From Candidatus Helarchaeota archaeon (GTDB taxonomy: Archaea; Asgardarchaeota; Lokiarchaeia; Helarchaeales; RDOG01), in NCBI GenBank assembly GCA_029838215.1, contig JALGVI010000011.1, positions 1 through 64,000 on the forward strand: 64,000 nucleotides of DNA, in the 5' to 3' direction. This document shows positions 1 through 64,000 of this stretch, piece by piece (within the stretch, counting starts at the first letter, position 1; every line of letters begins with the position of its first letter). The notes beneath the pieces are model-generated. The model was given only the letters and a program-made list of their open reading frames with translations. It did not search any database and was not told the DNA's origin. A program made the translations under genes and the position numbers.

Positions 1-2051
1 CGTGCATAATATCCCGTGATTCGACTCCACCACTCAATCTTATCATCCAATGCACCGCAATGTGGGCATTTCGTGAAAATTCCTGAAATGAATCTTCCGC
101 ATTTTAGACAAGAGCTAAAATCTTTCGTGAAGGCGAAGTAAGCGGTATCGGTTCCTTCTGCAATTCTCTTGGTGAACTTCCACAATCCTTCAGGACCTGG
201 ATTTGATTCTCCAAGCCAGATGTGAGTGATCACGCCGCCTTGCACGATGGGATGGAAGCGTGCTTGGTCCGAAATGCGTTGGAACAGGTCAATATCGGCG
301 GAATATCTTAAATGATCGCTGTTTGTATAGTATATCGACCGTGATTGAAGGTCACCTTGAACTCTTGCCAAATCTGGATAATGCTTCATGTCCAACAAGG
401 CAAACCGCATGCTCGCGCTTTCTGCAGGTTGTTCCCATAACGAGAACTTGATGCCGTGATCATCGCTAAACTGCTTGCACTTATCTGCCATGAATTGGAC
501 AATTTTCAATCCAAACTCCAAGGCTTGTTTTGATGCATGAAGCTCTTCGCCCACGTGCGACAGGACGCATTCATTCAGTCCCACAAACCCGATATTAACG
601 GATTGCTTGCGCAGGTCGAGCAGGGGTGCATCGCCTGCATCCGCCAACTTGCGGGAGCATAAAGGCAAGAGTTCGTTTTCAAGTCGTTTCCCGATTAAAT
701 CCCTCTTGATGAGCAGGATCTCCTTCGCCAGATTCATGTTGTGAACGATCAAATCGAAGAGCTTGTCATCGTTGCCACGTGACTGATATGCATAACGGGG
801 GAGGTTCAAGCTCACGCTTTGAAGGCTTCCTAAGTTGAGATAAGAAGTGTGCCAATCGAATAAAGATGGGTCATCACAAGTCTTGCGGAGTCCTTCTGGA
901 GTAAGAATGATCCTGCAACATTGCGAATGAACTTCGTCGGGCATCCAACTAGCTGCCAAGTTTAAAAAATACGGCGTTCCAAACTTTGCTGCTTCCTTGC
1001 TGACTAATAAGTAATCGTCTTCAAACTTATCAAACCATTCTTTTTTTAGCTTGATTTCGTGCTTTGGAAAATTGAAAAGACGCCCGTTCCCATCTCCCTG
1101 GTAATACACCTTGGCAATTGCGCGGAATAACTTGTTGCACTCATCCACGTAGTCTCCGTAAATGCCACTAACCTTTCCTTCCGGTCCTATGGCGGGAACA
1201 TCTAATAATGAATCAGGAATGGTGGGAACGCAAGTGATGGAAGTGAATGGAATTTGAGCTCCTCTCGATGCATAAATCTGGTTAGATTCGAAAATGAAGC
1301 ATTGTGCTAGTTGTTCTATTTCTTTCTCCGGCAATCCCCTGACGTATGGTGCTAAAAATACCGTGAAATTGTCATATCCGAGCCCTCCGCTAAATTCACC
1401 CGTGATTAATCCTAACCACTTTGCAGCGTGAAGCATGGCGACAATGGGATGCTTGGCGGGTTTTGAAACGGCTGAGTACGGCCAATTCACCGGCGGTAAT
1501 CCAAACTTGAGTATCATTCTTAAATCAAATTCCTGGCAGAATGGACGTAAGTCAAAATATCTGAGCATGTGAACGTGCAGGTCGCCATTTAAATGAGCAT
1601 TTGCTTGTTCTTCCCTCAAGATCCGAAGCAATGCGTATTCTGAGGATATGCGGTCTGCTGCCCAATTATGGATCGATTCAGGATTCCTGTATTGGTTCGC
1701 ATTCTCCTTAATTCCTGCCGTTAGGAATTTTTCGTAATCCATTAAAGGCATGCCGAGCCGTGTATATCTTTTTCTCGCTTGTAAAAGCCCGATCTCGGCT
1801 AAAACAGAACAACACATTTCTCGAATTGCTGGTCCCGATAACCAACGTATGTTCGAAGTCAGAATTCGCTTTAAAACCATTTGAGTGACCTGTTCCGCAA
1901 CATGAACAGGAATTCCCGTTTCCAAGATCAAGCTATCTATGATTTTATTGGCATCGAATTCTTCGACATCTCCTTTTGTGGTTCGGACTTCTGGTAGAAT
2001 GTCCTTTATGAGCCTGTCCATCGTGTGGATTCGGTCACGGTCATCAGCCAT
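1..2051 (-). CDS. nrdD: Anaerobic ribonucleoside-triphosphate reductase, large subunit (3' end beyond window)
   Basis: Class III ribonucleotide reductase, which reduces NTPs to dNTPs under anoxia with a glycyl radical installed by the NrdG activase. I translated this frame by hand from the ATG at 2051-2049: 683 codons stay open to the window edge. A short N-terminal region (about residues 20-95) resembles an ATP-cone. The barrel then carries typical NrdD stretches such as GGLGYDNFTVFLAP and YLNLGSLQSVSLNLPR. Near the C-terminus a zinc site is visible, with Cys at residues 648, 651, 662 and 665, followed by the glycyl-radical loop RITGYYA with Gly680 encoded at 12-14. Only the last few residues are missing. 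No NrdG is seen nearby; it may lie to the left. A 9-bp inverted repeat sits about 35 nt upstream of the start. Confidence 0.95.
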   Translation of the reverse strand, partial: MADDRDRIHTMDRLIKDILPEVRTTKGDVEEFDANKIIDSLILETGIPVHVAEQVTQMVLKRILTSNIRWLSGPAIREMCCSVLAEIGLLQARKRYTRLGMPLMDYEKFLTAGIKENANQYRNPESIHNWAADRISSEYALLRILREEQANAHLNGDLHVHMLRYFDLRPFCQEFDLRMILKFGLPPVNWPYSAVSKPAKHPIVAMLHAAKWLGLITGEFSGGLGYDNFTVFLAPYVRGLPEKEIEQLAQCFIFESNQIYASRGAQIPFTSITCVPTIPDSLLDVPAIGPEGKVSGIYGDYVDECNKLFRAIAKVYYQGDGNGRLFNFPKHEIKLKKEWFDKFEDDYLLVSKEAAKFGTPYFLNLAASWMPDEVHSQCCRIILTPEGLRKTCDDPSLFDWHTSYLNLGSLQSVSLNLPRYAYQSRGNDDKLFDLIVHNMNLAKEILLIKRDLIGKRLENELLPLCSRKLADAGDAPLLDLRKQSVNIGFVGLNECVLSHVGEELHASKQALEFGLKIVQFMADKCKQFSDDHGIKFSLWEQPAESASMRFALLDMKHYPDLARVQGDLQSRSIYYTNSDHLRYSADIDLFQRISDQARFHPIVQGGVITHIWLGESNPGPEGLWKFTKRIAEGTDTAYFAFTKDFSSCLKCGRFISGIFTKCPHCGALDDKIEWWSRITGYYA

Positions 2052-2085
2052 TTAAACAACTCCAATCATGAACATTATTCTAAAT

Positions 2086-2107
2086 TAATACATGCAAACA
2101 TGTATTA
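2086..2107. promoter_or_regulatory. Inverted repeat upstream of nrdD
   Basis: TAATACATG-CAAA-CATGTATTA: two perfect 9-bp arms with a 4-nt spacer, ending 35 nt before the nrdD start codon. It looks like an operator for a dimeric regulator or a 5'-leader hairpin. No regulator has been matched to it. Confidence 0.45.
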
Positions 2108-2282
2108 TCAAGTTTATTTTTGAATCAAGATCATCATCTTTCTTATTAATTTCCTACTAAAACTGCTCGCTTTTTGGAAAGAAAATTCGAAATGCTTCCA
2201 TTTTGAAACGTATTCTCCACGTATTATGAATTCTAATATTCATTGAAATGAAACACATCATCAATCAATCTTCAGGGGTCCA

Positions 2283-2903
2283 ATGATGGAAATTCGTGAC
2301 ATATTCATATTGAAAGAAGGAATTCCGATTTACCACAAGAAACAACCTGAATCGAACCTGAGAAAGGACGAAACCCTAACAATGGGTTTTTTGAGTGCCC
2401 TCACGAGCTTTGCAATGGAAATTGGTGCCGGGGTACCGCGGCTATATGCAACCGATACGGCAAGGTTTACGTTCTTTGAACGTGATGATCATCTCTTCAT
2501 CGTATATAGCGACCTTGACATTACCAATGAACAAATCCTCGATTTTTCCCGGAAATTATCGGATGCATTCTTTAAATCTTTCAACGGCAGGCTAACAGGT
2601 ACGACATTACCGGTCTTTGACGATTACACGTCAGCACTTTTAACCGAATTCTATCAAACAAATAAACCACCTTCACGCGTGAAATTGGAAGAATCCCGCT
2701 ACATGATGGAGATGAAACAACTCGTCCCGAAAATACACGTCGAAGAAGAACAACTACGGTTGACGACACAACGCCGGAAACTATTCAAGTTGATTGATGG
2801 TAAAAATTCCGTTTATGAAATTGCTAATCAATTAAACGAGAATCCACAACGTGTCTTGAGCATATTGAGGTCGTACAAGAAAGAAGGAGCCGTTACCTTT
2901 TAA
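2283..2903 (+). CDS. Longin/roadblock-like domain protein with C-terminal winged helix
   Basis: 206 aa. The first ~115 residues open with a strand pair (IRDIFILKEGIPIYHKK), then a helix with the pattern GFLSALTSFAMEIGAG and a second strand block (RFTFFERDDHLFIVYSD). That is the order of a longin/roadblock-type regulatory fold, common in archaeal and especially Asgard small proteins. The last ~60 residues (RKLFKLIDGKNSVYEIANQL...VLSILRSYKKEGAVTF) read as a winged helix. The likely role is signalling or gene regulation, perhaps with a small GTPase; no ligand or partner can be named. It is transcribed divergently from nrdD. The start has two adjacent ATG codons (2283 and 2286). Confidence 0.6.
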   Translation: MMEIRDIFILKEGIPIYHKKQPESNLRKDETLTMGFLSALTSFAMEIGAGVPRLYATDTARFTFFERDDHLFIVYSDLDITNEQILDFSRKLSDAFFKSFNGRLTGTTLPVFDDYTSALLTEFYQTNKPPSRVKLEESRYMMEMKQLVPKIHVEEEQLRLTTQRRKLFKLIDGKNSVYEIANQLNENPQRVLSILRSYKKEGAVTF

Positions 2904-2952
2904 AAAATTCTTTTTAGAAAATAGAAAAAGAAGCGAGAATAACTCCTCGCGT

Positions 2953-3168
2953 TTAAAAACCTTTAATTGCTAAATCAATATCTCCTTTGGTAATCTTTTT
3001 ACGATTGCTGTGTTTTGCCAAAGTATAAGCGCGTTTAGTGATGTCCGTGGCTTTCTCTTGAAGCCAGCTAATCAGAAAATCAACTGCATCACGGGAAACA
3101 ATCTTTGCACCAGCATCAGCCATGAGGCTTCTCAAAGGAGACCATGCGAAAAATCTTTTCTTTGCCAT
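2953..3168 (-). CDS. Archaeal histone
   Basis: 71 aa, a single histone fold that forms dimers and longer polymers wrapping DNA. The helix pattern is typical: SPLRSLMADAGAKIVSRDAVDFL, a long central helix (SWLQEKATDITKRAYTLAKHS), then NRKKITKGDIDLAIKGF, with the conserved KKIT-x-DI loop/helix-3 signature. It has neither tail nor fusion, apart from a short N-terminal KKRFFAW before helix 1. A Shine-Dalgarno-like GAGGGATG lies just upstream of the ATG, and a TATA box (3239-3248) sits about 75 bp upstream. Confidence 0.93.
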   Translation of the reverse strand: MAKKRFFAWSPLRSLMADAGAKIVSRDAVDFLISWLQEKATDITKRAYTLAKHSNRKKITKGDIDLAIKGF

Positions 3169-3238
3169 GTTTCATCCCTCAGTTTTTACTTTTTTTGTGA
3201 ATTAATCAAGTAAGGGCATGTAATCTAACATTCAAACC

Positions 3239-3248
3239 ATATAAAAAG
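3239..3248 (-). promoter_or_regulatory. TATA box of the histone gene
   Basis: CTTTTTATAT on the minus strand. Archaeal spacing predicts transcription starting near 3213, which leaves a leader of about 45 nt before the histone ATG. Confidence 0.5.
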
Positions 3249-3607
3249 ATTTCGGAATATCGTCGGAAAAATAATGATTTTTTCGGAATTTTTGGAAAAT
3301 AACACTACTCGAAATTTTTCACTCGTGATCACAGCAAAAAATTCTTTTGTTCATGACAAAGTCTCTAGAAGAATTAGCTCTTACAAAAAGTACCTTGACC
3401 AATTTTTTTTTTTGGAGAAAGGATTCTTCCAAACTTGATAATCAATCGAGATGAACAAATATTTGTTAAATATTGAATCCGAGCAAATTGAAAAAAACAT
3501 TCTTTTTGTTTTTTTATACCACGACAAAATTCCGCATCGATGAAAAAAAATAAAAAAATTAACGAAAGAATCATAAAAAAAAGAAAGAAGAAAGAATTTG
3601 TCGTGAT
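3249..3607. other. AT-rich intergenic stretch, no gene seen
   Basis: Long A and T runs (for example around 3401-3412 and 3541-3592) lie between the histone promoter and the 3' end of the UPF0182 gene. A 66-codon minus-strand frame here is low-complexity Phe/Lys/Ile and has no family resemblance. The T-rich runs on either strand could act as archaeal terminators. Confidence 0.5.
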
Positions 3608-6514
3608 TCAGTTTGCATGGGCTGACAGGAATAATGTTTTGGTTGCATATTCTTTGAGATGTCCCGTTCCATTGTAGATGAAGAGTTCTATGACATAGCT
3701 GAAAGACAAGGATGACAATCCGGATCCTGTAAGGTTTACCATTATCCTTGGAACAATTCCACGGAATTCGTCAGGTATGAGGGTCCAATTGGCTATGTGG
3801 TACGTCACGTTCGGTGTTTGATTATAATTGGTATAAGGAATTTCGCTACCATTAAGCTTCAAGTGCACTAAAGAGTCATAGTCATTGAAGAAAGATGCAT
3901 TAAAGTTAAGGCTGATGTTAAGAGTGACATCATATTGCACGATATCATTATTCGTAACTTCACAAGTGATTTTAGCTTCGGACCCTGATGCAACTGAACT
4001 GGGTGCCGTTGCACTCAAAGTTACGTTTCCTGCAGTCGTCACGTTAATTTGTGCATATGCATCTTGGACCGTTGCCCCGTAGTACACGCGACCTTGCGTA
4101 AACGCGTCCACGAGTCCTACAAGTTGTAAAGTGGATGTCGTGCCCGTTTCACTATAAACAGGTATGACATACCATAACGATCCCTCAAATGGATAAAGAA
4201 GAAAGTTACCGTATCGTTTATTTTGGATTAACGTGAGATTTTGAGTGGCTTCATTATTGAAATATTGTATTGCTGTCGAGATTCCCACAAAAATCGAAGT
4301 TCCTGATGCCGCCCTATAAAATGTTGACTTGCCAAGGTTATCAAGTCCCTTGGTTCCATATCGAATCATGTATAATCCTGCAAGGTTTTCACCAACCGAG
4401 CTTAATAGTTCGACAATGTTTGTTCCGACAAATTCCATTCCCGTCCCAATGTTATACATGACGTGATGTAGATCGGTCGCTGAAGGTCGTTCAAAGAAAT
4501 CTTCTCCAGTTCGCCATTGTAACGAGTTCTGGACGTGATAAATATAGTCAACCTCAAGCTGGTTTTCATAGAGCGTCTCGGGATATTTTAATTGACTCGT
4601 TATCCAATCTATGCTTCCTGCAATGTCTTTCCACGGATATTTGAGCATGTAAATTTGGGCAAAATTAAATCCCGTGAGGTCCAAATTCGGATTCTTGTAT
4701 AAACTCATCTCTCCGGTTTGGACATCGATCAGGCAAAAACCCAACCATCGCATTAGATTGCATTCCATGTAAGAGAATTTAGGATAATCTAAGATGATGT
4801 CTACAACATAATATGTTCGATTATTGTTAAAAACTAAATAGGGATCATCGCCAACCTTCAAGTTTTTCAGGAGCATGTCTTCCACGCGAAGGCTCACGTT
4901 TCTCTTGACGACCAGCCTCGTGGGACCAAACGACTTGAAACCCCAATCTTCAATGTAAAGCCAACCCAATAGACCGCTAAGCGTCACGTCAGGTTCTCCC
5001 GGGTAAGTCAGGTTATCTTGCTCTAAAAAGTCAGTGTATATGTGCGCATCCATTAGAAAGTAGTCATTATCAAACGATTCGCCGAAATATATGGGATACG
5101 TGGAATTTACTCCAAAATAATTATCAATTTCCGTCTCTGTCAGCACGATTGGAGAACTGGAACTCGCTCTCATTGCAACAAATCCACGGGAGTGTGAATA
5201 TGTATAATGCACGTCGATCCATTCTGCTTGTGCCTTAGCAGGAGAAATTGCACGTGGTGCAACCCAGAATTCCTCTTCTTCTCCTCCCTGACCCGGTAAA
5301 AAGACAATGTCTGAATCGGCAAGTACTTCCCAAGTTGATCCAATTTGTGGTTGCATTGTTCTTCGAGATGCGCCGTAGTCATATTGACGGATATGCCGAA
5401 GGGTTTGTTCGGAATTTCCCATACTATTGATGAGGTCTGTCATCGTTGATTCATTGAAACCGTTTATATCCGCAGCTTTCCTCGTGATATCTATTTGGGT
5501 TGAAATCTGCGTGCTCCACGTCCAAGAATGCCAGTTTGCCGTGGCAAAAAGGGAATTAAATCCGACCATGCCAAAAAGGGAAACTGTGAAAAAACCAACC
5601 AGCACGCCCAAGACAACGCACGATTTTAAAATTCTTGAAGGATTGTTGGATCTTTCATCCTTTTTGAAAATACCTATTACATACGTTCCTATACCAACGA
5701 AGAGAAAGAGAATCGATAAAATAAAAACTGCCATGACAAATAAACTTGCAAGGTAGTCATAATAGCCAACAGGAAAGGACGCAAATCCCCATGCTAGAAT
5801 TACGAAAATCAATAAAAATGCAAGACCGGTTACTTGCAACGATGAGAATTTTTCCGGATTAGATGACCTTTTCAGCACGTTATATGCTAACAACGCAACA
5901 ATTTTAGCAAAACAAAACCACAATACCAACGAAATCAATGGATACCATATTTCAACATACATGAATACAATATCGATATTGACAACTCCTGGAAAAAATG
6001 GATATAACAAAGCCGTTCCTGCTGCAGAAAGATTCATTCCAAGATTTATAACGGTATACAATGCAAAATCAATATTTCCCGTAATTATAGTCCATTCTTC
6101 CCCCAAAAGAACGGTCGTCTCGCCGATCATCACAAATGCTGCTATCAACCCAACGACTATCGCAATTCCATAATTGACCAAAACATGAACATACCAAGGA
6201 GGAGACCGTATCCTTTCATTTCGAATGCGTGTGATGGCTTCCGCCCCTAATTTTAAAAATCCACTACGAAATGGCAATTGAATCGTAGTTACGATGCATA
6301 AAAGAATTACTGTTATTGCTGGAACTAAAAATATGCCGACTCCTTCCAAGAGCGTGATGCGGAACCAATCTATACCTAAACGACTAAAATATATCGATTG
6401 ATTTATCCATAATTCGATAAGAAATGACATGGAAAGCCATAATAAAATCGCAGTTATGATTAAAGCACCAAGAATTACTGCTCCAAGCACGATGGTGATG
6501 TTTCTTCTGTTCAT
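3608..6514 (-). CDS. UPF0182 family membrane protein
   Basis: 968 aa. The N-terminal ~320 residues hold about seven hydrophobic segments. A large extracytoplasmic part follows with signatures of UPF0182/COG1615: WIDVHYTYSHSRGFVAM (compare the family's W-x-x-x-H-x-x-Y-T-H-G-x-G), YPIYFGE, and the RQYDYGASRRTM region corresponding to the family's N-terminal ectodomain start. The last ~110 residues (from about VTLSATAPSSVASGSEAKITCEVTN) look like an added Ig/CARDB-like beta-sandwich with several N-x-S/T sequons. The function of UPF0182 is unknown. The gene stands alone and is divergent from the FGGY kinase. Confidence 0.85.
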   Translation of the reverse strand: MNRRNITIVLGAVILGALIITAILLWLSMSFLIELWINQSIYFSRLGIDWFRITLLEGVGIFLVPAITVILLCIVTTIQLPFRSGFLKLGAEAITRIRNERIRSPPWYVHVLVNYGIAIVVGLIAAFVMIGETTVLLGEEWTIITGNIDFALYTVINLGMNLSAAGTALLYPFFPGVVNIDIVFMYVEIWYPLISLVLWFCFAKIVALLAYNVLKRSSNPEKFSSLQVTGLAFLLIFVILAWGFASFPVGYYDYLASLFVMAVFILSILFLFVGIGTYVIGIFKKDERSNNPSRILKSCVVLGVLVGFFTVSLFGMVGFNSLFATANWHSWTWSTQISTQIDITRKAADINGFNESTMTDLINSMGNSEQTLRHIRQYDYGASRRTMQPQIGSTWEVLADSDIVFLPGQGGEEEEFWVAPRAISPAKAQAEWIDVHYTYSHSRGFVAMRASSSSPIVLTETEIDNYFGVNSTYPIYFGESFDNDYFLMDAHIYTDFLEQDNLTYPGEPDVTLSGLLGWLYIEDWGFKSFGPTRLVVKRNVSLRVEDMLLKNLKVGDDPYLVFNNNRTYYVVDIILDYPKFSYMECNLMRWLGFCLIDVQTGEMSLYKNPNLDLTGFNFAQIYMLKYPWKDIAGSIDWITSQLKYPETLYENQLEVDYIYHVQNSLQWRTGEDFFERPSATDLHHVMYNIGTGMEFVGTNIVELLSSVGENLAGLYMIRYGTKGLDNLGKSTFYRAASGTSIFVGISTAIQYFNNEATQNLTLIQNKRYGNFLLYPFEGSLWYVIPVYSETGTTSTLQLVGLVDAFTQGRVYYGATVQDAYAQINVTTAGNVTLSATAPSSVASGSEAKITCEVTNNDIVQYDVTLNISLNFNASFFNDYDSLVHLKLNGSEIPYTNYNQTPNVTYHIANWTLIPDEFRGIVPRIMVNLTGSGLSSLSFSYVIELFIYNGTGHLKEYATKTLFLSAHAN

Positions 6515-6675
6515 ATTAGCTCCTCATTTAAGTTAATTTCAATTAATGAAAAAATTAATGATTTGTTTTGAAAATATAACTAAATATCAAATTTTAATTG
6601 GTCAATTTAAATTGAACTTCAAATGCAAATCTCATCATGTCATTTAAAGAGAATAAACAAGCAGGATGTTAGAGA

Positions 6676-8220
6676 ATGACTAAAGAATACTTGCTCGTCA
6701 TTGACGCAGGCACGACCGGATTGAGGACAATCATTTACGATTCAAGCGGTAATCAAATTTCACTCGCTTATCAAGAATATTCTAGCAAGTTTCCCTCGCC
6801 CGTAATGGTCGAACAGGATGCAATGGATTGGTGGAAAGCAACAAAAGAAACCTCCGCACGAGCATTTAAGGCAAAGGATATCACTCCCGAACACGTCATT
6901 GCGATTTGCGTGACAAATCAACGAGAAACCATCGTTCCCGTGGATGAAAATGGAATTCCCCTTCACAATGCAATTGTATGGCAAGATCGCCGGACCATTG
7001 AAGAATGTGAGTGGATAAATAACAAAATCGGGATTGATACCATTAACAGAATAACCGGATTGACGATCGATCCTTATTTCTCGGCTTCAAAAATAATGTG
7101 GCTTAAAAAACACAAACCTGAGATCTTTAAAAAAACTCACAAGATCTTATTGGTTCATGACTATCTCGAAATGAAACTCACTGATGTTTATATTACGGAT
7201 TGGTCCAATGCATCAAGAACGATGCTGTTCGATATTGGAAAAAACGAGTGGAGCAAGCAACTAACCGAAAAGCTCGAAATCCCGATTGAAATAATGCCTA
7301 AAGCCGTACCATCAGCGCAAAAAATCGGTGAAGTCACCAAGCAAGTCGAAAAAGAAACATCTTTCGTGGCAGGAACTCCTGTCATCTCTGGAGGCGGCGA
7401 TCAACAATGTGCAGCCGTCGGTCTTGGTGTCATAAATACAGGTCGCGTCAAGATCACGACCGGTACCGGGAGCTTCATTCTTGCTCACCTAGATTCTCTT
7501 ATCAGGGATGAAAAACGTCGCGTGGTCACGTCTTGCCACGCCGTCCCCGGCAAATATGTTCTTGAAGCATCAATGTTCACCACGGGAAGTGTCTTGAGAT
7601 ATTGTCGGGACACATTCGGTGATGCCGAAAAACAAGAAGCTGAGAAAAAAGGTTTAGATCCGTATGATATCTTAACTGCTGAAGCAAACGATGCTCCCGT
7701 TGGCTCAGGTGGCGTGATCGTCATTCCTCACTTTATGGGTGTGGGTGCGCCATATTGGAACTCGCTCAGCCGAGGCGTGATATTGGGTTTGACACTGGGT
7801 CATGATAAAAAATATATTGTCAGGGCCATTTTAGAAGGCGTTTCTCTGGAAATCAAGAAGAATCTTGAAGTCTTTAATGAACTCATGCCATCTTCCATTG
7901 CTGAAGTGAGAATCACTGGAGGTGCCACGCGAAGTGACCTCTGGAATCAAATCCAAGCTGACGTGTACGGAATCCCTGTCATCAAGGGTCTAACAGAAGA
8001 AACAACGGCATTGGGTGCCGCAATCCTTGCAAGCGTGGGAACCAGTCTTTATAAAAACATTCAGGAAGCATCTGATGCGATGAGCAAACTATCTCCAAAA
8101 ATCATGCCGAATAAAAAGAATCACGAAAAATACTTGGATTTACTCAAGATTCACAAGCAAGTCTACGAAATCTTAGACTCCAATGGAATTTACGAAAAGC
8201 TATCAAGTTATTCTACTTGA
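6676..8220 (+). CDS. FGGY-family carbohydrate kinase (glycerol/xylulose kinase type)
   Basis: 514 aa, full length for the family. ATP-dependent phosphorylation of a sugar or polyol. The N-terminal ASKHA phosphate-1 motif is LVIDAGTTGLRTIIYD. The substrate-side motifs CVTNQRET and AIVWQDRR match glycerol-kinase-like members. The second ATP site (GGGDQQCAAVGLG...TGTGSF) and C-terminal adenosine motif (ITGGATRSDLWNQIQADVYG) are intact. Substrate cannot be settled from the sequence: QRET and WQDRR favour glycerol kinase, while the C-terminal half is closer to generic FGGY kinases. No transporter or dehydrogenase is adjacent. Confidence 0.88.
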   Translation: MTKEYLLVIDAGTTGLRTIIYDSSGNQISLAYQEYSSKFPSPVMVEQDAMDWWKATKETSARAFKAKDITPEHVIAICVTNQRETIVPVDENGIPLHNAIVWQDRRTIEECEWINNKIGIDTINRITGLTIDPYFSASKIMWLKKHKPEIFKKTHKILLVHDYLEMKLTDVYITDWSNASRTMLFDIGKNEWSKQLTEKLEIPIEIMPKAVPSAQKIGEVTKQVEKETSFVAGTPVISGGGDQQCAAVGLGVINTGRVKITTGTGSFILAHLDSLIRDEKRRVVTSCHAVPGKYVLEASMFTTGSVLRYCRDTFGDAEKQEAEKKGLDPYDILTAEANDAPVGSGGVIVIPHFMGVGAPYWNSLSRGVILGLTLGHDKKYIVRAILEGVSLEIKKNLEVFNELMPSSIAEVRITGGATRSDLWNQIQADVYGIPVIKGLTEETTALGAAILASVGTSLYKNIQEASDAMSKLSPKIMPNKKNHEKYLDLLKIHKQVYEILDSNGIYEKLSSYST

Positions 8221-8275
8221 TCAATTTCAACGTAATAAAAATTGATTAGAAATTTAAGAATGAGGTTGATTTTAA

Positions 8276-8599
8276 ATGAAAGAAAAAGAACCTATAAGTG
8301 AAGAAGAGATTAAAAAAAAGAAATTTCGGATAACTTGTGTCAATCCGACCTTCGATGGGGCAATTGAACTAGATAATCCAATATATCAATTGTGTGGCCA
8401 TGGTCATGGAATGGATATAAATGAAATTAATAAGAATTTAATATGGAGAGGAAAACCTTACATTAGAATTCCATATTGTAAATATTGCTACTCGGAAGAA
8501 ACCGTAGGTGTCTTTGATGATACCCCTCAAATGCTAGGCTGGTCGATGAACTTACCATCTGATGAAAATCCCTATTTCGTTCTTAAAAAAAACACTTAA
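8276..8599 (+). CDS. Small Cys/His-containing hypothetical protein
   Basis: 107 aa, not recognised. Charged N-terminus, then Cys at about residues 21 and 40, a GHGHGMD stretch, and a CKYC knuckle near residue 68, so a metal site is possible. A GAGGT Shine-Dalgarno lies about 8 nt before the ATG. It follows the FGGY kinase by 55 bp and may be cotranscribed with it. Confidence 0.6.
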   Translation: MKEKEPISEEEIKKKKFRITCVNPTFDGAIELDNPIYQLCGHGHGMDINEINKNLIWRGKPYIRIPYCKYCYSEETVGVFDDTPQMLGWSMNLPSDENPYFVLKKNT

Positions 8600-8624
8600 A
8601 AGAATTTACTTATTGGTATTTTCA

Positions 8625-9284
8625 TCAATTCTTCTTCATTTCTTGTAATTTTTTGTTTAGCAAGCCGTACATTTCGTTAAATTCTTTCAAAAAATTCACT
8701 CTCTTGGAATCTCTTGTAAAAAATTCACTATCATCTTGAATCTGAGATACCATTTCAGATAGTTTTTCATGGATATCAATGAGCTTTTGCACGGATGCTT
8801 GCAAGGCACTTTTCTTTATCTGATCTTTTTTCAACAGCTTGCTCAAGTTATATTCAAATATCTCCCGAAGTTTTTCATGATCGCCATGCAAGTCTAACCA
8901 TAACCCGATCACGTGTTCAAGATAAGTATTCGTGAGCTCCTCCAGCAGGCTTTCATATTCCCGCATGTCATATTTTCGATACATGATTAGGCGGCTGAAC
9001 CATTTCCCCATCTTCGTGAACTCATACCATTTTGGAGCACCTCTTCGACTCGAAGTTCTTTCTTCCAAAATCCCTAATTCAATGAATTTCTTGAGCTTCT
9101 CTATGATGGTCTTGTTGCTAAACGTGAGCTGGTCAATCAATTCCTTTTGAGTACTGATGCCCATTCCAATTTTCCTGATGATTTCCATGGCTATTTCTGA
9201 TCCAAAAATCAACGTGAGGATGTCTTGTTGAGTGCTAGGATCATCAGGCAGGATGATCAAGTATGGATGAAATTTACGTTCCAA
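8625..9284 (-). CDS. Winged-helix transcriptional regulator with helical C-terminal domain
   Basis: 219 aa. Residues ~25-95 form an ArsR/MarR-like winged helix: GSEIAMEIIRKIGMGISTQKEL, the recognition segment TFSNKTIIEKLKKFIELGILEE, and a wing with RRGAPKWYEFT. The remaining ~125 residues are helical and probably dimerise. No effector motif is seen. It converges on the small Cys protein and lies next to mptD on the same strand, 22 bp away, so it could control the pterin genes. That link rests on position only. Confidence 0.7.
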   Translation of the reverse strand: MERKFHPYLIILPDDPSTQQDILTLIFGSEIAMEIIRKIGMGISTQKELIDQLTFSNKTIIEKLKKFIELGILEERTSSRRGAPKWYEFTKMGKWFSRLIMYRKYDMREYESLLEELTNTYLEHVIGLWLDLHGDHEKLREIFEYNLSKLLKKDQIKKSALQASVQKLIDIHEKLSEMVSQIQDDSEFFTRDSKRVNFLKEFNEMYGLLNKKLQEMKKN

Positions 9285-9306
9285 ATCAATTCTCCTCGCC
9301 TATTCC

Positions 9307-9693
9307 TTAAGAAGCAGAGATATCATCAATATACATGAGGGGAAAGTCCAATTCTTCAATATATCGAATCTTCCCCGAAACCTTGACCGTCCCATATGCA
9401 GCAATTACATCCGCTTTAAAATTCGCACGTCCCAATTCTGAATAATCATAAACTTTCTTCCCATTCTTAAGGTCTGTTGGAATAATGGAAATCTTAACGT
9501 TCTCTATCCAGGGTTGTTTCGACATCGTTGCTTCAATCGCCTCCTCCAATTTATGTATCGTTGTTTCGTCATTTGTCAGAGGCGTTCCTTGAAATTGATG
9601 ATATATGGCTCCAAGCGTGATTCCACATTCAAAAATCGCCCTATCCCGGTCGTTCATCTCATCCGTAAAATACTTTTTTGCCTTATCCTTCAT
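9307..9693 (-). CDS. mptD: Archaeal dihydroneopterin aldolase MptD
   Basis: Cleaves dihydroneopterin to 6-hydroxymethyl-7,8-dihydropterin and glycolaldehyde in H4MPT biosynthesis. The family core is clear: KAKKYFTDEMNDRDRAIFECGITLGAIYHQF gives the DRAIFE-GITLGAIYHQF signature of the DUF372/MptD family, followed by the TKL-like and DYSELGRANFKADVIA regions. I chose the ATG at 9693 (MKDKAKKYF) because it matches where relatives begin. The frame stays open to an ATG at 9729, which would add 12 residues. It is divergent from the DUF447 gene, with only ~50 bp between. Confidence 0.88.
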   Translation of the reverse strand: MKDKAKKYFTDEMNDRDRAIFECGITLGAIYHQFQGTPLTNDETTIHKLEEAIEATMSKQPWIENVKISIIPTDLKNGKKVYDYSELGRANFKADVIAAYGTVKVSGKIRYIEELDFPLMYIDDISAS

Positions 9694-9747
9694 TTTTTTC
9701 AATCCCAATTTTTTTCTATTCGAATGCAAGTATTTTTAGTGAGAAAA

Positions 9748-10368
9748 ATGGTCGAAATTACGCCAAGTTTTCGTGTTGAACTCGAAGAGATCTATGAAGT
9801 CCTAATCACGACGTTAAGCCCTGAGAAGCATTATAATGTTGCTCCAATGGGCGTGATTTTTCGTTCGGACCAAGAGATCGAATTGAGAATTTTTAACACT
9901 TCGAATACCTGTAGGAACCTGCAGCATGTTGGTAAAGCGAGGATTAATTTTGTCAATGATTTATTCTTATTCTACAAGGCCGCATTAGACAAGCAACACT
10001 TTCCTGAAACTGCATTATCATGGAAGTCTCCTGACCTTCCTCCTGGAATAAAAAATGCATGGTTGATTCTTGATGTTCAAGTTCACGCCATTAAAAAACA
10101 GCGCGAAATGACGCATTTTGTGCTAAAAATCATCTCAAAACAGGAAAAGATCATTCGCACTGCTCCTTTTTGCCGGAGTCATTACAAACTTTTGGAAACC
10201 ATCATTCACTTAACTCGTCTACCCATATTTAAAGAAAGGGATCCTTATGAATTTGCAAGCCTCAAAGAAGCCATCGATGAAAATATCCGGTATGTTCGAG
10301 CTCATTCCAGAAGTGAAACTGCATTGTGCGTTTTAGACCTGATTCTCACTTATCTTGATAACTTTTAA
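9748..10368 (+). CDS. DUF447 family protein (FMN-binding-like fold)
   Basis: 206 aa from the ATG at 9748; another in-frame ATG lies at 9724, and upstream extension runs into the mptD gene on the other strand. DUF447 proteins are archaeal and also occur in methylotrophic bacteria. Signature parts: YEVLITTLSPEKHYNVAPMGVIF near the N-terminus, then ARINFVNDLFLFYKAAL, and a C-terminal AHSRSETALCVLDLI helix. The fold resembles split-barrel flavin-binding proteins. Placement next to mptD and ahead of mptG fits a role in tetrahydromethanopterin synthesis, but the reaction is unknown. Confidence 0.8.
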   Translation: MVEITPSFRVELEEIYEVLITTLSPEKHYNVAPMGVIFRSDQEIELRIFNTSNTCRNLQHVGKARINFVNDLFLFYKAALDKQHFPETALSWKSPDLPPGIKNAWLILDVQVHAIKKQREMTHFVLKIISKQEKIIRTAPFCRSHYKLLETIIHLTRLPIFKERDPYEFASLKEAIDENIRYVRAHSRSETALCVLDLILTYLDNF

Positions 10369-10440
10369 TTCGAGTCTTTCTCATGTCGTGTTTGATTTCT
10401 CGTTAAATTCTCAAGTCTTCATGACTAATTCTGGAGATGC

Positions 10441-10448
10441 TTTAAATA
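10441..10448 (+). promoter_or_regulatory. TATA box of the pterin operon
   Basis: TTTAAATA, the only good TATA-like element in the 150-bp gap. A start about 25 nt downstream (near 10472) would place the inverted repeat at 10480 just inside the transcript. Confidence 0.45.
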
Positions 10449-10479
10449 GAAATTGTTTCTACGTTATTAAAGTTACGAG

Positions 10480-10499
10480 AGTTACATTAAAATGTAACT
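10480..10499. promoter_or_regulatory. Inverted repeat at the start of the pterin operon
   Basis: AGTTACAT-TAAA-ATGTAACT, perfect 8-bp arms. A further AGTTACGAG half-copy lies directly upstream at 10471-10479. It lies between the TATA box and the first codon, where a bound repressor would block initiation. It is more likely an operator than a terminator because no T-run follows. Confidence 0.5.
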
Positions 10500-10517
10500 G
10501 ATTACAGAAAAAAACCT

Positions 10518-11909
10518 TTGGCGAGTCGAATATCATTGGCAGATCTCGAAGGGTTAACAAAAATTCTACTTGAAAATGGAAAAAATAAAGATGAAATCAT
10601 CGACATTCTGGTAAAAGAATATCAATTCTACAAAAAAATCGCCACGATAGAAGCTCGATCGATGGCTGAAGCCGTCATTACTGAAGTCCAAAATACACAA
10701 AAAAAACCCGAAAGCGAATTATTACAAAAAATCCTTGAAATTCCTCTATCAGGAGTAACGATGGGGGAACAAGGTGTTGGGTGCCGTGGACAAGGCGATT
10801 TTCACGTTCATGAATTAATCTCTTCCCTTTCTGAAACTAAAATAAAACCCGTTCTTTCACCGAAATCCCTCGATGATTGCGGTGCGATAATGTGGAAAAA
10901 TGCGAATGATACGATGTATATCGTTTCGAAAATGGAAGGAATGCATTCCAGGCTCAGCGATTTTCCTTTTTTTGCAGGGTTTCACGTGACCAGAGCGGCA
11001 TTGAGAGATCTCTACGTTAAAGGAGCAATACCCGTTTCACTCATGGTTGACATCCATCTTGCTGATGATGCCGATATCGGAAAATTGTTTGATTTCATGA
11101 TCGGCGTCAGTACGGTTGCTGAACTTACAAGCGTCCCCATTACTGCCGGTTCCACGCTTCGCATTGGTGGAGATATGGTTATAGGATCTCGAATAACTGG
11201 AGGGATAGCAGGGCTGGGCGTGGCAAGAAAATTACTCGCCCGAAAAAATATCAGAATAGGAGATGACATCTTAATGAGCGAAGGCGCGGGTGGAGGGACC
11301 ATCGTGACTACAGCACTATATGGAGGTAAACCCGACGTGGCATTAGAAACCATGAACATTCAATTCTTAAAAGCATCACAGGCTTTGCTTGAAAATCCCA
11401 TCATGGATGAGATTCATGCATGTACTGATGTCACGAATGGTGGACTACGCGGTGATCTGTATGAGATTGCAAAGGAAGCGAATGTTGGAATGCAAGTCGT
11501 CGAAACAAAAGTCAAGGAACTCGTGAATCCGAAAGTCTTGCAAATGTTAAATGACTTGAATGTCGATTATATGGGCGTCTCGCTTGATGCATTGCTAATC
11601 TTCTGTCCCAAGAACATAACACGGAAAATAATTAATATTATTCAAGGTGCAGGAGTCAAAATTCATAAAATTGGTGAAGTTGTACCTAAAGATCAAGGTA
11701 TAACTTGCCTTCGAGAATCGGGAGAGGTCGAATTAATTCCCCACTTTAGAGAAAGTGCCTACACGAAAATTAAAAAAGTTGTCGGGGAAGATCTTCAAGA
11801 ATCAAGGCAAGCCTTGCTCGCAAAAAAAGTCACTCAAGCGTATGAATCCGCATTAAAGAAAAAAGAAATCGTGGTCAAATGGATGCAAGAAAGAGGGGAA
11901 ACGCGATGA
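10518..11909 (+). CDS. PurM/SelD/HypE-superfamily protein (AIR synthase-related)
   Basis: 463 aa. Residues ~1-60 are a helical extension. The rest is a PurM-type ATP-binding enzyme: the N-terminal half has GVGCRGQGDFHVHE and the SPKSLDDCGAI strand, then HVTRAALRDLYVKGAIPVSLMVDI, VPITAGSTLRIGGDMVIGSRITGG and the C-terminal DVTNGGLRGDLYEIA motif. It resembles the COG2144/methanogenesis-marker-2 group of selenophosphate-synthetase relatives rather than true SelD, since the SelD GxGC(U)K active loop is absent in that exact form. The start is TTG at 10518, because the next ATG is ~49 codons in. The stop overlaps mptG by ATGA. It is probably a kinase-like step in pterin or cofactor synthesis; the reaction is unknown. 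Confidence 0.75.
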   Translation: MASRISLADLEGLTKILLENGKNKDEIIDILVKEYQFYKKIATIEARSMAEAVITEVQNTQKKPESELLQKILEIPLSGVTMGEQGVGCRGQGDFHVHELISSLSETKIKPVLSPKSLDDCGAIMWKNANDTMYIVSKMEGMHSRLSDFPFFAGFHVTRAALRDLYVKGAIPVSLMVDIHLADDADIGKLFDFMIGVSTVAELTSVPITAGSTLRIGGDMVIGSRITGGIAGLGVARKLLARKNIRIGDDILMSEGAGGGTIVTTALYGGKPDVALETMNIQFLKASQALLENPIMDEIHACTDVTNGGLRGDLYEIAKEANVGMQVVETKVKELVNPKVLQMLNDLNVDYMGVSLDALLIFCPKNITRKIINIIQGAGVKIHKIGEVVPKDQGITCLRESGEVELIPHFRESAYTKIKKVVGEDLQESRQALLAKKVTQAYESALKKKEIVVKWMQERGETR

Positions 11910-12898
11910 AATTAATCGTAAAAACTCCAAGTCGTCTTCATTTTTCATTAATCGATTTGAACGGATCTCTTGGAAGAGTCGACGGTGGAATTGGTGTTGC
12001 ATTAAATTATCCTAATGTCGTGATCGAAATAGAACCGTCTGAAAATTCTCATTTTGAAATTTCTGCCCGGAAAAATCAATCTCTAATCCAAGAACTCGTG
12101 GAAAAAATCATTCAAAATTTTGACATTCATCATGGATTTCATCTTCACGTCAAGGAGCAAATACCCAATCACGTGGGATTGGGCTCCAAGACTCAATTAT
12201 GTTTGGCTATTGCGTATGCCATTTCTCGAATGATTCAAAGAACACCCAATATCAAGGAACTGGCACGCATGACAAGTCGTGGAGGGACTTCAGGCATCGG
12301 CGTGAATATCTTCCAAAAAGGTGGATTCGTTCTAGATGCTGGGCATTCCTATGGAAATGGTCTCGAAAAAAATTCTTTCCTACCATCATCCGCTTCTATT
12401 GCTCCGCCTCCCCCTATTTTATTTCATTCTACTCTTCCGGAAGATTGGTTATTCGTCAACGCGATTCCTTATTTGGGACGCGACATACACGGCAAGGAAG
12501 AAGTGAATATTTTTCAAACATCATGCCCCATTTCCGATGAAGAAGTTGGAAAAGTATGCCGAATAATCCTCATGCGAATTTTACCGGGCATTAAAACAAA
12601 TTCCATTGAATTATTTGGTCGAGGATTAACTGAATTACAAAACGTGGGTTTTAAGAAACTTGAAGTCGATCTTCAACCCGAGCTAATCAAGAACCTGATT
12701 CGATTTAATCTCGAAAACGGCGCTCATGGGGCAGGGATCTCCTCATTTGGATGTCTGACCTATGGAATTGTAAAAGGAATAAACGAAGCGCGTAAGCTAA
12801 AAGTCAAAATACAGGATTTTTTGGACAAAAAAGACGGTGGGAAAGTATTCATTTCTTCTGTAAAAAATTCTGGTTTCGAAATAACACAAAATGGTTAA
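11906..12898 (+). CDS. mptG: Beta-ribofuranosylaminobenzene 5'-phosphate synthase
   Basis: Condenses p-hydroxybenzoate/p-aminobenzoate with PRPP to start the H4MPT side chain. It belongs to the GHMP-kinase fold. Key parts: the N-terminal TPSRLHFSLIDLNGSLGRVDGGIGVAL, the glycine-rich VGLGSKTQLCLAIA loop and TSRGGTSGIGVNIFQKGGFVLDAGH. The start is the ATG at 11906: relatives begin with M-K-x-x-x-x-T-P-S-R-L-H-F, a GAGGGG ribosome site lies 9 nt upstream, and it overlaps the stop of the preceding gene. 330 aa, normal length. Confidence 0.9.
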   Translation: MKLIVKTPSRLHFSLIDLNGSLGRVDGGIGVALNYPNVVIEIEPSENSHFEISARKNQSLIQELVEKIIQNFDIHHGFHLHVKEQIPNHVGLGSKTQLCLAIAYAISRMIQRTPNIKELARMTSRGGTSGIGVNIFQKGGFVLDAGHSYGNGLEKNSFLPSSASIAPPPPILFHSTLPEDWLFVNAIPYLGRDIHGKEEVNIFQTSCPISDEEVGKVCRIILMRILPGIKTNSIELFGRGLTELQNVGFKKLEVDLQPELIKNLIRFNLENGAHGAGISSFGCLTYGIVKGINEARKLKVKIQDFLDKKDGGKVFISSVKNSGFEITQNG

Positions 12899-12915
12899 GA
12901 TTTTCGTGAAAAAAC

Positions 12916-13998
12916 ATGGTCAAAGTTATTGGAATTGATCCCGGTACCAAGTCATACGGGATTTTAGGTTTGGAAGATGGAAAAGTAATTTTGGACACGT
13001 CATTCTCAACTAAAAACGTCTTGAAAAATCCACATCTTGTAATAAACGCTTTGGAATCCATTCAACAGATTGACTTGGTCGTGGCTCCCTCGGGATTAGG
13101 ACTACCACTTGTACCCATCTCAGATCTTAACGAAGCCCACGTGTTTGAAATGACACTTGAAAAAAAACATCAAGGTAACATATCTGCAGTCGTTCAAGTC
13201 GCAAGATTGCTTAAAGAGAAAAATTATGAAGGATTTTTTATTCCTGGCGTCAAGCTCCTGCCTTCTGTCCCTCCATATCGGAAGATCAATAAAATTGACA
13301 TGGGCACTGCAGACAAGGTCTGTTCTGCAGTATTGGCAATACATGACCAAGCAAGAAATTTAACAATTCCTGTCCAAGAAACATCATTCATTTTGGTAGA
13401 GATGGGGTCTGGCTTTAATGCAGTCCTAGGCATAGACAAAGGTAAGATCGTAGATGGCATTGGAGGAACGATGGGTGGTTTCGGTTTCTTATCCTGTGGA
13501 GGACTGGATGCGGAAGTCGCCTACCTTCTAGGTGAATTCGAAAAAAAACAATTATACAAAGGAGGCGCGGCTTATGTCGCAGGCTATGCCAATTTAAGCA
13601 TTGATGAATTCATGATTCAATCTCGAAAGGATGACTTGTTTGAAATGGCATTGAACGGTATGATTGATGGTCTCCTGAAGGGAATCCATGCAATGACCGT
13701 TTCCGTTCCCAGCCCTAGAGAAATCATCCTATCAGGAACATTAGTTCGTAATGACCCATTCTTTCAGGCATTGATTGAAAAAATCCCGAATATTGCACCT
13801 GTGAGAAAGATAAGAGGATTGCCAGGCTCAAAAATCACCAAAGATGCTGCACAAGGTGCTGCCATCATCGCAGATGGTCTTGTCGGCGGGCAATTTGAAC
13901 CATTAATCGATAATCTTGAAATGAAAAAAGCACACGGATCGAATCTTGATTCCGTATTTCTGGAAGGCATCGAACGATTCCGTATGAGAAGAAAATGA
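12916..13998 (+). CDS. DUF1464 family ASKHA-fold kinase-like protein
   Basis: 360 aa, typical length for DUF1464, an archaeal family related to acetate/butyrate kinases. The phosphate-1 loop is VIGIDPGTKSYGILGLEDG. A mid-protein GSGFNAVLGIDKGKIVDGIGG and a C-terminal EIILSGTLVRNDPFF complete the ASKHA layout. A substrate has never been established to my knowledge. It sits 17 bp after mptG and ahead of the DHPS-like gene, which suggests a phosphotransfer step linked to pterin metabolism. Confidence 0.8.
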   Translation: MVKVIGIDPGTKSYGILGLEDGKVILDTSFSTKNVLKNPHLVINALESIQQIDLVVAPSGLGLPLVPISDLNEAHVFEMTLEKKHQGNISAVVQVARLLKEKNYEGFFIPGVKLLPSVPPYRKINKIDMGTADKVCSAVLAIHDQARNLTIPVQETSFILVEMGSGFNAVLGIDKGKIVDGIGGTMGGFGFLSCGGLDAEVAYLLGEFEKKQLYKGGAAYVAGYANLSIDEFMIQSRKDDLFEMALNGMIDGLLKGIHAMTVSVPSPREIILSGTLVRNDPFFQALIEKIPNIAPVRKIRGLPGSKITKDAAQGAAIIADGLVGGQFEPLIDNLEMKKAHGSNLDSVFLEGIERFRMRRK

Positions 13999-14077
13999 CA
14001 CGAACTTCGAGATCACCGCAAGGAAAAGCCTTAATCGGTTGAATTCGTTTTACTATGAAAAATAATGAGGGATTTTA

Positions 14078-15625
14078 ATGAAAAAAGCACTAATCCTAAC
14101 GGGAATGGATGCATTTGATCTCGTGAGGTCCTTTACACGCGATATCTCCGAAAAAATTGAAGTTAAAAAAATGCCCATTTCTATAGCAGCTTTCATGACT
14201 CCAACTTTAATCGAGAATTGGCTCAATTCCATGAATCTCGATATATTCGAATTCGTTATGGTTCCAGGATTGATGAAAGGAAATCTTTCCGAAATATCTG
14301 ATCGCCTGAACATCCCAATATACAAGGGTCCGAAGTATGCAGCAGACATTTCGAAGGCACTCGATCATGTCGATAAGCTCTCGAGCTCAAGGGCGGCTGA
14401 TTTCCTCTTTCAACAAGCGGATCTGGACATGCTTCAAGAGGCCATTCAGAAATATGCAAGAGAAACAGCTTGCTTCCCGTTGGGACAAGAAGAATCTCGT
14501 GTTTTCGTTGGCACGCAAACGTTTCCAATTATCTTGGGAGAAATCGTGGATGCACCGAAACTATCCGTGGAGGAAAACTTACAAATTGCCCTGCAATATG
14601 TGGATGAAGGTGCAAATGTCATTGATCTTGGTTGCATGGTAAAGAAAAAAAATCCCGAAAAAATCAAGGAAATTCTTACGCGATTAAAGAAAAATGAGAC
14701 GTTAAAAAACGTGCCATTTAGTATTGACAGTCTCAATCCCGAAGAAATCATTGCAGGTGTTGAAGCAGGAGCTGAATTAGTATTGAGCATTGATGCCGGT
14801 AATATCGAAGTATTGAATTCCATCCCTGACGAAACCGCCATTGTCGTCCTCCCGACAAACGTTCGCGAAGGCTTCATGCCTCAGACACCAGAAAATCGCG
14901 TCAAAAAATTAAAAGAAACCATAAAACACGCTAAAGGTAAAGGCTTCACGCGAATCATTGCTGATCCATTACTGGAATCTCCCATCATGCCTGGTCTTTA
15001 TAAATCTTTGAAATCTTACGAACTTTTTCAAGAGCAGGAACAGTCAATTCCTTTGATGTTTGGTATTGGAAACGTGACAGAACTTGTCGATGCTGATTCA
15101 ACTGGATTGAACATGTTGCTTGCTTGTTTGGCTTTAGAGCTAAATGTATCAGTTCTTTTGACTACAGAATATAGCCCAAAATCACGCCTGAGTATAAATG
15201 AATTATCTATTGCTCTTCAGATGTGTTTTATTGCACGGTTGAAAAGAACTCCTCCTAAAGATATGGCATTATCGCTACTTCGAGCAAAGAGTAAAATTGA
15301 ATTCATGCCACCTCTCAAATTAGAAGGGCTCGATTTCACCCCAATATCTCCTTCAACCGAGAGCTTCGAATTTGATCAAAAAGGATATTTTAAAATTTGG
15401 GTAAATCATTTTGACAAGCAGATAAATGTCATTCATTACGATTTAGATAACTCTGCTCGAATCGCCTTTCAAGCACCATCGGCCCGAGACCTGTGTGCTG
15501 AAATCAACCGTCGCGCCCTAGTTTCTTTGAATGAACATGCCTCGTACTTGGGACGAGAATTGGAAAAAGCTGAGATTTGTTTGAAGTTGGGTAAAAGCTA
15601 CATTCAGGATGACGAAATTTGGTGA
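14078..15625 (+). CDS. Dihydropteroate synthase-related protein
   Basis: 515 aa. The C-terminal two thirds form a TIM barrel of the pterin-binding type: ENLQIALQYVDEGANVIDLGCM, VPFSIDSLNPEEIIAGVEAGAELVLSID and FTRIIADPLLESPIMPG correspond to DHPS strands. The N-terminal ~140 residues are an extra domain (MKKALILTGMDAFDLVRSF...) found in the archaeal DHPS-related family. The expected job is joining the pterin to the ribofuranosylaniline arm in H4MPT synthesis. Its 3' end is 6 bp before mptA. A final ~120-residue segment after the barrel is family-specific. Confidence 0.87.
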   Translation: MKKALILTGMDAFDLVRSFTRDISEKIEVKKMPISIAAFMTPTLIENWLNSMNLDIFEFVMVPGLMKGNLSEISDRLNIPIYKGPKYAADISKALDHVDKLSSSRAADFLFQQADLDMLQEAIQKYARETACFPLGQEESRVFVGTQTFPIILGEIVDAPKLSVEENLQIALQYVDEGANVIDLGCMVKKKNPEKIKEILTRLKKNETLKNVPFSIDSLNPEEIIAGVEAGAELVLSIDAGNIEVLNSIPDETAIVVLPTNVREGFMPQTPENRVKKLKETIKHAKGKGFTRIIADPLLESPIMPGLYKSLKSYELFQEQEQSIPLMFGIGNVTELVDADSTGLNMLLACLALELNVSVLLTTEYSPKSRLSINELSIALQMCFIARLKRTPPKDMALSLLRAKSKIEFMPPLKLEGLDFTPISPSTESFEFDQKGYFKIWVNHFDKQINVIHYDLDNSARIAFQAPSARDLCAEINRRALVSLNEHASYLGRELEKAEICLKLGKSYIQDDEIW

Positions 15626-15631
15626 ATTCTC

Positions 15632-16585
15632 ATGGATAAACTTCGTGACATTCAAAATACAATTGCTGAATATAACGTTGCCATTAATAAAGTTGGCATC
15701 CAAAACGTAGTAAAAAGAATTCGATTAAAAAAGGACTCTAGCTCATATGATTTCTCTGGACGCCTTTCTGCCTTCATCGACCTTCCCCGAGAAAAACGTG
15801 GCATTCACATGTCAAGAAATCCCGAATCGATCGAAGAAGTGTTGAATGAGTTTCAATTTAAAAAGGCAACCTCTTTCGAAATGTTCGTGAAAGGCGTGGC
15901 AGAAACGTTATTAAAAAAACATGAATATAGCTCAAATTCTGAAGTCGCGTTGAAAGGCACTCTAATTTTGGAAATGGCTCAAGACTATGGGGGTACATAT
16001 CAAAAATCCTTAGATATTATGGTTCGAGCAGCCTCTTCACGTAGCACTCAAGACCTGAAGACCACGATCACGTTACGTGTTTCTTCATTGGGAATGAATT
16101 CGTGTCCATGTGCACAAGAGATGATTCGAGATTATTCGAAAGATATCCTTCTCAAACGAGCTGAAAACCTAAACTTGAGCGAAGAAACAATTGATAGCAT
16201 TCTTCAACTGGTTCCACTGGCAACTCACAGTCAAAGAGGACGAGGAACAATCGAAATCGAAGAATTAAAAGAAAATTCTATAGACCTACTTGAGTTAATT
16301 GATATTATTGAAGGATCAATGTCCGCACGTATCTCGGCTGATGTTTTAAAACGACCTGAAGAGGGAAAATTGGTTCGTCTTGCTCATTTTAATCCAAAAT
16401 TCGTAGAAGACAGCTTGAGGCACATGGCATTCCATCTCATCCGGAAATTCAAGCACTTGCCTGATGATACAAGAATATGCCTACAGATGGAAAATATGGA
16501 AAGTATTCATTCATATGATGCTGTTGCTACAAAAATAACGACAATTAAAGAATTAAAGGAAGAACTATTGGCTCCAAATGGGTGA
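15632..16585 (+). CDS. mptA: GTP cyclohydrolase MptA (FolE2/GCYH-IB type)
   Basis: 317 aa. Fe(II)-dependent conversion of GTP to 7,8-dihydroneopterin 2',3'-cyclic phosphate, the first step of H4MPT biosynthesis. Diagnostic stretches: VGIQNVVKRIRLK, AFIDLPREKRGIHMSRNPESIEE, the metal-site region MNSCPCAQEM and the late ATHSQRGRGTIEI. The His/Cys metal ligands of the COG1469 family are present. It overlaps the next gene by 8 bp, so translation is probably coupled. Confidence 0.93.
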   Translation: MDKLRDIQNTIAEYNVAINKVGIQNVVKRIRLKKDSSSYDFSGRLSAFIDLPREKRGIHMSRNPESIEEVLNEFQFKKATSFEMFVKGVAETLLKKHEYSSNSEVALKGTLILEMAQDYGGTYQKSLDIMVRAASSRSTQDLKTTITLRVSSLGMNSCPCAQEMIRDYSKDILLKRAENLNLSEETIDSILQLVPLATHSQRGRGTIEIEELKENSIDLLELIDIIEGSMSARISADVLKRPEEGKLVRLAHFNPKFVEDSLRHMAFHLIRKFKHLPDDTRICLQMENMESIHSYDAVATKITTIKELKEELLAPNG

Positions 16586-17612
16586 ACCAATGCCGATTTA
16601 TGCCCGTGAAGGAGATTTCATCGAAACTAATAACGATCTAATTTTCGATGTCAAGGGATTTATTCATCCTCCGGCTCACATTGTGGCCTACTTGAGATAC
16701 TATCCTGACACGCTGGGTGAAAGACATCGAAAAAATTGTCGTTATAAAAAAGTATATTCTTTAGATGAACGCTTTAAAATCTTAAAAACACAATTCCCAC
16801 AATTTATTTACGATGATCCCGCCATGGGACAACTCATTCAAGCCGTACCTCATCGGTACATTAGAAAAATATATGAGCCACATGTATATTTGGGTCGTGT
16901 TTTGAAAAAACCAAAAAACAGGTACGAGAAAGCCGTTGCCCGATTAACTCAATATATTCTTGATGAATCAGGAATTTTCCACTCTGATTTAGGTGTATCG
17001 GGATCGCCCATGGTCGGATTGAATCGTCCGGATTCTGACATTGACATTATTGTATATGGAAGTGAAAATGCAAGAAAAGTACATGATTCAATGGAACGTT
17101 TATTTAAAGATGAACAAATCCCCATTCGACCCTATAATTACCAAGAACTTCAAAAATTATATAAGTTCAAGAGTCAGGATACTCATGTTTCCTTCGAAGA
17201 TTTCGTGAAATTTGAAATCGAGAAAAAAACACAAGGAATATTCGAAGAAAAAATAGAATTTTTCATTCGAAATTTGAAAGCGTGGGATGAAATTGAAGCG
17301 AACCCAACGAATGAATACGGTTATTATAAATACCGAAACGTGGGTGAAATTGCAGTTCAGGCAAGGATCGTGAATGATCAAGAAGCCATTTTCACGCCCT
17401 GCATTTACGGCATAAAATTAATGAAAGTATTTGATGGTCCAAGCAATAAAAGTATTGAACGCGTGGTATCATACCGGGGCAGATTCACGGAAGCAAAATT
17501 AGGTAAAATAATAAATATCCGCGGAACCCTCGAAATTGTAAATGGAAAGAACGGAGAGGAATTCTATCAAATCGTGGTTGGTGCACGAAAAGAACATTAC
17601 TTGACATATTGA
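16578..17612 (+). CDS. Pol-beta-superfamily nucleotidyltransferase (copy 1)
   Basis: 344 aa. N-terminal domain with DVKGFIHPPAHIVAYLRYYPD. Then the nucleotidyltransferase core GVSGSPMVGLNRPDSDIDIIVYG, where the GS and the D-x-D metal ligands are intact. The C-terminal ~80 residues (ARIVNDQEAIFTPCIYGI..., YRGRFTEAKLGKIINIRGTLE) look like a beta-rich accessory domain. It is related to COG1665 predicted nucleotidyltransferases; substrate unknown. It overlaps mptA; an alternative ATG lies at 16590. The next gene is a diverged tandem copy. Confidence 0.78.
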   Translation: MGEPMPIYAREGDFIETNNDLIFDVKGFIHPPAHIVAYLRYYPDTLGERHRKNCRYKKVYSLDERFKILKTQFPQFIYDDPAMGQLIQAVPHRYIRKIYEPHVYLGRVLKKPKNRYEKAVARLTQYILDESGIFHSDLGVSGSPMVGLNRPDSDIDIIVYGSENARKVHDSMERLFKDEQIPIRPYNYQELQKLYKFKSQDTHVSFEDFVKFEIEKKTQGIFEEKIEFFIRNLKAWDEIEANPTNEYGYYKYRNVGEIAVQARIVNDQEAIFTPCIYGIKLMKVFDGPSNKSIERVVSYRGRFTEAKLGKIINIRGTLEIVNGKNGEEFYQIVVGARKEHYLTY

Positions 17613-17630
17613 TTCAAATATGGTGAAGCT

Positions 17631-18698
17631 ATGGCAAGACAAACTGATGTTAATCTGTTGTCATCTCCTTTGGATCATGACTTCATTCTCACTTTGGAAA
17701 ACTATTTCTTCACTGTTGTGGGGTATCAACATCCGCCTGACCGCATTTTCGCCTATTTGAAATACGTTCCTGCACCTGAAGGAAAATGGCGAGTTGATAA
17801 ACAACCCCTTGAAAGAGTGCTTCCTCATTATTCCGCAGCAATGGTTCATGAGACCTTCCAAATATTAGAAAAACAACACCCTGAATACATATTTGATTGC
17901 CCTATTAACAACATAACTATGACAGCAGTCCCGAAATCATCTATTAAGGAATACTTCAAACCGCAACAAGCCATCTCAAAATTAAAACAAGAATCAAAAC
18001 TTGATTTACTTCAAAGAAAAACTCTTGATCTCATTGACGTGTTGACTGATATGGGTGGAATTCAGCACAAATCTTTCGGTGTTACCGGGTCCATTCTCCT
18101 AGACATTCACGATCCAAGCTTCTCTGACATTGATCTTACCATTCATGGTCATTCAAATTCAATGATCATCAAAGATGTCGTGACGAACCTTTATGAAGCA
18201 GATTCTCGGTTCGCAAGGATGAGCATTCAAGAAGCAAGCGAATGGAAAGCGCGTAAAGTAAAGCAATTTAATCTCACGTCAGAAAATGTAGAAATTCTAT
18301 ACAGGCGAAAATGGAATATGGGTTACTTTACGAATACGAAATTTTCGGTTCACCCGATTCATCTAGAAAAAGAAATAAAAGACTCCTACGGGTCGAAGAG
18401 ATTCATTCCCAAAGGTGAAATCACTATAAAGGCTTGTATTGTGGATGATCAAGAAGCCATGTACATCCCTTGCATCTATGAAATAGACGAAGTCCACGTG
18501 ATTGAAGGAAAAAAAGTGAAAAACATTAGAGAAATCATATCTTTTGAAGGATTGTACTGTTCTGTCGGAAAAGTTGGTGAAAAAATTACATGTAGGGGAA
18601 AATTAGAAGAAGTAATTGTTCCCGAACACGATAACTATTATCGAATCGTACTAGGTTCTTTTTCAACAACTCAGGACTTCTTTCATCCTCAAGAATAG
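17631..18698 (+). CDS. Pol-beta-superfamily nucleotidyltransferase (copy 2)
   Basis: 355 aa, collinear with the preceding gene. The same opening (FTVVGYQHPPDRIFAYLKYVP), core (GVTGSILLDIHDPSFSDIDL, with GS and D-x-D kept) and C-terminal domain (CIVDDQEAMYIPCIYEI..., FEGLYCSVGKVGEKITCRG) are all present. It is an old duplication: spacing is conserved but identity is modest. Both copies keep the catalytic acidic pair, so neither is an obvious pseudo-enzyme. They may act as a heterodimer. It is the last gene of the pterin-island transcript. Confidence 0.78.
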   Translation: MARQTDVNLLSSPLDHDFILTLENYFFTVVGYQHPPDRIFAYLKYVPAPEGKWRVDKQPLERVLPHYSAAMVHETFQILEKQHPEYIFDCPINNITMTAVPKSSIKEYFKPQQAISKLKQESKLDLLQRKTLDLIDVLTDMGGIQHKSFGVTGSILLDIHDPSFSDIDLTIHGHSNSMIIKDVVTNLYEADSRFARMSIQEASEWKARKVKQFNLTSENVEILYRRKWNMGYFTNTKFSVHPIHLEKEIKDSYGSKRFIPKGEITIKACIVDDQEAMYIPCIYEIDEVHVIEGKKVKNIREIISFEGLYCSVGKVGEKITCRGKLEEVIVPEHDNYYRIVLGSFSTTQDFFHPQE

Positions 18699-18829
18699 AC
18701 CTGTTTTGCGACGAACTCTCCTATCCAAATTCAGGCATTACTCCTAAAGACATGATTTATAAGGACGGAACATAATCTATTGCTTGAAATTGGTATTTTC
18801 ATTCAAGTAAGAGGCAGTTGGTAAGTAAA

Positions 18830-19228
18830 ATGAGCGAGTATGATGAACTTGCAACGAAACTAAGCGAAATTTCTGAAAAATTGGCAACGGTAGCAGATCT
18901 AATCACGACGTTGGTCAATGCAATAAAAACCATGGGACAACACTTGGGTGATAAAATGACTCAACTTACCGAGATGGTGAAAACCTATGGTATAAAAGCA
19001 ACAGAAACAGGTTCTGGCGATTTTGACCAAATACAAAGTGCTATCTCCAAAATATTTGAAAAAATTGATACATTAAACACGATTACTGGACAAAAATCCC
19101 TCCAAGATTCTGGTACTGCCTTGAATGAGTTATTGGACATGCTTGATACTGTTGCATTTGATCCTGAAGAAATTAAAATAAAAATAAATGAGATCACGAC
19201 ATTTATTGAAGAAATTAAGAAGAAATGA
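18830..19228 (+). CDS. Small coiled-coil protein A of the coiled-coil island
   Basis: 132 aa from the ATG at 18830. The frame also opens at TTG 18818, but a GAGG motif at 18811 is too close to that codon. It is nearly all heptad-patterned helix: LATKLSEISEKLATVADLITTLVNAIKTMG, a short TGSGDF break, then a second helix pair. It is not recognised as a named family. A TATA-like TTTATAAG lies ~75 bp upstream. It is paired with the next gene (12-bp gap). Confidence 0.7.
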   Translation: MSEYDELATKLSEISEKLATVADLITTLVNAIKTMGQHLGDKMTQLTEMVKTYGIKATETGSGDFDQIQSAISKIFEKIDTLNTITGQKSLQDSGTALNELLDMLDTVAFDPEEIKIKINEITTFIEEIKKK

Positions 19229-19240
19229 AGGTGAAAACAC

Positions 19241-19888
19241 GTGGAAAAATCTGGTATCTCTTTTATCACGGCTGTCGCCAATGATATCTACGAAAAAGTC
19301 AATGGTGTAATAGAGTCATTCGAAAAAGTTGGAGAAATCCTACCCAACATAATGCAGGAAATAAATGATAATATGACAGCACTATCATCTTCAATTGGTC
19401 AGATGATCGAAGAAACCAATCAAAATCGTAATCTCACGAAAGATATGTTTTCTGAATTGACTGAAAAAGTCATAAATCAAATACAACAAATTCAAGACAA
19501 AAAAGAAGCTGAACTTGATGAAAAAGGATTAAAAGAAACCGTGCAAGTCTTGCAAAACGTTTCAAAAAACCTGAATGACAAGGTGTTTGATATTCAATAC
19601 GCTTTGATTATTGCAGGGATTCACACGATTGTTGACGTTCTAAAAGGATTAATTCAAGCACAACCCACACAACAAGTTCAGCCCGCTTCAGAAGAATCAA
19701 TTGTATTTTCCGATAAAGCTCCAATTCCTGTCAGCGCTTCAGAAACTGGAAAATTAGCTCCGAAAAAACCTGCAAAGCGAAAGAAAGGACGAAGAGCACC
19801 GGGTAAACCAACGCAAAAAACCGTGGGCTCTCATGAGGACGAACTTGAAAAAATGAGACGTAAAAAAAGGCTATTTGGTAACTACTAG
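19241..19888 (+). CDS. Coiled-coil protein B with basic linker and FG-type tail
   Basis: 215 aa, GTG start at 19241. Residues ~10-140 are heptad-rich helix. Residues ~145-170 are Pro/Gln/Ser linker. A strongly basic stretch follows (APKKPAKRKKGRRAPGKP), then EDELEKMRRKKRLFGNY at the C-terminus. The final LFG is shared in style with two other proteins of this island. The basic patch may bind nucleic acid or an acidic surface. Family not recognised. Confidence 0.7.
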   Translation: MEKSGISFITAVANDIYEKVNGVIESFEKVGEILPNIMQEINDNMTALSSSIGQMIEETNQNRNLTKDMFSELTEKVINQIQQIQDKKEAELDEKGLKETVQVLQNVSKNLNDKVFDIQYALIIAGIHTIVDVLKGLIQAQPTQQVQPASEESIVFSDKAPIPVSASETGKLAPKKPAKRKKGRRAPGKPTQKTVGSHEDELEKMRRKKRLFGNY

Positions 19889-19899
19889 TGATTCTAAAT

Positions 19900-20418
19900 T
19901 CATCCGAATAAATCTGATGGCTTTAATAACGTATCATTTGTTTTATCCTTTTTTCCTGAAGTTTGGAGACTATCTAATTCTTCTTGTGGCGAGACGGAGC
20001 CTTGTGAAACGGGGACTCCTTCGCTTCCTATTGTAGGAATGGGTGCCGCAAGAGGCTCTTCTTTTGTAGTAACTCCTTGGACTGTTTTCGGAGATGAAGT
20101 CACTGCTGGGTGAGGGACTGGAGCAATGGCAACTTGGGTCATCAACTCGCGGACATCCTGTAAAACTCGATTGAGTTCCATTACCTGCATTTGTTTTTGT
20201 GTTTGCTCCATTAGAGTCGAGAACCGGGCCTCTAACTCATTCACTCTTGGGGAAACTGGACCTCCTCCCAAAGGTTTTTTTACGAGTTCTTTAATGGCAT
20301 TTTGATTTTCTGTAATCAATTCGGAGTTTTTCTTGATCTCATCAGCCATTGAGGTAACTTTTGTCAATATTTCTTTTAACACTCGAAGAATTTCTGATTC
20401 CATGACTTTATCTTCCAT
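19900..20418 (-). CDS. Coiled-coil protein C with PTS-rich linker and KPSDLFG tail
   Basis: 172 aa. Two helical stretches (~5-50 and ~65-100) are followed by ~65 residues of Pro/Ser/Thr/Gly linker and the terminal peptide LLKPSDLFG. It is the last gene of a seven-gene minus-strand run that begins at 26178. It converges on protein B, 11 bp apart. Not a recognised family; the layout (oligomerising coil, flexible linker, short terminal motif) suggests an adaptor. Confidence 0.7.
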   Translation of the reverse strand: MEDKVMESEILRVLKEILTKVTSMADEIKKNSELITENQNAIKELVKKPLGGGPVSPRVNELEARFSTLMEQTQKQMQVMELNRVLQDVRELMTQVAIAPVPHPAVTSSPKTVQGVTTKEEPLAAPIPTIGSEGVPVSQGSVSPQEELDSLQTSGKKDKTNDTLLKPSDLFG

Positions 20419-20451
20419 GCCATCGACTCTCCATGATCATTTAACAAGTCA

Positions 20452-21987
20452 CTAAAATTTTTTATATGATTCCAACTTATAAAAATGCTGTTTCTTTTTA
20501 AAAAATTGCATTTTCTTCAAGCGTTGAAATCGCTGTTTGCGGTCTTCGTGAGATGTTCCATCTTGAGTTCGATATATCCACGCATTTAATTCTGGTGGCT
20601 CAATAGAGATGTATTGCACTAAAGGATTATTAAACATGGCTGAACCCTTCTGTAACGTGAATACACTTACGAGAAAATCCTGAATTTCTCTATCATGTGT
20701 TTGTAGAAATTCTAGTGTTTGCGAAAAATCCTCTAAAGTTTCTCCCGGAAATCCAACCATGACGTAGACACCAACTCGAACTCCCATTTCATCCATTTTC
20801 TTGATTATTCTTGAAGCATCATCGAGATCAATGAGCTTATTCATGAGCTTCAATACTCGATGGCTACCCGACTCTAATCCAAAATAACAATATTTTAATC
20901 CATCACGTGAATAATTAACTATCTTTTCATCCGACCAACCCCGAAATTCCGCATTTCCTCCCCATTCTATTGAAATTCCGGTACTTTTCAAGATGTCAAG
21001 TGCCTTTCTAAAAGTCGTCGTAGAATTAAACGAATTATCGGCAAGTGCAATTTCGTTAATCCCCAAGACTGAGTTATAATATTCGATTTCCCTGACTACG
21101 GATGTTGGTTTTTTCACTCTAAAAGGACCCCAGATGCTGTTATCGTTACAAAAAACGCAATTTGATGGACATCCCTTCGAGCAAAAAATTCTTAAACTGG
21201 AAACATTTCGGAAGTCTTGGTTGACCAAATCCAAGGAATTGTATGCTGGAATCGGCAACTCATCTAAGTTTAAAGCAGGAGGACTTTCAGTTTTAATTAA
21301 CGAGCCGTTTGAAAAAAAAGTAATCCCGGGAGCACCTTGAATCTTTAACTTCTCCTTTTTCAGTCGCAAAATATGAAATAATGGTAGTTCTCCTTCATTA
21401 TGATGTATCACTGCATCAATTGAATTCAAACGCGCATAAAAATCACCACGATAGATGTTGCTCGCCTCAGGTCCCCCTAAAATTATTTTGATGTCGGAAT
21501 TTCTCCTCTTCAAACAATTTGCAACATAAATCGAAGCGACCGCATTTCCAACAACAATCGAAAAACCAAATAGATCCGTATCAAATTTCTCCAAGTATTC
21601 AACGTACCTGTCAAGAATGCGAATGGTCTTGTCTTTCTGGTCTTCAAACTTTGTAAAAATCGTTTGGTACAGTTTCGAACAGACTGGACCCAAAGATTCG
21701 ATAAATAATTGTACTTGTTCTCTGGAAAGACCTAACAATTCACGAAAAATAAACCAATTGGCATAACCCCAATTCCCAAACTTGAGCTCCTTCTGATCCT
21801 GAAATTCAGTTGGCAACTTGAAATTCTTGAGATGACCATGATAAAAATCAAAACTACAATCCACGCAATGCAAGCGGAATCCCTTACTTGAAAGAAAGCT
21901 CTGTAAAGAAGCCAACGAAAATGATGGAATGAGGCTATTATATGCCGGCAAGGACGTTAAAACAATATCATATTCCATTTTTGGCAC
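20452..21987 (-). CDS. B12-binding-domain radical SAM enzyme
   Basis: 511 aa. The N-terminal ~200 residues match the cobalamin-binding Rossmann fold (DIVLTSLPAYNSLIPSFSLASLQSFL; KIILGGPEASNIYRGDF). The radical SAM barrel starts with FCSKGCPSNCVFCND, where C-x3-C-x2-C is intact. Later parts include YCYFGLESGSHRVLKLMNK and MVGFPGETLEDFSQTL, typical of B12-radical SAM enzymes. Substrate unknown: these enzymes do methylations or ring rearrangements on lipids, cofactors or peptides. It is embedded between coiled-coil genes with 9- and 33-bp gaps, so it is probably part of the same unit. The start could also be at the fourth codon (MEYDIV). Confidence 0.9.
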   Translation of the reverse strand: MPKMEYDIVLTSLPAYNSLIPSFSLASLQSFLSSKGFRLHCVDCSFDFYHGHLKNFKLPTEFQDQKELKFGNWGYANWFIFRELLGLSREQVQLFIESLGPVCSKLYQTIFTKFEDQKDKTIRILDRYVEYLEKFDTDLFGFSIVVGNAVASIYVANCLKRRNSDIKIILGGPEASNIYRGDFYARLNSIDAVIHHNEGELPLFHILRLKKEKLKIQGAPGITFFSNGSLIKTESPPALNLDELPIPAYNSLDLVNQDFRNVSSLRIFCSKGCPSNCVFCNDNSIWGPFRVKKPTSVVREIEYYNSVLGINEIALADNSFNSTTTFRKALDILKSTGISIEWGGNAEFRGWSDEKIVNYSRDGLKYCYFGLESGSHRVLKLMNKLIDLDDASRIIKKMDEMGVRVGVYVMVGFPGETLEDFSQTLEFLQTHDREIQDFLVSVFTLQKGSAMFNNPLVQYISIEPPELNAWIYRTQDGTSHEDRKQRFQRLKKMQFFKKKQHFYKLESYKKF

Positions 21988-21995
21988 GGATGTTC

Positions 21996-22322
21996 TTATT
22001 CTCTCTTAATCTTATCTGCTACAGAGAGAATACGCTTCAATGCCGTTAATAAATCTAAGTACCAAAAATTCTCATTTACATTCTCGATGGAATTTAAAAG
22101 AAGCTTTGTATTTTCCCTGTAAGCCTTTAGACCACCTGCTTCCCCAAATCTCTGACCGAGCTGGGATACAGAATCATTGAGAGCCTCCATTGATTTGCTC
22201 AATTTGTTCAATGATTCCACGACGTTATTATTTACTTCATCCAGAGCATTCTGGATCTTGTCCATTCTACCAAAAACATCGTTTAATGCTTCAGTGATAA
22301 AAGGTAAGAGACTTCTACTCAT
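21996..22322 (-). CDS. Small coiled-coil protein E of the coiled-coil island
   Basis: 108 aa, mostly helix with heptads (VFGRMDKIQNALDEVNNNVVESLNKLSKSMEAL), a short Gly-rich break, then a second helical pair. It resembles proteins A and F in size and pattern, though low-complexity helix makes homology uncertain. Gaps of 8 and 12 bp to its neighbours support one transcript. Confidence 0.68.
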   Translation of the reverse strand: MSRSLLPFITEALNDVFGRMDKIQNALDEVNNNVVESLNKLSKSMEALNDSVSQLGQRFGEAGGLKAYRENTKLLLNSIENVNENFWYLDLLTALKRILSVADKIKRE

Positions 22323-22334
22323 TTTATCATCCCA

Positions 22335-22676
22335 TTATTCCGTGTTTTTTTCACTCTGTATTACTTGAACCGTTTCTATGAGCTGATTTAATAATTCTGC
22401 TACTTTTTTCTCTTCGAATTCTGCTTCGAGCCGTTGGCTGATTTTTATAATGCTTTGTTTTGCGGTCTCAATTTCTTGCGTGTGAAAAATGATCTCAAAT
22501 GTTTTAATTAATCGATCAACGCGTCGATCAAATCCAACTAATAAATCATCCATGTTCTCGTTAAACTTTTCAAAAGTGTCTCGTAATAATTGAATTTGTT
22601 CATGTGTCTGATCTAATTTATTTGAAAGCTGCAAAAATAGGTTTTGAATGGCATGAAATTGAGGATCATCACTCAT
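22335..22676 (-). CDS. Small coiled-coil protein F of the coiled-coil island
   Basis: 113 aa, continuous amphipathic helix (NLFLQLSNKLDQTHEQIQLL; VDRLIKTFEIIF) with a C-terminal helix rich in Glu/Lys. No tail motif. Not recognised. It is part of the tightly packed minus-strand run. Confidence 0.68.
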   Translation of the reverse strand: MSDDPQFHAIQNLFLQLSNKLDQTHEQIQLLRDTFEKFNENMDDLLVGFDRRVDRLIKTFEIIFHTQEIETAKQSIIKISQRLEAEFEEKKVAELLNQLIETVQVIQSEKNTE

Positions 22677-22694
22677 GTTAATTACCTCGTGAAT

Positions 22695-23285
22695 TCAACT
22701 TCCGAAGAACGATGAAGGACGAAGGTTGTGATCCTCCCCATCTTCTTCAGCTTGCTGAGGTGGAACGGCTGGAGCCGTTGAAACTGGTGCGGTACCTTCG
22801 GTGCTACTAGCAGCAGGTGCCGAGGTTGTTTGGGTTGAGCTGGTTGAAGCTGGTGCGGTCTGTGAAGTAGAAGATGCAACGCGTTCAACCACCTTTTCAA
22901 CGACCCTTGGAGCCACAGGCATTGATAAATTCTCAATTCTCCTCACTAACCCCTGAATCGTCAAGATTTGAATGCTTTTTTGCAATTTGTTCAAGATATG
23001 ATCGATGGCGATTTCTATTTCATTTAAATCCTGCAATCCTAATGACTCGATCTCTTCGGTCAGAACCTGTTGCATCTCTGGAATGCTTCTTTGGCTCAAG
23101 ATTGCAAATTCACTGTCGAACTTCTTTTCTAAAGTATCAATTTTTTGCAAGATATTCTTAAAAGTAATGGTCTGGTCTTCAACTTTACGCTCTATTCTTT
23201 GTAACGCCTTTACTGCATCTTCGAGAAGACCTGTTAACATGTTTATGAGCACGGTGTCGCCTTGGGACAACTCAAACATCTCCAT
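22695..23285 (-). CDS. Coiled-coil protein G with Ala/Ser/Thr/Pro linker and RPSSFFGS tail
   Basis: 196 aa. Residues ~5-115 are heptad-rich helix (LLEDAVKALQRIERKVEDQTI; MQQVLTEEIESLGLQDLNEIEIAI). A ~65-residue Ala/Ser/Thr/Pro linker follows, then an acidic patch and the terminal LRPSSFFGS. The architecture is the same as protein C. The low-complexity linker is real coding sequence, because the other two frames do not sustain it past a few dozen codons. Confidence 0.7.
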   Translation of the reverse strand: MEMFELSQGDTVLINMLTGLLEDAVKALQRIERKVEDQTITFKNILQKIDTLEKKFDSEFAILSQRSIPEMQQVLTEEIESLGLQDLNEIEIAIDHILNKLQKSIQILTIQGLVRRIENLSMPVAPRVVEKVVERVASSTSQTAPASTSSTQTTSAPAASSTEGTAPVSTAPAVPPQQAEEDGEDHNLRPSSFFGS

Positions 23286-23431
23286 TTCTTGTGATGATAG
23301 AATTCAAAAATATGAATCTCATCATTACCAATAGCATCAGCTGAAAACACTGCTTTATATTCTTTTTTATTATGGTTTCAGAATTCTTAAGAGCCTTCAC
23401 GAATTTTTATTAAATTTTTAAAAAGATCTTG

Positions 23432-24487
23432 TTATAGAGGATGTCCTTGAACCCATGCTTCAGATAGGAGAGTCAAATAAAATTCAATTTGTTTATATTC
23501 CGTGATGTAAAAACCTACTGGTCCTGCTTTTTCCGAGTTTGTTGCAATTATTAAACCCTCGCGGTCAAACTCCAAGCCCCATCTGTCTTTTCTAGAGAAA
23601 TTACGAAAAGTAAAATTTGATCGTCCCTTGAAACTATTAAGAATGTCTTGGTCTTCTTCCGTTTTCTCAATAGAAGTTGCAACTCGAACGTTTACCCTGT
23701 CGCTTAGAATTGATAAATTTAAACCCTCGAGATCTTTTATCGTTGGAATGATTAAAAGAACGCGCATTCTAGCATTTCCTAATGCTTCGTTCATTGATTC
23801 CAGAATTTGTTCTCTACCCTGAATGTATTTGAAATCTTTCTTTTCTGAAAGCTCCAATTTTTCTCGTAGAGCATTTACCGTTTCATTTAATTGCTTGATT
23901 TCATCCTTTAAATCCAAAACTTGATCCGTTTTTTCGAGAATCGCGGATTTATTGCTCTCAAGTTTATCTTTTAAATTTTCAATTAAATCCTTCAAGGAAC
24001 CGTTCTTTTCTTCTAGCGAATTGACCTGATTTTTTAATTCATTTACCTGTTCCGTGAGACTTGCTATCTCTTCTTTTTGTTTTTTAATGGTCCTAGTCTG
24101 TCGTCCTACCTGTTCTTCATACTCCTTTTTAATGCTTGTTTCGATCAGTTCCTTGTTTTTCTCAATCTTTATGTTAGCATCTGCAAGTTCTTTTTCCTTT
24201 TGTTGATATTCTTCTTCGATTTTTTTAATTTTTTCTTCCAGTCCTCTGACAATTTCCTCTAATTCCTGATTTTTACTCTTATAGGTTGATAAATCTTCCA
24301 TTAGTCCATTGATTACTTTTTTCTTATCTTCGATTTCGCTCTTGAATATCTGAACTTGTTCGTCTGAAATTGCCAGATTTTGTTTAGAATTATTTAATTC
24401 TTCATCTAATTGCTTTTCAATGTCGTGTATGATTTGTTCTTGTTCTTCAACCGTGCGTTTCAACACGCCTCTATCTGTTTCTTCCAA
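23432..24487 (-). CDS. Long coiled-coil protein H with C-terminal PLD/TrmB-sensor-like domain
   Basis: 351 aa. Residues 1-~215 form an uninterrupted coiled coil of ~30 heptads, rich in Glu/Lys. The last ~130 residues are globular: GREQILESMNEALGNARMRVLLIIPT, NVRVATSIEK, then FDREGLIIATNSEKAGPVGFYITE. This order (helix, beta strand, displaced D/E-x-G strand, late helix) resembles the PLD-like sensor domain at the C-terminus of archaeal TrmB regulators. The catalytic HKD motif is not seen, so it is probably a binding domain. No DNA-binding domain is fused. Confidence 0.65.
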   Translation of the reverse strand: MEETDRGVLKRTVEEQEQIIHDIEKQLDEELNNSKQNLAISDEQVQIFKSEIEDKKKVINGLMEDLSTYKSKNQELEEIVRGLEEKIKKIEEEYQQKEKELADANIKIEKNKELIETSIKKEYEEQVGRQTRTIKKQKEEIASLTEQVNELKNQVNSLEEKNGSLKDLIENLKDKLESNKSAILEKTDQVLDLKDEIKQLNETVNALREKLELSEKKDFKYIQGREQILESMNEALGNARMRVLLIIPTIKDLEGLNLSILSDRVNVRVATSIEKTEEDQDILNSFKGRSNFTFRNFSRKDRWGLEFDREGLIIATNSEKAGPVGFYITEYKQIEFYLTLLSEAWVQGHPL

Positions 24488-24516
24488 TTTATGACCTCCT
24501 TATTTTTAAACTTGCA

Positions 24517-26178
24517 CTATTCTGTTGTTTTTTGGTGGAACTGGCTATTTGCCATCCAAGTAGATTTGATCTCAACTATTTTTGATTTTTCTAAAATATC
24601 TGTCGCATCAAGCATTTCAAATCCACGCATCATTCTGTACTTAGCAATATCTTTGTTTTGTAAGAGGTTCTTCTTTTCACAATTAAATTCAAAATTACTC
24701 CTTATTTCAAAATTCGTATCTAATGCTTTTTCTAATCGATCTTTTAATGAAGATTGGAATGCGGCATTCATGAATTCAAAAGGAATCCATTGATCTGCCG
24801 ATGCCTTTTTTGAAAGAAGAATGATAGGAGGAACGATGAAAATTTTTTCGTCATCATCCGATGTTTCTACTTCAGCAACATAAAGTGGGATGAATTTTTT
24901 AGCCAATGGTACTACCATACCTATTTGAGAACCTAATACAGACCATCTCATCAAATAATTTTTTTCATTAATGCAATTCTTAATGACATCATCGATGAGC
25001 TTCTTAATAGACTCCGTTCTCTTTTCTATATCATCCTGACTTGAAGCAAAATCCTTCAGTTTCATGTCTTTTTCCACGAATAATTTCGGCAAATCTCCCC
25101 CAACTTTTTCCAATGATTCACGATATTTTTTATCTATTTCTTCTTCTTTAACGTGAACTTCATCTTCCAACTTAACTAATTCGTCTTCAATTTGCTTGAA
25201 TCCTTCCTCTATTGAAAAAAGTATCTTCTTTATCTCTTCACCATTTTTAAACTCGTCTATCATGTTTTTTACTCGTTCCAACACGTATTCTGGCTCGGCA
25301 TCTTCTTGTTCCAGACTCTCTACATTTAAAACGTATTTTCGCAAATATGAAGCAAGTAACCGATGTTTTTCATGGATCTTCAAAGTTAAAGCAGTCCTTC
25401 GCTTCGATAACCACTCCGTGAGGTTAAACATCCCATCCGATTTGGATTTCTGTAATTTTGCCATCTGGGCTTTAACCTCGTCTTGTTTTCGATATATCTC
25501 TGATGTTATCCTTTTATCAAGATTCTTTATTTTACGCTTGATGCTGGAGAGCCAATTATCCGTCGTTTCTTCAATTAGTCGCAACAAGTTTTTCCAATTC
25601 TGCATGTTTCCATCAATTTGTTTTAGTATTGTTGCGTATTCTCCTGCAATATCCAATGCCTGATCTGATGTGTGAACGCAATCTAAATCCGCCAGCATTG
25701 AAGACACGTTACTTTCTTCATGTTTTAGGAGTGTAGCGATTCCTTTTAATAAATCTGGTTCTATAATGCCTTTAATAAAAATCTCTCGCCTTGAAATTCC
25801 TTTAATTAGTGCCTCGCATTCATCTAAAACATTTTTAAAGTCCTCTGTCGATGAAGTCTTGGCATCCGTGTCTCTCATAAGCCTGCTTATTTTAGATTGA
25901 ATCGTTCCAGGAGCGTCGGTGATCTCAAACCTAAGAGAAAAGAAATTCAATCCATCAATGGCAATGTATCTTTCAGGTCCAACTTGAACGAGGAAAAGCG
26001 GCCACAAAGATTTTGAAAAGAAGTGATATCGTGCATTTTTTAAATTAGCAAGATATTTGAAATATTCCATTATACTAAACATGCTTGCAAGTTCCAAATC
26101 CAATTTGTTTAGAGGAACGTGATCATGTTCTTTTATGATGCTTGCTCCAAGAGTTGTTTCTTCTTCTGTCAAACCCAC
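24517..26178 (-). CDS. Large coiled-coil protein I with N- and C-terminal globular domains
   Basis: 553 aa. The N-terminal ~110 residues are globular (NARYHFFSKSLWPLFLVQVGPERYIAIDGL). Residues ~130-400 are helical with several coils. The last ~130 residues are a second globular domain (GMVVPLAKKFIPLYVAEVE; KIFIVPPIILLSKKAS). It is the first gene of the seven-gene minus-strand run and probably its scaffold. No family recognised. It is divergent from gene J with 232 bp between. Confidence 0.68.
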   Translation of the reverse strand: MGLTEEETTLGASIIKEHDHVPLNKLDLELASMFSIMEYFKYLANLKNARYHFFSKSLWPLFLVQVGPERYIAIDGLNFFSLRFEITDAPGTIQSKISRLMRDTDAKTSSTEDFKNVLDECEALIKGISRREIFIKGIIEPDLLKGIATLLKHEESNVSSMLADLDCVHTSDQALDIAGEYATILKQIDGNMQNWKNLLRLIEETTDNWLSSIKRKIKNLDKRITSEIYRKQDEVKAQMAKLQKSKSDGMFNLTEWLSKRRTALTLKIHEKHRLLASYLRKYVLNVESLEQEDAEPEYVLERVKNMIDEFKNGEEIKKILFSIEEGFKQIEDELVKLEDEVHVKEEEIDKKYRESLEKVGGDLPKLFVEKDMKLKDFASSQDDIEKRTESIKKLIDDVIKNCINEKNYLMRWSVLGSQIGMVVPLAKKFIPLYVAEVETSDDDEKIFIVPPIILLSKKASADQWIPFEFMNAAFQSSLKDRLEKALDTNFEIRSNFEFNCEKKNLLQNKDIAKYRMMRGFEMLDATDILEKSKIVEIKSTWMANSQFHQKTTE

Positions 26179-26410
26179 GATATTTCACCAAAGACCTATT
26201 CAAATAAAAAATCCTACATACTTTTTCTCTCACGTATCATTCTTGAAAAATTTTATGTTCTACACGATTCGACAAAATTCGGAAATCGATAATAAAAACT
26301 TATTTTTCCGATTCATTATAAGTTTTCTTCAAAAAAACATTCAAATACATGAAAAGCATATCATGTTCCATCATTTCCGTATCAAAATTTAATCGAGGCG
26401 ACCTGACCAG

Positions 26411-28822
26411 ATGGTTTCTGGAATTAAAAGGAGTAGCTTGGCAGCAGAAAGTGCAAGACAATTCACGACTCCCGATCTTTTAACACTTAAATTTAGACGG
26501 GAACAAGATTTCGAAAAAATCCTTGAATTGACCGATGAAGAAAGCGATTTGCTTACATATATTTTATCCGCTTGTGCTATTCATCTCTATCATCACATGG
26601 ACATCAAAACCCTGGAAATGAAAGATGAACAATTATTAACCTACGAAGCCGAACATAAATTCGACCGGCTTCAAAAAAAAGCATTACTCGATGAATTAAG
26701 CCAGATCATTGGAAAAAATGTCATTCAAGAACTTGAACTGTTCGAAAAAAAGACGCGCGTGTTGAAAGATATTCTTAACGTTACGATGCAGTTAAAAAAC
26801 ACTAATAATCCTGTTGAAAAAGAAGAATTGGAGCAGGAAAGGGGCAAGCTATTGCATCAGTTTGTTTTATCATTGTTTAGAAAATACCCCGACTATTTCT
26901 TTTTCGACCAAGTCGGAGACCTCTTTGGATTGACCATTCAAACTCGAATGGAAATGATACAACTTGCATCCGAATTGAAAATCACCCAAATGGACATTAG
27001 TGAAGAATTCAAACGTGAATACTCCGAAACGTTGGTTGAACTTGGAACTTTCACGCACTTGCGGGAATTCTTCACGAAAAAATGGGAACTTAAAGGTGCA
27101 ATTCGGCAATTAGAAACACAAAAGGTCACATTCCGGCGAATTGAAAATGAATTAATGAATAAAATAATTGAATCATTCCCATTCAGCCAGAAAGGACAAA
27201 AGGCAAGTATTGATGCATTACATTTAAAACTGAAAATCATTGATGAATTTAAAAAGCACGTATCAACTCCGCGATCATTTAGAAACCTTGAAAAAGACAT
27301 CTCAAAGTTGGTCCGTTTTGAGATTTATAAGCAAGCACTGGAAAGTCCTCAGAGTTTTGTTGATTTTTTTTCAAGGCTTCTTGACTTGCCGTTCAATGAC
27401 GTGATGGAATTCTTTCGCAAGGTTCGAATCTCTAACATTCCTGCATTTTGCCAGATGTTAGCAGTTCCCGTGCAAATCATTTCCAAAAAATTAAGTGAAA
27501 TGAATATTAGGGATATGGATCTTACTCGTCTTTCTGAAAAAGGCGGTTTAAATATTGCAAGACAAAAATTTGAGGAAAAGAAAAGCCAACGACACGAAGC
27601 CATTATCTCGATGTCTTTTGAAGAGTTCGTGAAAACTGGCGAACAATATCCTGACTTGAGACAATTCTCCCGCGAGTTCCTTTCGGAAATCACGCTCAGT
27701 CTTCGGGACTTGCAGGACCTCTTGGAAAAAGAAAAAATACTTAAAAACGAAATATTGATACCGTTTCAGGTCGTTAACGTGGATAATCTACGTTTAGCAC
27801 TATCTTCCATCCCTATTCTAACTAATTTGGAGAAAGAAATCTTCTATCACGTGCTCAAGAACATCTTGCGGCACATATCTCGGCTCATCGAACAATATGA
27901 GAAGCTGAAAAAAGACAAGGAAATCTTCCTGCTTGCGTTAAAAAAAATTCCTCAATTAACTGAATCCGAAAATTGGATACAAGTAAAGCTTGAAGATTTG
28001 ATCATCAAGAAAATAATGGCACGACAAAAAGAATTCCACGATTTATTTCGCTTTAACAATTCTCATCTCATAAATGGGTTCTTATGGGCTCGACTTTCTA
28101 ATTCTTCCTTTCAGGACGCATCTAAAATTATCAAGGAAACTCCAAGTCCTGTATATCATGGCCTCTATCAATTCCCACTCACTTATGAAGAAATACCTCC
28201 TGTTTCCTTTGCTTCTGCATACGACCTTACAATGCGTTTGCAAGCATCCCTTAAATTAAAAGAAACCAAGATCATTGAAGCAAGGGCTAAATCAGTCGCG
28301 AAAGAGAAACCAATGACTAAAATTGAAGATATTGAAACATTTAGTTGGATTGAAAAACGGATAAAAACAGCAATAATGCGAGTAGGAAAAATATCCCCAA
28401 CAGATCTATACTGGACTGATGAGGACACGAAAAAATTTGGGAGTAACTTCCTCTTACACGTGCAAGTAATGGATGCAAAAAAAATATGCCCCGAGTGTGG
28501 TGCAATCCAGGTAGATAACTGCCCGAAGCATCAAAACGGTTCCTTGATCCGACCGAATAAGATCCAAGCAATGGCTTCATATTATCAATTTGCATCTGAA
28601 AAAATCGGCTCGAAAGAATTCTCAACAAACCGTCAAGAAGTTGAAGAAATAACCAAGGAAGTCATGAAAGAACGACTCGGTCGGGACCCAATTGCAGATG
28701 AATACAAACAGCTTCTCGAAGGTGAAATCCGCCTGATCGGCGAAAAACTGGCAGAAAAGGTGGGACAAAAATTCAATAAAACATTATATAAAAAATATCG
28801 AAAAACAAAATTAGGTAAATAA
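26411..28822 (+). CDS. Large helical protein J with C-terminal zinc ribbon
   Basis: 803 aa, almost entirely helical. There is a clear zinc knuckle at about residues 693-705 (CPECGAIQVDNCPKH), and a last ~100 residues that look like a compact basic helical domain (RLGRDPIADEYKQLL). Not recognised. It is transcribed away from gene I and runs tail-to-tail into the MglA-like GTPase gene (10 bp apart). The size and length of helix suggest a structural or docking role. Confidence 0.68.
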   Translation: MVSGIKRSSLAAESARQFTTPDLLTLKFRREQDFEKILELTDEESDLLTYILSACAIHLYHHMDIKTLEMKDEQLLTYEAEHKFDRLQKKALLDELSQIIGKNVIQELELFEKKTRVLKDILNVTMQLKNTNNPVEKEELEQERGKLLHQFVLSLFRKYPDYFFFDQVGDLFGLTIQTRMEMIQLASELKITQMDISEEFKREYSETLVELGTFTHLREFFTKKWELKGAIRQLETQKVTFRRIENELMNKIIESFPFSQKGQKASIDALHLKLKIIDEFKKHVSTPRSFRNLEKDISKLVRFEIYKQALESPQSFVDFFSRLLDLPFNDVMEFFRKVRISNIPAFCQMLAVPVQIISKKLSEMNIRDMDLTRLSEKGGLNIARQKFEEKKSQRHEAIISMSFEEFVKTGEQYPDLRQFSREFLSEITLSLRDLQDLLEKEKILKNEILIPFQVVNVDNLRLALSSIPILTNLEKEIFYHVLKNILRHISRLIEQYEKLKKDKEIFLLALKKIPQLTESENWIQVKLEDLIIKKIMARQKEFHDLFRFNNSHLINGFLWARLSNSSFQDASKIIKETPSPVYHGLYQFPLTYEEIPPVSFASAYDLTMRLQASLKLKETKIIEARAKSVAKEKPMTKIEDIETFSWIEKRIKTAIMRVGKISPTDLYWTDEDTKKFGSNFLLHVQVMDAKKICPECGAIQVDNCPKHQNGSLIRPNKIQAMASYYQFASEKIGSKEFSTNRQEVEEITKEVMKERLGRDPIADEYKQLLEGEIRLIGEKLAEKVGQKFNKTLYKKYRKTKLGK

Positions 28823-28832
28823 AATAAATGGA

Positions 28833-29450
28833 TTAGCTTTTTTTTGCTGCCTTCATCCGCAAGAAGAACTTGAGAACCGCGTCTCTTGCGACTTGCTGAA
28901 AACTTCTTTTAATATTCTTTCCCTGTATGGCAACTGTCTCATAAATCTGTAACGGCATCTCAATTCCGTGAGGATTTATGATCGTTCCCAATCCGCGCTC
29001 TTTAAAATATTGTTCAATCTCTGTCCTAGGGGTCAAGTTTGGTAAATCCATCTTGTTAATTTGAACCAAAAATGGAATTGACTTTCCAAGCTTATTTCCC
29101 AAGTGCCCAATTAATTCATCTAATGACCATAAATTTTCCTCAAGTTGCTCCTTCTGCGCATCCCACACGAAAATAATTCCATCGGCTCCATTTAGAATTG
29201 TCTTACGCTGGAATTTATGACGTCTTTGCCCTGCACAAGTATAAACTTGCATGGTCACTCCTCCAACTCCCGCCGTCATACGATCAAAGAACAAAGTTCG
29301 ACCTGTCGGATCAACTATGCTTTGCATCTTACCAGTTGCCATCCCTTCTTTATCAAACATCCATTTAACAGCGGTTGTCTTGCCCGACAAAGAAGAACCC
29401 CAATATACTATTTTGAAGACTAATTTACCGTCAGCACCTCGGCTTGGCAT
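28833..29450 (-). CDS. MglA/Arf-like small GTPase
   Basis: 205 aa. G1 loop GSSLSGKTT at residues 18-26. A switch I region DPTGRTLFFDRM matches the TLFFD signature of MglA-type GTPases. The G3 region is VYTCAGQRRHKFQRKTIL (AGQ instead of D-x-x-G, as in the MglA/Rag style). G4 is NKMD. ADGIIFVWDAQ also fits MglA. Bacterial MglA sets cell polarity with a roadblock partner, and Asgard genomes carry many small GTPases. No roadblock gene is adjacent; the neighbours are the coiled-coil island and, in the other direction, iorB. Confidence 0.87.
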   Translation of the reverse strand: MPSRGADGKLVFKIVYWGSSLSGKTTAVKWMFDKEGMATGKMQSIVDPTGRTLFFDRMTAGVGGVTMQVYTCAGQRRHKFQRKTILNGADGIIFVWDAQKEQLEENLWSLDELIGHLGNKLGKSIPFLVQINKMDLPNLTPRTEIEQYFKERGLGTIINPHGIEMPLQIYETVAIQGKNIKRSFQQVARDAVLKFFLRMKAAKKS

Positions 29451-29645
29451 GGTATATTTGCTCCTTTTTTCCTGAATATTCCTCTTAACTTATAATTATC
29501 ATACGTACTAATGATTCAAAACTCTTTGACTCCAGTTTTGACTCATGGACTTCTTGACTCATAAATATTTAAAGAAACGACTAGTAATCTCTTATTTTAA
29601 TTTATTTACACAAGATTTAAATTAATAGCAAGAATCAACGATAAA

Positions 29646-30296
29646 TCACGTTTTAAAATTCTCGAGAAAGTACTCATGACCTATATTTAATGCCTTGAGG
29701 CTTGCTTCAAGATCTTTGGTTTGTTCACCCATTACTTCTTCAAAATGCTCTTTTTCTATTGGAATGGAAGAAGAAGCCAGAGCTGCCCCAAGAATGATGT
29801 TATTCGTAAATAATGGATTTTGAAGATGCTCAATCGCCAATTGAGTTGCACCAAACACGTAAATCTTGGTAGATCCTGAGATGTCCTTAATGGCTTGCGT
29901 GATTTCTTCGATGGATGGATAACGAGCCAGCTCCGAAATCGTGGAAGGAGGTTCGATCACGTAATCGTTGATGATAAACGTGGTTTTGTCCGACGTATAT
30001 TTTGCATTTCGCAAGATTTCCACGGGCTCTAATCCGATTGCTAAATCTGCCTCACCAATTGATAACGTGGGTGAAGTTAAATAATAAGGATCAAGTTCTT
30101 CATCTTGCTCCAATATGAGCATTCGAAGGTGGACATCCACTGAACCCTCACGCTGAGCTAAACCATGCTTTTCTGCACCGAATATTTTTCTAATTCTTTG
30201 TGTTTTTAGTGCGGCATGTTCAATAAATCGCTTGAGAGTGATAACGCCCGTTCCTCCAATACCGGCAATTACCGCAGTCCATATCTTCATTTTCAT
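29646..30296 (-). CDS. iorB: Indolepyruvate:ferredoxin oxidoreductase, beta subunit
   Basis: 216 aa, gamma-domain of the 2-oxoacid:ferredoxin oxidoreductase family. VIAGIGGTGVITLKRFIEHAAL is the typical GxGGxGV start, followed by GLAQREGSVDVHLR. It pairs with IorA to oxidise aryl pyruvates to aryl-acetyl-CoA with reduction of ferredoxin. It lies 3 bp after iorA. Confidence 0.93.
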   Translation of the reverse strand: MKMKIWTAVIAGIGGTGVITLKRFIEHAALKTQRIRKIFGAEKHGLAQREGSVDVHLRMLILEQDEELDPYYLTSPTLSIGEADLAIGLEPVEILRNAKYTSDKTTFIINDYVIEPPSTISELARYPSIEEITQAIKDISGSTKIYVFGATQLAIEHLQNPLFTNNIILGAALASSSIPIEKEHFEEVMGEQTKDLEASLKALNIGHEYFLENFKT

Positions 30297-30299
30297 ACC

Positions 30300-32288
30300 T
30301 CATGCTTTGATATTCGGATAGTGAACGTCTATTTCAGTCTTCATTATCGCCCCATTAGGACATATCGCAGCACAAACTCCACATTGGTTACACCGAGCTT
30401 CATCAATGTAAACCGTTTCACGCCCATCAATCGTCATTATCCGCAATGCAGTACAGCATAGCTGTTGCGTGCATTCCCGACAAAGCTCACACCGTTCAGG
30501 AATGACCTGAAAGACTTTCCTACTGAATGGCTGTCCAGCTTGGATGCAAGCTTGAAGCTCTTTTTTCAATCTCTTTCCATATTGTAATCCACATTCCCTG
30601 CGTGAAATAATAACGCGTAACCCTTTTTGTTTCAAGGCACTTTGAATCGCTGCAATCATCGCTTTCGGTTGGTATGGATCGACTGCCTTGACCCACTTGA
30701 CGCCGCATGCTCGCAAAATACTTGCCATATCGAATTTTACTGGATTCTCCAAGATATTGGCCTTTCGCAATGCAGGGGGCGTGTTGGGATTTTCGTGTCC
30801 ACCAGTCATTGCCGTCCAACTATTATCAAGGATGATGAGAATGACGTTCGCACCATTATAGACTGCTGAAATGAGGATGGGTAATCCCGTGTGATAAAAC
30901 GTGCTATCTCCCATGAGTGCAATAACTGGTTGGTCCGTCTTCATGGATGCTCCAATGGCCGCTCCCAACCCACCAGACATGCAAATAACCCAATCCGTGA
31001 TTCCCATGGGTGGAAAGAAAGACATGACATAACAACCAATGTCCCCGGCATAAATCGTGTTGTTTTCATCCGTGGCTTTTTTAATAGCATATAAAAGCGC
31101 ACGTTCTGGACATCCTGCACAAAATGTCGGTGGTCGTGAGGGGATCATTGGCAGGTATTTTTCATAACGGTTTAAGATTTCTCGTGTCGTGCTGGCTATT
31201 GGTCGATTAAATTCTTTTCCCAAGATCTGTATGAGATCTCCAACGCTTAACTCGCCCCACTTGCGAACTATTTCTTGTCCCAGTATGGGAATGGAAAAAC
31301 CCATCTCTTGAGCCATTTGCTTGACCTTGACCTCGATAAAAGGTTCTAATTCCTCTACTATAATGATTTTTTCAAGATCCGCACTGAACTCCTTGAAAAT
31401 GTTCTTGTCAATCGGATTGATCATTCCATATTTCAAAATAGGAATGTCATTTAATCCCAAAATCCTCAAGGCTTCCATTATGTAGTTGAATGGAACTCCT
31501 CCTGTGATGATTCCAGTCCGAGCGTCTCCTTGTAATATCTTGTTGAAAATTCTTGCATGTTTGCTTTGGCCGAGTTCATCCATTCTATCATATAATCGAG
31601 CATGATTATTGATGCAATGCGGCGGTAAAGAGCAAAATTTAGGAATATCTTTTTTGAAATATCCCTTTTTAGGCTCAAATTTCGGAAATTTTTTGCGAAT
31701 TGTCACGTCTTGACGTGAATGTGAAATCCGGGATGTAACTCGAAAATATCCAACTAAATCATACTCTTGAGATATGTCGAACATCAAAGGCATCCAATCG
31801 AGGCATTCTTGCACGTCGCTTGGTTCCACGTGACAAAGATGGAGCATCCAACTATAAAATCTGTCATTTTGCTCACAATGAGATCCCAGAGATGCCGGAT
31901 CTCCTCCTGCAATTACGACAAGTCCTCCTTCTCCTCTAGAAGAAGTCGGTCCGTTTAAGGCAATCACACCCAAAGAGTCCGCAAGAACATTAATTCCAAC
32001 ATGCTTTGCAGGAACCAATGAACGAATACCGCACCAACTCGCACCAGCGGCTGCTTGCATGGCCGCAGCCTCATTTGCTGCCCATTGAAAATATAGACCC
32101 GGAACCCGTCCTGATTTCATCAAGTCTCCAAAAACAAGCCCCATGTCACTTAATGGTGTTCCAGGATATTGAGAAACAAATTGAACATTTGCTTCTAAAG
32201 AACCCCTGATCATAGCCTCATTGCCAATCATCAAGACCTTCTTGTCCAGCTCTGAAGTTAAAATTGCTGAATTTACCATCTTCATCAA
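30300..32288 (-). CDS. iorA: Indolepyruvate:ferredoxin oxidoreductase, alpha subunit
   Basis: 662 aa, full length. The pyrimidine-binding half (YPGTPLSDMG; WAANEAAAMQAAAGASWCG) precedes the TPP-binding half with GDIGCYVM...MGDSTFYHTGLP and the ILDNSWTAMTGGHENP metal-pyrophosphate motif. The C-terminal ferredoxin domain has a CELCRECTQQLCC cluster and CNQCGVCAAICP. Two 4Fe-4S clusters are expected. The start has tandem Met (MMKMVNS), and any of the first codons could serve. Confidence 0.95.
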   Translation of the reverse strand: MMKMVNSAILTSELDKKVLMIGNEAMIRGSLEANVQFVSQYPGTPLSDMGLVFGDLMKSGRVPGLYFQWAANEAAAMQAAAGASWCGIRSLVPAKHVGINVLADSLGVIALNGPTSSRGEGGLVVIAGGDPASLGSHCEQNDRFYSWMLHLCHVEPSDVQECLDWMPLMFDISQEYDLVGYFRVTSRISHSRQDVTIRKKFPKFEPKKGYFKKDIPKFCSLPPHCINNHARLYDRMDELGQSKHARIFNKILQGDARTGIITGGVPFNYIMEALRILGLNDIPILKYGMINPIDKNIFKEFSADLEKIIIVEELEPFIEVKVKQMAQEMGFSIPILGQEIVRKWGELSVGDLIQILGKEFNRPIASTTREILNRYEKYLPMIPSRPPTFCAGCPERALLYAIKKATDENNTIYAGDIGCYVMSFFPPMGITDWVICMSGGLGAAIGASMKTDQPVIALMGDSTFYHTGLPILISAVYNGANVILIILDNSWTAMTGGHENPNTPPALRKANILENPVKFDMASILRACGVKWVKAVDPYQPKAMIAAIQSALKQKGLRVIISRRECGLQYGKRLKKELQACIQAGQPFSRKVFQVIPERCELCRECTQQLCCTALRIMTIDGRETVYIDEARCNQCGVCAAICPNGAIMKTEIDVHYPNIKA

Positions 32289-32562
32289 GTCTCTTGCCTA
32301 ATTGTTCGAGATTAATACCATAAACCAATTCATGATAAAAAATCGTTTTTATTTCCTTAGGCTTGTCGAAATTTCATTGCTCACTTCACGATAGGAAATT
32401 TAAATCTATTTGCTTCGGAACGAAATCAAAGATCTCATTTTCTTTGAAAGTCCAAAGATAACAATGTCATACACGAAAATATTTTTAAATCAATTTTCCA
32501 AGAAGACATCAGAGCCGAGAAAACGCAAGATTTCTATCGTGAAAAATCGTGATCACAAATAA

Positions 32563-32695
32563 ATGAGTCATAACCGTGGGTGCTTGTCTCTGGATTTACT
32601 TTTAAAATTTCCCTCTCTTGGGTTTTATATCCCCTCCCCACTTGATAGAAATTCTCCCCTCTCCTGAGACAAGCACCACCACTTCCATAACTCAT
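32563..32695 (-). ncRNA. Candidate structured RNA, copy B
   Basis: On the minus strand a perfect 12-bp stem (GGTGCTTGTCTC at 32677-32666 with GAGACAAGCACC at 32590-32579), flanked by GTG/CAC and ATGAGT/ACTCAT pairings, encloses a purine-rich core. Motifs in order: GGTGGTGC (32680-32673), ATCAA (32646-32642), GGGAGG (32638-32633), GAGAGGG (32617-32611), TAAAAGTA (32604-32597). The same motifs in the same order occur in the 39.0-kb element, with a stem of different sequence. No ORF of quality overlaps. A + strand leader for the 32773 gene is the alternative reading. Confidence 0.5.
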
Positions 32696-32772
32696 TAATA
32701 TCCCAAATATGTACATATGTTCATTGCAATCCTTCACGACATCGAGGTATGTTCAAGCGAGGGGAACGAACG

Positions 32773-33261
32773 ATGGATGAAAACACCCATTTTTTGGAAA
32801 TTCAAAATCTGATTTCTAATATATTAAAGCAAGAAATCGTCCAATCATTATTAAAACATTCTAACTTCACTAAAACACAACTTGAAACCTTGTTATTAGA
32901 CTTTTATGCTCGACATTTCTTCCAAAAGGACGTACAACATGAAAAACTCGCACGAATGCGAAACGTCGCCAGAGGATCTTTCAGTCGCGTCTTGCATCAA
33001 GGTCGAAAAAATTATATCAAGTCGGCTTATAGCATACTTCTATTAATCTACCTTGGATTCTTTGAAGATGAACCGTTTCGAGCCCTGATAGACTTGAACA
33101 ATGAAATCGTTCAATTCGCAACTCAATATGACGATCTTCATTTGGACCAAAACCAACTCGATCAAGAAGAATTGCAAAAAAGAATCAAAGCCTTGAATGA
33201 TCTTGAGATCAAGATAAAGACGAAAATTGAAGAATTAGCCAAACCAAAAACTATCTTTTAA
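32773..33261 (+). CDS. Hypothetical helical protein, possible helix-turn-helix
   Basis: 162 aa from the ATG at 32773, chosen for the GAGGGG motif ~9 nt upstream; the frame opens at 32749. A central block, HEKLARMRNVARGSFSRVLHQGRKNYIKSAYSILLLIYLGFF, reads as a helix-turn-helix followed by a hydrophobic helix. The C-terminal ~50 residues are coiled coil. The function is not known. It lies just downstream of structured-RNA copy B. Confidence 0.6.
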   Translation: MDENTHFLEIQNLISNILKQEIVQSLLKHSNFTKTQLETLLLDFYARHFFQKDVQHEKLARMRNVARGSFSRVLHQGRKNYIKSAYSILLLIYLGFFEDEPFRALIDLNNEIVQFATQYDDLHLDQNQLDQEELQKRIKALNDLEIKIKTKIEELAKPKTIF

Positions 33262-33560
33262 AATACCCGAGATTAAGATTCTACGACTTCAAGAGTGTCA
33301 TGAAATTCCTGCATTTCGACCGAAAATGAATTGATCATGCTTCCTTTTTTGCTTAAACTTGCAATCCTTGCAGAAGAAAAATCAAGTTCATTATATTCAA
33401 GATTGATTTATGGAATTTCATATTTTTTGTCGATTTTTTTAAAAATGACTTCTAAATATAAAAAAGATTAAATTTGAAGTCGTTAGGATATTTGTGTCGA
33501 ACTGGATTTCAGGAACGAAAATATATGAAAATTGATACTTTATAGAAGAAATGTTATTGT

Positions 33561-36215
33561 GTGGGAACTGCAATGGATGAATCTGGAAAGAAAAAAGAAG
33601 AACGATATATTCTTTGGTTCGATGAGTGTGGAATTGAAGACATACCATTGGTTGGTGGAAAGAATGCGTCATTAGGTGAAATGATTCAACGGACGCAAGT
33701 TCCAGTCCCCTATGGGTTTGCAATTACATCTTTTGCTTATCGCCATTTTATCAAAGAAGCCGGACTCCAGGCATTTTTAAAAGAGACTTTAAAAGATCTC
33801 AAGCCTGGAGACATAGCAGGACTTCAAGAGCGAGGATCGAGAATTCGTGATAAAATTGAAGTTAGTACTTTTCCACCAGATCTTGAAGCTGCAATCCGAG
33901 ATGCATATAAGAAGCTTGGTGAAAAGATCGGAGAAGACTTACCTGACTGTGCAGTAAGAAGCTCGGCTACGGCTGAAGACCTTCCTGACGCAAGCTTTGC
34001 CGGTCAGCAAGATACATTTTTACATCAACGTGGAATCGATGCCATATTAAGAACGTGTAAGCGTTGCATGGCGAGTCTTTTTACAGACCGGGCAATCCAT
34101 TATCGAATGGATAAAGACTTTGATCATTTTGAAGTGGCCCTTAGTGTCGGCGTGCAAATCATGGCGCGAAGCGACGTGGGTGCATCAGGAGTCATTTTTA
34201 GCATTGATACCGAAAGCGGATTCGAAAAAGTGGTTTACATCACGGCATCTTGGGGACTTGGAGAATATATCGTCCAAGGAAAAGTAAATCCTGATCAATA
34301 TTACGTGTTTAAACCAACATTAGGGATCATCAGTAAAAAAATCGGCTACAAGGACGTTAAACTCGTTTATGACGAAATAATGGATGTGAGAGAAGAAAAG
34401 ATACCCGAGAATGAGCGCTATCAATTCGTGCTCAATGATGATCAAATAAAAGAATTGGCACAATATGCCATAAAAATTGAAGAACATTATGGACGTCCAA
34501 TGGATATTGAGTGGGCTCTAGATGGCAAGCTCAACAAACTATTTATCCTTCAGGCACGTCCTGAAACCATTCATGGCACGAAAGAAAAGAGCTTGATGGA
34601 ATTCTATAAACTAAAAATTTCTGACGAAGAAAAGAAAAACCGAACCTTGCTCGTTGGTGAAGCCGTTGGACGAAAAATCGGTCAGGGAAAAGCAAACGTC
34701 ATTACGGATATTAGCGAGATTGGCACGTTTAAGGAAGGAGAAGTTTTAATCACGATAATGACCGACCCAGATTGGGAGCCCATCATGAAAAAAGCCGCCG
34801 CAATCGTGACCGAGAAAGGTGGAAGGACTTGTCATGCTGCAATCATTTCCCGAGAACTGGGCATTCCTTGCGTCATCGGAACGGGATATGCAACCGGAAT
34901 GATGAAAGATAACCAAGAAATAACTGTAGATTGTAGCGAAGGAATAGGACGCGTGTTCAATGGTCTTGTTCCATATGAAATCGAAACCATAGACGTGTCA
35001 GAAATCCCTGAAACAAAAACAAAAATCTTCATGAACGTGGGGATTCCCGAACAAGCATTTGATCAAGCAAAATTACCTGCTGATGGTGTTGGACTGGCTC
35101 GCCTTGAATTTATCATAAATTCTCACATTCAAATTCACCCTCTTGCTCTGATTAACATCGAAAAATTAAAGGACTACTTGCGTTATCGACAATACGAATC
35201 AGAACTCTTGAATATCGTCGTGAAAATTGACTCTGTTGATGTTGCGGTTCTAAAAAATGAAATAAATCAGAAAATTGATGAAATCATCAAGATACGTGAG
35301 ACCATCGAAAAAATCGAAGAATTAACGCCCGGATACGATAATAAGGAAGAATATTTTATATCTCACATCGCTGAAGGCGTGGCAAAAATCGCAGCCGCGT
35401 TTTTTCCTGGCGACGTGGTGGTCCGTTTAAGTGATTTCAAGACCAACGAATATGCCAACTTAATTGGCGGATTCCTTTACGAACCAGAAGAGCATAATCC
35501 AATGATTGGGTGGCGTGGTGCATCCCGGTATTATTCCGAAAATTTCCTTCCTGCTTTTCGTCTCGAATGCCAAGCAATGCGAAGGGTTCGAAACGAAATG
35601 GGACTTACAAACGTAAAACTAATGGTTCCATTCTGTCGAACTCCAGAAGAAGGACGTCGTGTCATCGAAGTGATGCGTGAAGAAGGTCTCGTCCAAGGAG
35701 AAAATGGACTCCAAATTTACGTGATGGCTGAAATTCCATCAAACATAATCCTTGCTGAAGAATTTTCAGACATTTTCGATGGTTTCAGCATCGGTAGTAA
35801 CGATCTGACACAATTGACTCTTGGTCTCGACCGCGACTCTGATATATTACTCCCGTTATTTGATGAACGCTCCCCTGCCATCAAGAATAGCATTAAAAAA
35901 TTATTAGAAATCGCAAAAAATAAGGGAATACCCGTTTCTATCTGCGGACAGGCTCCAAGCGATTATCCTTCTATGGCCGCTTTTCTCGTGCAAAACGGAA
36001 TAAGCAGCATTTCACTCAATCCTGATACGGTCTTTGGAACTCGAGCTCTCGTAAAAGCCGTAGAATGGTGCTTGGAAAATGGAAAGGATTATGATAAGCT
36101 ACTTTTAGCCGATCTAGTACAAATCCCGGGAATCAATGAAGGACTTGCAAAAACCGTCTTGTCAATGATTGAAAAAGAAAAACGCGTTAACCAGCAGAAA
36201 TCCTCAATCATGTAA
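33561..36215 (+). CDS. ppsA: Phosphoenolpyruvate synthase
   Basis: 884 aa, longer than the usual ~760-820. ATP-dependent conversion of pyruvate to PEP for gluconeogenesis. The ATP-grasp domain (NASLGEMI; AVRSSATAEDLPDASFAGQQDTFL), phospho-His swivel (GGRTCHAAIISRELGIPCVIGT) and PEP/pyruvate barrel (GWRGASRYY; SIGSNDLTQLTLGLDRD; ICGQAPSDYP) are all complete. The extra length is an insert of ~100 helical residues after GLARLEFIINSHIQIHP, which is also seen in other archaeal PpsA, plus a C-terminal extension with a helix-hairpin-like LADLVQIPGINEGLAKTV. Start is GTG 33561 or ATG 33573. Confidence 0.95.
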   Translation: MGTAMDESGKKKEERYILWFDECGIEDIPLVGGKNASLGEMIQRTQVPVPYGFAITSFAYRHFIKEAGLQAFLKETLKDLKPGDIAGLQERGSRIRDKIEVSTFPPDLEAAIRDAYKKLGEKIGEDLPDCAVRSSATAEDLPDASFAGQQDTFLHQRGIDAILRTCKRCMASLFTDRAIHYRMDKDFDHFEVALSVGVQIMARSDVGASGVIFSIDTESGFEKVVYITASWGLGEYIVQGKVNPDQYYVFKPTLGIISKKIGYKDVKLVYDEIMDVREEKIPENERYQFVLNDDQIKELAQYAIKIEEHYGRPMDIEWALDGKLNKLFILQARPETIHGTKEKSLMEFYKLKISDEEKKNRTLLVGEAVGRKIGQGKANVITDISEIGTFKEGEVLITIMTDPDWEPIMKKAAAIVTEKGGRTCHAAIISRELGIPCVIGTGYATGMMKDNQEITVDCSEGIGRVFNGLVPYEIETIDVSEIPETKTKIFMNVGIPEQAFDQAKLPADGVGLARLEFIINSHIQIHPLALINIEKLKDYLRYRQYESELLNIVVKIDSVDVAVLKNEINQKIDEIIKIRETIEKIEELTPGYDNKEEYFISHIAEGVAKIAAAFFPGDVVVRLSDFKTNEYANLIGGFLYEPEEHNPMIGWRGASRYYSENFLPAFRLECQAMRRVRNEMGLTNVKLMVPFCRTPEEGRRVIEVMREEGLVQGENGLQIYVMAEIPSNIILAEEFSDIFDGFSIGSNDLTQLTLGLDRDSDILLPLFDERSPAIKNSIKKLLEIAKNKGIPVSICGQAPSDYPSMAAFLVQNGISSISLNPDTVFGTRALVKAVEWCLENGKDYDKLLLADLVQIPGINEGLAKTVLSMIEKEKRVNQQKSSIM

Positions 36216-36249
36216 AAAACAAAAAAATCTCTTTTTTTCTTCATTTTTC

Positions 36250-36684
36250 TTAATGATTATTGATGGCTTCAGATAATTCTTGGACTACTTCTTCAATCGC
36301 TGCACGCCAAACAACAAATCGCTCAATAACCTTGAAAGTTAACGAGTTATTAAAGTTCTTTTTTTGAGGCCATTGAAGCATTTGATTCAAGATGAGGTTC
36401 ATTTGAAGCAAGATTGGAAGCAATTTCTGGACAATCGCATTCAATTCATCATTTTCCTTGAATTTGTTAGGTAGATTCACGAATTGAATGAGAATCTCCC
36501 GAGAAGCCGCCAAGGCAAAATAGACCTCACGCACGGTTTCACCCATGTGGATCTTGTTTATGGCTTTGTCTAGCGGAACCAAGATTTTTATGGCAAGTTC
36601 TTTATATTCTTGAACAATGCCTGAAAAATTCTCGCTCATCTCATCGTGCCTCATTGCCCTAATTAAATTACTTGAAATCGACAT
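36250..36684 (-). CDS. Hypothetical helical protein
   Basis: 144 aa, all-helical with Leu/Ile heptads and a few Trp in the last third (LNQMLQWPQKKNF; ERFVVWRAAIEEV). Not recognised. It converges on ppsA. A start at the internal MSENFSG is possible. Confidence 0.6.
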   Translation of the reverse strand: MSISSNLIRAMRHDEMSENFSGIVQEYKELAIKILVPLDKAINKIHMGETVREVYFALAASREILIQFVNLPNKFKENDELNAIVQKLLPILLQMNLILNQMLQWPQKKNFNNSLTFKVIERFVVWRAAIEEVVQELSEAINNH

Positions 36685-36859
36685 TCAAAGTTGTTTCTTT
36701 CGCTTAAAGCCTTGCAACAAAATAATATTTAAATGAATATTTTAAAACCTATTCTTCATCAAAAAAGATTAAAAAATAAAATGCCATCCTTATCAAAAAT
36801 AAATTATTAATACATGCTAAAATTCAGAAATTGTTTAAGAACTTTAATGTGTGGAAACA

Positions 36860-37396
36860 ATGCCAAAAAGACCGTGGAAAGGATTCCGGAACGTACAAGG
36901 AAAGGCTTGGGTTCTCAGGTGGAAAAAAACAGGAAAAGGTCGGCGCTATTACATTAAGCACGCTCCTGAACCTAAAATCCGCATGTTCACCATCGGGAAA
37001 GATCGTCCTGATTATGATTATGAAGTAGAACTGTTTGCAGAAGAAGCAGCACAAGTCAACCATCTGACGCTTGAATCCTGCCGGATCTCCTGTAATCGAC
37101 TTCTTAGAGCCAAGCTGGGAAGAGATAATTACCTATTTCGCATTTATCCATATCCCCATCACGTGGTACGTGAACATCGCATGATGGCGTTTGCGGGAGC
37201 AGATCGACTTCAAGACGGAATGCGACATGCCTTTGGAAAACCATTTGGGCGAGCAGCACGCGTGAGAAAAGGTCAGAAACTCATGAGCGTTAAATGCTAC
37301 AAGGATGCACTACTCGTGGCAAAAGATGCCATTCGGAGAGGTAGCATGAAATGGCCAATGCCTTGCCGAATCATCCCTAAAAAAATAAATGAATGA
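36860..37396 (+). CDS. rpl10e: Large-subunit ribosomal protein L10e (uL16)
   Basis: 178 aa from the ATG at 36860, since archaeal L10e begins MPKRP; a GTG 9 nt upstream would add MET. It binds near the peptidyl-transferase centre and 5S RNA. Diagnostic parts: PHHVVREHRMMAFAGADRLQDGMRHAFGKP and the C-terminal basic AARVRKGQKLMSV. The length is normal. Confidence 0.97.
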   Translation: MPKRPWKGFRNVQGKAWVLRWKKTGKGRRYYIKHAPEPKIRMFTIGKDRPDYDYEVELFAEEAAQVNHLTLESCRISCNRLLRAKLGRDNYLFRIYPYPHHVVREHRMMAFAGADRLQDGMRHAFGKPFGRAARVRKGQKLMSVKCYKDALLVAKDAIRRGSMKWPMPCRIIPKKINE

Positions 37397-37405
37397 ATTA
37401 ATCAC

Positions 37406-38080
37406 GTGAGAAAAGCAGGTAATATCTTCTTGCCGCGAAAAATCTCTAAAAAAAAATCATCTTCTAATTTTATCTGTCAACTTTGCGGTAAGTGTTGTTC
37501 TCAATTTTGCGTGCCCGTAACGCATTATGACCTAAAACGCATTTTAAGTCTATTGAAACTTCCAAAAGAAGGAAAATCTATTGCAGAGATAGCTGAATTC
37601 ATCGAACCCGATGAATCCGTTGCCGAAACATATGAAGACATCCCCCGCCCCATCCTAGAAGACTATGAAGCACCTGACCTACTTCTGGTGTTAAAATCTG
37701 ATGAGTATTGTGTTTTTTACTCCAATCAGGAACAAGGATGCAAGATCTATCCTGCCCGTCCATTGGTTTGCAGGTTCTTCCCCTTCACTTATGAATACGT
37801 GGAAGATGTGGATTCTTCAAGTCCTCCGCCTGATCTAGAAACTCATGAAGTTAAATTTTCAGTGAATGAAGAATGCGATTATTGTTTGGGCATAAAAAAA
37901 GGCACGAATTATGATTTTAGAACCCTTACAAGCGTGACACACCAGACCACGCGGGAAGATGCCGATTTCGAAAAAATCATTACTCTTTGGAATCTTGATG
38001 TCATTTTTGGACACCGTTCTCCTTATGACGAAGAAGCATTTTTCGATTTCTTAGTAGAATGCTTTCCAGATGATGAGTGA
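37406..38080 (+). CDS. YkgJ-type Cys-cluster (zinc/iron-binding) protein
   Basis: 224 aa, GTG start. The N-terminal FICQLCGKCCSQFCVPVT has the C-x2-C-x2-CC signature of the YkgJ/UPF0153 family. A later CKIYPARPLVCRFFPF supplies the other ligands (C-x2-Y-x2-RP-x2-C-x2-FP). The function of the family is unsettled. It lies 9 bp after L10e, so it may be translated with it. Confidence 0.8.
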   Translation: MRKAGNIFLPRKISKKKSSSNFICQLCGKCCSQFCVPVTHYDLKRILSLLKLPKEGKSIAEIAEFIEPDESVAETYEDIPRPILEDYEAPDLLLVLKSDEYCVFYSNQEQGCKIYPARPLVCRFFPFTYEYVEDVDSSSPPPDLETHEVKFSVNEECDYCLGIKKGTNYDFRTLTSVTHQTTREDADFEKIITLWNLDVIFGHRSPYDEEAFFDFLVECFPDDE

Positions 38081-38116
38081 TGAACTTTTGCAATAATTTA
38101 TGACTTTTTTCACGTG

Positions 38117-38860
38117 TTAAGTGCGATCTTTCCAAATTCCTTGTAAGTTTTCAAGCACGTGTCGAAATACTCCCATCATTGTATGTGCCTCCCTCCCTGA
38201 TATGAATGATCGTCCTACAATGTTATGAAACACTCGACTTGCATCAGCTCTTCTACGCTCGTCAAATTTTTTCATGTGATCGTGCAAGTAATCTAAAATC
38301 CCTTCGTATTTTGCCAAGAGCTGATCCAACTCTACTCTGCTTGCTTTTCTAAAGAGCATTTGATCAGGACCTCTTGCTTGCTTGACCTTGTATATTTCGT
38401 AGAGGATGATGCATGCAGCGTGTGATATGTTAAGTGTTCGATACTCGGGAGAACTGGGAATCGAAACCAAAAAGTCGCAAGCCGAAAGATCCTCATTTGT
38501 CAATCCTGAATCCTCTGGTCCAAACAACAGTCCTATCTCTCCCTCTATATCTTGCATATTCTTTATCAATTCATCAATTGTTATTCCCACGCGCAACGTA
38601 TTATAATCTCCTCCAATATGTGCTGATGTCCCTATTAGAAAATCAAAAGGTCCAATGTTTTTCAAGCTTGAATGCACCTCTGCTCCACTTAACACGTCCA
38701 CGGCATGTTTAGCCCTTGCAATGCTTTCCGAACTTAACAATTCCACTTGAGGATTAATGAGAATCAATCGTGAAAATCCAAAATTCTTCATCACTCGAGC
38801 TATTGCCCCAATATTTCCCGCTATCCGAGATTCTTTAAGAATCACGCTCAGGTTAAACAC
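38117..38860 (-). CDS. trmJ: SPOUT RNA methyltransferase, TrmJ-like
   Basis: 247 aa. TrmH-family group 1: NIGAIARVMKNFGFSRLILINPQ, the SAM-knot GEIGLLFGPEDSGLTNEDL and PSSPEYRTLNISHAACIILYEI motifs are complete. The likely activity is 2'-O-methylation of tRNA (position 32), as in archaeal TrmJ. The C-terminal helical extension (~80 residues) is also TrmJ-like. Confidence 0.85.
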   Translation of the reverse strand: MFNLSVILKESRIAGNIGAIARVMKNFGFSRLILINPQVELLSSESIARAKHAVDVLSGAEVHSSLKNIGPFDFLIGTSAHIGGDYNTLRVGITIDELIKNMQDIEGEIGLLFGPEDSGLTNEDLSACDFLVSIPSSPEYRTLNISHAACIILYEIYKVKQARGPDQMLFRKASRVELDQLLAKYEGILDYLHDHMKKFDERRRADASRVFHNIVGRSFISGREAHTMMGVFRHVLENLQGIWKDRT

Positions 38861-38985
38861 GAGATCACTTCACGAAATTTATAGATATATAAATCAGGAA
38901 CATGACTTAAATCGTTGAAAAGTCACATAAATTCTTGCTTTAAATGGTATGTTCTCCTCTCATGGTATGTCTATTTTTAAAAAAA

Positions 38986-39074
38986 GGTGGAGCGCCGAAG
39001 GACATCAACAAAATACTAGGGAGGAGGGCGAGAGAGGATTATAAAAGTAGCATCGACGTCCTTCTTGCTCCTCT
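38986..39074 (+). ncRNA. Candidate structured RNA, copy A
   Basis: Stem: GGAGC (38989-38993) with GCTCC (39067-39071), and GAAGGAC (38997-39003) with GTCCTTC (39058-39064). The purine-rich core holds ATCAA (39004-39008), GGGAGG (39019-39024), GAGAGAGG (39030-39037) and TAAAAGTA (39042-39049). GGTGGAGC opens the element, as GGTGGTGC does in copy B at 32.6 kb. A TATA-like TTTAAAT lies ~45 bp upstream (38939-38945), and a hairpin plus T-run follows at 39113. The transcript could run ~38969-39129. Confidence 0.5.
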
Positions 39075-39112
39075 TTAATAATACTCCATTTCCTCTCAAG
39101 GTCTTCACAAAA

Positions 39113-39129
39113 CGCTTTTAGCGGTTTTT
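39113..39129 (+). terminator. Hairpin with T-run after candidate RNA A
   Basis: CGCT-TTT-AGCG followed by GTTTTT. It is a short intrinsic-type terminator shape, in the right place to end the candidate RNA. Confidence 0.4.
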
Positions 39130-39198
39130 CCTAGTTCTGACCAATGCTGATGATCAATCATGATCAAGAAAAATATATCAAAGATACGATAAAAATGT

Positions 39199-39237
39199 TT
39201 CGCAACTTTCGCAATCTTTCTTGCGAGATCTTGCGAA
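39199..39237. repeat. Two nested TTCGCAA/TTGCGAA inverted repeats
   Basis: TTCGCAA occurs at 39199 and 39208, and TTGCGA(A) at 39221 and 39231. The outer and inner pairs are complementary, so it can fold as one long hairpin or act as a cluster of four binding sites. It lies in the 660-bp gap between tmcA and trmJ. Confidence 0.5.
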
Positions 39238-39519
39238 CATCCGAATTCATTTTATCTTGATGAAATTTTTCTTGATTTTCGTCTCATTCGATTCCTGAAT
39301 TCGAAATCATTTGAGACTTTTTTGCGGATCTGTCAATTTCAGATTTCACTCTCCGTGATTTTTACAGAAATAAATTCTGAAATCAAATCCCAATACTTGA
39401 AATTAAATTTAAATTAAAACATTTCGATCCAATGAATTTATTTAATGGCATCCGCCTTATAATTCATCAAAACACATCATTAACATGCAAGATCATTAGA
39501 ACAAGACGATTTTTTTCCG

Positions 39520-41970
39520 TTATTCAATGTTCAACTTGTCAAGTAATTGTGAATTTATTTTTTTAACGGCTTTTCTTAACATGCCCTGGGCTGTTTCTAA
39601 ACGTAGGTTCATGGATTGAACCGTCTGTTGCCAAGTTCGAGCCTGCAAGAATCGCTTTATGATGAGGGATTTTTGAACGGGTGATAGGGAAACGTGAAAA
39701 ACATCCTGCCAATAGTATGACCTCAAAATCGAAAGGATCGCGTCAATTGCTATAATGTCGTCAACTTGTTTCTTCAAGTATGCGTTTAGTCGTGACATCT
39801 GGTTGGGAGATAATGTTAAAGCGCATGGTAAATCACCCCTAACATCAATCAAACTCTCCAAAATATCGTCTATTAATTCAGCATTAATATCGTAAAACAC
39901 GTGACGTATCCAATCAAAAAAGCGAATTTTAAATTCGTGGACTAATCGAGAAATAATTTGTTGTCCCCGATCTGATATTGGCTTTATGAAGAAAATTGAA
40001 TGTTCACCCGTAGATGGCGTTATACGGGGACTTAAATGAAAAGGTAAAAAACCACTTTTTCTCCAAAATCGAAAAAGCTGATGCGTGACGCCAAAACTTG
40101 TTCCAATCCAGTCATGACCTTTTTTTCGTGCGTGATCTTCAAGTCCTTTCAGAGCTTGACTCCCAAATCCCTGACCGGTCAACTCTGGGCACGTTGCAAT
40201 CCGCACGATGCGAAGTCCTGATAATTGAGGAAATTCAGCATCACGGAAATAAAGCGAAGCTATCCATGGTAAGATATTTCCCGGAAAATTTTTTCCTTCG
40301 TGCATTTGTGTTATTACTGTTTCCCCAAGTCCTCCTTCAATAACAGAGTGAATGGACACGAGACTGATTCCTGATTTATTATCCTTCAAAGTCCAAGCTT
40401 CATGTAAGTCCGAATCCGCAAGACGTAGAACATCGTCGGGATTATTGCGGTAATGTGCAGTGACAATGTTCCCAATGAATTGCTTGAAGTCCTGCTCGAA
40501 CAATTTCAAAAAACATGCATCTAAATCCAACTTTTCAAAGGTGATTTCAGATGAGAAGTCTCGCTGACGCGATAAAGACGGGATATATGTTCTGGGCTTT
40601 AAAAATGAGATCTCATGGAGCCATGATTCTACAGGATCGCCGTCATTATATCGGATTGGTGTTTTTAGCTTCTTTTGGAGAAGCTCGAATTTCTTATTTT
40701 TCAAATACGGAATGAACTTTAATGAAAACATCCGACCGACACCTTCGTAACCATGAACGGTAGAAGCCATGAGAACAATGGGTGATTGTTGGATGGCTCT
40801 TTTTAAAGTTTGGAAAGGGATGCCTGCAACCTCATCAATTATGAGAAGATCTGAAAGGCGCGTTTCTATTTCAACGATGGGTTGAATCTTGAATGACACG
40901 TTCCTCCATTGAATTTGCATTATGTCTTCGATTTGCATTTCTCTTGAAATGTCCTGCTTTCTTTTCCAAAATTTCACTGTGAATTTTTCTCCCGTTTCTC
41001 TCAAGACTTCATGTAAATGGCTGAGCAGGACTCGATAATTCGATTTTTCGGGTGCCGTAATCGCAATCACGATACGGTTTCTCTTCTTTCTCCGCAAGTA
41101 ATCCGCTAGTGCTACTGCTGCAATACCCAAAAAAGCAGATTTTCCCCTACCGCGGTCTGAAGAAACAAAAAAAATGCGCTTTTTTGATGTTGGTTTCATG
41201 ATCAGTCGTTCCAACTGAAGAAATGCTTCTACTTGGTCTTGCGTTCGGGCGAACCGGTAATACCTTGAATGGAATCTAACTACTGAAGGCACTCTCACGC
41301 ATTTTTCAGGCGTTGAATGTACCTTTCTTAAAAGAGGCGTTGAAACCATCAAATTTGAATCGAGATCAACGATGGAAATGCCCAACATTCCTCTCGATTT
41401 CTCAAGAAAAAAATGCTTGAATCGATTTTTCAAGAAGTCATCTTCAGTCAGGGCTCCTTGAAGATGTTTATCAAAGAATAGATGCTTCTTCTTCCACGCA
41501 TTAATCTCATCAATGATGAGAAAGATCCAACCACCTGCTCTCACGGATTCAACAAGGATATTCAACGCTGTTAATGTAAATTCGGTTCGTAAATCCACGA
41601 TGAGAAGATCACACGAGGATCCCATCATCTTCCGGACATTCTTGAAGTTAACTTTGACCACTTCTTGACCAAATCCTGAAATGACATCAAGAAGAGGAGA
41701 AATATCATCGCCATTTTCGTGGCAAATCAATATGTCCAAGTTCTTCTTTGCAGCATTCTTATCCTGTAAGGATGTCTGCCGGAGTTTTAAAAACTCTTCA
41801 ATGCAATTAATACTTTTATTAAATGAATTTGAACCAATGATGAATAGATGGCGAAAACCTGTTTGAAAAGAATGTTCAATGACCTCAAGAAAACGCTCTT
41901 GAACTTTGAATTGAAAAGAATTGCCACGAGATCGCATGTTCAAGAATGAAAACCCCCTAAATTTAACCAA
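39520..41970 (-). CDS. tmcA: tRNA(Met) cytidine acetyltransferase TmcA
   Basis: 816 aa. ATP-driven N4-acetylation of cytidine in RNA using acetyl-CoA. Order: N-terminal DUF1726-type domain, RecA-like helicase module with Walker A (SSDRGRGKSAFLGIAA) and DEAA-type box (LLIIDEVAGIPF), then the GNAT domain (RIATCPELTGQGFGSQALKGLEDHA), then a C-terminal tRNA-binding part. The full length matches archaeal TmcA/Nat10 relatives, which modify rRNA and tRNA widely. The start may be the internal MRSRGN. Confidence 0.94.
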   Translation of the reverse strand: MVKFRGFSFLNMRSRGNSFQFKVQERFLEVIEHSFQTGFRHLFIIGSNSFNKSINCIEEFLKLRQTSLQDKNAAKKNLDILICHENGDDISPLLDVISGFGQEVVKVNFKNVRKMMGSSCDLLIVDLRTEFTLTALNILVESVRAGGWIFLIIDEINAWKKKHLFFDKHLQGALTEDDFLKNRFKHFFLEKSRGMLGISIVDLDSNLMVSTPLLRKVHSTPEKCVRVPSVVRFHSRYYRFARTQDQVEAFLQLERLIMKPTSKKRIFFVSSDRGRGKSAFLGIAAVALADYLRRKKRNRIVIAITAPEKSNYRVLLSHLHEVLRETGEKFTVKFWKRKQDISREMQIEDIMQIQWRNVSFKIQPIVEIETRLSDLLIIDEVAGIPFQTLKRAIQQSPIVLMASTVHGYEGVGRMFSLKFIPYLKNKKFELLQKKLKTPIRYNDGDPVESWLHEISFLKPRTYIPSLSRQRDFSSEITFEKLDLDACFLKLFEQDFKQFIGNIVTAHYRNNPDDVLRLADSDLHEAWTLKDNKSGISLVSIHSVIEGGLGETVITQMHEGKNFPGNILPWIASLYFRDAEFPQLSGLRIVRIATCPELTGQGFGSQALKGLEDHARKKGHDWIGTSFGVTHQLFRFWRKSGFLPFHLSPRITPSTGEHSIFFIKPISDRGQQIISRLVHEFKIRFFDWIRHVFYDINAELIDDILESLIDVRGDLPCALTLSPNQMSRLNAYLKKQVDDIIAIDAILSILRSYYWQDVFHVSLSPVQKSLIIKRFLQARTWQQTVQSMNLRLETAQGMLRKAVKKINSQLLDKLNIE

Positions 41971-42036
41971 TTAAGAAAACGGATGCGGATACCACGAGAC
42001 CAGACGAATTAATAAAAAGAAGTTGATGTTCATTCC

Positions 42037-42219
42037 TTATTTAATCTTCTGGTACATGTTTTTCGAAATGCGACGTATTTTATTAGCTTGAATAAATTGG
42101 TTTAAAATGTTGCGGGCTTCATGTTTCTCAGAGCTTTTATCAAAACCAATTAAGTCCATGAACTGCTGGAGCGAGAAATTCTTGCCCAAATCTTTCTCAA
42201 CTTGTGAATAAAGTCCCAT
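42037..42219 (-). CDS. Small hypothetical protein, winged-helix-like
   Basis: 60 aa. FSLQQFMDLIGFDKSSEKHEARNILNQFIQANKIRRISKNMYQKIK has helix-helix-helix-strand spacing like a small winged helix. It has a reasonable composition and its own gap on both sides. Unrecognised. Confidence 0.5.
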   Translation of the reverse strand: MGLYSQVEKDLGKNFSLQQFMDLIGFDKSSEKHEARNILNQFIQANKIRRISKNMYQKIK

Positions 42220-42400
42220 GTGATATCAACCTTTTTTTTATTATTGATAATGAAGAATTTTCCGTCTTTAAATTTTTCTAACTTCAAAAACGACTAAAAC
42301 TCATTTTCAAGCAATTAAACAAATCTGTATTCATCCATTAGAAAATTTAATATATTCCAAATTGCTTTTTTTTTCATCATTGAAAGATTGGAGAGCACTC

Positions 42401-43318
42401 ATGGATTTAAGACTCGAAATATTAAAATCATTTCTTAAAGTTGCCGAATTAGGAAGCTTTTCTGGTGCTGCCATACAATTAAAAAAATCACAAGGCGGAA
42501 TCAGTCAACAAATCGCAAGCCTTGAAGAATATTTTGGAGCTGAGTTGTTCAAACGGACAATGAAAGGCGTGAAACTTACAGAGGAAGGAAAAGTTCTCGT
42601 AAAACGAGCGAAAGAATTATTTGAACTTCTAGACTTGGCTCAAAAAGAAATTAATGAACTAAAAGATGAAAACCGAGGCAAGATTCTCATTGCAGCAAGT
42701 ACCATTCCTGGAGAGCACCTGCTACCCGTGATCATTTCCGCATTTAAGAGCCAAAATCCTCAAATTAATTTTGAGCTCGAATCATCGGATTCAGAGCTGA
42801 GCCTTAGAAAATTGGAAGAAAAACAAGTCGATTTTGCGGCAGTAGGAATAAACATGATGACATTACAAAAATTTGATAGTGTTGAATTGGCACGAGAACA
42901 ACTGGTCGTCATCATGTCTCCCGAACACCCATTGGCTGAAAAAAAACAAATACACATTCAAGACCTCCTTCAATATCCTTTTGTAACCCGTGATTCAACA
43001 TCTGGAACAAGAATTGAAACCGAAAAACTGTTGGAAAAAGCAGGGTTGGTACCATCACAACTTCAGATTCATCTAACATTAGCAACAACAGAATCCGTAA
43101 TTACAGCAGTCTCTGAAGGACTTGGAATCAGCATGATTTCCTCAATTGCCGCGTTTAAAGCCGCTGCCGCAAACCGCATTAAAGCAACTCCTCTCAAGAT
43201 CCCTTCTCCACCTGTCCGGTCTCTATACCTCGTTAGATTAAAGCAAAAATCTCAAGATCGCCTCTTAGATCTCTTTTGGGAATTCGTCAAGCAATTCATG
43301 ATGAAAAAAATGCAATGA
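42401..43318 (+). CDS. LysR-family transcriptional regulator
   Basis: 305 aa from the ATG at 42401, chosen for the GGAGAG site 6 nt upstream and the family start (LRLEILKSFLKVAELGSFSGAA). The N-terminal winged HTH is complete (KSQGGISQQIASLEEYFGAELFKR). The effector domain follows with IAASTIPGEHLLPVIISAFK and a late TATTESVITAVSEGLGISMI. LysR proteins usually regulate a divergent or adjacent gene. Here the nearest divergent gene encodes the 60-aa protein, so the target is unclear. Confidence 0.9.
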   Translation: MDLRLEILKSFLKVAELGSFSGAAIQLKKSQGGISQQIASLEEYFGAELFKRTMKGVKLTEEGKVLVKRAKELFELLDLAQKEINELKDENRGKILIAASTIPGEHLLPVIISAFKSQNPQINFELESSDSELSLRKLEEKQVDFAAVGINMMTLQKFDSVELAREQLVVIMSPEHPLAEKKQIHIQDLLQYPFVTRDSTSGTRIETEKLLEKAGLVPSQLQIHLTLATTESVITAVSEGLGISMISSIAAFKAAAANRIKATPLKIPSPPVRSLYLVRLKQKSQDRLLDLFWEFVKQFMMKKMQ

Positions 43319-43535
43319 TTCGTCTTTTTTTTCTATAAACTCTTTATATCCAACTTATCTCCTAAACAGGAACATCAATGACACTCCATTTTCCAAGCAT
43401 TTCTCGAACCGAGATTTAGAAGATGAGAAATCCCCTAATAAAAATCTTGCATCAAAAAACCGGAATATAAATTTTAATAAGCAACAATTTAGATAGATAT
43501 TCGTAGCCAAGCAATAAGGATTTGGATTGATTTGT

Positions 43536-44309
43536 ATGGTGAGAACTTGTCCATTTTGTAACCGAAACGTCATGGAAAAAGATAAATGGTGCCCTTGGTG
43601 CGGTAAAAAACTTTCAGATCAAGTAGAAACTACCGTAAACCCCATAAAAGCGCAGGAGCCAGCTGTGACAACACCCGAGCCCGCGCAGAGTGCTTCACCT
43701 ACCACTTCTCCAGTACCTACCATGACCGAATTGCCCATGCCTGAAAATCAAGCCATTGAACAATACTTACTTAGGGCAAGAATTGAAAAAATGAATGAAA
43801 AACTAAAAGAAGCAAAAGAAAAAATCAATCAATATTTGACAAAAATTGAAGCTCAAGGAGCAACCATTTCGGATGACGACATTCAGGAGTTGAAAGTTCT
43901 CGTTCAAAAAATAAAAACCAAACGAGACGAATTAGTCCGTAAGAAAATCGATCTTCCATTCGAAGAAAACCTCCTTCAAAAACGTCAAGAAATTGAAGGA
44001 AAACTCCGGAAAGTCCAAAATACGTTCATGACACAAAAAATCTCAGAAGTTGCATTCAATAAACTGAAAGAAGAATATGAAAGCGAACTAAATCAGATTA
44101 AAGCTAAAATGACTCAACAGAACCACTTCGAACAAATACTTAAAACGAAATTGGAAAAAAGACAAAAAATACTCGAAGAAGAGCTAGAAGTCCTCAAGGC
44201 AAAACTTGAAATCCAAGAACTTACGGAAGAATCTTACCAAGAACGCTTAAAAACAACCCAGAAAGAATTGGATGATATAAAACTGGTTTTATCTAAACTA
44301 ATTGCATGA
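43536..44309 (+). CDS. Zinc-ribbon protein with coiled-coil tail
   Basis: 257 aa from the ATG at 43536; TTG 43527 is possible. The N-terminal ribbon is CPFCNRNVMEKDKWCPWCG (two C-x2-C pairs). A Pro/Thr/Ser linker follows (~residues 35-70), then ~190 residues of Lys/Glu-rich coiled coil. No family beyond the generic zinc ribbon. It resembles the linker-plus-coil layout of the 18.8-23.3 kb proteins, but inverted. Confidence 0.68.
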   Translation: MVRTCPFCNRNVMEKDKWCPWCGKKLSDQVETTVNPIKAQEPAVTTPEPAQSASPTTSPVPTMTELPMPENQAIEQYLLRARIEKMNEKLKEAKEKINQYLTKIEAQGATISDDDIQELKVLVQKIKTKRDELVRKKIDLPFEENLLQKRQEIEGKLRKVQNTFMTQKISEVAFNKLKEEYESELNQIKAKMTQQNHFEQILKTKLEKRQKILEEELEVLKAKLEIQELTEESYQERLKTTQKELDDIKLVLSKLIA

Positions 44310-44392
44310 TAAAAGGAAATTTGGAATAGGTAAAATTTTTAAAATTTCAAGTCATGACTTTCTTAAAGGTGTTTCACGATGGTGAATAATTC

Positions 44393-44980
44393 TTGAGCCG
44401 TGAGCCTAAGCGTTTCAGGGATGACCGATCGAGGCGGAAAACCCGCGACGAAGAACATCACTCAAGAGATAGGGATTACCAGCAAAAGAAAAATTACTCG
44501 CCTCAGAGCTCATATAGACGGAGACCACATGATTCACGACAAAAACGTTACCATGATAATAGATCTTCTTTTCGACGTCAGCCCTCCACGCGAACTCAAC
44601 CCAAAATCACTCTTGAAGAATTCCTAAAAAAACAAAACGGTTATTGCGGACCCGGATGCCCTGAACATCTCTTTAAATGTCAAAAACGTGCTCTCGGCAG
44701 AAGACGGCAGGATAAAAACGGAAACTGGAAGGTCGAATGTAATTTCATTGAAGGCGAATACTGCGAAGGACCAAACTGCCAATTTGCTTTTTGTGCTAAG
44801 CGGAAAATGCGCTCCGATGGAAAATGCAGTCTTTTAAAAGAAACATCAAACCCCCAAAAAAGCACTTGGGATGACGAACTGGATGATGATGTTGATCCAA
44901 GCAACTCACTCAAGAGCTTCAGGTTTCAGGATAAAATTAAAAAGAAAATCCGCCACTATGATGACTTTGATGATTTTTAG
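44393..44980 (+). CDS. Arg/Ser-rich protein with Cys cluster
   Basis: 195 aa, TTG start. Residues 1-~70 are Arg/Asp/Ser/Tyr/His-rich and disordered (repeated RR, RD and SR). Residues ~82-150 contain nine or so Cys (GYCGPGCPEHLFKCQKR; CNFIEGEYCEGPNCQFAFC), likely binding Zn or Fe-S. The C-terminus is acidic. The RS/RD-like region suggests RNA binding. Not a recognised family. The upstream start is not certain. Confidence 0.6.
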   Translation: MSREPKRFRDDRSRRKTRDEEHHSRDRDYQQKKNYSPQSSYRRRPHDSRQKRYHDNRSSFRRQPSTRTQPKITLEEFLKKQNGYCGPGCPEHLFKCQKRALGRRRQDKNGNWKVECNFIEGEYCEGPNCQFAFCAKRKMRSDGKCSLLKETSNPQKSTWDDELDDDVDPSNSLKSFRFQDKIKKKIRHYDDFDDF

Positions 44981-45166
44981 TGCCAATCTTCTTTTTAGTT
45001 CGGTAACCACTCTCAAACCTGCGTAGGAACGTCATTTCAAAACGAGTTATGTTCGCTTGATCTGCATCCGAGTTTTTATCATCGAGTGATTATCACTATT
45101 TAATGATAAATTCATTATTTTATTTTAACTTATCACTAAAACGAAAAAAAGAATCGTTCGTTTTTT

Positions 45167-45973
45167 TCATTCCATGACACTCCAGCCAGTCACGTTTATG
45201 CCCAAGCAAGTCTCACCACAAGATTTATTTGCGTTGATCAAAGTGGCCACCATGCATTCTATTTGCCGTGCGAAGATAAGATCTCGCGTCCCACTCGGAT
45301 CTTTTAGCTCGATCACGGAAATGCCTTCTATTAAATGCGCGAGTTGAACGGTGCGTCTTCTTGCTTCAGGATCATTTCCAAAAATGAAAACCGTGCGATA
45401 TATGGGCTTTCTCAAGTTTTGAAGGGAATGCGCTGCAAGAGTCTTGAATGCACCGATAACAGGAACATTTGGAATCAAGGCAGCTATGTGCTCACTTGCA
45501 GATCCGTAACCATTATCCGCCCTGGTTAGGAAAATTCCCCCGTCATTTATTAACGGGACGGTGCAATCTATCAACAGGCTTTTTGCATTTATGCAAGATT
45601 TGATTTCAGGAATCATCTTGGAGATCGTCTTATAAGGCAAGGTCAGGATTATGATGTCGGCATCTTTTACGGCTTCGCGGTTTGTTGTTCCTTCAATGAG
45701 TTTTTCTGCAAGAGCCCGTTCGGTTTTTGCATCATTGAGAAATTTCTTTTCTGATTTTTCACGTGATAAATGCTCTAAGAGAATTTTGTTATATTCTTCA
45801 GTTTTTCTTCGAGCTTTTTCTTCCGATCGTGATCCAATTATGATTTTATCGATTTTTACATCATCTCTTATGATATTTGCCAATGTGAGCCGCATTGAAA
45901 GTCCAGCACCGATGGCACCTGTGCCCCCTGGTAGGACAATTTTGCCAAATTCGAGGGTTTGTTCCGGTTTCAT
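45167..45973 (-). CDS. npdG: NADPH:F420 oxidoreductase (NpdG/Fno)
   Basis: 268 aa. Hydride transfer between NADPH and coenzyme F420. Rossmann loop LPGGTGAIGAGLSMRL. The NADPH-phosphate site is SRSEEKA. The F420-binding parts are LPYKTISKMIPEI and VPVIGAFKTLAAHSLQNL, as in Fno. The C-terminal TCLGINVTGW is typical. An internal insert (~residues 60-85) is longer than in methanogen Fno. Confidence 0.9.
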   Translation of the reverse strand: MKPEQTLEFGKIVLPGGTGAIGAGLSMRLTLANIIRDDVKIDKIIIGSRSEEKARRKTEEYNKILLEHLSREKSEKKFLNDAKTERALAEKLIEGTTNREAVKDADIIILTLPYKTISKMIPEIKSCINAKSLLIDCTVPLINDGGIFLTRADNGYGSASEHIAALIPNVPVIGAFKTLAAHSLQNLRKPIYRTVFIFGNDPEARRRTVQLAHLIEGISVIELKDPSGTRDLIFARQIECMVATLINANKSCGETCLGINVTGWSVME

Positions 45974-46148
45974 TAAATCTCCGCCTTTATGGTTAGGAAT
46001 TTTCTATAATGAAATGAAATTCATTCTTTCGTTAGCCGGAAGAAGATTTTATCATTGTTAGAAATTTATTCTGAGAATAAGAATTAAACGGATAATTGAA
46101 AATATTATAACAAAGAAATTTCATTTTATTCATTGAGAGGAAAAATCG

Positions 46149-47549
46149 TTGCCAGATTTAAATGCTGATAAGATCCCCGTTCATGTCGTGTTACTGGGTC
46201 ATATTGATCACGGTAAAACGAAGCTTGCAAGGCAGCTAAGCGACGTGATTTCAACTGCGGGATTGGACAAGCATCCACAGTCCAAAGAACGGGGAATTAC
46301 CATTGACTTGGGATTTACGGCATTTACATTGAAGAATTACTTGGTCACCTTGATTGACGCACCGGGACATGCTGATTTAATTCGAAGCGTGGTTGCGGCA
46401 TCAACCATAGCAGATGCAGCTATATTGGTAGTCGCTGCAAATGAAGGTCCGAAGATCCAAACTGGGGAACATGTCTTGATATTGGATGGGTTCAAGATTA
46501 AAAACGTGATTGTTGCACTAACAAAAATTGATTTGATTCGACCAGAAGAAATTCCAACAAGGATCAAGCAGGTTCGCAGCATTTTGTCAGGGACATCGCT
46601 TGTTAATGTTCCAATCATTCCTGTTTCAGGTCTGACTGGTGATGGAATTCAGGCATTAAAAGAAGCATTGGTAAATATTTTATCCCCTCCAGAACGGCTT
46701 CTTGACGGGCAATTAAAGATGCCGGTCGATCATGCATTTTCTGTAAAGGGTTCAGGAACGGTAATGACAGGCACCATACATCGCGGACGAGTTTCCATTG
46801 GTGATTTAATAGAAATTTATCCGGATCGGCAGGGAGGACGAGTCAGGTCCATTCAAGTCTTCAAGCAATCCCGAGAAAAAGCTAAAGCAGGAGACAGGGT
46901 CGGCATTGCCGTGGCGGGCTTGGATCCCAACCGAATTTCGCGTGGTTGTTATATGGCTACTCCTGGATCTTTAAGAATCGTGCAAGAATTGGAGATCAAG
47001 GCTAAGATGAATGGTTTTTATAAAGGCGGTCTCCATCCAAAAATGATGGTTCATTTAACAATTGGAATGCCAACAGTCTCTGGAACCGTTTATCCATACG
47101 TGAATGAAGATGGAAAAAAGATCATTAAGGAGAAAGTTGAACCTGGTGAAGAATTTAATGCTTTAATAAGACTTGGCGAGAAAATCACTGCGGAAGTAGG
47201 AGACCCCGTATTGATTTCAAGATTGGACCTACCGGTAACGAGCCTCCGAATCTTAGGAAGCGGGAACGTTATAAATATGGATATCGAGGCCATTACTTTC
47301 TTTCGTGAAAAAATTAAACAAGGAATGGTACGTGGGACCCATCAGCGAGGATACATCTTGGATCAAATTGCACGAAGTAAGATTGGTGCGGAGAAGTTCC
47401 TGAATTTGCAGGTGAAAACATATTCAGGAATAAAGGGGACGATTACCGAAACATTCGGAACGAAGGGATCCGTGATCGCAAAAATGGAACGTGATGTACA
47501 AGAAGGAGACGTTGTATTCGTGAGGATTTTAAGGAAGTATAAACTATGA
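46149..47549 (+). CDS. selB: Selenocysteine-specific elongation factor (EFsec/SelB)
   Basis: 466 aa, TTG start with a GAGAGG site 8 nt upstream. Delivers Sec-tRNA to UGA. G1 GHIDHGKT (residues 17-24), DAPGH (70-74) and TKID (125-128) are intact. KERGITIDLGF is the SelB-type switch; EF-Tu and aEF1A instead have a different -GITIN- context. Domains II-III (VDHAFSVKGSGTVMTGTIHRG...) and a short C-terminal domain follow, in the archaeal/eukaryal style and without the long bacterial winged-helix tail. It overlaps the next gene by ATGA. Confidence 0.92.
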   Translation: MPDLNADKIPVHVVLLGHIDHGKTKLARQLSDVISTAGLDKHPQSKERGITIDLGFTAFTLKNYLVTLIDAPGHADLIRSVVAASTIADAAILVVAANEGPKIQTGEHVLILDGFKIKNVIVALTKIDLIRPEEIPTRIKQVRSILSGTSLVNVPIIPVSGLTGDGIQALKEALVNILSPPERLLDGQLKMPVDHAFSVKGSGTVMTGTIHRGRVSIGDLIEIYPDRQGGRVRSIQVFKQSREKAKAGDRVGIAVAGLDPNRISRGCYMATPGSLRIVQELEIKAKMNGFYKGGLHPKMMVHLTIGMPTVSGTVYPYVNEDGKKIIKEKVEPGEEFNALIRLGEKITAEVGDPVLISRLDLPVTSLRILGSGNVINMDIEAITFFREKIKQGMVRGTHQRGYILDQIARSKIGAEKFLNLQVKTYSGIKGTITETFGTKGSVIAKMERDVQEGDVVFVRILRKYKL

Positions 47550-48865
47550 AAGAATTAAAAGAATATTTACGCGGTTTGGCACCAGAATCGTTTATTAAAC
47601 GTGGAATAATTGGATTAAAAGCAAGTTTAGATCCCATCAAGAGATTATTCGAACAAAGACGCGTGCCTCAACAAGGATGGAATGAAGAACAAGTAAGAAC
47701 TCTCTTTAAATTATTGTCTGCATTAGATACTGATAAAGATCCGGGTGCCGCACGCGTTGGAGAGCGTGAAGCGAGAATTATCTCTCCACTGTTATCTGAA
47801 TTCGTTGCGGGTTTTTGTCATGGCATTGGAAGAAGCGGAGTTTTGTTTGCCGACCAACCAAAAGCACCCGGAGGATCGATCATGTATCGACTAACGAATC
47901 GATTGGCCTTGGATGCACTCAAGAGATTGGGAGTCCCGAATATTAAAACCGCTTTAGTATTACCTCTAGCAACAGGAATGAGTATTGCGTTGATATTGGC
48001 AACGATCAGGCAACAAAAAAAGGGAAAGAAAGTTATTTATCCGCGTGCGGATCATAAATCACCTTTAAAAGCCATTTATCTCTCAGGATTGGAAGCCGAT
48101 ATCGTCCAAGGCGAGATCGTTGGCGATGCTGTCAGGGTTCCACCTTCAAGGATTGAGGAACGGATTACGGATGATACCGTTGCAATCTTATCTACGACCA
48201 CGTTTTTTCCACCGAGGGAAAGTGATGACATCAAGGAGATCGCCAAGATTTGCAAAAAACACGACATATTCCACGTGATTAATAATGCATATGGTGTCCA
48301 AAGCGAAAAAACAATGAAAAATATTAGAAGTGCAATTGATGCGGGACGAGTCGATGCTTTCGTTCAGAGTACTGATAAAAATTTTTTGACTCCAGTTGGT
48401 GGTGCAATCATTGCTTCACCAGATCAACAGTTCATCGGGGATGTCAATCAAACACATGCAGGACGGGCCTCAGCAGCTCCCATAATTCAATTTTTAGCCT
48501 CGATTCTTCTCATGGGGCTAGATGGATACCAAAAAATGAGACAAGAACAATTGGAAAATAAAAAGATATTAAAAGAAGGATTAATTCCAATTGCAGAACG
48601 GTGGGGTGAACGACTTTTGGCAATTGAAAATCCCGTTTCTTGCACGATGACACTTACAAATTTTGATCCAAACAAAGTAGGGGGAGCTTTATATAACTTG
48701 AGGGTAACAGGACCTCGGGCAGTCCTTCCTTCAGAGTGGGGATCTTCAATTGACGGATACCCTCATCCTTATCTAGTCCTAAATGCTGCCATCGGGTCGC
48801 GAAAACAAGATGTTGAAGCGGTCTTGGTCAAATTGGAAAAAGCTTTTAGTCAAATAAATTATTAA
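47546..48865 (+). CDS. spcS: O-phosphoseryl-tRNA(Sec) selenium transferase (SepSecS)
   Basis: 439 aa. PLP enzyme converting Sep-tRNA(Sec) to Sec-tRNA(Sec) with selenophosphate. Signatures: GWNEEQVRTLFKLLSALDTDKDPGAARVGEREARI, FCHGIGRSGVLFADQPKAPGGSIMYRLTN and the PLP-lysine region FVQSTDKNFLTPVGGAI (Lys278). The length is normal. It begins inside the selB stop and ends 17 bp before tRNA-Sec. A PSTK kinase is required but not in the window. Confidence 0.95.
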   Translation: MKELKEYLRGLAPESFIKRGIIGLKASLDPIKRLFEQRRVPQQGWNEEQVRTLFKLLSALDTDKDPGAARVGEREARIISPLLSEFVAGFCHGIGRSGVLFADQPKAPGGSIMYRLTNRLALDALKRLGVPNIKTALVLPLATGMSIALILATIRQQKKGKKVIYPRADHKSPLKAIYLSGLEADIVQGEIVGDAVRVPPSRIEERITDDTVAILSTTTFFPPRESDDIKEIAKICKKHDIFHVINNAYGVQSEKTMKNIRSAIDAGRVDAFVQSTDKNFLTPVGGAIIASPDQQFIGDVNQTHAGRASAAPIIQFLASILLMGLDGYQKMRQEQLENKKILKEGLIPIAERWGERLLAIENPVSCTMTLTNFDPNKVGGALYNLRVTGPRAVLPSEWGSSIDGYPHPYLVLNAAIGSRKQDVEAVLVKLEKAFSQINY

Positions 48866-48882
48866 TCGCATGAAAATTCAAT

Positions 48883-48998
48883 GGCGAGCCGTTGCACAGG
48901 TGGTCCTGGGCACCGGACTTCAGAGTCTCTAAAAAAATACGGAGCAATCCGGTATACCTGACGAAGGTATGGGGTTCGATTCCCCCGGCTTGCCGCCA
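48883..48998 (+). tRNA. tRNA-Sec (anticodon UCA) with 23-nt intron, CCA encoded
   Basis: Folds as a 9+4 selenocysteine tRNA. Acceptor stem: nine pairs (GGCGAGCCG 48883-48891 with CGGCTTGCC 48986-48994). D arm: seven positions with one A-G mismatch and a 4-nt loop. Anticodon stem: CCGGA/TCCGG. Long variable arm: ATACC/GGTAT. T stem: four pairs (GGGG/CCCC) with loop TTCGATT. Then G and CCA. The anticodon TCA is at 48920-48922. An intron interrupts the anticodon loop; the spliced loop is CTTCAGA. The mature form is 93 nt with CCA. Confidence 0.95.
48924..48946 (+). other. BHB-type intron of tRNA-Sec
   Basis: Central helix CTTC (48918-48921) with GGAG (48941-48944); 3-nt bulges AGA (48922-48924) and CAA (48945-48947); outer helix is the anticodon stem. 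Cleavage after the second nucleotide of each bulge removes 23 nt, at the canonical 37/38 position. The inner helix is only ~2 bp, so it is a relaxed motif. Confidence 0.8.
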
Positions 48999-49046
48999 AA
49001 TCTGCTCAAATGTTGCATTTTCTCTTAGAATATTATTCAATTTGAT

Positions 49047-49682
49047 TCATTGGAACTCTTCCGGATTTAATCGTTTTATCTCCGGATGTGCAGACGGATT
49101 AAAACCAAAGACGATTTCGACAAATTGGTTGAGCATGTATGCCGTAGCACCCCAAATCGTATGTTCATCATATTGATAGTAAAATACCGGGAATTTTTTT
49201 CCATGAAAATCAAAAAGTTTTTCAGAAAATGTATCTTTGTTTAGAAACACGTGAAGTGGTGTTTCAATGATGTATTCTACTTCTGTTTTATTAGGAGAAT
49301 AATCGAATGGGTATTGAACGTATCCCACGAATGGTGAAATGACATAATGAGTTAACGTGAACATGTCATCCAGCTCACCGAGAATTTCGATTTTTTCTCT
49401 CGGTAAATGAATCTCTTCTTCAGTCTCACGAAGCGCAGTATCAAGTAGCGACTCATCGCCTTCTTCAATTTTTCCACCTGGAAAGGAAATTTCACCCTTA
49501 TGTTTCTTCAGGTTATTTGCGCGTTTGGTCAATATTACATGAGGCTCATCATCTTTTTCGAATAATAAAAGAAGGACTGCTGAATGTCTATATTCTGGGT
49601 ATGCAATCTTGAATTTGTTGCGATTCTTTAATGATTTTTTAACGTTTTCCTTGGAGAAAAATCGGATCGATGGCACTTTCAT
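49047..49682 (-). CDS. Nudix hydrolase, CoA-diphosphatase (NudL) type
   Basis: 211 aa. Nudix box GGKIEEGDESLLDTALRETEEEI (G-x5-E-x7-RE-x2-EE). The adjacent LTKRANNLKKHKGEISFPGGK is the UPF0035 signature of CoA pyrophosphatases. Likely hydrolyses CoA or its derivatives to 4'-phosphopantetheine and 3',5'-ADP. The C-terminal IWGATAYML motif also fits. Confidence 0.87.
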   Translation of the reverse strand: MKVPSIRFFSKENVKKSLKNRNKFKIAYPEYRHSAVLLLLFEKDDEPHVILTKRANNLKKHKGEISFPGGKIEEGDESLLDTALRETEEEIHLPREKIEILGELDDMFTLTHYVISPFVGYVQYPFDYSPNKTEVEYIIETPLHVFLNKDTFSEKLFDFHGKKFPVFYYQYDEHTIWGATAYMLNQFVEIVFGFNPSAHPEIKRLNPEEFQ

Positions 49683-49704
49683 TCAACTTGACTTAAAGAA
49701 ATCA

Positions 49705-50625
49705 TCAATCAATAATTCGAAATTTTAGTGCCTTTTCAGGACAGGCACCATAGCATTCCAAGCACATGTCGCAACTATGATGACCAATATGCTCGAACGG
49801 TTCTTTTAAAATGGGCACGTTCATGGGACAGACTTCTTCGCATTTTTTACACTTGTTACAATGTGTTGGGTCTCGTTTCAACCCAATTAATTTATATCGT
49901 CCAAAAAATCCCATGCAAGTCCCTGTTGGGCAAATATACCTGCAAAATGCACGTTGGATCACGAGATTCAAACCGATAAAAACAACAACGAGAATGACTT
50001 GCACGATTAATACTGGATTTCTGGCGATGAAGTCCCAAACGCCCTGCAAGACGTTCGGAAACTCGCCTCGAATGATCATCCACGGAATTGTCGAGAATAA
50101 AGTATTGTAAGGATCTATTGAGGTAAAAACGCCGTATTGAAAATATGAAATTGAAGGAAATTCCATGCCAACGAAATCACTCACTAAAAAGGAAAATCCA
50201 TCAACTACAGCATAACCTATGAATGCTGCGAGTAGGATTAGAGGAAGTAGGTAAGCGGTTTCCTCAAGCTCCTGTGAGAACTTGGCCTTCTTAAAAGGTA
50301 TATATGATACGATGTCATTGATTAATCCCATAGGACAGATCCATGCACAACAAGCGCGACCTGCAATAACCCCTATGATGAACGTGATACCCAGCGTGAA
50401 AAAAGGTATGACAGAAGCAATTAACTGCATTTCGACAATATTAAAGAAACCAGACACATTTGTATAAGGTGATCCGAATCCAATATCGATGGGTAGAATC
50501 CAGCCCTCCATCCAATAAAGAAGGGGCATCACGAAAAAACCCAAATTGAACAGAAAAAACGAAGTGACTTGAACCACCAATCGTATTAATCGCACTTTCA
50601 GCCTGCGTTCCATTTTTCCAACCAA
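49705..50625 (-). CDS. NapH/CcoG-like membrane 4Fe-4S protein
   Basis: 306 aa, ~6 membrane segments. Two Cys motifs of the NapH/CcoG type occur in loops (GRACCAWICPMGLINDI; QRAFCRYICPTGTCMGFF), and two C-terminal ferredoxin motifs (CNKCKKCEEVCPMNVP; CDMCLECYGACPE). It probably moves electrons across or along the membrane. The partner enzyme is not evident. TTG start (MVGKMERR); a 40-aa hydrophobic ORF precedes it on the same transcript. Confidence 0.87.
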   Translation of the reverse strand: MVGKMERRLKVRLIRLVVQVTSFFLFNLGFFVMPLLYWMEGWILPIDIGFGSPYTNVSGFFNIVEMQLIASVIPFFTLGITFIIGVIAGRACCAWICPMGLINDIVSYIPFKKAKFSQELEETAYLLPLILLAAFIGYAVVDGFSFLVSDFVGMEFPSISYFQYGVFTSIDPYNTLFSTIPWMIIRGEFPNVLQGVWDFIARNPVLIVQVILVVVFIGLNLVIQRAFCRYICPTGTCMGFFGRYKLIGLKRDPTHCNKCKKCEEVCPMNVPILKEPFEHIGHHSCDMCLECYGACPEKALKFRIID

Positions 50626-50631
50626 ACTTCT

Positions 50632-50754
50632 TTAACCAATTTTAAATGCATGCACGAGTATAATGATTTGAAGCGGTTGTTGTAATGTCAAGCCAATGCT
50701 AAGGCATATTATGGCGAGAAGAATGATCATGACAGTGATAACTTTTGCACGCAA
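50632..50754 (-). CDS. Small hydrophobic peptide upstream of the NapH-like gene
   Basis: 40 aa from a TTG at 50754: a basic start (RAK) and then one long hydrophobic segment (VITVMIILLAIICLSIGLTL, then IIILV). GAGGAG lies 9 nt upstream (50764-50769), a good ribosome site. The stop is 7 bp before the NapH-like start. Too short for family assignment; it could be a small membrane subunit or a leader peptide. Confidence 0.5.
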   Translation of the reverse strand: MRAKVITVMIILLAIICLSIGLTLQQPLQIIILVHAFKIG

Positions 50755-50862
50755 GAGAAAAGACTCCTCGATCTTTAATAAATTTCAATACTTGATAGCC
50801 ATATTTCTTCTTGCTTTTTAAGTTTTGCTTGGTTCATTCAATTTCAGATCGGCAAATACAGT

Positions 50863-50877
50863 CCGACATCATGTCGG
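50863..50877. promoter_or_regulatory. CCGACAT-C-ATGTCGG palindrome
   Basis: Perfect 7-bp arms around one base, in the 370-bp gap between two divergent genes. No T-run follows. It could be an operator for either side. The rest of the gap (50770-51131) shows no other gene; a GGCT/AGCC hairpin near 50985 is weak. Confidence 0.35.
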
Positions 50878-51131
50878 GTCCGCACGGTATCTTCTGAACC
50901 AATTTTTTTGACTTTTCAGGTCATGGTTCCTTGTGAAAAATCAATTCAAGTGTAGAAAGTTATATTAACCGATTTTTTAAAATTCATGGCTTACCAAGAG
51001 CCAGTGGTTCGAAAAGTCTTTACACGACTTCACTACATTACTAAATTATCTTTCAAATGGATAAGAAGGACCACAATTACATATTTAAACCTAAAGATTC
51101 TTGTAAGCTTGTTCTTATTGGAGAGGTTTCA

Positions 51132-51908
51132 ATGAGCAAAAATGAATTGGATTTCAGTCACGTTGAGAAGCCGTTTACAGAATATCGACGAACTTTCATT
51201 TTGGATGCCATTCGTGAGAATAAGAAATCACATACCATAAATTTTTTGACGGAGTTGGATGTCACGGAAGTCGTGAATTTCTTCCGCGCTCATCAAGTCA
51301 AGACTGGAGAAATCCTCTCCTTCACCGCTTATATGGTTAAATGTCTTGCTCAAGCCATTTCCGAAAATAAAGAGATGCACGCAGTACGGCAAAAAATGAA
51401 AAAATTGATCATGTATGATGATATCGATGTAAACATCTTGATTGAAAAAAAAATTAATGGTGAAGGAAGACCTTATCCGTATACAATAAGGGCGGCAGAC
51501 AAGAAGTCTTTTTGGGAGATACAACAGGAGATTCGCTCCGTTGTGGAAAATTTCAAAATTCCTCGGTTTCATTCTCTTCCTCGTTTCATTAGAAAGATAT
51601 TTTGGTGGAAATACAGGAGTAGCGCACGCCTTCGAAAAAAAACCACGGGAACGGTTGGTCTTTCCAATTGGGGAATGAAAGGATCAGTATGTGGATGGCC
51701 CGTCACAGCCTCATTTTTTACGATTTTTATAAGCATAGGCTGCATAATGAAAAAACCGTGGGTTGTTGACGAACAGATTAAAATTCGCGAGATCCTGCAC
51801 TGCACTCTCTGTGCCGATCATTTCATAATTGATGGCATTCCCCTGGCTCAATTCGCCACTCGACTACGAGAACTGGTCGAAAGCGGAAGTGAATTACTCA
51901 AAAAATGA
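51132..51908 (+). CDS. Stand-alone E2-type acyltransferase catalytic domain
   Basis: 258 aa from the ATG at 51132, chosen for the GGAGAGG site just upstream; the frame also opens at 51057. It has the fold of the 2-oxoacid dehydrogenase E2 catalytic domain (CAT-like). The late motif DHFIIDGIPLAQFATRL gives the H-x3-DG catalytic signature, and LSFTAYMVKCLAQAISENKEMHAVR matches E2 helix-strand order. There is no lipoyl or E1/E3-binding domain and no E1/E3 genes nearby, so it is more likely an acyltransferase working on CoA than a pyruvate-dehydrogenase part. Confidence 0.8.
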   Translation: MSKNELDFSHVEKPFTEYRRTFILDAIRENKKSHTINFLTELDVTEVVNFFRAHQVKTGEILSFTAYMVKCLAQAISENKEMHAVRQKMKKLIMYDDIDVNILIEKKINGEGRPYPYTIRAADKKSFWEIQQEIRSVVENFKIPRFHSLPRFIRKIFWWKYRSSARLRKKTTGTVGLSNWGMKGSVCGWPVTASFFTIFISIGCIMKKPWVVDEQIKIREILHCTLCADHFIIDGIPLAQFATRLRELVESGSELLKK

Positions 51909-51976
51909 CCGATTACCTGTTCAACTAAATACTTATAAAAGGCATGACGATATCTTACATAAAGAATTGGTGATGA

Positions 51977-53152
51977 TTGAAGATGTCAGCATCAAATGAA
52001 GCCGAAGACTTAATGAAAAAAATAAAAAAAGCAGCAAAAATTATTTCCAGCGCAGGCCCATTACCATTCCCCATATCTGATACGTTCATCAAGATCTTGA
52101 AATATTACCTTGACGATGAAGACATTGAATTGATTAAGGCCTTTAAATTCAAGAAATCCATGACCATGGATCAACTGAAGAGCAAGCTAAAAGACCTTTC
52201 TGAAGAAGAAATCGATAGAAGAGCCGCCAAGCTCGCAAAGAAAGGTTTTATTTTTAACCAACCCAGCTCAAAGGGCTTGATGGTCTATCGTCTCTTACCC
52301 ATTGTAATCATCGGAGCATTCGAATATACTTTCATGCCCAAACTCCCGGAAAATGAAGCCGAACTCGAACGACTCAGAAACATCGCAGTTTTATATGAAA
52401 AATTAATGGAAGAACTTCGAGATTCCATCCAAGAACGATACGATAACTTCTTGCCAATGTTCCAACAACAACCTCCAACCGATCGAACAATTCCACTCTT
52501 CAAGAATGCTGAAGGCAAGACAATCCCCATAAACAAGAGCATTCAAGCTGAAGAAGTCGTCCTGCCTGCACAAACCGTCGAAGAAATAATCAATAAATTC
52601 GATGACATTGCCGTTGGAAATTGTTTCTGCCGTCAATACAGGGTAATGCTCGGCGGAAAATGCGAGATTGATGCTCCAATGGAAGTATGCTTCACGTTCG
52701 GAAAATCTGCCAAGCACGTGGTACAACAGGGCTTTGCCAGAAAAGTCTCAAAAGAAGAAGCGCTAGAAATAATGAAAAAAGCCGAAGACGCCGGACTGGT
52801 CCATAAAGCATTTCATAACGCATCCGATATTAACAAGATTGAAAATTCGATTTGTAATTGCTGCAAGTGTTGCTGTGATACCTTTGGCTTGTGGCGAATG
52901 GGTGCAATCCCGATGGTCAACTCAACCAACTTTTTATCTCAGGTAGATCAGGAGAAATGCGTCGGTTGTGGCACGTGCGAAGAACGATGTCCAACGGGAG
53001 CCATCGCCCTGAATGCCGATAGCAAGGCTGAAGTAAATTCGGAACTCTGCATAGGATGCGGTATTTGTGCACACTTCTGTCCCGAACAAGCAATTTCGCT
53101 CAAAGAAGGCATGCGAACGGTATTTGTTCTGCCTCCACGTCTAAATAAATGA
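51977..53152 (+). CDS. Ferredoxin-like 4Fe-4S protein with N-terminal winged-helix-like region
   Basis: 391 aa. The N-terminal ~110 residues (DDEDIELIKAFKFKKSMTMDQLKSKLKDLSEEEIDRRAAKLAKKGF) look like a winged helix. A middle Cys-rich part follows (CFCRQYRVMLGGKC; CNCCKCCCDTFG). The C-terminus has two classic clusters: CVGCGTCEERCP and CIGCGICAHFCP. The architecture occurs in anaerobes, including Asgard archaea. It may carry electrons and sense redox state; partner unknown. Confidence 0.85.
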   Translation: MKMSASNEAEDLMKKIKKAAKIISSAGPLPFPISDTFIKILKYYLDDEDIELIKAFKFKKSMTMDQLKSKLKDLSEEEIDRRAAKLAKKGFIFNQPSSKGLMVYRLLPIVIIGAFEYTFMPKLPENEAELERLRNIAVLYEKLMEELRDSIQERYDNFLPMFQQQPPTDRTIPLFKNAEGKTIPINKSIQAEEVVLPAQTVEEIINKFDDIAVGNCFCRQYRVMLGGKCEIDAPMEVCFTFGKSAKHVVQQGFARKVSKEEALEIMKKAEDAGLVHKAFHNASDINKIENSICNCCKCCCDTFGLWRMGAIPMVNSTNFLSQVDQEKCVGCGTCEERCPTGAIALNADSKAEVNSELCIGCGICAHFCPEQAISLKEGMRTVFVLPPRLNK

Positions 53153-54043
53153 ACTCAAATTCTTATTCTTTTTTTCTTTCAAGAAAAAACCACTAAATGG
53201 TCGCAAGATCCTTTCTGATCTTGAATTATCCAGTATGGCAAAAACGATTTTTTGAAAGGCATTCTTAAATAAGCCGCTTCCAGCTAAATGCCCGTGAAAA
53301 TATCTCGCAACATCATCAGGGTTGTTACGGAAGACACCGCATCCCCAAGCTCCCAATACCAGCACGGAATGCCCGTGAATTACTCCTAAAGATAGGATTT
53401 TTTCGATTCGATCAACCATTACTTGCTTGATAAAGCTAATCTTTTTTGGCTCATTTCTTCTAACCGCACCGGCATTGACCGCTGGCGCCGTAATTATTGA
53501 GAGCCGATACGGTGAATCCAGTAATCCCCCGTCATCATCACGAAACACGGGGACCATCGGTGAATAAATCAAGTGATCTAAATAGAGATTTGACCTAAAT
53601 CTCTTGTTCGCTTCATAATACCCTCGCATTTGTGCAATGCAGGGAAAAAGACCCGATGCTCTTGCAAGACTCTCTTCCTGTGCACCGCTACCCTTTAAAA
53701 AACCTCCTCCCGGATTCCTTGCAGAAGCAAAATTCAAGCAGGCAACGTCAGCATGTCCTTTCTTCACCACGAGACGACGAGCCGCACTCAATGTCGTCTC
53801 ATTTCTCACTTCAAAAATGGTTTTATTTTCGACCTTTTTAACTCGAAGCAGTTTATTTCGACGTGAAAAAACCGCATCAAACATGTCAGGTTTATAATGG
53901 ATTGAATTTGATCTCGCGAAATCAAGCATGTACTGAAGATCAACTAATTCGCCATGCTCATTTTTATACTTTCCCTTCTCCAAGATTTCCAGGGTTTCTC
54001 TTGCAATTGCCGCTCTTTCCGTTCTGGAACTCAATTTGATCAT
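53141..54043 (-). CDS. Microbial PARG-like (TIGR02452) macrodomain hydrolase
   Basis: 300 aa. The bacterial-type PARG signature GGG-x(n)-QEE is present (GGG at residues 112-114, QEE at 122-124, in NPGGGFLKGSGAQEE). The upstream ACLNFASARN strand and downstream VLVLGAWGCGVFRNNP also fit. It cleaves ADP-ribose polymers or chains in homologues. A second ADP-ribose hydrolase (60624-61616) is in the window. It converges on the preceding gene, overlapping it by 12 bp. Confidence 0.87.
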   Translation of the reverse strand: MIKLSSRTERAAIARETLEILEKGKYKNEHGELVDLQYMLDFARSNSIHYKPDMFDAVFSRRNKLLRVKKVENKTIFEVRNETTLSAARRLVVKKGHADVACLNFASARNPGGGFLKGSGAQEESLARASGLFPCIAQMRGYYEANKRFRSNLYLDHLIYSPMVPVFRDDDGGLLDSPYRLSIITAPAVNAGAVRRNEPKKISFIKQVMVDRIEKILSLGVIHGHSVLVLGAWGCGVFRNNPDDVARYFHGHLAGSGLFKNAFQKIVFAILDNSRSERILRPFSGFFLKEKKNKNLSSFI

Positions 54044-54125
54044 CTCAAGTCTAATTATCTATTAATAACGGAATCTCGATCATCATGTCATTTTTTTTCA
54101 TTCTCCACAAGAACTCTAATATGAC

Positions 54126-55007
54126 ATGAAACATCAAGAATTATTCATGTCAAAAGTTAACATAAACGAGTGTCACGAAAAAATCAAAGGATTTCTAAAA
54201 CGACTGGGCACTACGGAATTCAAGGAAGATTTGGAACAGCATACCATTGACGTGCCATTGAGATTAGAATTTAAGTCTGGCGACTCCATCGAATTAAACA
54301 CCCGAATCCTGACCACGAACGAAGGATGGATCTTGATTAAATGCTTGCTCATGTTTAACGACACGATCCCTCCCGACCCCGAGATCCATGAAGAACTTTG
54401 GAGTAAATTATTGCAAGGCAACTTCGAATATCCAGAAGTGACGTATTCTCTTGACCGAGAATATAATATTTTCGTGGAAACCGACATGCCAGTTGGGACA
54501 ACGTTTGAGAACTTCGAATCGGAATACAACTCCATTCGTTTTGGCGCAATAAATTACTTCACGAAAATACTACCAAAGATCAACGCAGAAATTCAGAGAG
54601 TCGACACGTTCGAACGCATGCACCATCTTTACCTTTTCAAATTACATTCAGGTGTCGTCATTCATGATTATCCATTCAAAAGTAGCAATGAGTTGGAACC
54701 ACACCTCGTCTCCAGCGGGCTTACAGGCCTTGGCATGCTCGTTCAAGAAATAACAAAGAAAGAAACTCAAATGAAAATAATCGAACAGGAAGATATGACA
54801 ATCCTCTTGGAACACGGAAAATACATCACGGGAGCACTGATTTCCGAACAGAACTTAATAAGCCTCAGGAAAAAACTGAAGCAATTGGTTAATGAGGTAG
54901 AAAACTTCTACGATGAACAATTGGAAAAGTTCTCAGGCAACATTTCTGAATTCGAAAACGTCAGGGAACTCACCGAAAAAATATTCATTCCCATAAAAAA
55001 CAAGTGA
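54126..55007 (+). CDS. Longin-like protein with N-terminal chaperone-like domain
   Basis: 293 aa. Residues ~10-150 resemble the YbjN/secretion-chaperone fold (RLEFKSGDSIELNTRIL; WILIKCLLMFND; NIFVETDMPVGT). Residues ~165-290 resemble a longin/roadblock layout: HLYLFKLHSGVVIHDYPF, SGLTGLGMLVQEITK, MTILLEHGKYITGALIS, then LRKKLKQLVNEVENFYDEQLEKFSGNI. The second part has a close look-alike in the N-terminal half of the 61660-62928 protein (DSIKQSLIKFTQDFETQF). Function unknown. Confidence 0.6.
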   Translation: MKHQELFMSKVNINECHEKIKGFLKRLGTTEFKEDLEQHTIDVPLRLEFKSGDSIELNTRILTTNEGWILIKCLLMFNDTIPPDPEIHEELWSKLLQGNFEYPEVTYSLDREYNIFVETDMPVGTTFENFESEYNSIRFGAINYFTKILPKINAEIQRVDTFERMHHLYLFKLHSGVVIHDYPFKSSNELEPHLVSSGLTGLGMLVQEITKKETQMKIIEQEDMTILLEHGKYITGALISEQNLISLRKKLKQLVNEVENFYDEQLEKFSGNISEFENVRELTEKIFIPIKNK

Positions 55008-55120
55008 TGATTTTAGCTTTTTACTCAATATTGATTTTAAAAATTAAGAAAGTCCTTCCAGCATTCCTACAATGTCGGGCTTTGAAGACAGTTTGAAAAA
55101 AAATAGCAAGAATAGACTGC

Positions 55121-55133
55121 TAGGAACTCCACG
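55121..55133 (-). other. 3' half of the pre-23S processing stem
   Basis: CGTGGAGTTCCTA in RNA sense, complementary over 13 nt to the 5' half at 58704-58716. Further pairing continues inward with small bulges, as in archaeal BHB-processed pre-rRNA. Confidence 0.7.
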
Positions 55134-55348
55134 ACATATTCACGCACGCATTGTCTAGGTTACTTTCGAACCCGGCACGCTCGGGTGTTTGGGGGCCGCA
55201 CGCTGAACATCTCCTTTCGTTGATGCGTACACGCCGGCTCCATCAAACTCCTCTTTTAGGAGAACCCTCGTCTGCTGCAATCCGTTGCTGTCACCAGCCC
55301 CGGACGACCCATGCCTCGCAGCAGAATGGACGGCTCGTTTCAGGTTTC

Positions 55349-55379
<31 letters not shown>

Positions 55380-55505
55380 GATTGCAGCGTGGCTGCCCGG
55401 CATTGCCCTATCGGACAACCGGTAGACTAGTGGCTACCGCACGCCGTTCCTCTCGTACTGAGCGTCCGTTACCCTCAGCCATCCAACACCCCCAGTAGAT
55501 AGAAT

Positions 55506-55548
<43 letters not shown>

Positions 55549-55636
55549 TTAATGGGCGTACAGCCCCACCCTTGGCAGCTGCTTCACCGCCAGGATAGGA
55601 AGAGCCGACATCGAGGAAGCAAGCCGCGGGGTCGAT

Positions 55637-55732
55637 TTACTCGAACCCCCCATTTCAGCTCTTCTGAACGTAAGCACATCGCATGTGAGAGAAGACTCAT
55701 GTTAAGTTTGAAAAGTGTCTGTGGGGAGCTCT
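55637..55732 (-). other. 96-nt BHB intron in 23S rRNA (helix 89 loop)
   Basis: RNA sense: central helix GCTC with GAGT; 3-nt bulges ACA and AAA; then a 9-bp inner helix (GAGCTCCCC with GGGGGGTTC, including G-U pairs). Cutting after the second bulge base of each restores AAGAGCTCAC-ATCGACC, which aligns without gaps to the E. coli helix 89 sequence AAGAGUUCAUAUCGAC. No protein is encoded. Confidence 0.85.
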
Positions 55733-56280
55733 GTGAGCTCTTGCCCGCGACGACTCTGTTACCCCCGGGGTAATTTTTTTGTCGCCACCTACTCCCATGA
55801 ATGGAGATTAGATGGATCGCTAGGCCACGCTTTCGCGTCGGGATTCATCATTGGGCAGAATCCCATCAGGCCAGCTTATGCCCTTGCACTCTACGAAGCG
55901 TTTCTGTCGCTTCTGAGCTGACCATTGGGCCTCTTTGATATCTTTTCAAAGAGGTGCCGCCCCAGCCAAACTGCCCACCTGAAGGTGTCCTGAAGCACAT
56001 GGCTCCAGTCAGTGATACAACGTACCGAGGCCAGTATTCCACGGTTGCTGGTTCGTGACCCGAAAGCCACAACCCATGAGCTCCTGGCTATGCTATGCGC
56101 GACACACCGCACCACAACATCAGGCTGCAGTAAAACTCCACGGGGTCTTCTCTTCCCACTGGGGGATCCCGGACTGTTCGCCGGGTAGTGGGTTCACCGG
56201 GTAGAAGGTAGGGACAGTGGGGACCACGTTGATCCGTTCATGCACGTCGGTACTTGTCCGACAAGGCATTTGGCTACCTT

Positions 56281-56529
56281 TATTAACATTGATTATAATT
56301 GATAAGCGGGATATCTATCAAATTTTTCATCTATTTTTGTTCTTAATGGCTTGGTAGTTCTGATATTAAATTTCTCGTTTTAAGTTTCTGAAATAAATTC
56401 TATAGAAGGATGTTTTCCTTCCACTAGACTCTTGAATTTTTTGTTTAATGATTTCTGTTGTAATTAATGTTTAATTATGACGTTTATTATCAGAGATAGT
56501 CCCAGAATCTTGACGCAGCAGAACACTTG
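56281..56529 (-). other. ~249-nt AT-rich insertion in 23S rRNA at the helix 69-71 region
   Basis: It splits the near-universal CTCTCTTAA/GGTAGCC core, the position where I-CeuI-type introns sit in other organisms. It is clearly AT-rich against GC-rich 23S. The ends can pair (TTAACA with TGTTAA; GTTCT and GAAGGA/TCCTTC hairpins inside). I could not build a canonical BHB at either candidate junction. No LAGLIDADG ORF fits. Boundaries are uncertain by 1-3 nt because of repeated A. Confidence 0.8.
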
Positions 56530-58703
56530 TTAAGAGAGTTATAGTTACTCCCGGCGCTTAGCGGAGCTTACTCCGGTTGGACCCGGTTATGACTGACCGC
56601 CGCTGGCCAGGATTCACAAACTGTACACAGGCTTTCGCCCTTGAGTCACTGCGACCGGAGGTCCCAGGTATCAGCCCAAGACTGCCGGCACTCCTTATCC
56701 CGAAGTTACGGAGCTAATTTGCCGATTTCCCTTACCTCCTGTACACCCGACACGCCTGAGGCTTCTCACCTAGGAGCACCTGTGTTGGATCTTGGTACGG
56801 ACACGGAGGATCCTTCGCGATTTCCTTTTCATGGGCTCCAAGAATCAACCAAACCACCCTCTATTGGGTGGCCATTCATCTTTTCACCCGGTTCTCACCA
56901 TTGCGGTACTCCCCGGGTTTATGGATTTAGACAAGGCGATGACCCTGCTTGGCCTATCTCAAAGCGTCAGAAATCGCGCCTACGTTACCGCAAGCGTACC
57001 TCCGTGGTACAGGAATATAAACCTGTTTCCCTTTCGGCTCTTACGTATTAAGAAGAGTCTTAGGACCGACTAACTCTCGGCTGACGACGCATCGCCGAGA
57101 AACCCTTGTCCTTTCGGCGGCATGGATTCTCACCATGCTATGCTGTTACTACCACCGGGATTTTCACTGCTGACCGGTCCACAGGAGATCACCCCCCTGC
57201 TTCGTCCCAATCAGCACGCCTTCCTACCAAATCACGGCTATTGCCGTGCTCCGAGGTATCGGTGGCTGGCTTGAGCCCCGTCCATTTTCGAGGCCCATGA
57301 ACTCGATGGGTGAACTGTTACGTACTCTTTAAAGGATGGCTGTTTCTAAGCCTACCTTCCCATTGTCTTCGTCCACGAACGCCCTTCAGTTTGACACTTA
57401 GCCAGCACTTAGGGACCTTAACCCCGGTCTGGGTTGTTCCCCTCTCGGCAGCGGGGCTTACCCCCACTAACCCTTCTCCGGGCTTCTACGGTGCTAGCAC
57501 GTTCGGAGTTTGTAAGACAAGAGAGGATGTCACTCCCCTTGCTTGCCAATCAGTGCTCTACCGCACTAGCTACCTCCACCCAGGCTACACTGAGATGTAC
57601 TTCGGAAGGAACCAGCTATTTCCAGGCTAGATTGGCCTTTTGCCCCTATTCCCAGGTCATCAATGCGAATTGCACGTCAGCTAATGTTCAGGCCTCCACG
57701 GCAGTTTCCCGCCGCTTCACCTTGCCCAGGAATAGATCGCCTGGCTTCGGGTTTTATAACTTTGACTACGGCCCTTTCAGACCGAAGTTTCTCGGTTGGT
57801 CCTTCTCAAGGTTCTTGTGCTTCCACCTGCTCTAGGAGCTCAGGCTTACGCCAAGGTGTTGGCACCGTCGCCAAGACAAGTGCACCAACTTGCAAACTTT
57901 TCGGTTTCCCTGCGCTTCAGGGGTTGAACCCCTTGAGCTCGCCAAAATCATAAACTCCCCGGCCCGTGTTTCTAGACGGAATTAGTGACATTAGTCCTCT
58001 CCTCTCGTACTACCGGATTGCTCCGGGTTCCTTCGAGGAGAATCTGCCCTTTCATGCCACTAACGATCATGCCCAACTGGTTTCAGGCTCTTTGCACTCC
58101 TCTTCCGAGGTCCTTTTCAACTTTCGGTCACCCTACATAGTACGCTATCGGTCTGGGGGAGTATTTAGACTTGGAAGTTCATGGCTCCCATCTTCACGCG
58201 GGATATCCAACCCACGCTACTCTGGAATCTCAGCCCAGCGCCGTCCTCGTTACGTCTACGGGGCTATCACCCTCTACGGCTCATCTTTCCAGATGAATTT
58301 GACTTCCGAGGGGGGGCGGCGGCTGAGTCCAAAACACTACATCCCCGCGAGCTTTCACAGGCGGGTTCAGTTTGGTCTGTTCCCTGTTCGTTCGCCATTA
58401 CTAAGGGAATCTCATCTTGATTTCTTTTCCTGCGGGTACTGAAATGCTTTAGTTCCCCGCGTTCCCGTTCCCTATAGGGAACGTTACGGTTTATTAGACC
58501 GCAACACTACGTCGCATTCGGCAATCTCCGGATCTCGGACTGCGTGCGTCTCCCCGGAGCTTATCGCAGCTTGCCACGGCCTTCATCGGCTCCCCAGCCG
58601 AGTCATCCACCAATTGGGGTCGGCGTTGACGGGTTCTAATCGTAATTGCCCTAGGTCGAGCTAAGGCTCGAAATATTTACCTCAACGCGTGTTTCGTGAT
58701 GTG

Positions 58704-58716
58704 CGTGGAGTTCCTA
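58704..58716 (-). other. 5' half of the pre-23S processing stem
   Basis: TAGGAACTCCACG in RNA sense, the 13-nt partner of the 3' half at 55121-55133. It lies ~90 nt upstream of the mature 5' end. Confidence 0.7.
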
Positions 58717-59050
58717 TGCTGGCATCATCGTAACGTGAAAGACCGCACGCCACTAGCCTAGGATCCGAACGCCAAAAGTGAAGCGCGATTCAGGTCTTTG
58801 ATTTTTAGTTCTTGACGCAAGTCAAAATAGGCGCGTTTGAGTGCTACTTGCGCATTAATAAATCGAGCTTCATTCTCTCGTTCTATCCGGATCCAAAAAG
58901 GTACAATTGAATCACTTGACTTTTCCTGAGAAAAGCATAAATGATCGCGGATGTTCAACCTCTCCGCGTGTCATGCACCGGAGAGTGAGATACATGCTAG
59001 CACTGAACTCATGCTTGCCGTATCGAATAGCAATAATTAGATTGTCCAAG

Positions 59051-59060
59051 TTTATATAAA
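59051..59060 (-). promoter_or_regulatory. TATA box of the 23S rRNA transcript
   Basis: TTTATATAAA (palindromic). Expected start near 59028, giving a ~400-nt leader to the mature 23S. The leader contains the processing stem, a GCGGA/TCCGC hairpin and GGATCCG/CGGATCC pairing, and no tRNA. Confidence 0.55.
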
Positions 59061-59366
59061 GTTTATTATGGAATTTAAATTTCCGTTTTCCTATAAATTA
59101 AGATTTTTTAGCAACCAGCATGGTAAAATTGACAGGATTGTGTTTAATCGTGGAGGAATATTCGATTCAGCTCGTTGTCTTGATTAGAATCCAACCTTTT
59201 AGATCTTATTTTGAAGACATCGGACGTTTTAACTCCGTCGTGATGTAAAATCGGAAAAAAAAACAATGCGACACGTTCGTGCACGATGTGGTTGCAAAAA
59301 AAAGACTGATGATGGGATGAAAAAGAAAGTTTTTAAAATTGGTATTCGATAATGGTTACGTAGCTA
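59061..59366. other. Intergenic region between 23S promoter and the 415-aa gene
   Basis: No gene is seen. A hairpin at 59217-59246 (ACATC-GACG with CGTC-GATGT) is followed by an A-run on the + strand. It could be a terminator-like structure read from the minus strand or part of a leader. Confidence 0.4.
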
Positions 59367-60614
59367 ATGATGAATTTTGGGGAAATTCTACAAACTTGGA
59401 TGAGTAAATCCCCCGAGACTTTGAAGCGACATTTCAAGTTTAAAGAGCGTGATCACGTGCCCTCTGATTTTGGTGATATTCCGGACGATTTGATAACAAA
59501 AAAGCACATATTTTTAGGAAAGAACACTTGGCTTCTTTATCGGCAATTTGGTTATGAATTCATGGAAGCCTTTATCTCGTCCTTGCACGAGCACGTGGTG
59601 ACCGAAACCATCAATAAGCGGCTCAAGGAGTCCATCATTTTAGCAAAGGAAGAATCATTAGGAAGGCTCGAAAAACCCGAAAAAACATTAACTCATTGGA
59701 TTTTACCACCAATTCGTACAGTAGTCGCCAACCAAAATCAAGGTGCCGTGAAATATTTCTTTGGCGAAAGTTGCGATGTTTCCTTCATAATTATTGACGA
59801 TTATAGGCAAGACATTCCACTCGTGCTCACGTGTCATGTTGAAAATGGGCTTCCTGTTGATTTTTGGATCATCAATCAAGATTCACCAGAGATGACCATC
59901 AAGAATAAAGAAGGCATTGAATTTCGAAATTTGCCAAAGAAACTCAAGACTTTGGGACGATGTAGCATTTTCGTGAAAGAATTGTTAAATCAATTTAGGT
60001 CTGAACGTAGTCCCGAATGGAGCACGTCTGCACATTACTTATTTTTAGGTTTCAACACGGGTCTATACAATTTAATTGCAGAACCCTCAAATTTTGAGCT
60101 GGAAATCGCTTTGTGGGATGCCATGAATGCTGCCAAGCACGGTCTTCCCACTGCGTGGTTCGTGTATACGCCTTGGCCACCAATGTTGAAGAACCTACTC
60201 AATCTCGACCGAAAAACGAGTAGCCTGCGCGCACTTGAGATGTTTACAAAGGGAAGACTGCACGTCTTGCCCATCGAAGAATCAACGCTAAATTGGTTGA
60301 ATGAAAATTATCCCGAGGTATACCGGGGCTTGTTGGCACAACGGGCCATCTACGGCATTCCATCTATTAATCACACGCTAAATTGTAAGATCCCTGATTA
60401 TTCTGATGAGTCAACTTTCCTAGAAAAGAAATTCTCTTGGAAATATCCAAAAGAAAAGAAGATCTTTCCCGGAGACATGGGAATGAGCGTGGAAGACACG
60501 TTTAAAGGTGTTTATCTCGATGTTGATTCCAAGACACCCATTGATGAAAAAATCACGAAGAAACACATTTTATCCATTGGCATTGGAAGGGAAACGAAAT
60601 TTCCCAATGATTGA
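59367..60614 (+). CDS. Orphan hypothetical protein
   Basis: 415 aa, soluble, not recognised. Mixed alpha/beta with YFFGESCDVSFIIIDDYRQDIPLVLTCHVENG in the middle, ALWDAMNAAKHGLPTAWFVYTPWPP near residue 250, and a basic C-terminus. It starts with MM; the second ATG (59370) is equally possible. It stands alone between the 23S promoter and a convergent ADP-ribosylglycohydrolase gene. Confidence 0.65.
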   Translation: MMNFGEILQTWMSKSPETLKRHFKFKERDHVPSDFGDIPDDLITKKHIFLGKNTWLLYRQFGYEFMEAFISSLHEHVVTETINKRLKESIILAKEESLGRLEKPEKTLTHWILPPIRTVVANQNQGAVKYFFGESCDVSFIIIDDYRQDIPLVLTCHVENGLPVDFWIINQDSPEMTIKNKEGIEFRNLPKKLKTLGRCSIFVKELLNQFRSERSPEWSTSAHYLFLGFNTGLYNLIAEPSNFELEIALWDAMNAAKHGLPTAWFVYTPWPPMLKNLLNLDRKTSSLRALEMFTKGRLHVLPIEESTLNWLNENYPEVYRGLLAQRAIYGIPSINHTLNCKIPDYSDESTFLEKKFSWKYPKEKKIFPGDMGMSVEDTFKGVYLDVDSKTPIDEKITKKHILSIGIGRETKFPND

Positions 60615-60623
60615 CGTGAATTT

Positions 60624-61616
60624 TCATTTAAATGCCGGATTCATTTCTGAATAGACCGCGAAAAGTTTTCTCCCTATTGAAAAAATGTGCTCGTGGTTGA
60701 TCAAGCGATACATCAAGCTTTTTGGTAATTTGTGAATACCATTAAAGGCACCTGAGATTGCGCCGCAAATTGCACCTGTCGTATCGGTATCTCCTCCTGC
60801 TAAAATGACCTCATTCACACTCTCGAAATAATCATGAGGAGTCCGTAAAAAACAATAAAGTGCAGCTAGAACCGTCGTGCAGGCATAAGGATGGATGATT
60901 CCGTTCTCCGGAAGCTTTTTAGGTAGGTATTCGGGACGCACTCCTAAAATGCCTAACTTTTTTAATGCTTTTTTAGGTGATTGCTTGAGAAATGAATCGA
61001 GCATGCCAATATGGTTTTTGAACTCTTCGTGTTCTGGCTTTTGAAGTGCATTGCATAAGACTTCAATAAAATCATCAAGCACGACTTCCTCATTGACGGC
61101 CAAATATGCCACTGCACGGGCAACAACAATAGCAGCCGCCGCGGCTGCTTCCTGCGTGTGCGTGATTTTCGTTGTTTCATCGGCAATGCGAATCAATTCT
61201 GACACGTCATGACAATAGAAAAGCCCTATTGGAGAAATCCTCATTGCAGAACCATTTGCTCCGGAATCGTATCCCGATTTTGTCCACGGTACTCCTCTTG
61301 CAAGATTATAAATGGCATTTAGGCAAGCCATTCCCGGTCCGATTGGAGGCTCATCGAGCCATTGGATGAAACGCTTGACTAAGACGGATGGTTGGTATCC
61401 TTTTCCTTCAATTAATGCTTCTGCCATCGCTATTGTTAGTTGTGTATCATCAGTATACCGTCCACGATAAAACTTCGAAGTGTCGTCCCCGCAAAGCCGC
61501 TCAATTGAATTCCTACTTCGTCCTTCGAATGGCTGACCGAGTGCATCACCCATACCACAACCAAGAATGGTTCCTACGAATTTTTCTTCAATCCGATCGT
61601 GGATTTCAAATTCCAA
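60624..61616 (-). CDS. ADP-ribosylglycohydrolase (ARH/DraG family)
   Basis: 330 aa. Removes ADP-ribose from proteins or small molecules with two Mg ions. Metal motifs are present: GCGMGDALGQPFEG, YTDDTQLTIAMAEALIEG (residues ~54-70) and the C-terminal AGGDTDTTGAICGAISGA. The length is normal. Together with the PARG-like protein at 53 kb it points to active ADP-ribose turnover. Confidence 0.93.
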   Translation of the reverse strand: MEFEIHDRIEEKFVGTILGCGMGDALGQPFEGRSRNSIERLCGDDTSKFYRGRYTDDTQLTIAMAEALIEGKGYQPSVLVKRFIQWLDEPPIGPGMACLNAIYNLARGVPWTKSGYDSGANGSAMRISPIGLFYCHDVSELIRIADETTKITHTQEAAAAAAIVVARAVAYLAVNEEVVLDDFIEVLCNALQKPEHEEFKNHIGMLDSFLKQSPKKALKKLGILGVRPEYLPKKLPENGIIHPYACTTVLAALYCFLRTPHDYFESVNEVILAGGDTDTTGAICGAISGAFNGIHKLPKSLMYRLINHEHIFSIGRKLFAVYSEMNPAFK

Positions 61617-61659
61617 GAAATCACCTTGTGAATAAAAGAAATAATGGGAGGAAAGAAAA

Positions 61660-62928
61660 TTATCGAAGGCTTTCCCGGAGGTTGGCGAGTTCGATCAGGT
61701 TATGTATGCGGTGAAGACTATCCTCGCATTTCTTCAATTCATCAAAATCGCCAATCTCGGTTGCAAGTCGAGCTGCTTCCGTAAACACGTTTACAGCATC
61801 TCGATATTTGCCATTTGTTTCCAGTAGGTGTCCTCTACTTATGAGTTCATCAAGTTGCGTTCGTAAAAGCGGGATGTGTTGCTTTACCTGTTGCAATTTT
61901 TGTGAGAACTCTGTTGCTCTTGAGCGGAACTGTTGAGCAGTAGAGACTTCTCCCAATCGCTCTGAATATTCTGCAATTTGCAGGAGAACCTTTGCCGCTT
62001 GCTCTAAATTCTCTTCACGTAAAAGGAATTCCAGTTGCTTGAATAATTGCTCTCTCTGTTCCCGAAGAGATTCCCGTTCCACGAGTATTTTCTTCACGAA
62101 GTTTTTTACCTTCTTCTTCGGAGTATTTTTCAACACTTGAATGCAAGCCGCTCGACTTTCCTCCGAAGATGATATCAGATCATTAAGCAGAGCCATTTTA
62201 TCATTTTTCACAAGACCCTTGAACTCTTCCAGTTTTGTCCATACTTTTCGCTTCTCTGCCTCTTCGTAGACATTTTCCACGTCTATGCTTGTTAATACCT
62301 GCTTTTTTCTGAGTTCAAAGATATTTTTGATAACGTTCTCCCGCGAATATCCCTTATTTTTAAGCAGATCTTCAATCAAGGGAGCAATGAAAAAGAAGCC
62401 GCGTTTTTGAGAGAGTTCTTTTGCCCTTTTAATGATGGCTTTTTGGATGCTATTAAGCCCTGTTGGGAGATCTGATAGATCTAATGGCAACATTTGAGGT
62501 TGCATTAGAAAAAGATTGAATTCTTCTTCGCAAAGCTTTTTTGCAGAATCAAAATCTTTTACGTTCCCTTTGAAATTTTTTAATTCCTTCTTGAATTGTG
62601 TTTCAAAATCTTGAGTGAATTTAATGAGAGATTGTTTTATAGAATCTGATGGTTCTGAGTCTAACATCAAGGCGACCATGATTTCTTTTCCATCAGCGAG
62701 CATTATTTGAAATCGTTCCATTTGCCAAGTGAATGTCGGAACATCTTCAACTTTCTTTTCTTCCTTTACTGGTTTTTCTTTTTCAACCTTACTTTTCTTT
62801 TTTTTCTCTGGTTTTGATTTCTTCTTCTGGACTTTTTCTACGACCTTCTTCTTCGGCGGAGACGTGGCTGCATCTTTTCCTTCCTCACCAAAACCTACGA
62901 ATTTGCCGGGCTGTCTTCTCCGATCCAT
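61660..62928 (-). CDS. Helical-repeat protein with Lys-rich N-terminus and longin-like segment
   Basis: 422 aa. Residues ~20-65 are Lys/Glu-rich and disordered. Residues ~67-150 (WQMERFQIMLADGKEIMVALMLDSEP; LIKFTQDFETQFKKELKNFKGN) match the strand-helix-helix end of a longin-like domain, similar to the 54126 protein. The rest is helical, with TPR-like pairs near the C-terminus (AAKVLLQIAEYSERLGEVSTAQQF; YRDAVNVFTEAARLATEIGDFDEL). Scaffold or trafficking-type role possible; no name supported. Confidence 0.62.
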   Translation of the reverse strand: MDRRRQPGKFVGFGEEGKDAATSPPKKKVVEKVQKKKSKPEKKKKSKVEKEKPVKEEKKVEDVPTFTWQMERFQIMLADGKEIMVALMLDSEPSDSIKQSLIKFTQDFETQFKKELKNFKGNVKDFDSAKKLCEEEFNLFLMQPQMLPLDLSDLPTGLNSIQKAIIKRAKELSQKRGFFFIAPLIEDLLKNKGYSRENVIKNIFELRKKQVLTSIDVENVYEEAEKRKVWTKLEEFKGLVKNDKMALLNDLISSSEESRAACIQVLKNTPKKKVKNFVKKILVERESLREQREQLFKQLEFLLREENLEQAAKVLLQIAEYSERLGEVSTAQQFRSRATEFSQKLQQVKQHIPLLRTQLDELISRGHLLETNGKYRDAVNVFTEAARLATEIGDFDELKKCEDSLHRIHNLIELANLRESLR

Positions 62929-63083
62929 GGCTGTTCGCCTTCTTCCTGCTCGCTAGTAAAACATTTCAAATATCTTATGAAAAATAAATCCGGTTTCCTT
63001 CTATTTTAAATTTCACTTTGCGACTTGAATCTTATCCTCGTGGACCTATATCAATTTTTTGTAAAGTTTTTTAATGAGGTGTT

Positions 63084-63860
63084 TCACGTTGAAAGAACAT
63101 TTAAAGCATCGCGGACTTCTGCTCCATCCTTTATGATTCGAGAAACCGCCGAAACAATTCGTGTCGGATCTTCATGTTGAAATGCATTCCTTCCTAACGC
63201 ACATCCGATTGCTCCTGCGTCAATGGAATCTTTAATCATTTTTAGCAGACTTTCGTCAGAAGTGATTTTTGGACCACCGGCAATAACCACGGGAACGGGA
63301 CATCCTCTTACAACAGTTTTAAAGCTGTCAATATCTCCTGTATAAACCGTTTTAACAATATCTGCACCCAATTCAGAACCAACACGAGCTGCTAATGCAA
63401 CCAATTCGGGATCGTAGGGATTAGTGATATTTTCTCCTCGCGGATAGACCATTGCAAGTAACGGAATTTGATACTTCGCACATTCATCTGCAATTCGGAA
63501 GTGTTCAAGCATGGCTGGTTCATGAATGCTTCCAAAATTCACGTGAATTGAAACCGCATCAACACCAGCACGAATGGCGTGTTCAATTGAACTAATCAAA
63601 ACCTTCTTATCGGGAACCCCAATTTTGGTTGATGCTGATAAATGCATTATCAAGCCACACCCGGGTGCCTTTTCTAGAGCCTGTATCATTCCCTTATGCA
63701 ATAGAATGGCTGTAGCACCTCCAGCAACGACTTTATTAACAGCGTCATTGATATTTATTAAACCCGGGATGGGACCAAGAGTGACGCCATGATCCATGGG
63801 AATGATGATGGCTTTCCCATCATCAAGAATTCGACTCAAACGCATTTCTTTTCCATTCAT
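63084..63860 (-). CDS. 2-amino-3,7-dideoxy-D-threo-hept-6-ulosonate synthase (ADH synthase)
   Basis: 258 aa, class I FBP-aldolase-like barrel. Catalyses the first committed step of the archaeal shikimate route from aspartate semialdehyde and a deoxyketohexose phosphate. GKAIIIPMDHGVTLGPIPGL at the N-terminus, GVDAVSIHVNFGS, the Schiff-base Lys region ADIVKTVYTGD and PVVIAGGPK are typical of AroA'. The fold alone could also be FBP aldolase; MDHG-x5-GP and adjacent asd favour ADH synthase. Confidence 0.88.
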   Translation of the reverse strand: MNGKEMRLSRILDDGKAIIIPMDHGVTLGPIPGLININDAVNKVVAGGATAILLHKGMIQALEKAPGCGLIMHLSASTKIGVPDKKVLISSIEHAIRAGVDAVSIHVNFGSIHEPAMLEHFRIADECAKYQIPLLAMVYPRGENITNPYDPELVALAARVGSELGADIVKTVYTGDIDSFKTVVRGCPVPVVIAGGPKITSDESLLKMIKDSIDAGAIGCALGRNAFQHEDPTRIVSAVSRIIKDGAEVRDALNVLST

Positions 63861-63883
63861 TTAGAACTCTTCCAGTAAAGAAA

Positions 63884-64000
63884 TCAGACTAAATCTAATG
63901 CAATGGCAACCTCAGCACCCAACACGGAAGATCCTGCAGCACCACGTATTGTATTATGACTCAAGAGACAAAGATTAACCGAGTAATCATCTATTCCTCG
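63884..64000 (-). CDS. asd: Aspartate-semialdehyde dehydrogenase, C-terminal end (5' part beyond window)
   Basis: 38 residues in frame to the right edge, translated by hand: DDYSVNLCLLSHNTIRGAAG, then SSVLGAEVAIALDLV and a TGA stop. The SHNTIRGAAG stretch is the C-terminal signature of archaeal/fungal-type Asd. Product is the substrate of the neighbouring ADH synthase. 23 bp separate the two genes. Confidence 0.88.
   Translation of the reverse strand, partial: RGIDDYSVNLCLLSHNTIRGAAGSSVLGAEVAIALDLV

What the first reader, a model, noticed from the sequence alone, without database searches (positions are those of the whole stretch)
18830..29450. Island of coiled-coil proteins with a B12-radical SAM enzyme and an MglA-like GTPase
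Eight proteins made mostly of coiled coil or helix (A, B, C, E-J) surround one cobalamin/SAM enzyme, in two converging transcripts plus one divergent gene, ending at an MglA-type GTPase. Tight gaps (8-34 bp in most of the minus run) say they work together. I recognise no described system with this content. A polar or filamentous assembly controlled by a GTPase, or an organising scaffold for a modified lipid or protein, would fit.
Basis: inference. Interest (0 to 1): 0.75.

Follow-up and report, generated by a model that had tools for sequence, protein, structure and literature searches.

The report
Asgard coiled-coil trio linked to GTPases
In Asgard archaea, the group closest to eukaryotes, this stretch encodes two copies of an undescribed set of three coiled-coil proteins that is inherited as a unit, has copies lying beside small GTPase switch genes, and carries a nearly unchanging recruitment-like tail, so it is probably a scaffold steered by a GTPase.

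Summary
The core is a three-protein coiled-coil family, AF, BE and CG, present here twice: A-B-C and F-E-G. C and G are clear paralogs (hhalign 98.4%), B and E likely (95.6%), A and F weaker (93.8%). All four sampled Helarchaeota also carry a third trio elsewhere, within about 1 kb of an Arf- or Ras-type GTPase. Other Lokiarchaeia have one trio (AF-BE adjacent, CG apart). Other Asgard families keep the window's A->B-><-C layout. CG proteins end in an almost invariant tail, HLLKPSDFFG (24 of 26). D (radical SAM) and H were seen only in Helarchaeota. I, J and the MglA-like GTPase K are older Asgard genes, scattered in related orders; J travels with a different partner and was not found in two of four helarchaeal genomes. 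Most likely the trio is a heteromeric coiled-coil scaffold or effector steered by small GTPases. Family relations and linkage are shown; assembly, GTPase binding and function are inferred. No Pfam, NCBIfam or PDB family tested covers the trio or J; none in Pfam or PDB covers I.

The parts
   Evidence: homologs border the A-B-C trio in Hel_GB_B (8e-29, L130) and lie near D-E-F-G in the same genome (6e-23, L050)
18830..19228 (+). A: AF-family coiled-coil subunit of trio 1 (132 aa)
   Evidence: ORF; orthologs; A~F 93.8%
19241..19888 (+). B: BE-family coiled-coil subunit of trio 1 (215 aa), Pro-rich linker, ends RRKKRLFGNY
   Evidence: ORF; B~E 95.6%
19900..20418 (-). C: CG-family coiled-coil subunit of trio 1 (172 aa), ends LLKPSDLFG
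   Evidence: ORF; C~G 98.4%
20452..21987 (-). D: radical SAM enzyme, probably B12-dependent (511 aa)
   Evidence: PF04055 1.1e-18 over cut-off, PF02310 below cut-off; CxxxCxxC conserved
21996..22322 (-). E: BE-family coiled-coil subunit of trio 2 (108 aa)
22335..22676 (-). F: AF-family coiled-coil subunit of trio 2 (113 aa)
22695..23285 (-). G: CG-family coiled-coil subunit of trio 2 (196 aa), Pro-rich linker, ends LRPSSFFGS
23432..24487 (-). H: coiled coil plus conserved C-terminal domain (351 aa)
   Evidence: no Pfam or PDB family for the C-terminal domain
24517..26178 (-). I: alpha/beta domain split by a long coiled coil (553 aa), single copy in most Lokiarchaeia
26411..28822 (+). J: large all-helical protein (803 aa); partner of N in other Asgards; probably incidental here
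28833..29450 (-). K: MglA-like small GTPase (205 aa)
   Evidence: 7e-24 to MglA; PF00025 over cut-off; GSSLSGKTT and NKMD motifs by eye

Best explanation
The island encodes two paralogous copies of a three-subunit coiled-coil set (AF+BE+CG) that works as a scaffold or effector of small GTPases. Proposed mechanism: AF and BE are short all-helical subunits that bundle with the N-terminal helices of CG. CG then presents, through a Pro-rich acidic flexible linker, a conserved C-terminal tip (HLLKPSDFFG) that recruits one common partner. A small GTPase, K for this locus and an Arf- or Ras-type GTPase for the third trio, sets where or when the scaffold is active. H and I act as larger coiled-coil linkers, and D methylates or otherwise modifies a component or a membrane lipid as a lineage-specific addition. 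Shown: gene families, paralogy, conservation, linkage, the tail. Inferred: complex formation, GTPase binding, recruitment by the tail, roles of H, I and D.
For: Gene order A-K is kept in LW55_61, K-I-H-G-F-E-D-[SPFH]-C in Hel_GB_A, and I-H-G-F-E-D with a separate A/B/C locus in Hel_GB_B. Paralogy C~G 98.4%, B~E 95.6%, A~F 93.8% against unmatched pairs 70.9, 68 and 2.4. Three trios in each of four helarchaeal genomes: F-E-G (87%) and the third trio (93%) form clades and A-B-C plus the third trio join at 99%; the A-B-C clade itself has only 64%. Loki-type genomes carry AF-BE side by side and one CG apart; two other Asgard families carry the trio in one place, in two of three loci as AF->BE-><-CG as in the window. 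The third trio lies within about 1 kb of an Arf GTPase (window's genome, Hel_GB_A, Hel_GB_B) or of a different, Ras-type GTPase (LW55_61) in 4 of 4 genomes; chance is about 4-5% per locus at one GTPase per 51-71 kb, though the four loci are orthologous, so not four independent events. Tail in 24 of 26 CG proteins over several lineages; among pattern hits in five genomes no other long ORF ended with it.
Against: No complex was modelled; coiled coils can give spurious similarity, and A~F is only modestly above background. K's tie to the trio is seen only in Helarchaeota: elsewhere K orthologs lie alone, and in Hel_GB_B K is on another contig. No GTPase was recognised beside the Loki-type or other-lineage trios; their conserved neighbours look roadblock- or longin-like only by eye (best test E 0.27; none). 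The third trio, the one nearest GTPases, lacks the tail in the CG proteins checked, so tail and GTPase link may be separate features. D was seen only in Helarchaeota.
Confidence: 0.48

Rival explanations
1. The trio is a structural cytoskeletal or membrane-organising assembly (filament, cortex, or an ESCRT-I-stalk/CdvA-like recruiter) with no direct GTPase control; GTPases are near it because Asgard genomes hold so many.
For: Coiled coil plus linker plus C-terminal peptide recalls CdvA (own knowledge). In a Loki-type genome a Vps28 homolog (PF03997, 8.5e-8) lies a few genes downstream of AF-BE on the same strand. Hel_GB_A carries an SPFH/Band_7 protein between D and C. GTPases are dense, 49-105 per genome.
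Against: No ESCRT, CdvA or filament profile reaches its cut-off for any subunit. The third trio is flanked by a GTPase in four of four genomes, with two different GTPase types.
Confidence: 0.25
2. The module serves D: the coiled-coil proteins are a scaffold or substrate set for a B12/radical-SAM modification of a protein or lipid.
For: D is in the middle of the F-E-G run in all four Helarchaeota with 8-33 bp gaps in the window; its nearest named relatives modify peptides or small molecules (RiPP, phosphinate, MCR enzymes, all below cut-off; OxsB, TokK, CysS).
Against: The trio is far more widespread than D: Loki-type and other Asgard trios have no D ortholog nearby; the A-B-C and third trios in Hel_GB_B lie away from D.
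Confidence: 0.1
3. Gene clustering in Helarchaeota is a by-product of operon drift; A-K do not form one functional unit, and the coiled-coil proteins serve unrelated tasks.
For: I, J, K and CG lie at separate loci in related orders; J pairs with N; A/B/C split from the rest in Hel_GB_B.
Against: Order is kept between genera whose proteins are only about 30-40% identical, which drift would have erased, and the trio keeps together in three independent contexts.
Confidence: 0.17

Closest known systems
MglA polarity GTPase system of Myxococcus and Thermus (MglA, MglB, RomR/RomX)
   Same: K is a sequence relative of MglA (about 1e-23); the system works through GTPase-positioned scaffold proteins (PMC9481161)
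   Different: No MglB or Rom homolog recognised in the cluster; no search related the trio to RomR/RomX; polarity untested
BORC/BLOC-1 and Ragulator with Arl8/Rag GTPases (eukaryotes)
   Same: Several short coiled-coil subunits working with Arf-like GTPases (own knowledge); resemblance in architecture only
   Different: No BORC/BLOC-1 Pfam family reaches its cut-off for any subunit; the trio has three subunit families, not eight
CdvA and ESCRT-I stalk
   Same: Coiled coil with a C-terminal recruiting peptide (own knowledge); a Vps28 homolog lies near AF-BE in a Loki-type genome
   Different: No ESCRT or CdvA profile match; tail sequence unlike any motif I know
Class B (cobalamin-dependent) radical SAM enzymes, for D
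   Same: Radical_SAM over cut-off, CxxxCxxC, OxsB/TokK/CysS among nearest solved structures
   Different: Fails every named NCBIfam subfamily cut-off; B12 domain below Pfam cut-off

Membership tests
MglA-type small GTPase (K) | sequence similarity to MglA over the G domain | tested here: met
   phmmer 7e-24 to 3t12, about 1e-23 to M. xanthus MglA, Rab7 next at 4e-7
MglA-type small GTPase (K) | P-loop GxxxxGK[ST] and NKxD | tested here: met
   GSSLSGKTT and NKMD in K (sequence printed)
MglA-MglB system | MglB roadblock GAP encoded with MglA | tested here: not met
   no roadblock match over cut-off among the cluster proteins
Class B radical SAM (D) | Radical_SAM domain with CxxxCxxC | tested here: met
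   68.4 against 29.5 bits; cysteines invariant in three orthologs
Class B radical SAM (D) | B12-binding domain | tested here: inconclusive
   PF02310 1.6e-5, 25.1 against cut-off 32.1
Named B12-rSAM enzymes (ApyD, PhpK, MCR Gln methyltransferase and others) | score over the curated family cut-off | tested here: not met
   best 119.9 against 750 bits
BORC / BLOC-1 | Pfam family of any subunit over cut-off | tested here: not met
   only weak matches such as BORCS6 15.2 against 35 bits
BORC / BLOC-1 | assembled multi-subunit coiled-coil complex recruiting an Arf-like GTPase | not testable with these tools
   multimer prediction and binding assays not available
ESCRT / CdvA | Vps28, steadiness-box, winged-helix or CdvA domain | tested here: not met
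   no such Pfam match over cut-off in the cluster proteins
SMC / Rad50-type ATPases (H, I) | ATPase head domains and score over cut-off | tested here: not met
   H 35.0 against 729 bits, coiled coil only; I has no PDB fold match at E <= 0.001
AF-BE-CG trio (defined here) | AF, BE and CG in one genome; CG with terminal [KR]PSx[FL]F tail | tested here: met
   the third helarchaeal trio lacks the tail in the CG proteins checked
Roadblock/longin partner next to trios | adjacent protein matches a roadblock or longin profile | tested here: inconclusive
   PF03259 16.6 against 23 bits at L138; PDB Robl_LC7 E 0.27 for the other-lineage neighbour; no match for the longin-like family

The most novel reading that the evidence does not exclude
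AF, BE and CG form a previously undescribed Asgard heteromeric coiled-coil scaffold or tether, controlled by Arf/Ras/MglA-type small GTPases and recruiting its target through the HLLKPSDFFG tip: an archaeal GTPase-effector machine comparable in kind to eukaryotic coiled-coil tether and BORC-like complexes.
Probability: 0.33. Interest if true: 0.82.

Novelty: categorically new. Interest (0 to 1): 0.66.

Why it matters
Asgard genomes hold dozens of small GTPases (49-105 Arf-profile matches in these four genomes), yet their downstream effectors are largely unknown, and gene layout rarely pairs a GTPase with a regulator (PMC10933270, on MK-D1). A small, conserved three-protein set that recurs next to GTPases and carries an almost invariant recruitment-like tail gives a concrete candidate effector family. 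It is short, has no clear membrane segment, and can be tested by co-expression with named GTPases, which makes the question of what Asgard GTPases do directly approachable.

Tried and rejected
Fold search of I and J against the PDB gave no hit at E <= 0.001; coiled-coil-dominated hits (SMC arms, pore toxins) were discarded. PDB sequence searches with I, CG and BE returned coiled-coil or designed bundles and nothing that looked like a true relative, and with J nothing meaningful. The weak Pfam matches (COG6_N, NPV_P10, Baculo_PEP_C, TelA, Filament, OmpH) are all below cut-off and typical of coiled-coil bias. J as a core part was rejected: not found in Hel_GB_A and Hel_GB_B, and coupled to N elsewhere. 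Looking for other proteins ending in the KPSDFF tail found none besides CG among the hits read from five genomes; hit numbers were about those of the reversed pattern. Two D-like rSAM proteins near I in Loki genomes are distant relatives, not orthologs. The tail is not a PIP box (wrong spacing, by eye). Roadblock and longin identity of trio neighbours could not be confirmed. The apparent break-up of D in LW55_61 was mostly my ORF caller; the frame is open apart from one shift near the N-terminus. Sigma-70-type promoter matches were no more than in shuffles.
Full report
What is there. The window comes from a Helarchaeota-like Asgard archaeon: relatives of G in named genomes are Hel_GB_A, Hel_GB_B and LW55_61, all Candidatus Helarchaeota. 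Eleven ORFs A-K occupy 18,830-29,450 in the stated orientation, with gaps of 8-33 bp except G-H (146) and I-J (232). Heptad periodicity exceeds shuffles for A, B, C, E, F, G, H and I but not J; the test is crude, since the globular D and K also score. Pfam and NCBIfam assign only D (Radical_SAM, weak B12) and K (Arf/Gtr1) over cut-off (J; I was scanned with Pfam only).

Conservation. The whole run A-K recurs in LW55_61 (L031). Hel_GB_A has K-I-H-G-F-E-D, an SPFH/Band_7 gene, then C (L046). Hel_GB_B has I-H-G-F-E-D on one contig end and C, B, A at another place (L050, L130). Outside the order the genes part company: I in 57 of 60 relatives, J in 71 of 83 class genomes, K orthologs and a CG gene (69 of 83) occur at separate loci. 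I and J reach further into the phylum (81 and 89 of 145 genomes).

The trio. Profile comparison shows C and G to be paralogs (98.4%), with the same kind of tail; B and E match (95.6%) and A and F match (93.8%), while the mismatched pairs A-E, B-F and C-F give 70.9, 68 and 2.4. So the island contains two copies of one three-protein set. With combined profiles a third copy appears in each of the four Helarchaeota (L181, L182, L137, L138), an AF-BE pair in Loki-type genomes (24 of 26 genomes searched have BE matches), and complete trios in two further Asgard families (L186; L187, L189), in two of the three loci in the window's A->B-><-C layout. A concatenated AF+BE tree supports the F-E-G clade (87%), the third-trio clade (93%) and the union of A-B-C with the third trio (99%); the A-B-C clade alone has 64%. 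The tree rests on 271 columns of short coiled coil, so deeper order is tentative.

The tail. 24 of 26 CG proteins examined, across both helarchaeal in-cluster copies, Loki-type genomes and three further Asgard families, end in [KRQ]PSx[FLI][FL] within the last 16 residues, usually HLLKPSDFFG after an acidic stretch; the two exceptions are third-trio proteins, and the other two third-trio CG proteins lack it as well by eye. The window's C, not in that count, has it too (LLKPSDLFG). The linker before it is not conserved. Among hits of the DNA pattern in five genomes, the only long ORFs ending with it were CG genes. This is the pattern expected of a recruitment peptide; that it binds something is inference.

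GTPase linkage. The third trio lies within about 1 kb of an Arf-type GTPase in the window's own genome, Hel_GB_A and Hel_GB_B, and directly next to a different, Ras-type GTPase in LW55_61. With one GTPase per 51-71 kb the chance per locus is about 4-5%; the loci are orthologous, so this is conservation plus one swap, not four independent draws. In Loki-type genomes (f4 and two f5 loci) BE is followed by a conserved protein of about 290-300 aa whose N-terminal part is related (1.5e-9, 3.5e-8) to small proteins lying beside the third-trio GTPases of two Helarchaeota; in the other lineage a conserved 222-235 aa protein sits beside AF, in one case across a transposase gene. These look longin- and roadblock-like to me, but tests were weak or negative. 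In the window the only GTPase of the cluster is K.

Other members. I: a good model (pLDDT 88) shows an alpha/beta domain split by a long coiled coil, without a significant PDB match. J: all-helical, without a PDB match, and elsewhere immediately downstream of N, a 770-930 aa protein; J and N are both found in the window's genome and LW55_61, and neither was found in Hel_GB_A, Hel_GB_B or G004, so J's presence here is probably incidental. H: coiled coil with a conserved C-terminal domain that no library names. D: intact CxxxCxxC, 37-42% identical to the proteins of two other Helarchaeota, next to F-E-G in all four, with one frame shift in LW55_61; substrate unknown.

Mechanism and standing. I propose a heteromeric coiled-coil scaffold or effector of small GTPases with a recruiting tip, duplicated in Helarchaeota and there combined with larger coiled-coil proteins and a radical-SAM enzyme. 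It works like GTPase-steered scaffolds (MglA system, BORC/Arl8), but fails the membership tests I could run for both as systems. I found no paper in the open library that describes it, which does not exclude subscription literature or COG tables in supplements. I rate it categorically new because no tested family covers the core; the functional claim stays at about one in two.

Noticed in passing
window 55169-58635 (-): Complete archaeal 23S rRNA gene, about 480 bases longer than the Rfam model (3,467 against 2,987), with no tRNA found in the window; suggests an expanded LSU rRNA as I recall for other Asgards.
   Followed up: partly
window 46149-48865 (+): A SelB-like elongation factor followed by a SepSecS-like protein (by eye); a similar SepSecS-like gene lies near the AF-BE pair in Loki-type genomes, e.g. 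L180:11528-12901.
   Followed up: no
L098, L193, L196, L198, L199, L201: N and J form a conserved, mostly overlapping or abutting two-gene pair of large proteins in several Asgard families; no Pfam relative for either.
   Followed up: partly
window 16578-18698 (+): Two adjacent paralogous nucleotidyltransferase-like proteins (5e-41 to each other); homologs of the second lie beside or near trio genes in Hel_GB_B.
   Followed up: partly
L046:6029-6955: An SPFH/Band_7 protein inserted between D and C in Hel_GB_A.
   Followed up: no
L185:4127-4756: A Vps28 (ESCRT-I) homolog a few genes downstream of the AF-BE pair on the same strand in a Loki-type genome.
   Followed up: no
L127:9594-10271 and L126:9466-10251: Further G-like proteins in Hel_GB_B and LW55_61 with a different, mutually similar C-terminal domain in place of the tail.
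   Followed up: no
L137:1708-3372: A Rab-like GTPase fused to what looks like a CHAT/caspase-like domain, about 6 kb from the third trio in Hel_GB_A (by eye).
   Followed up: no
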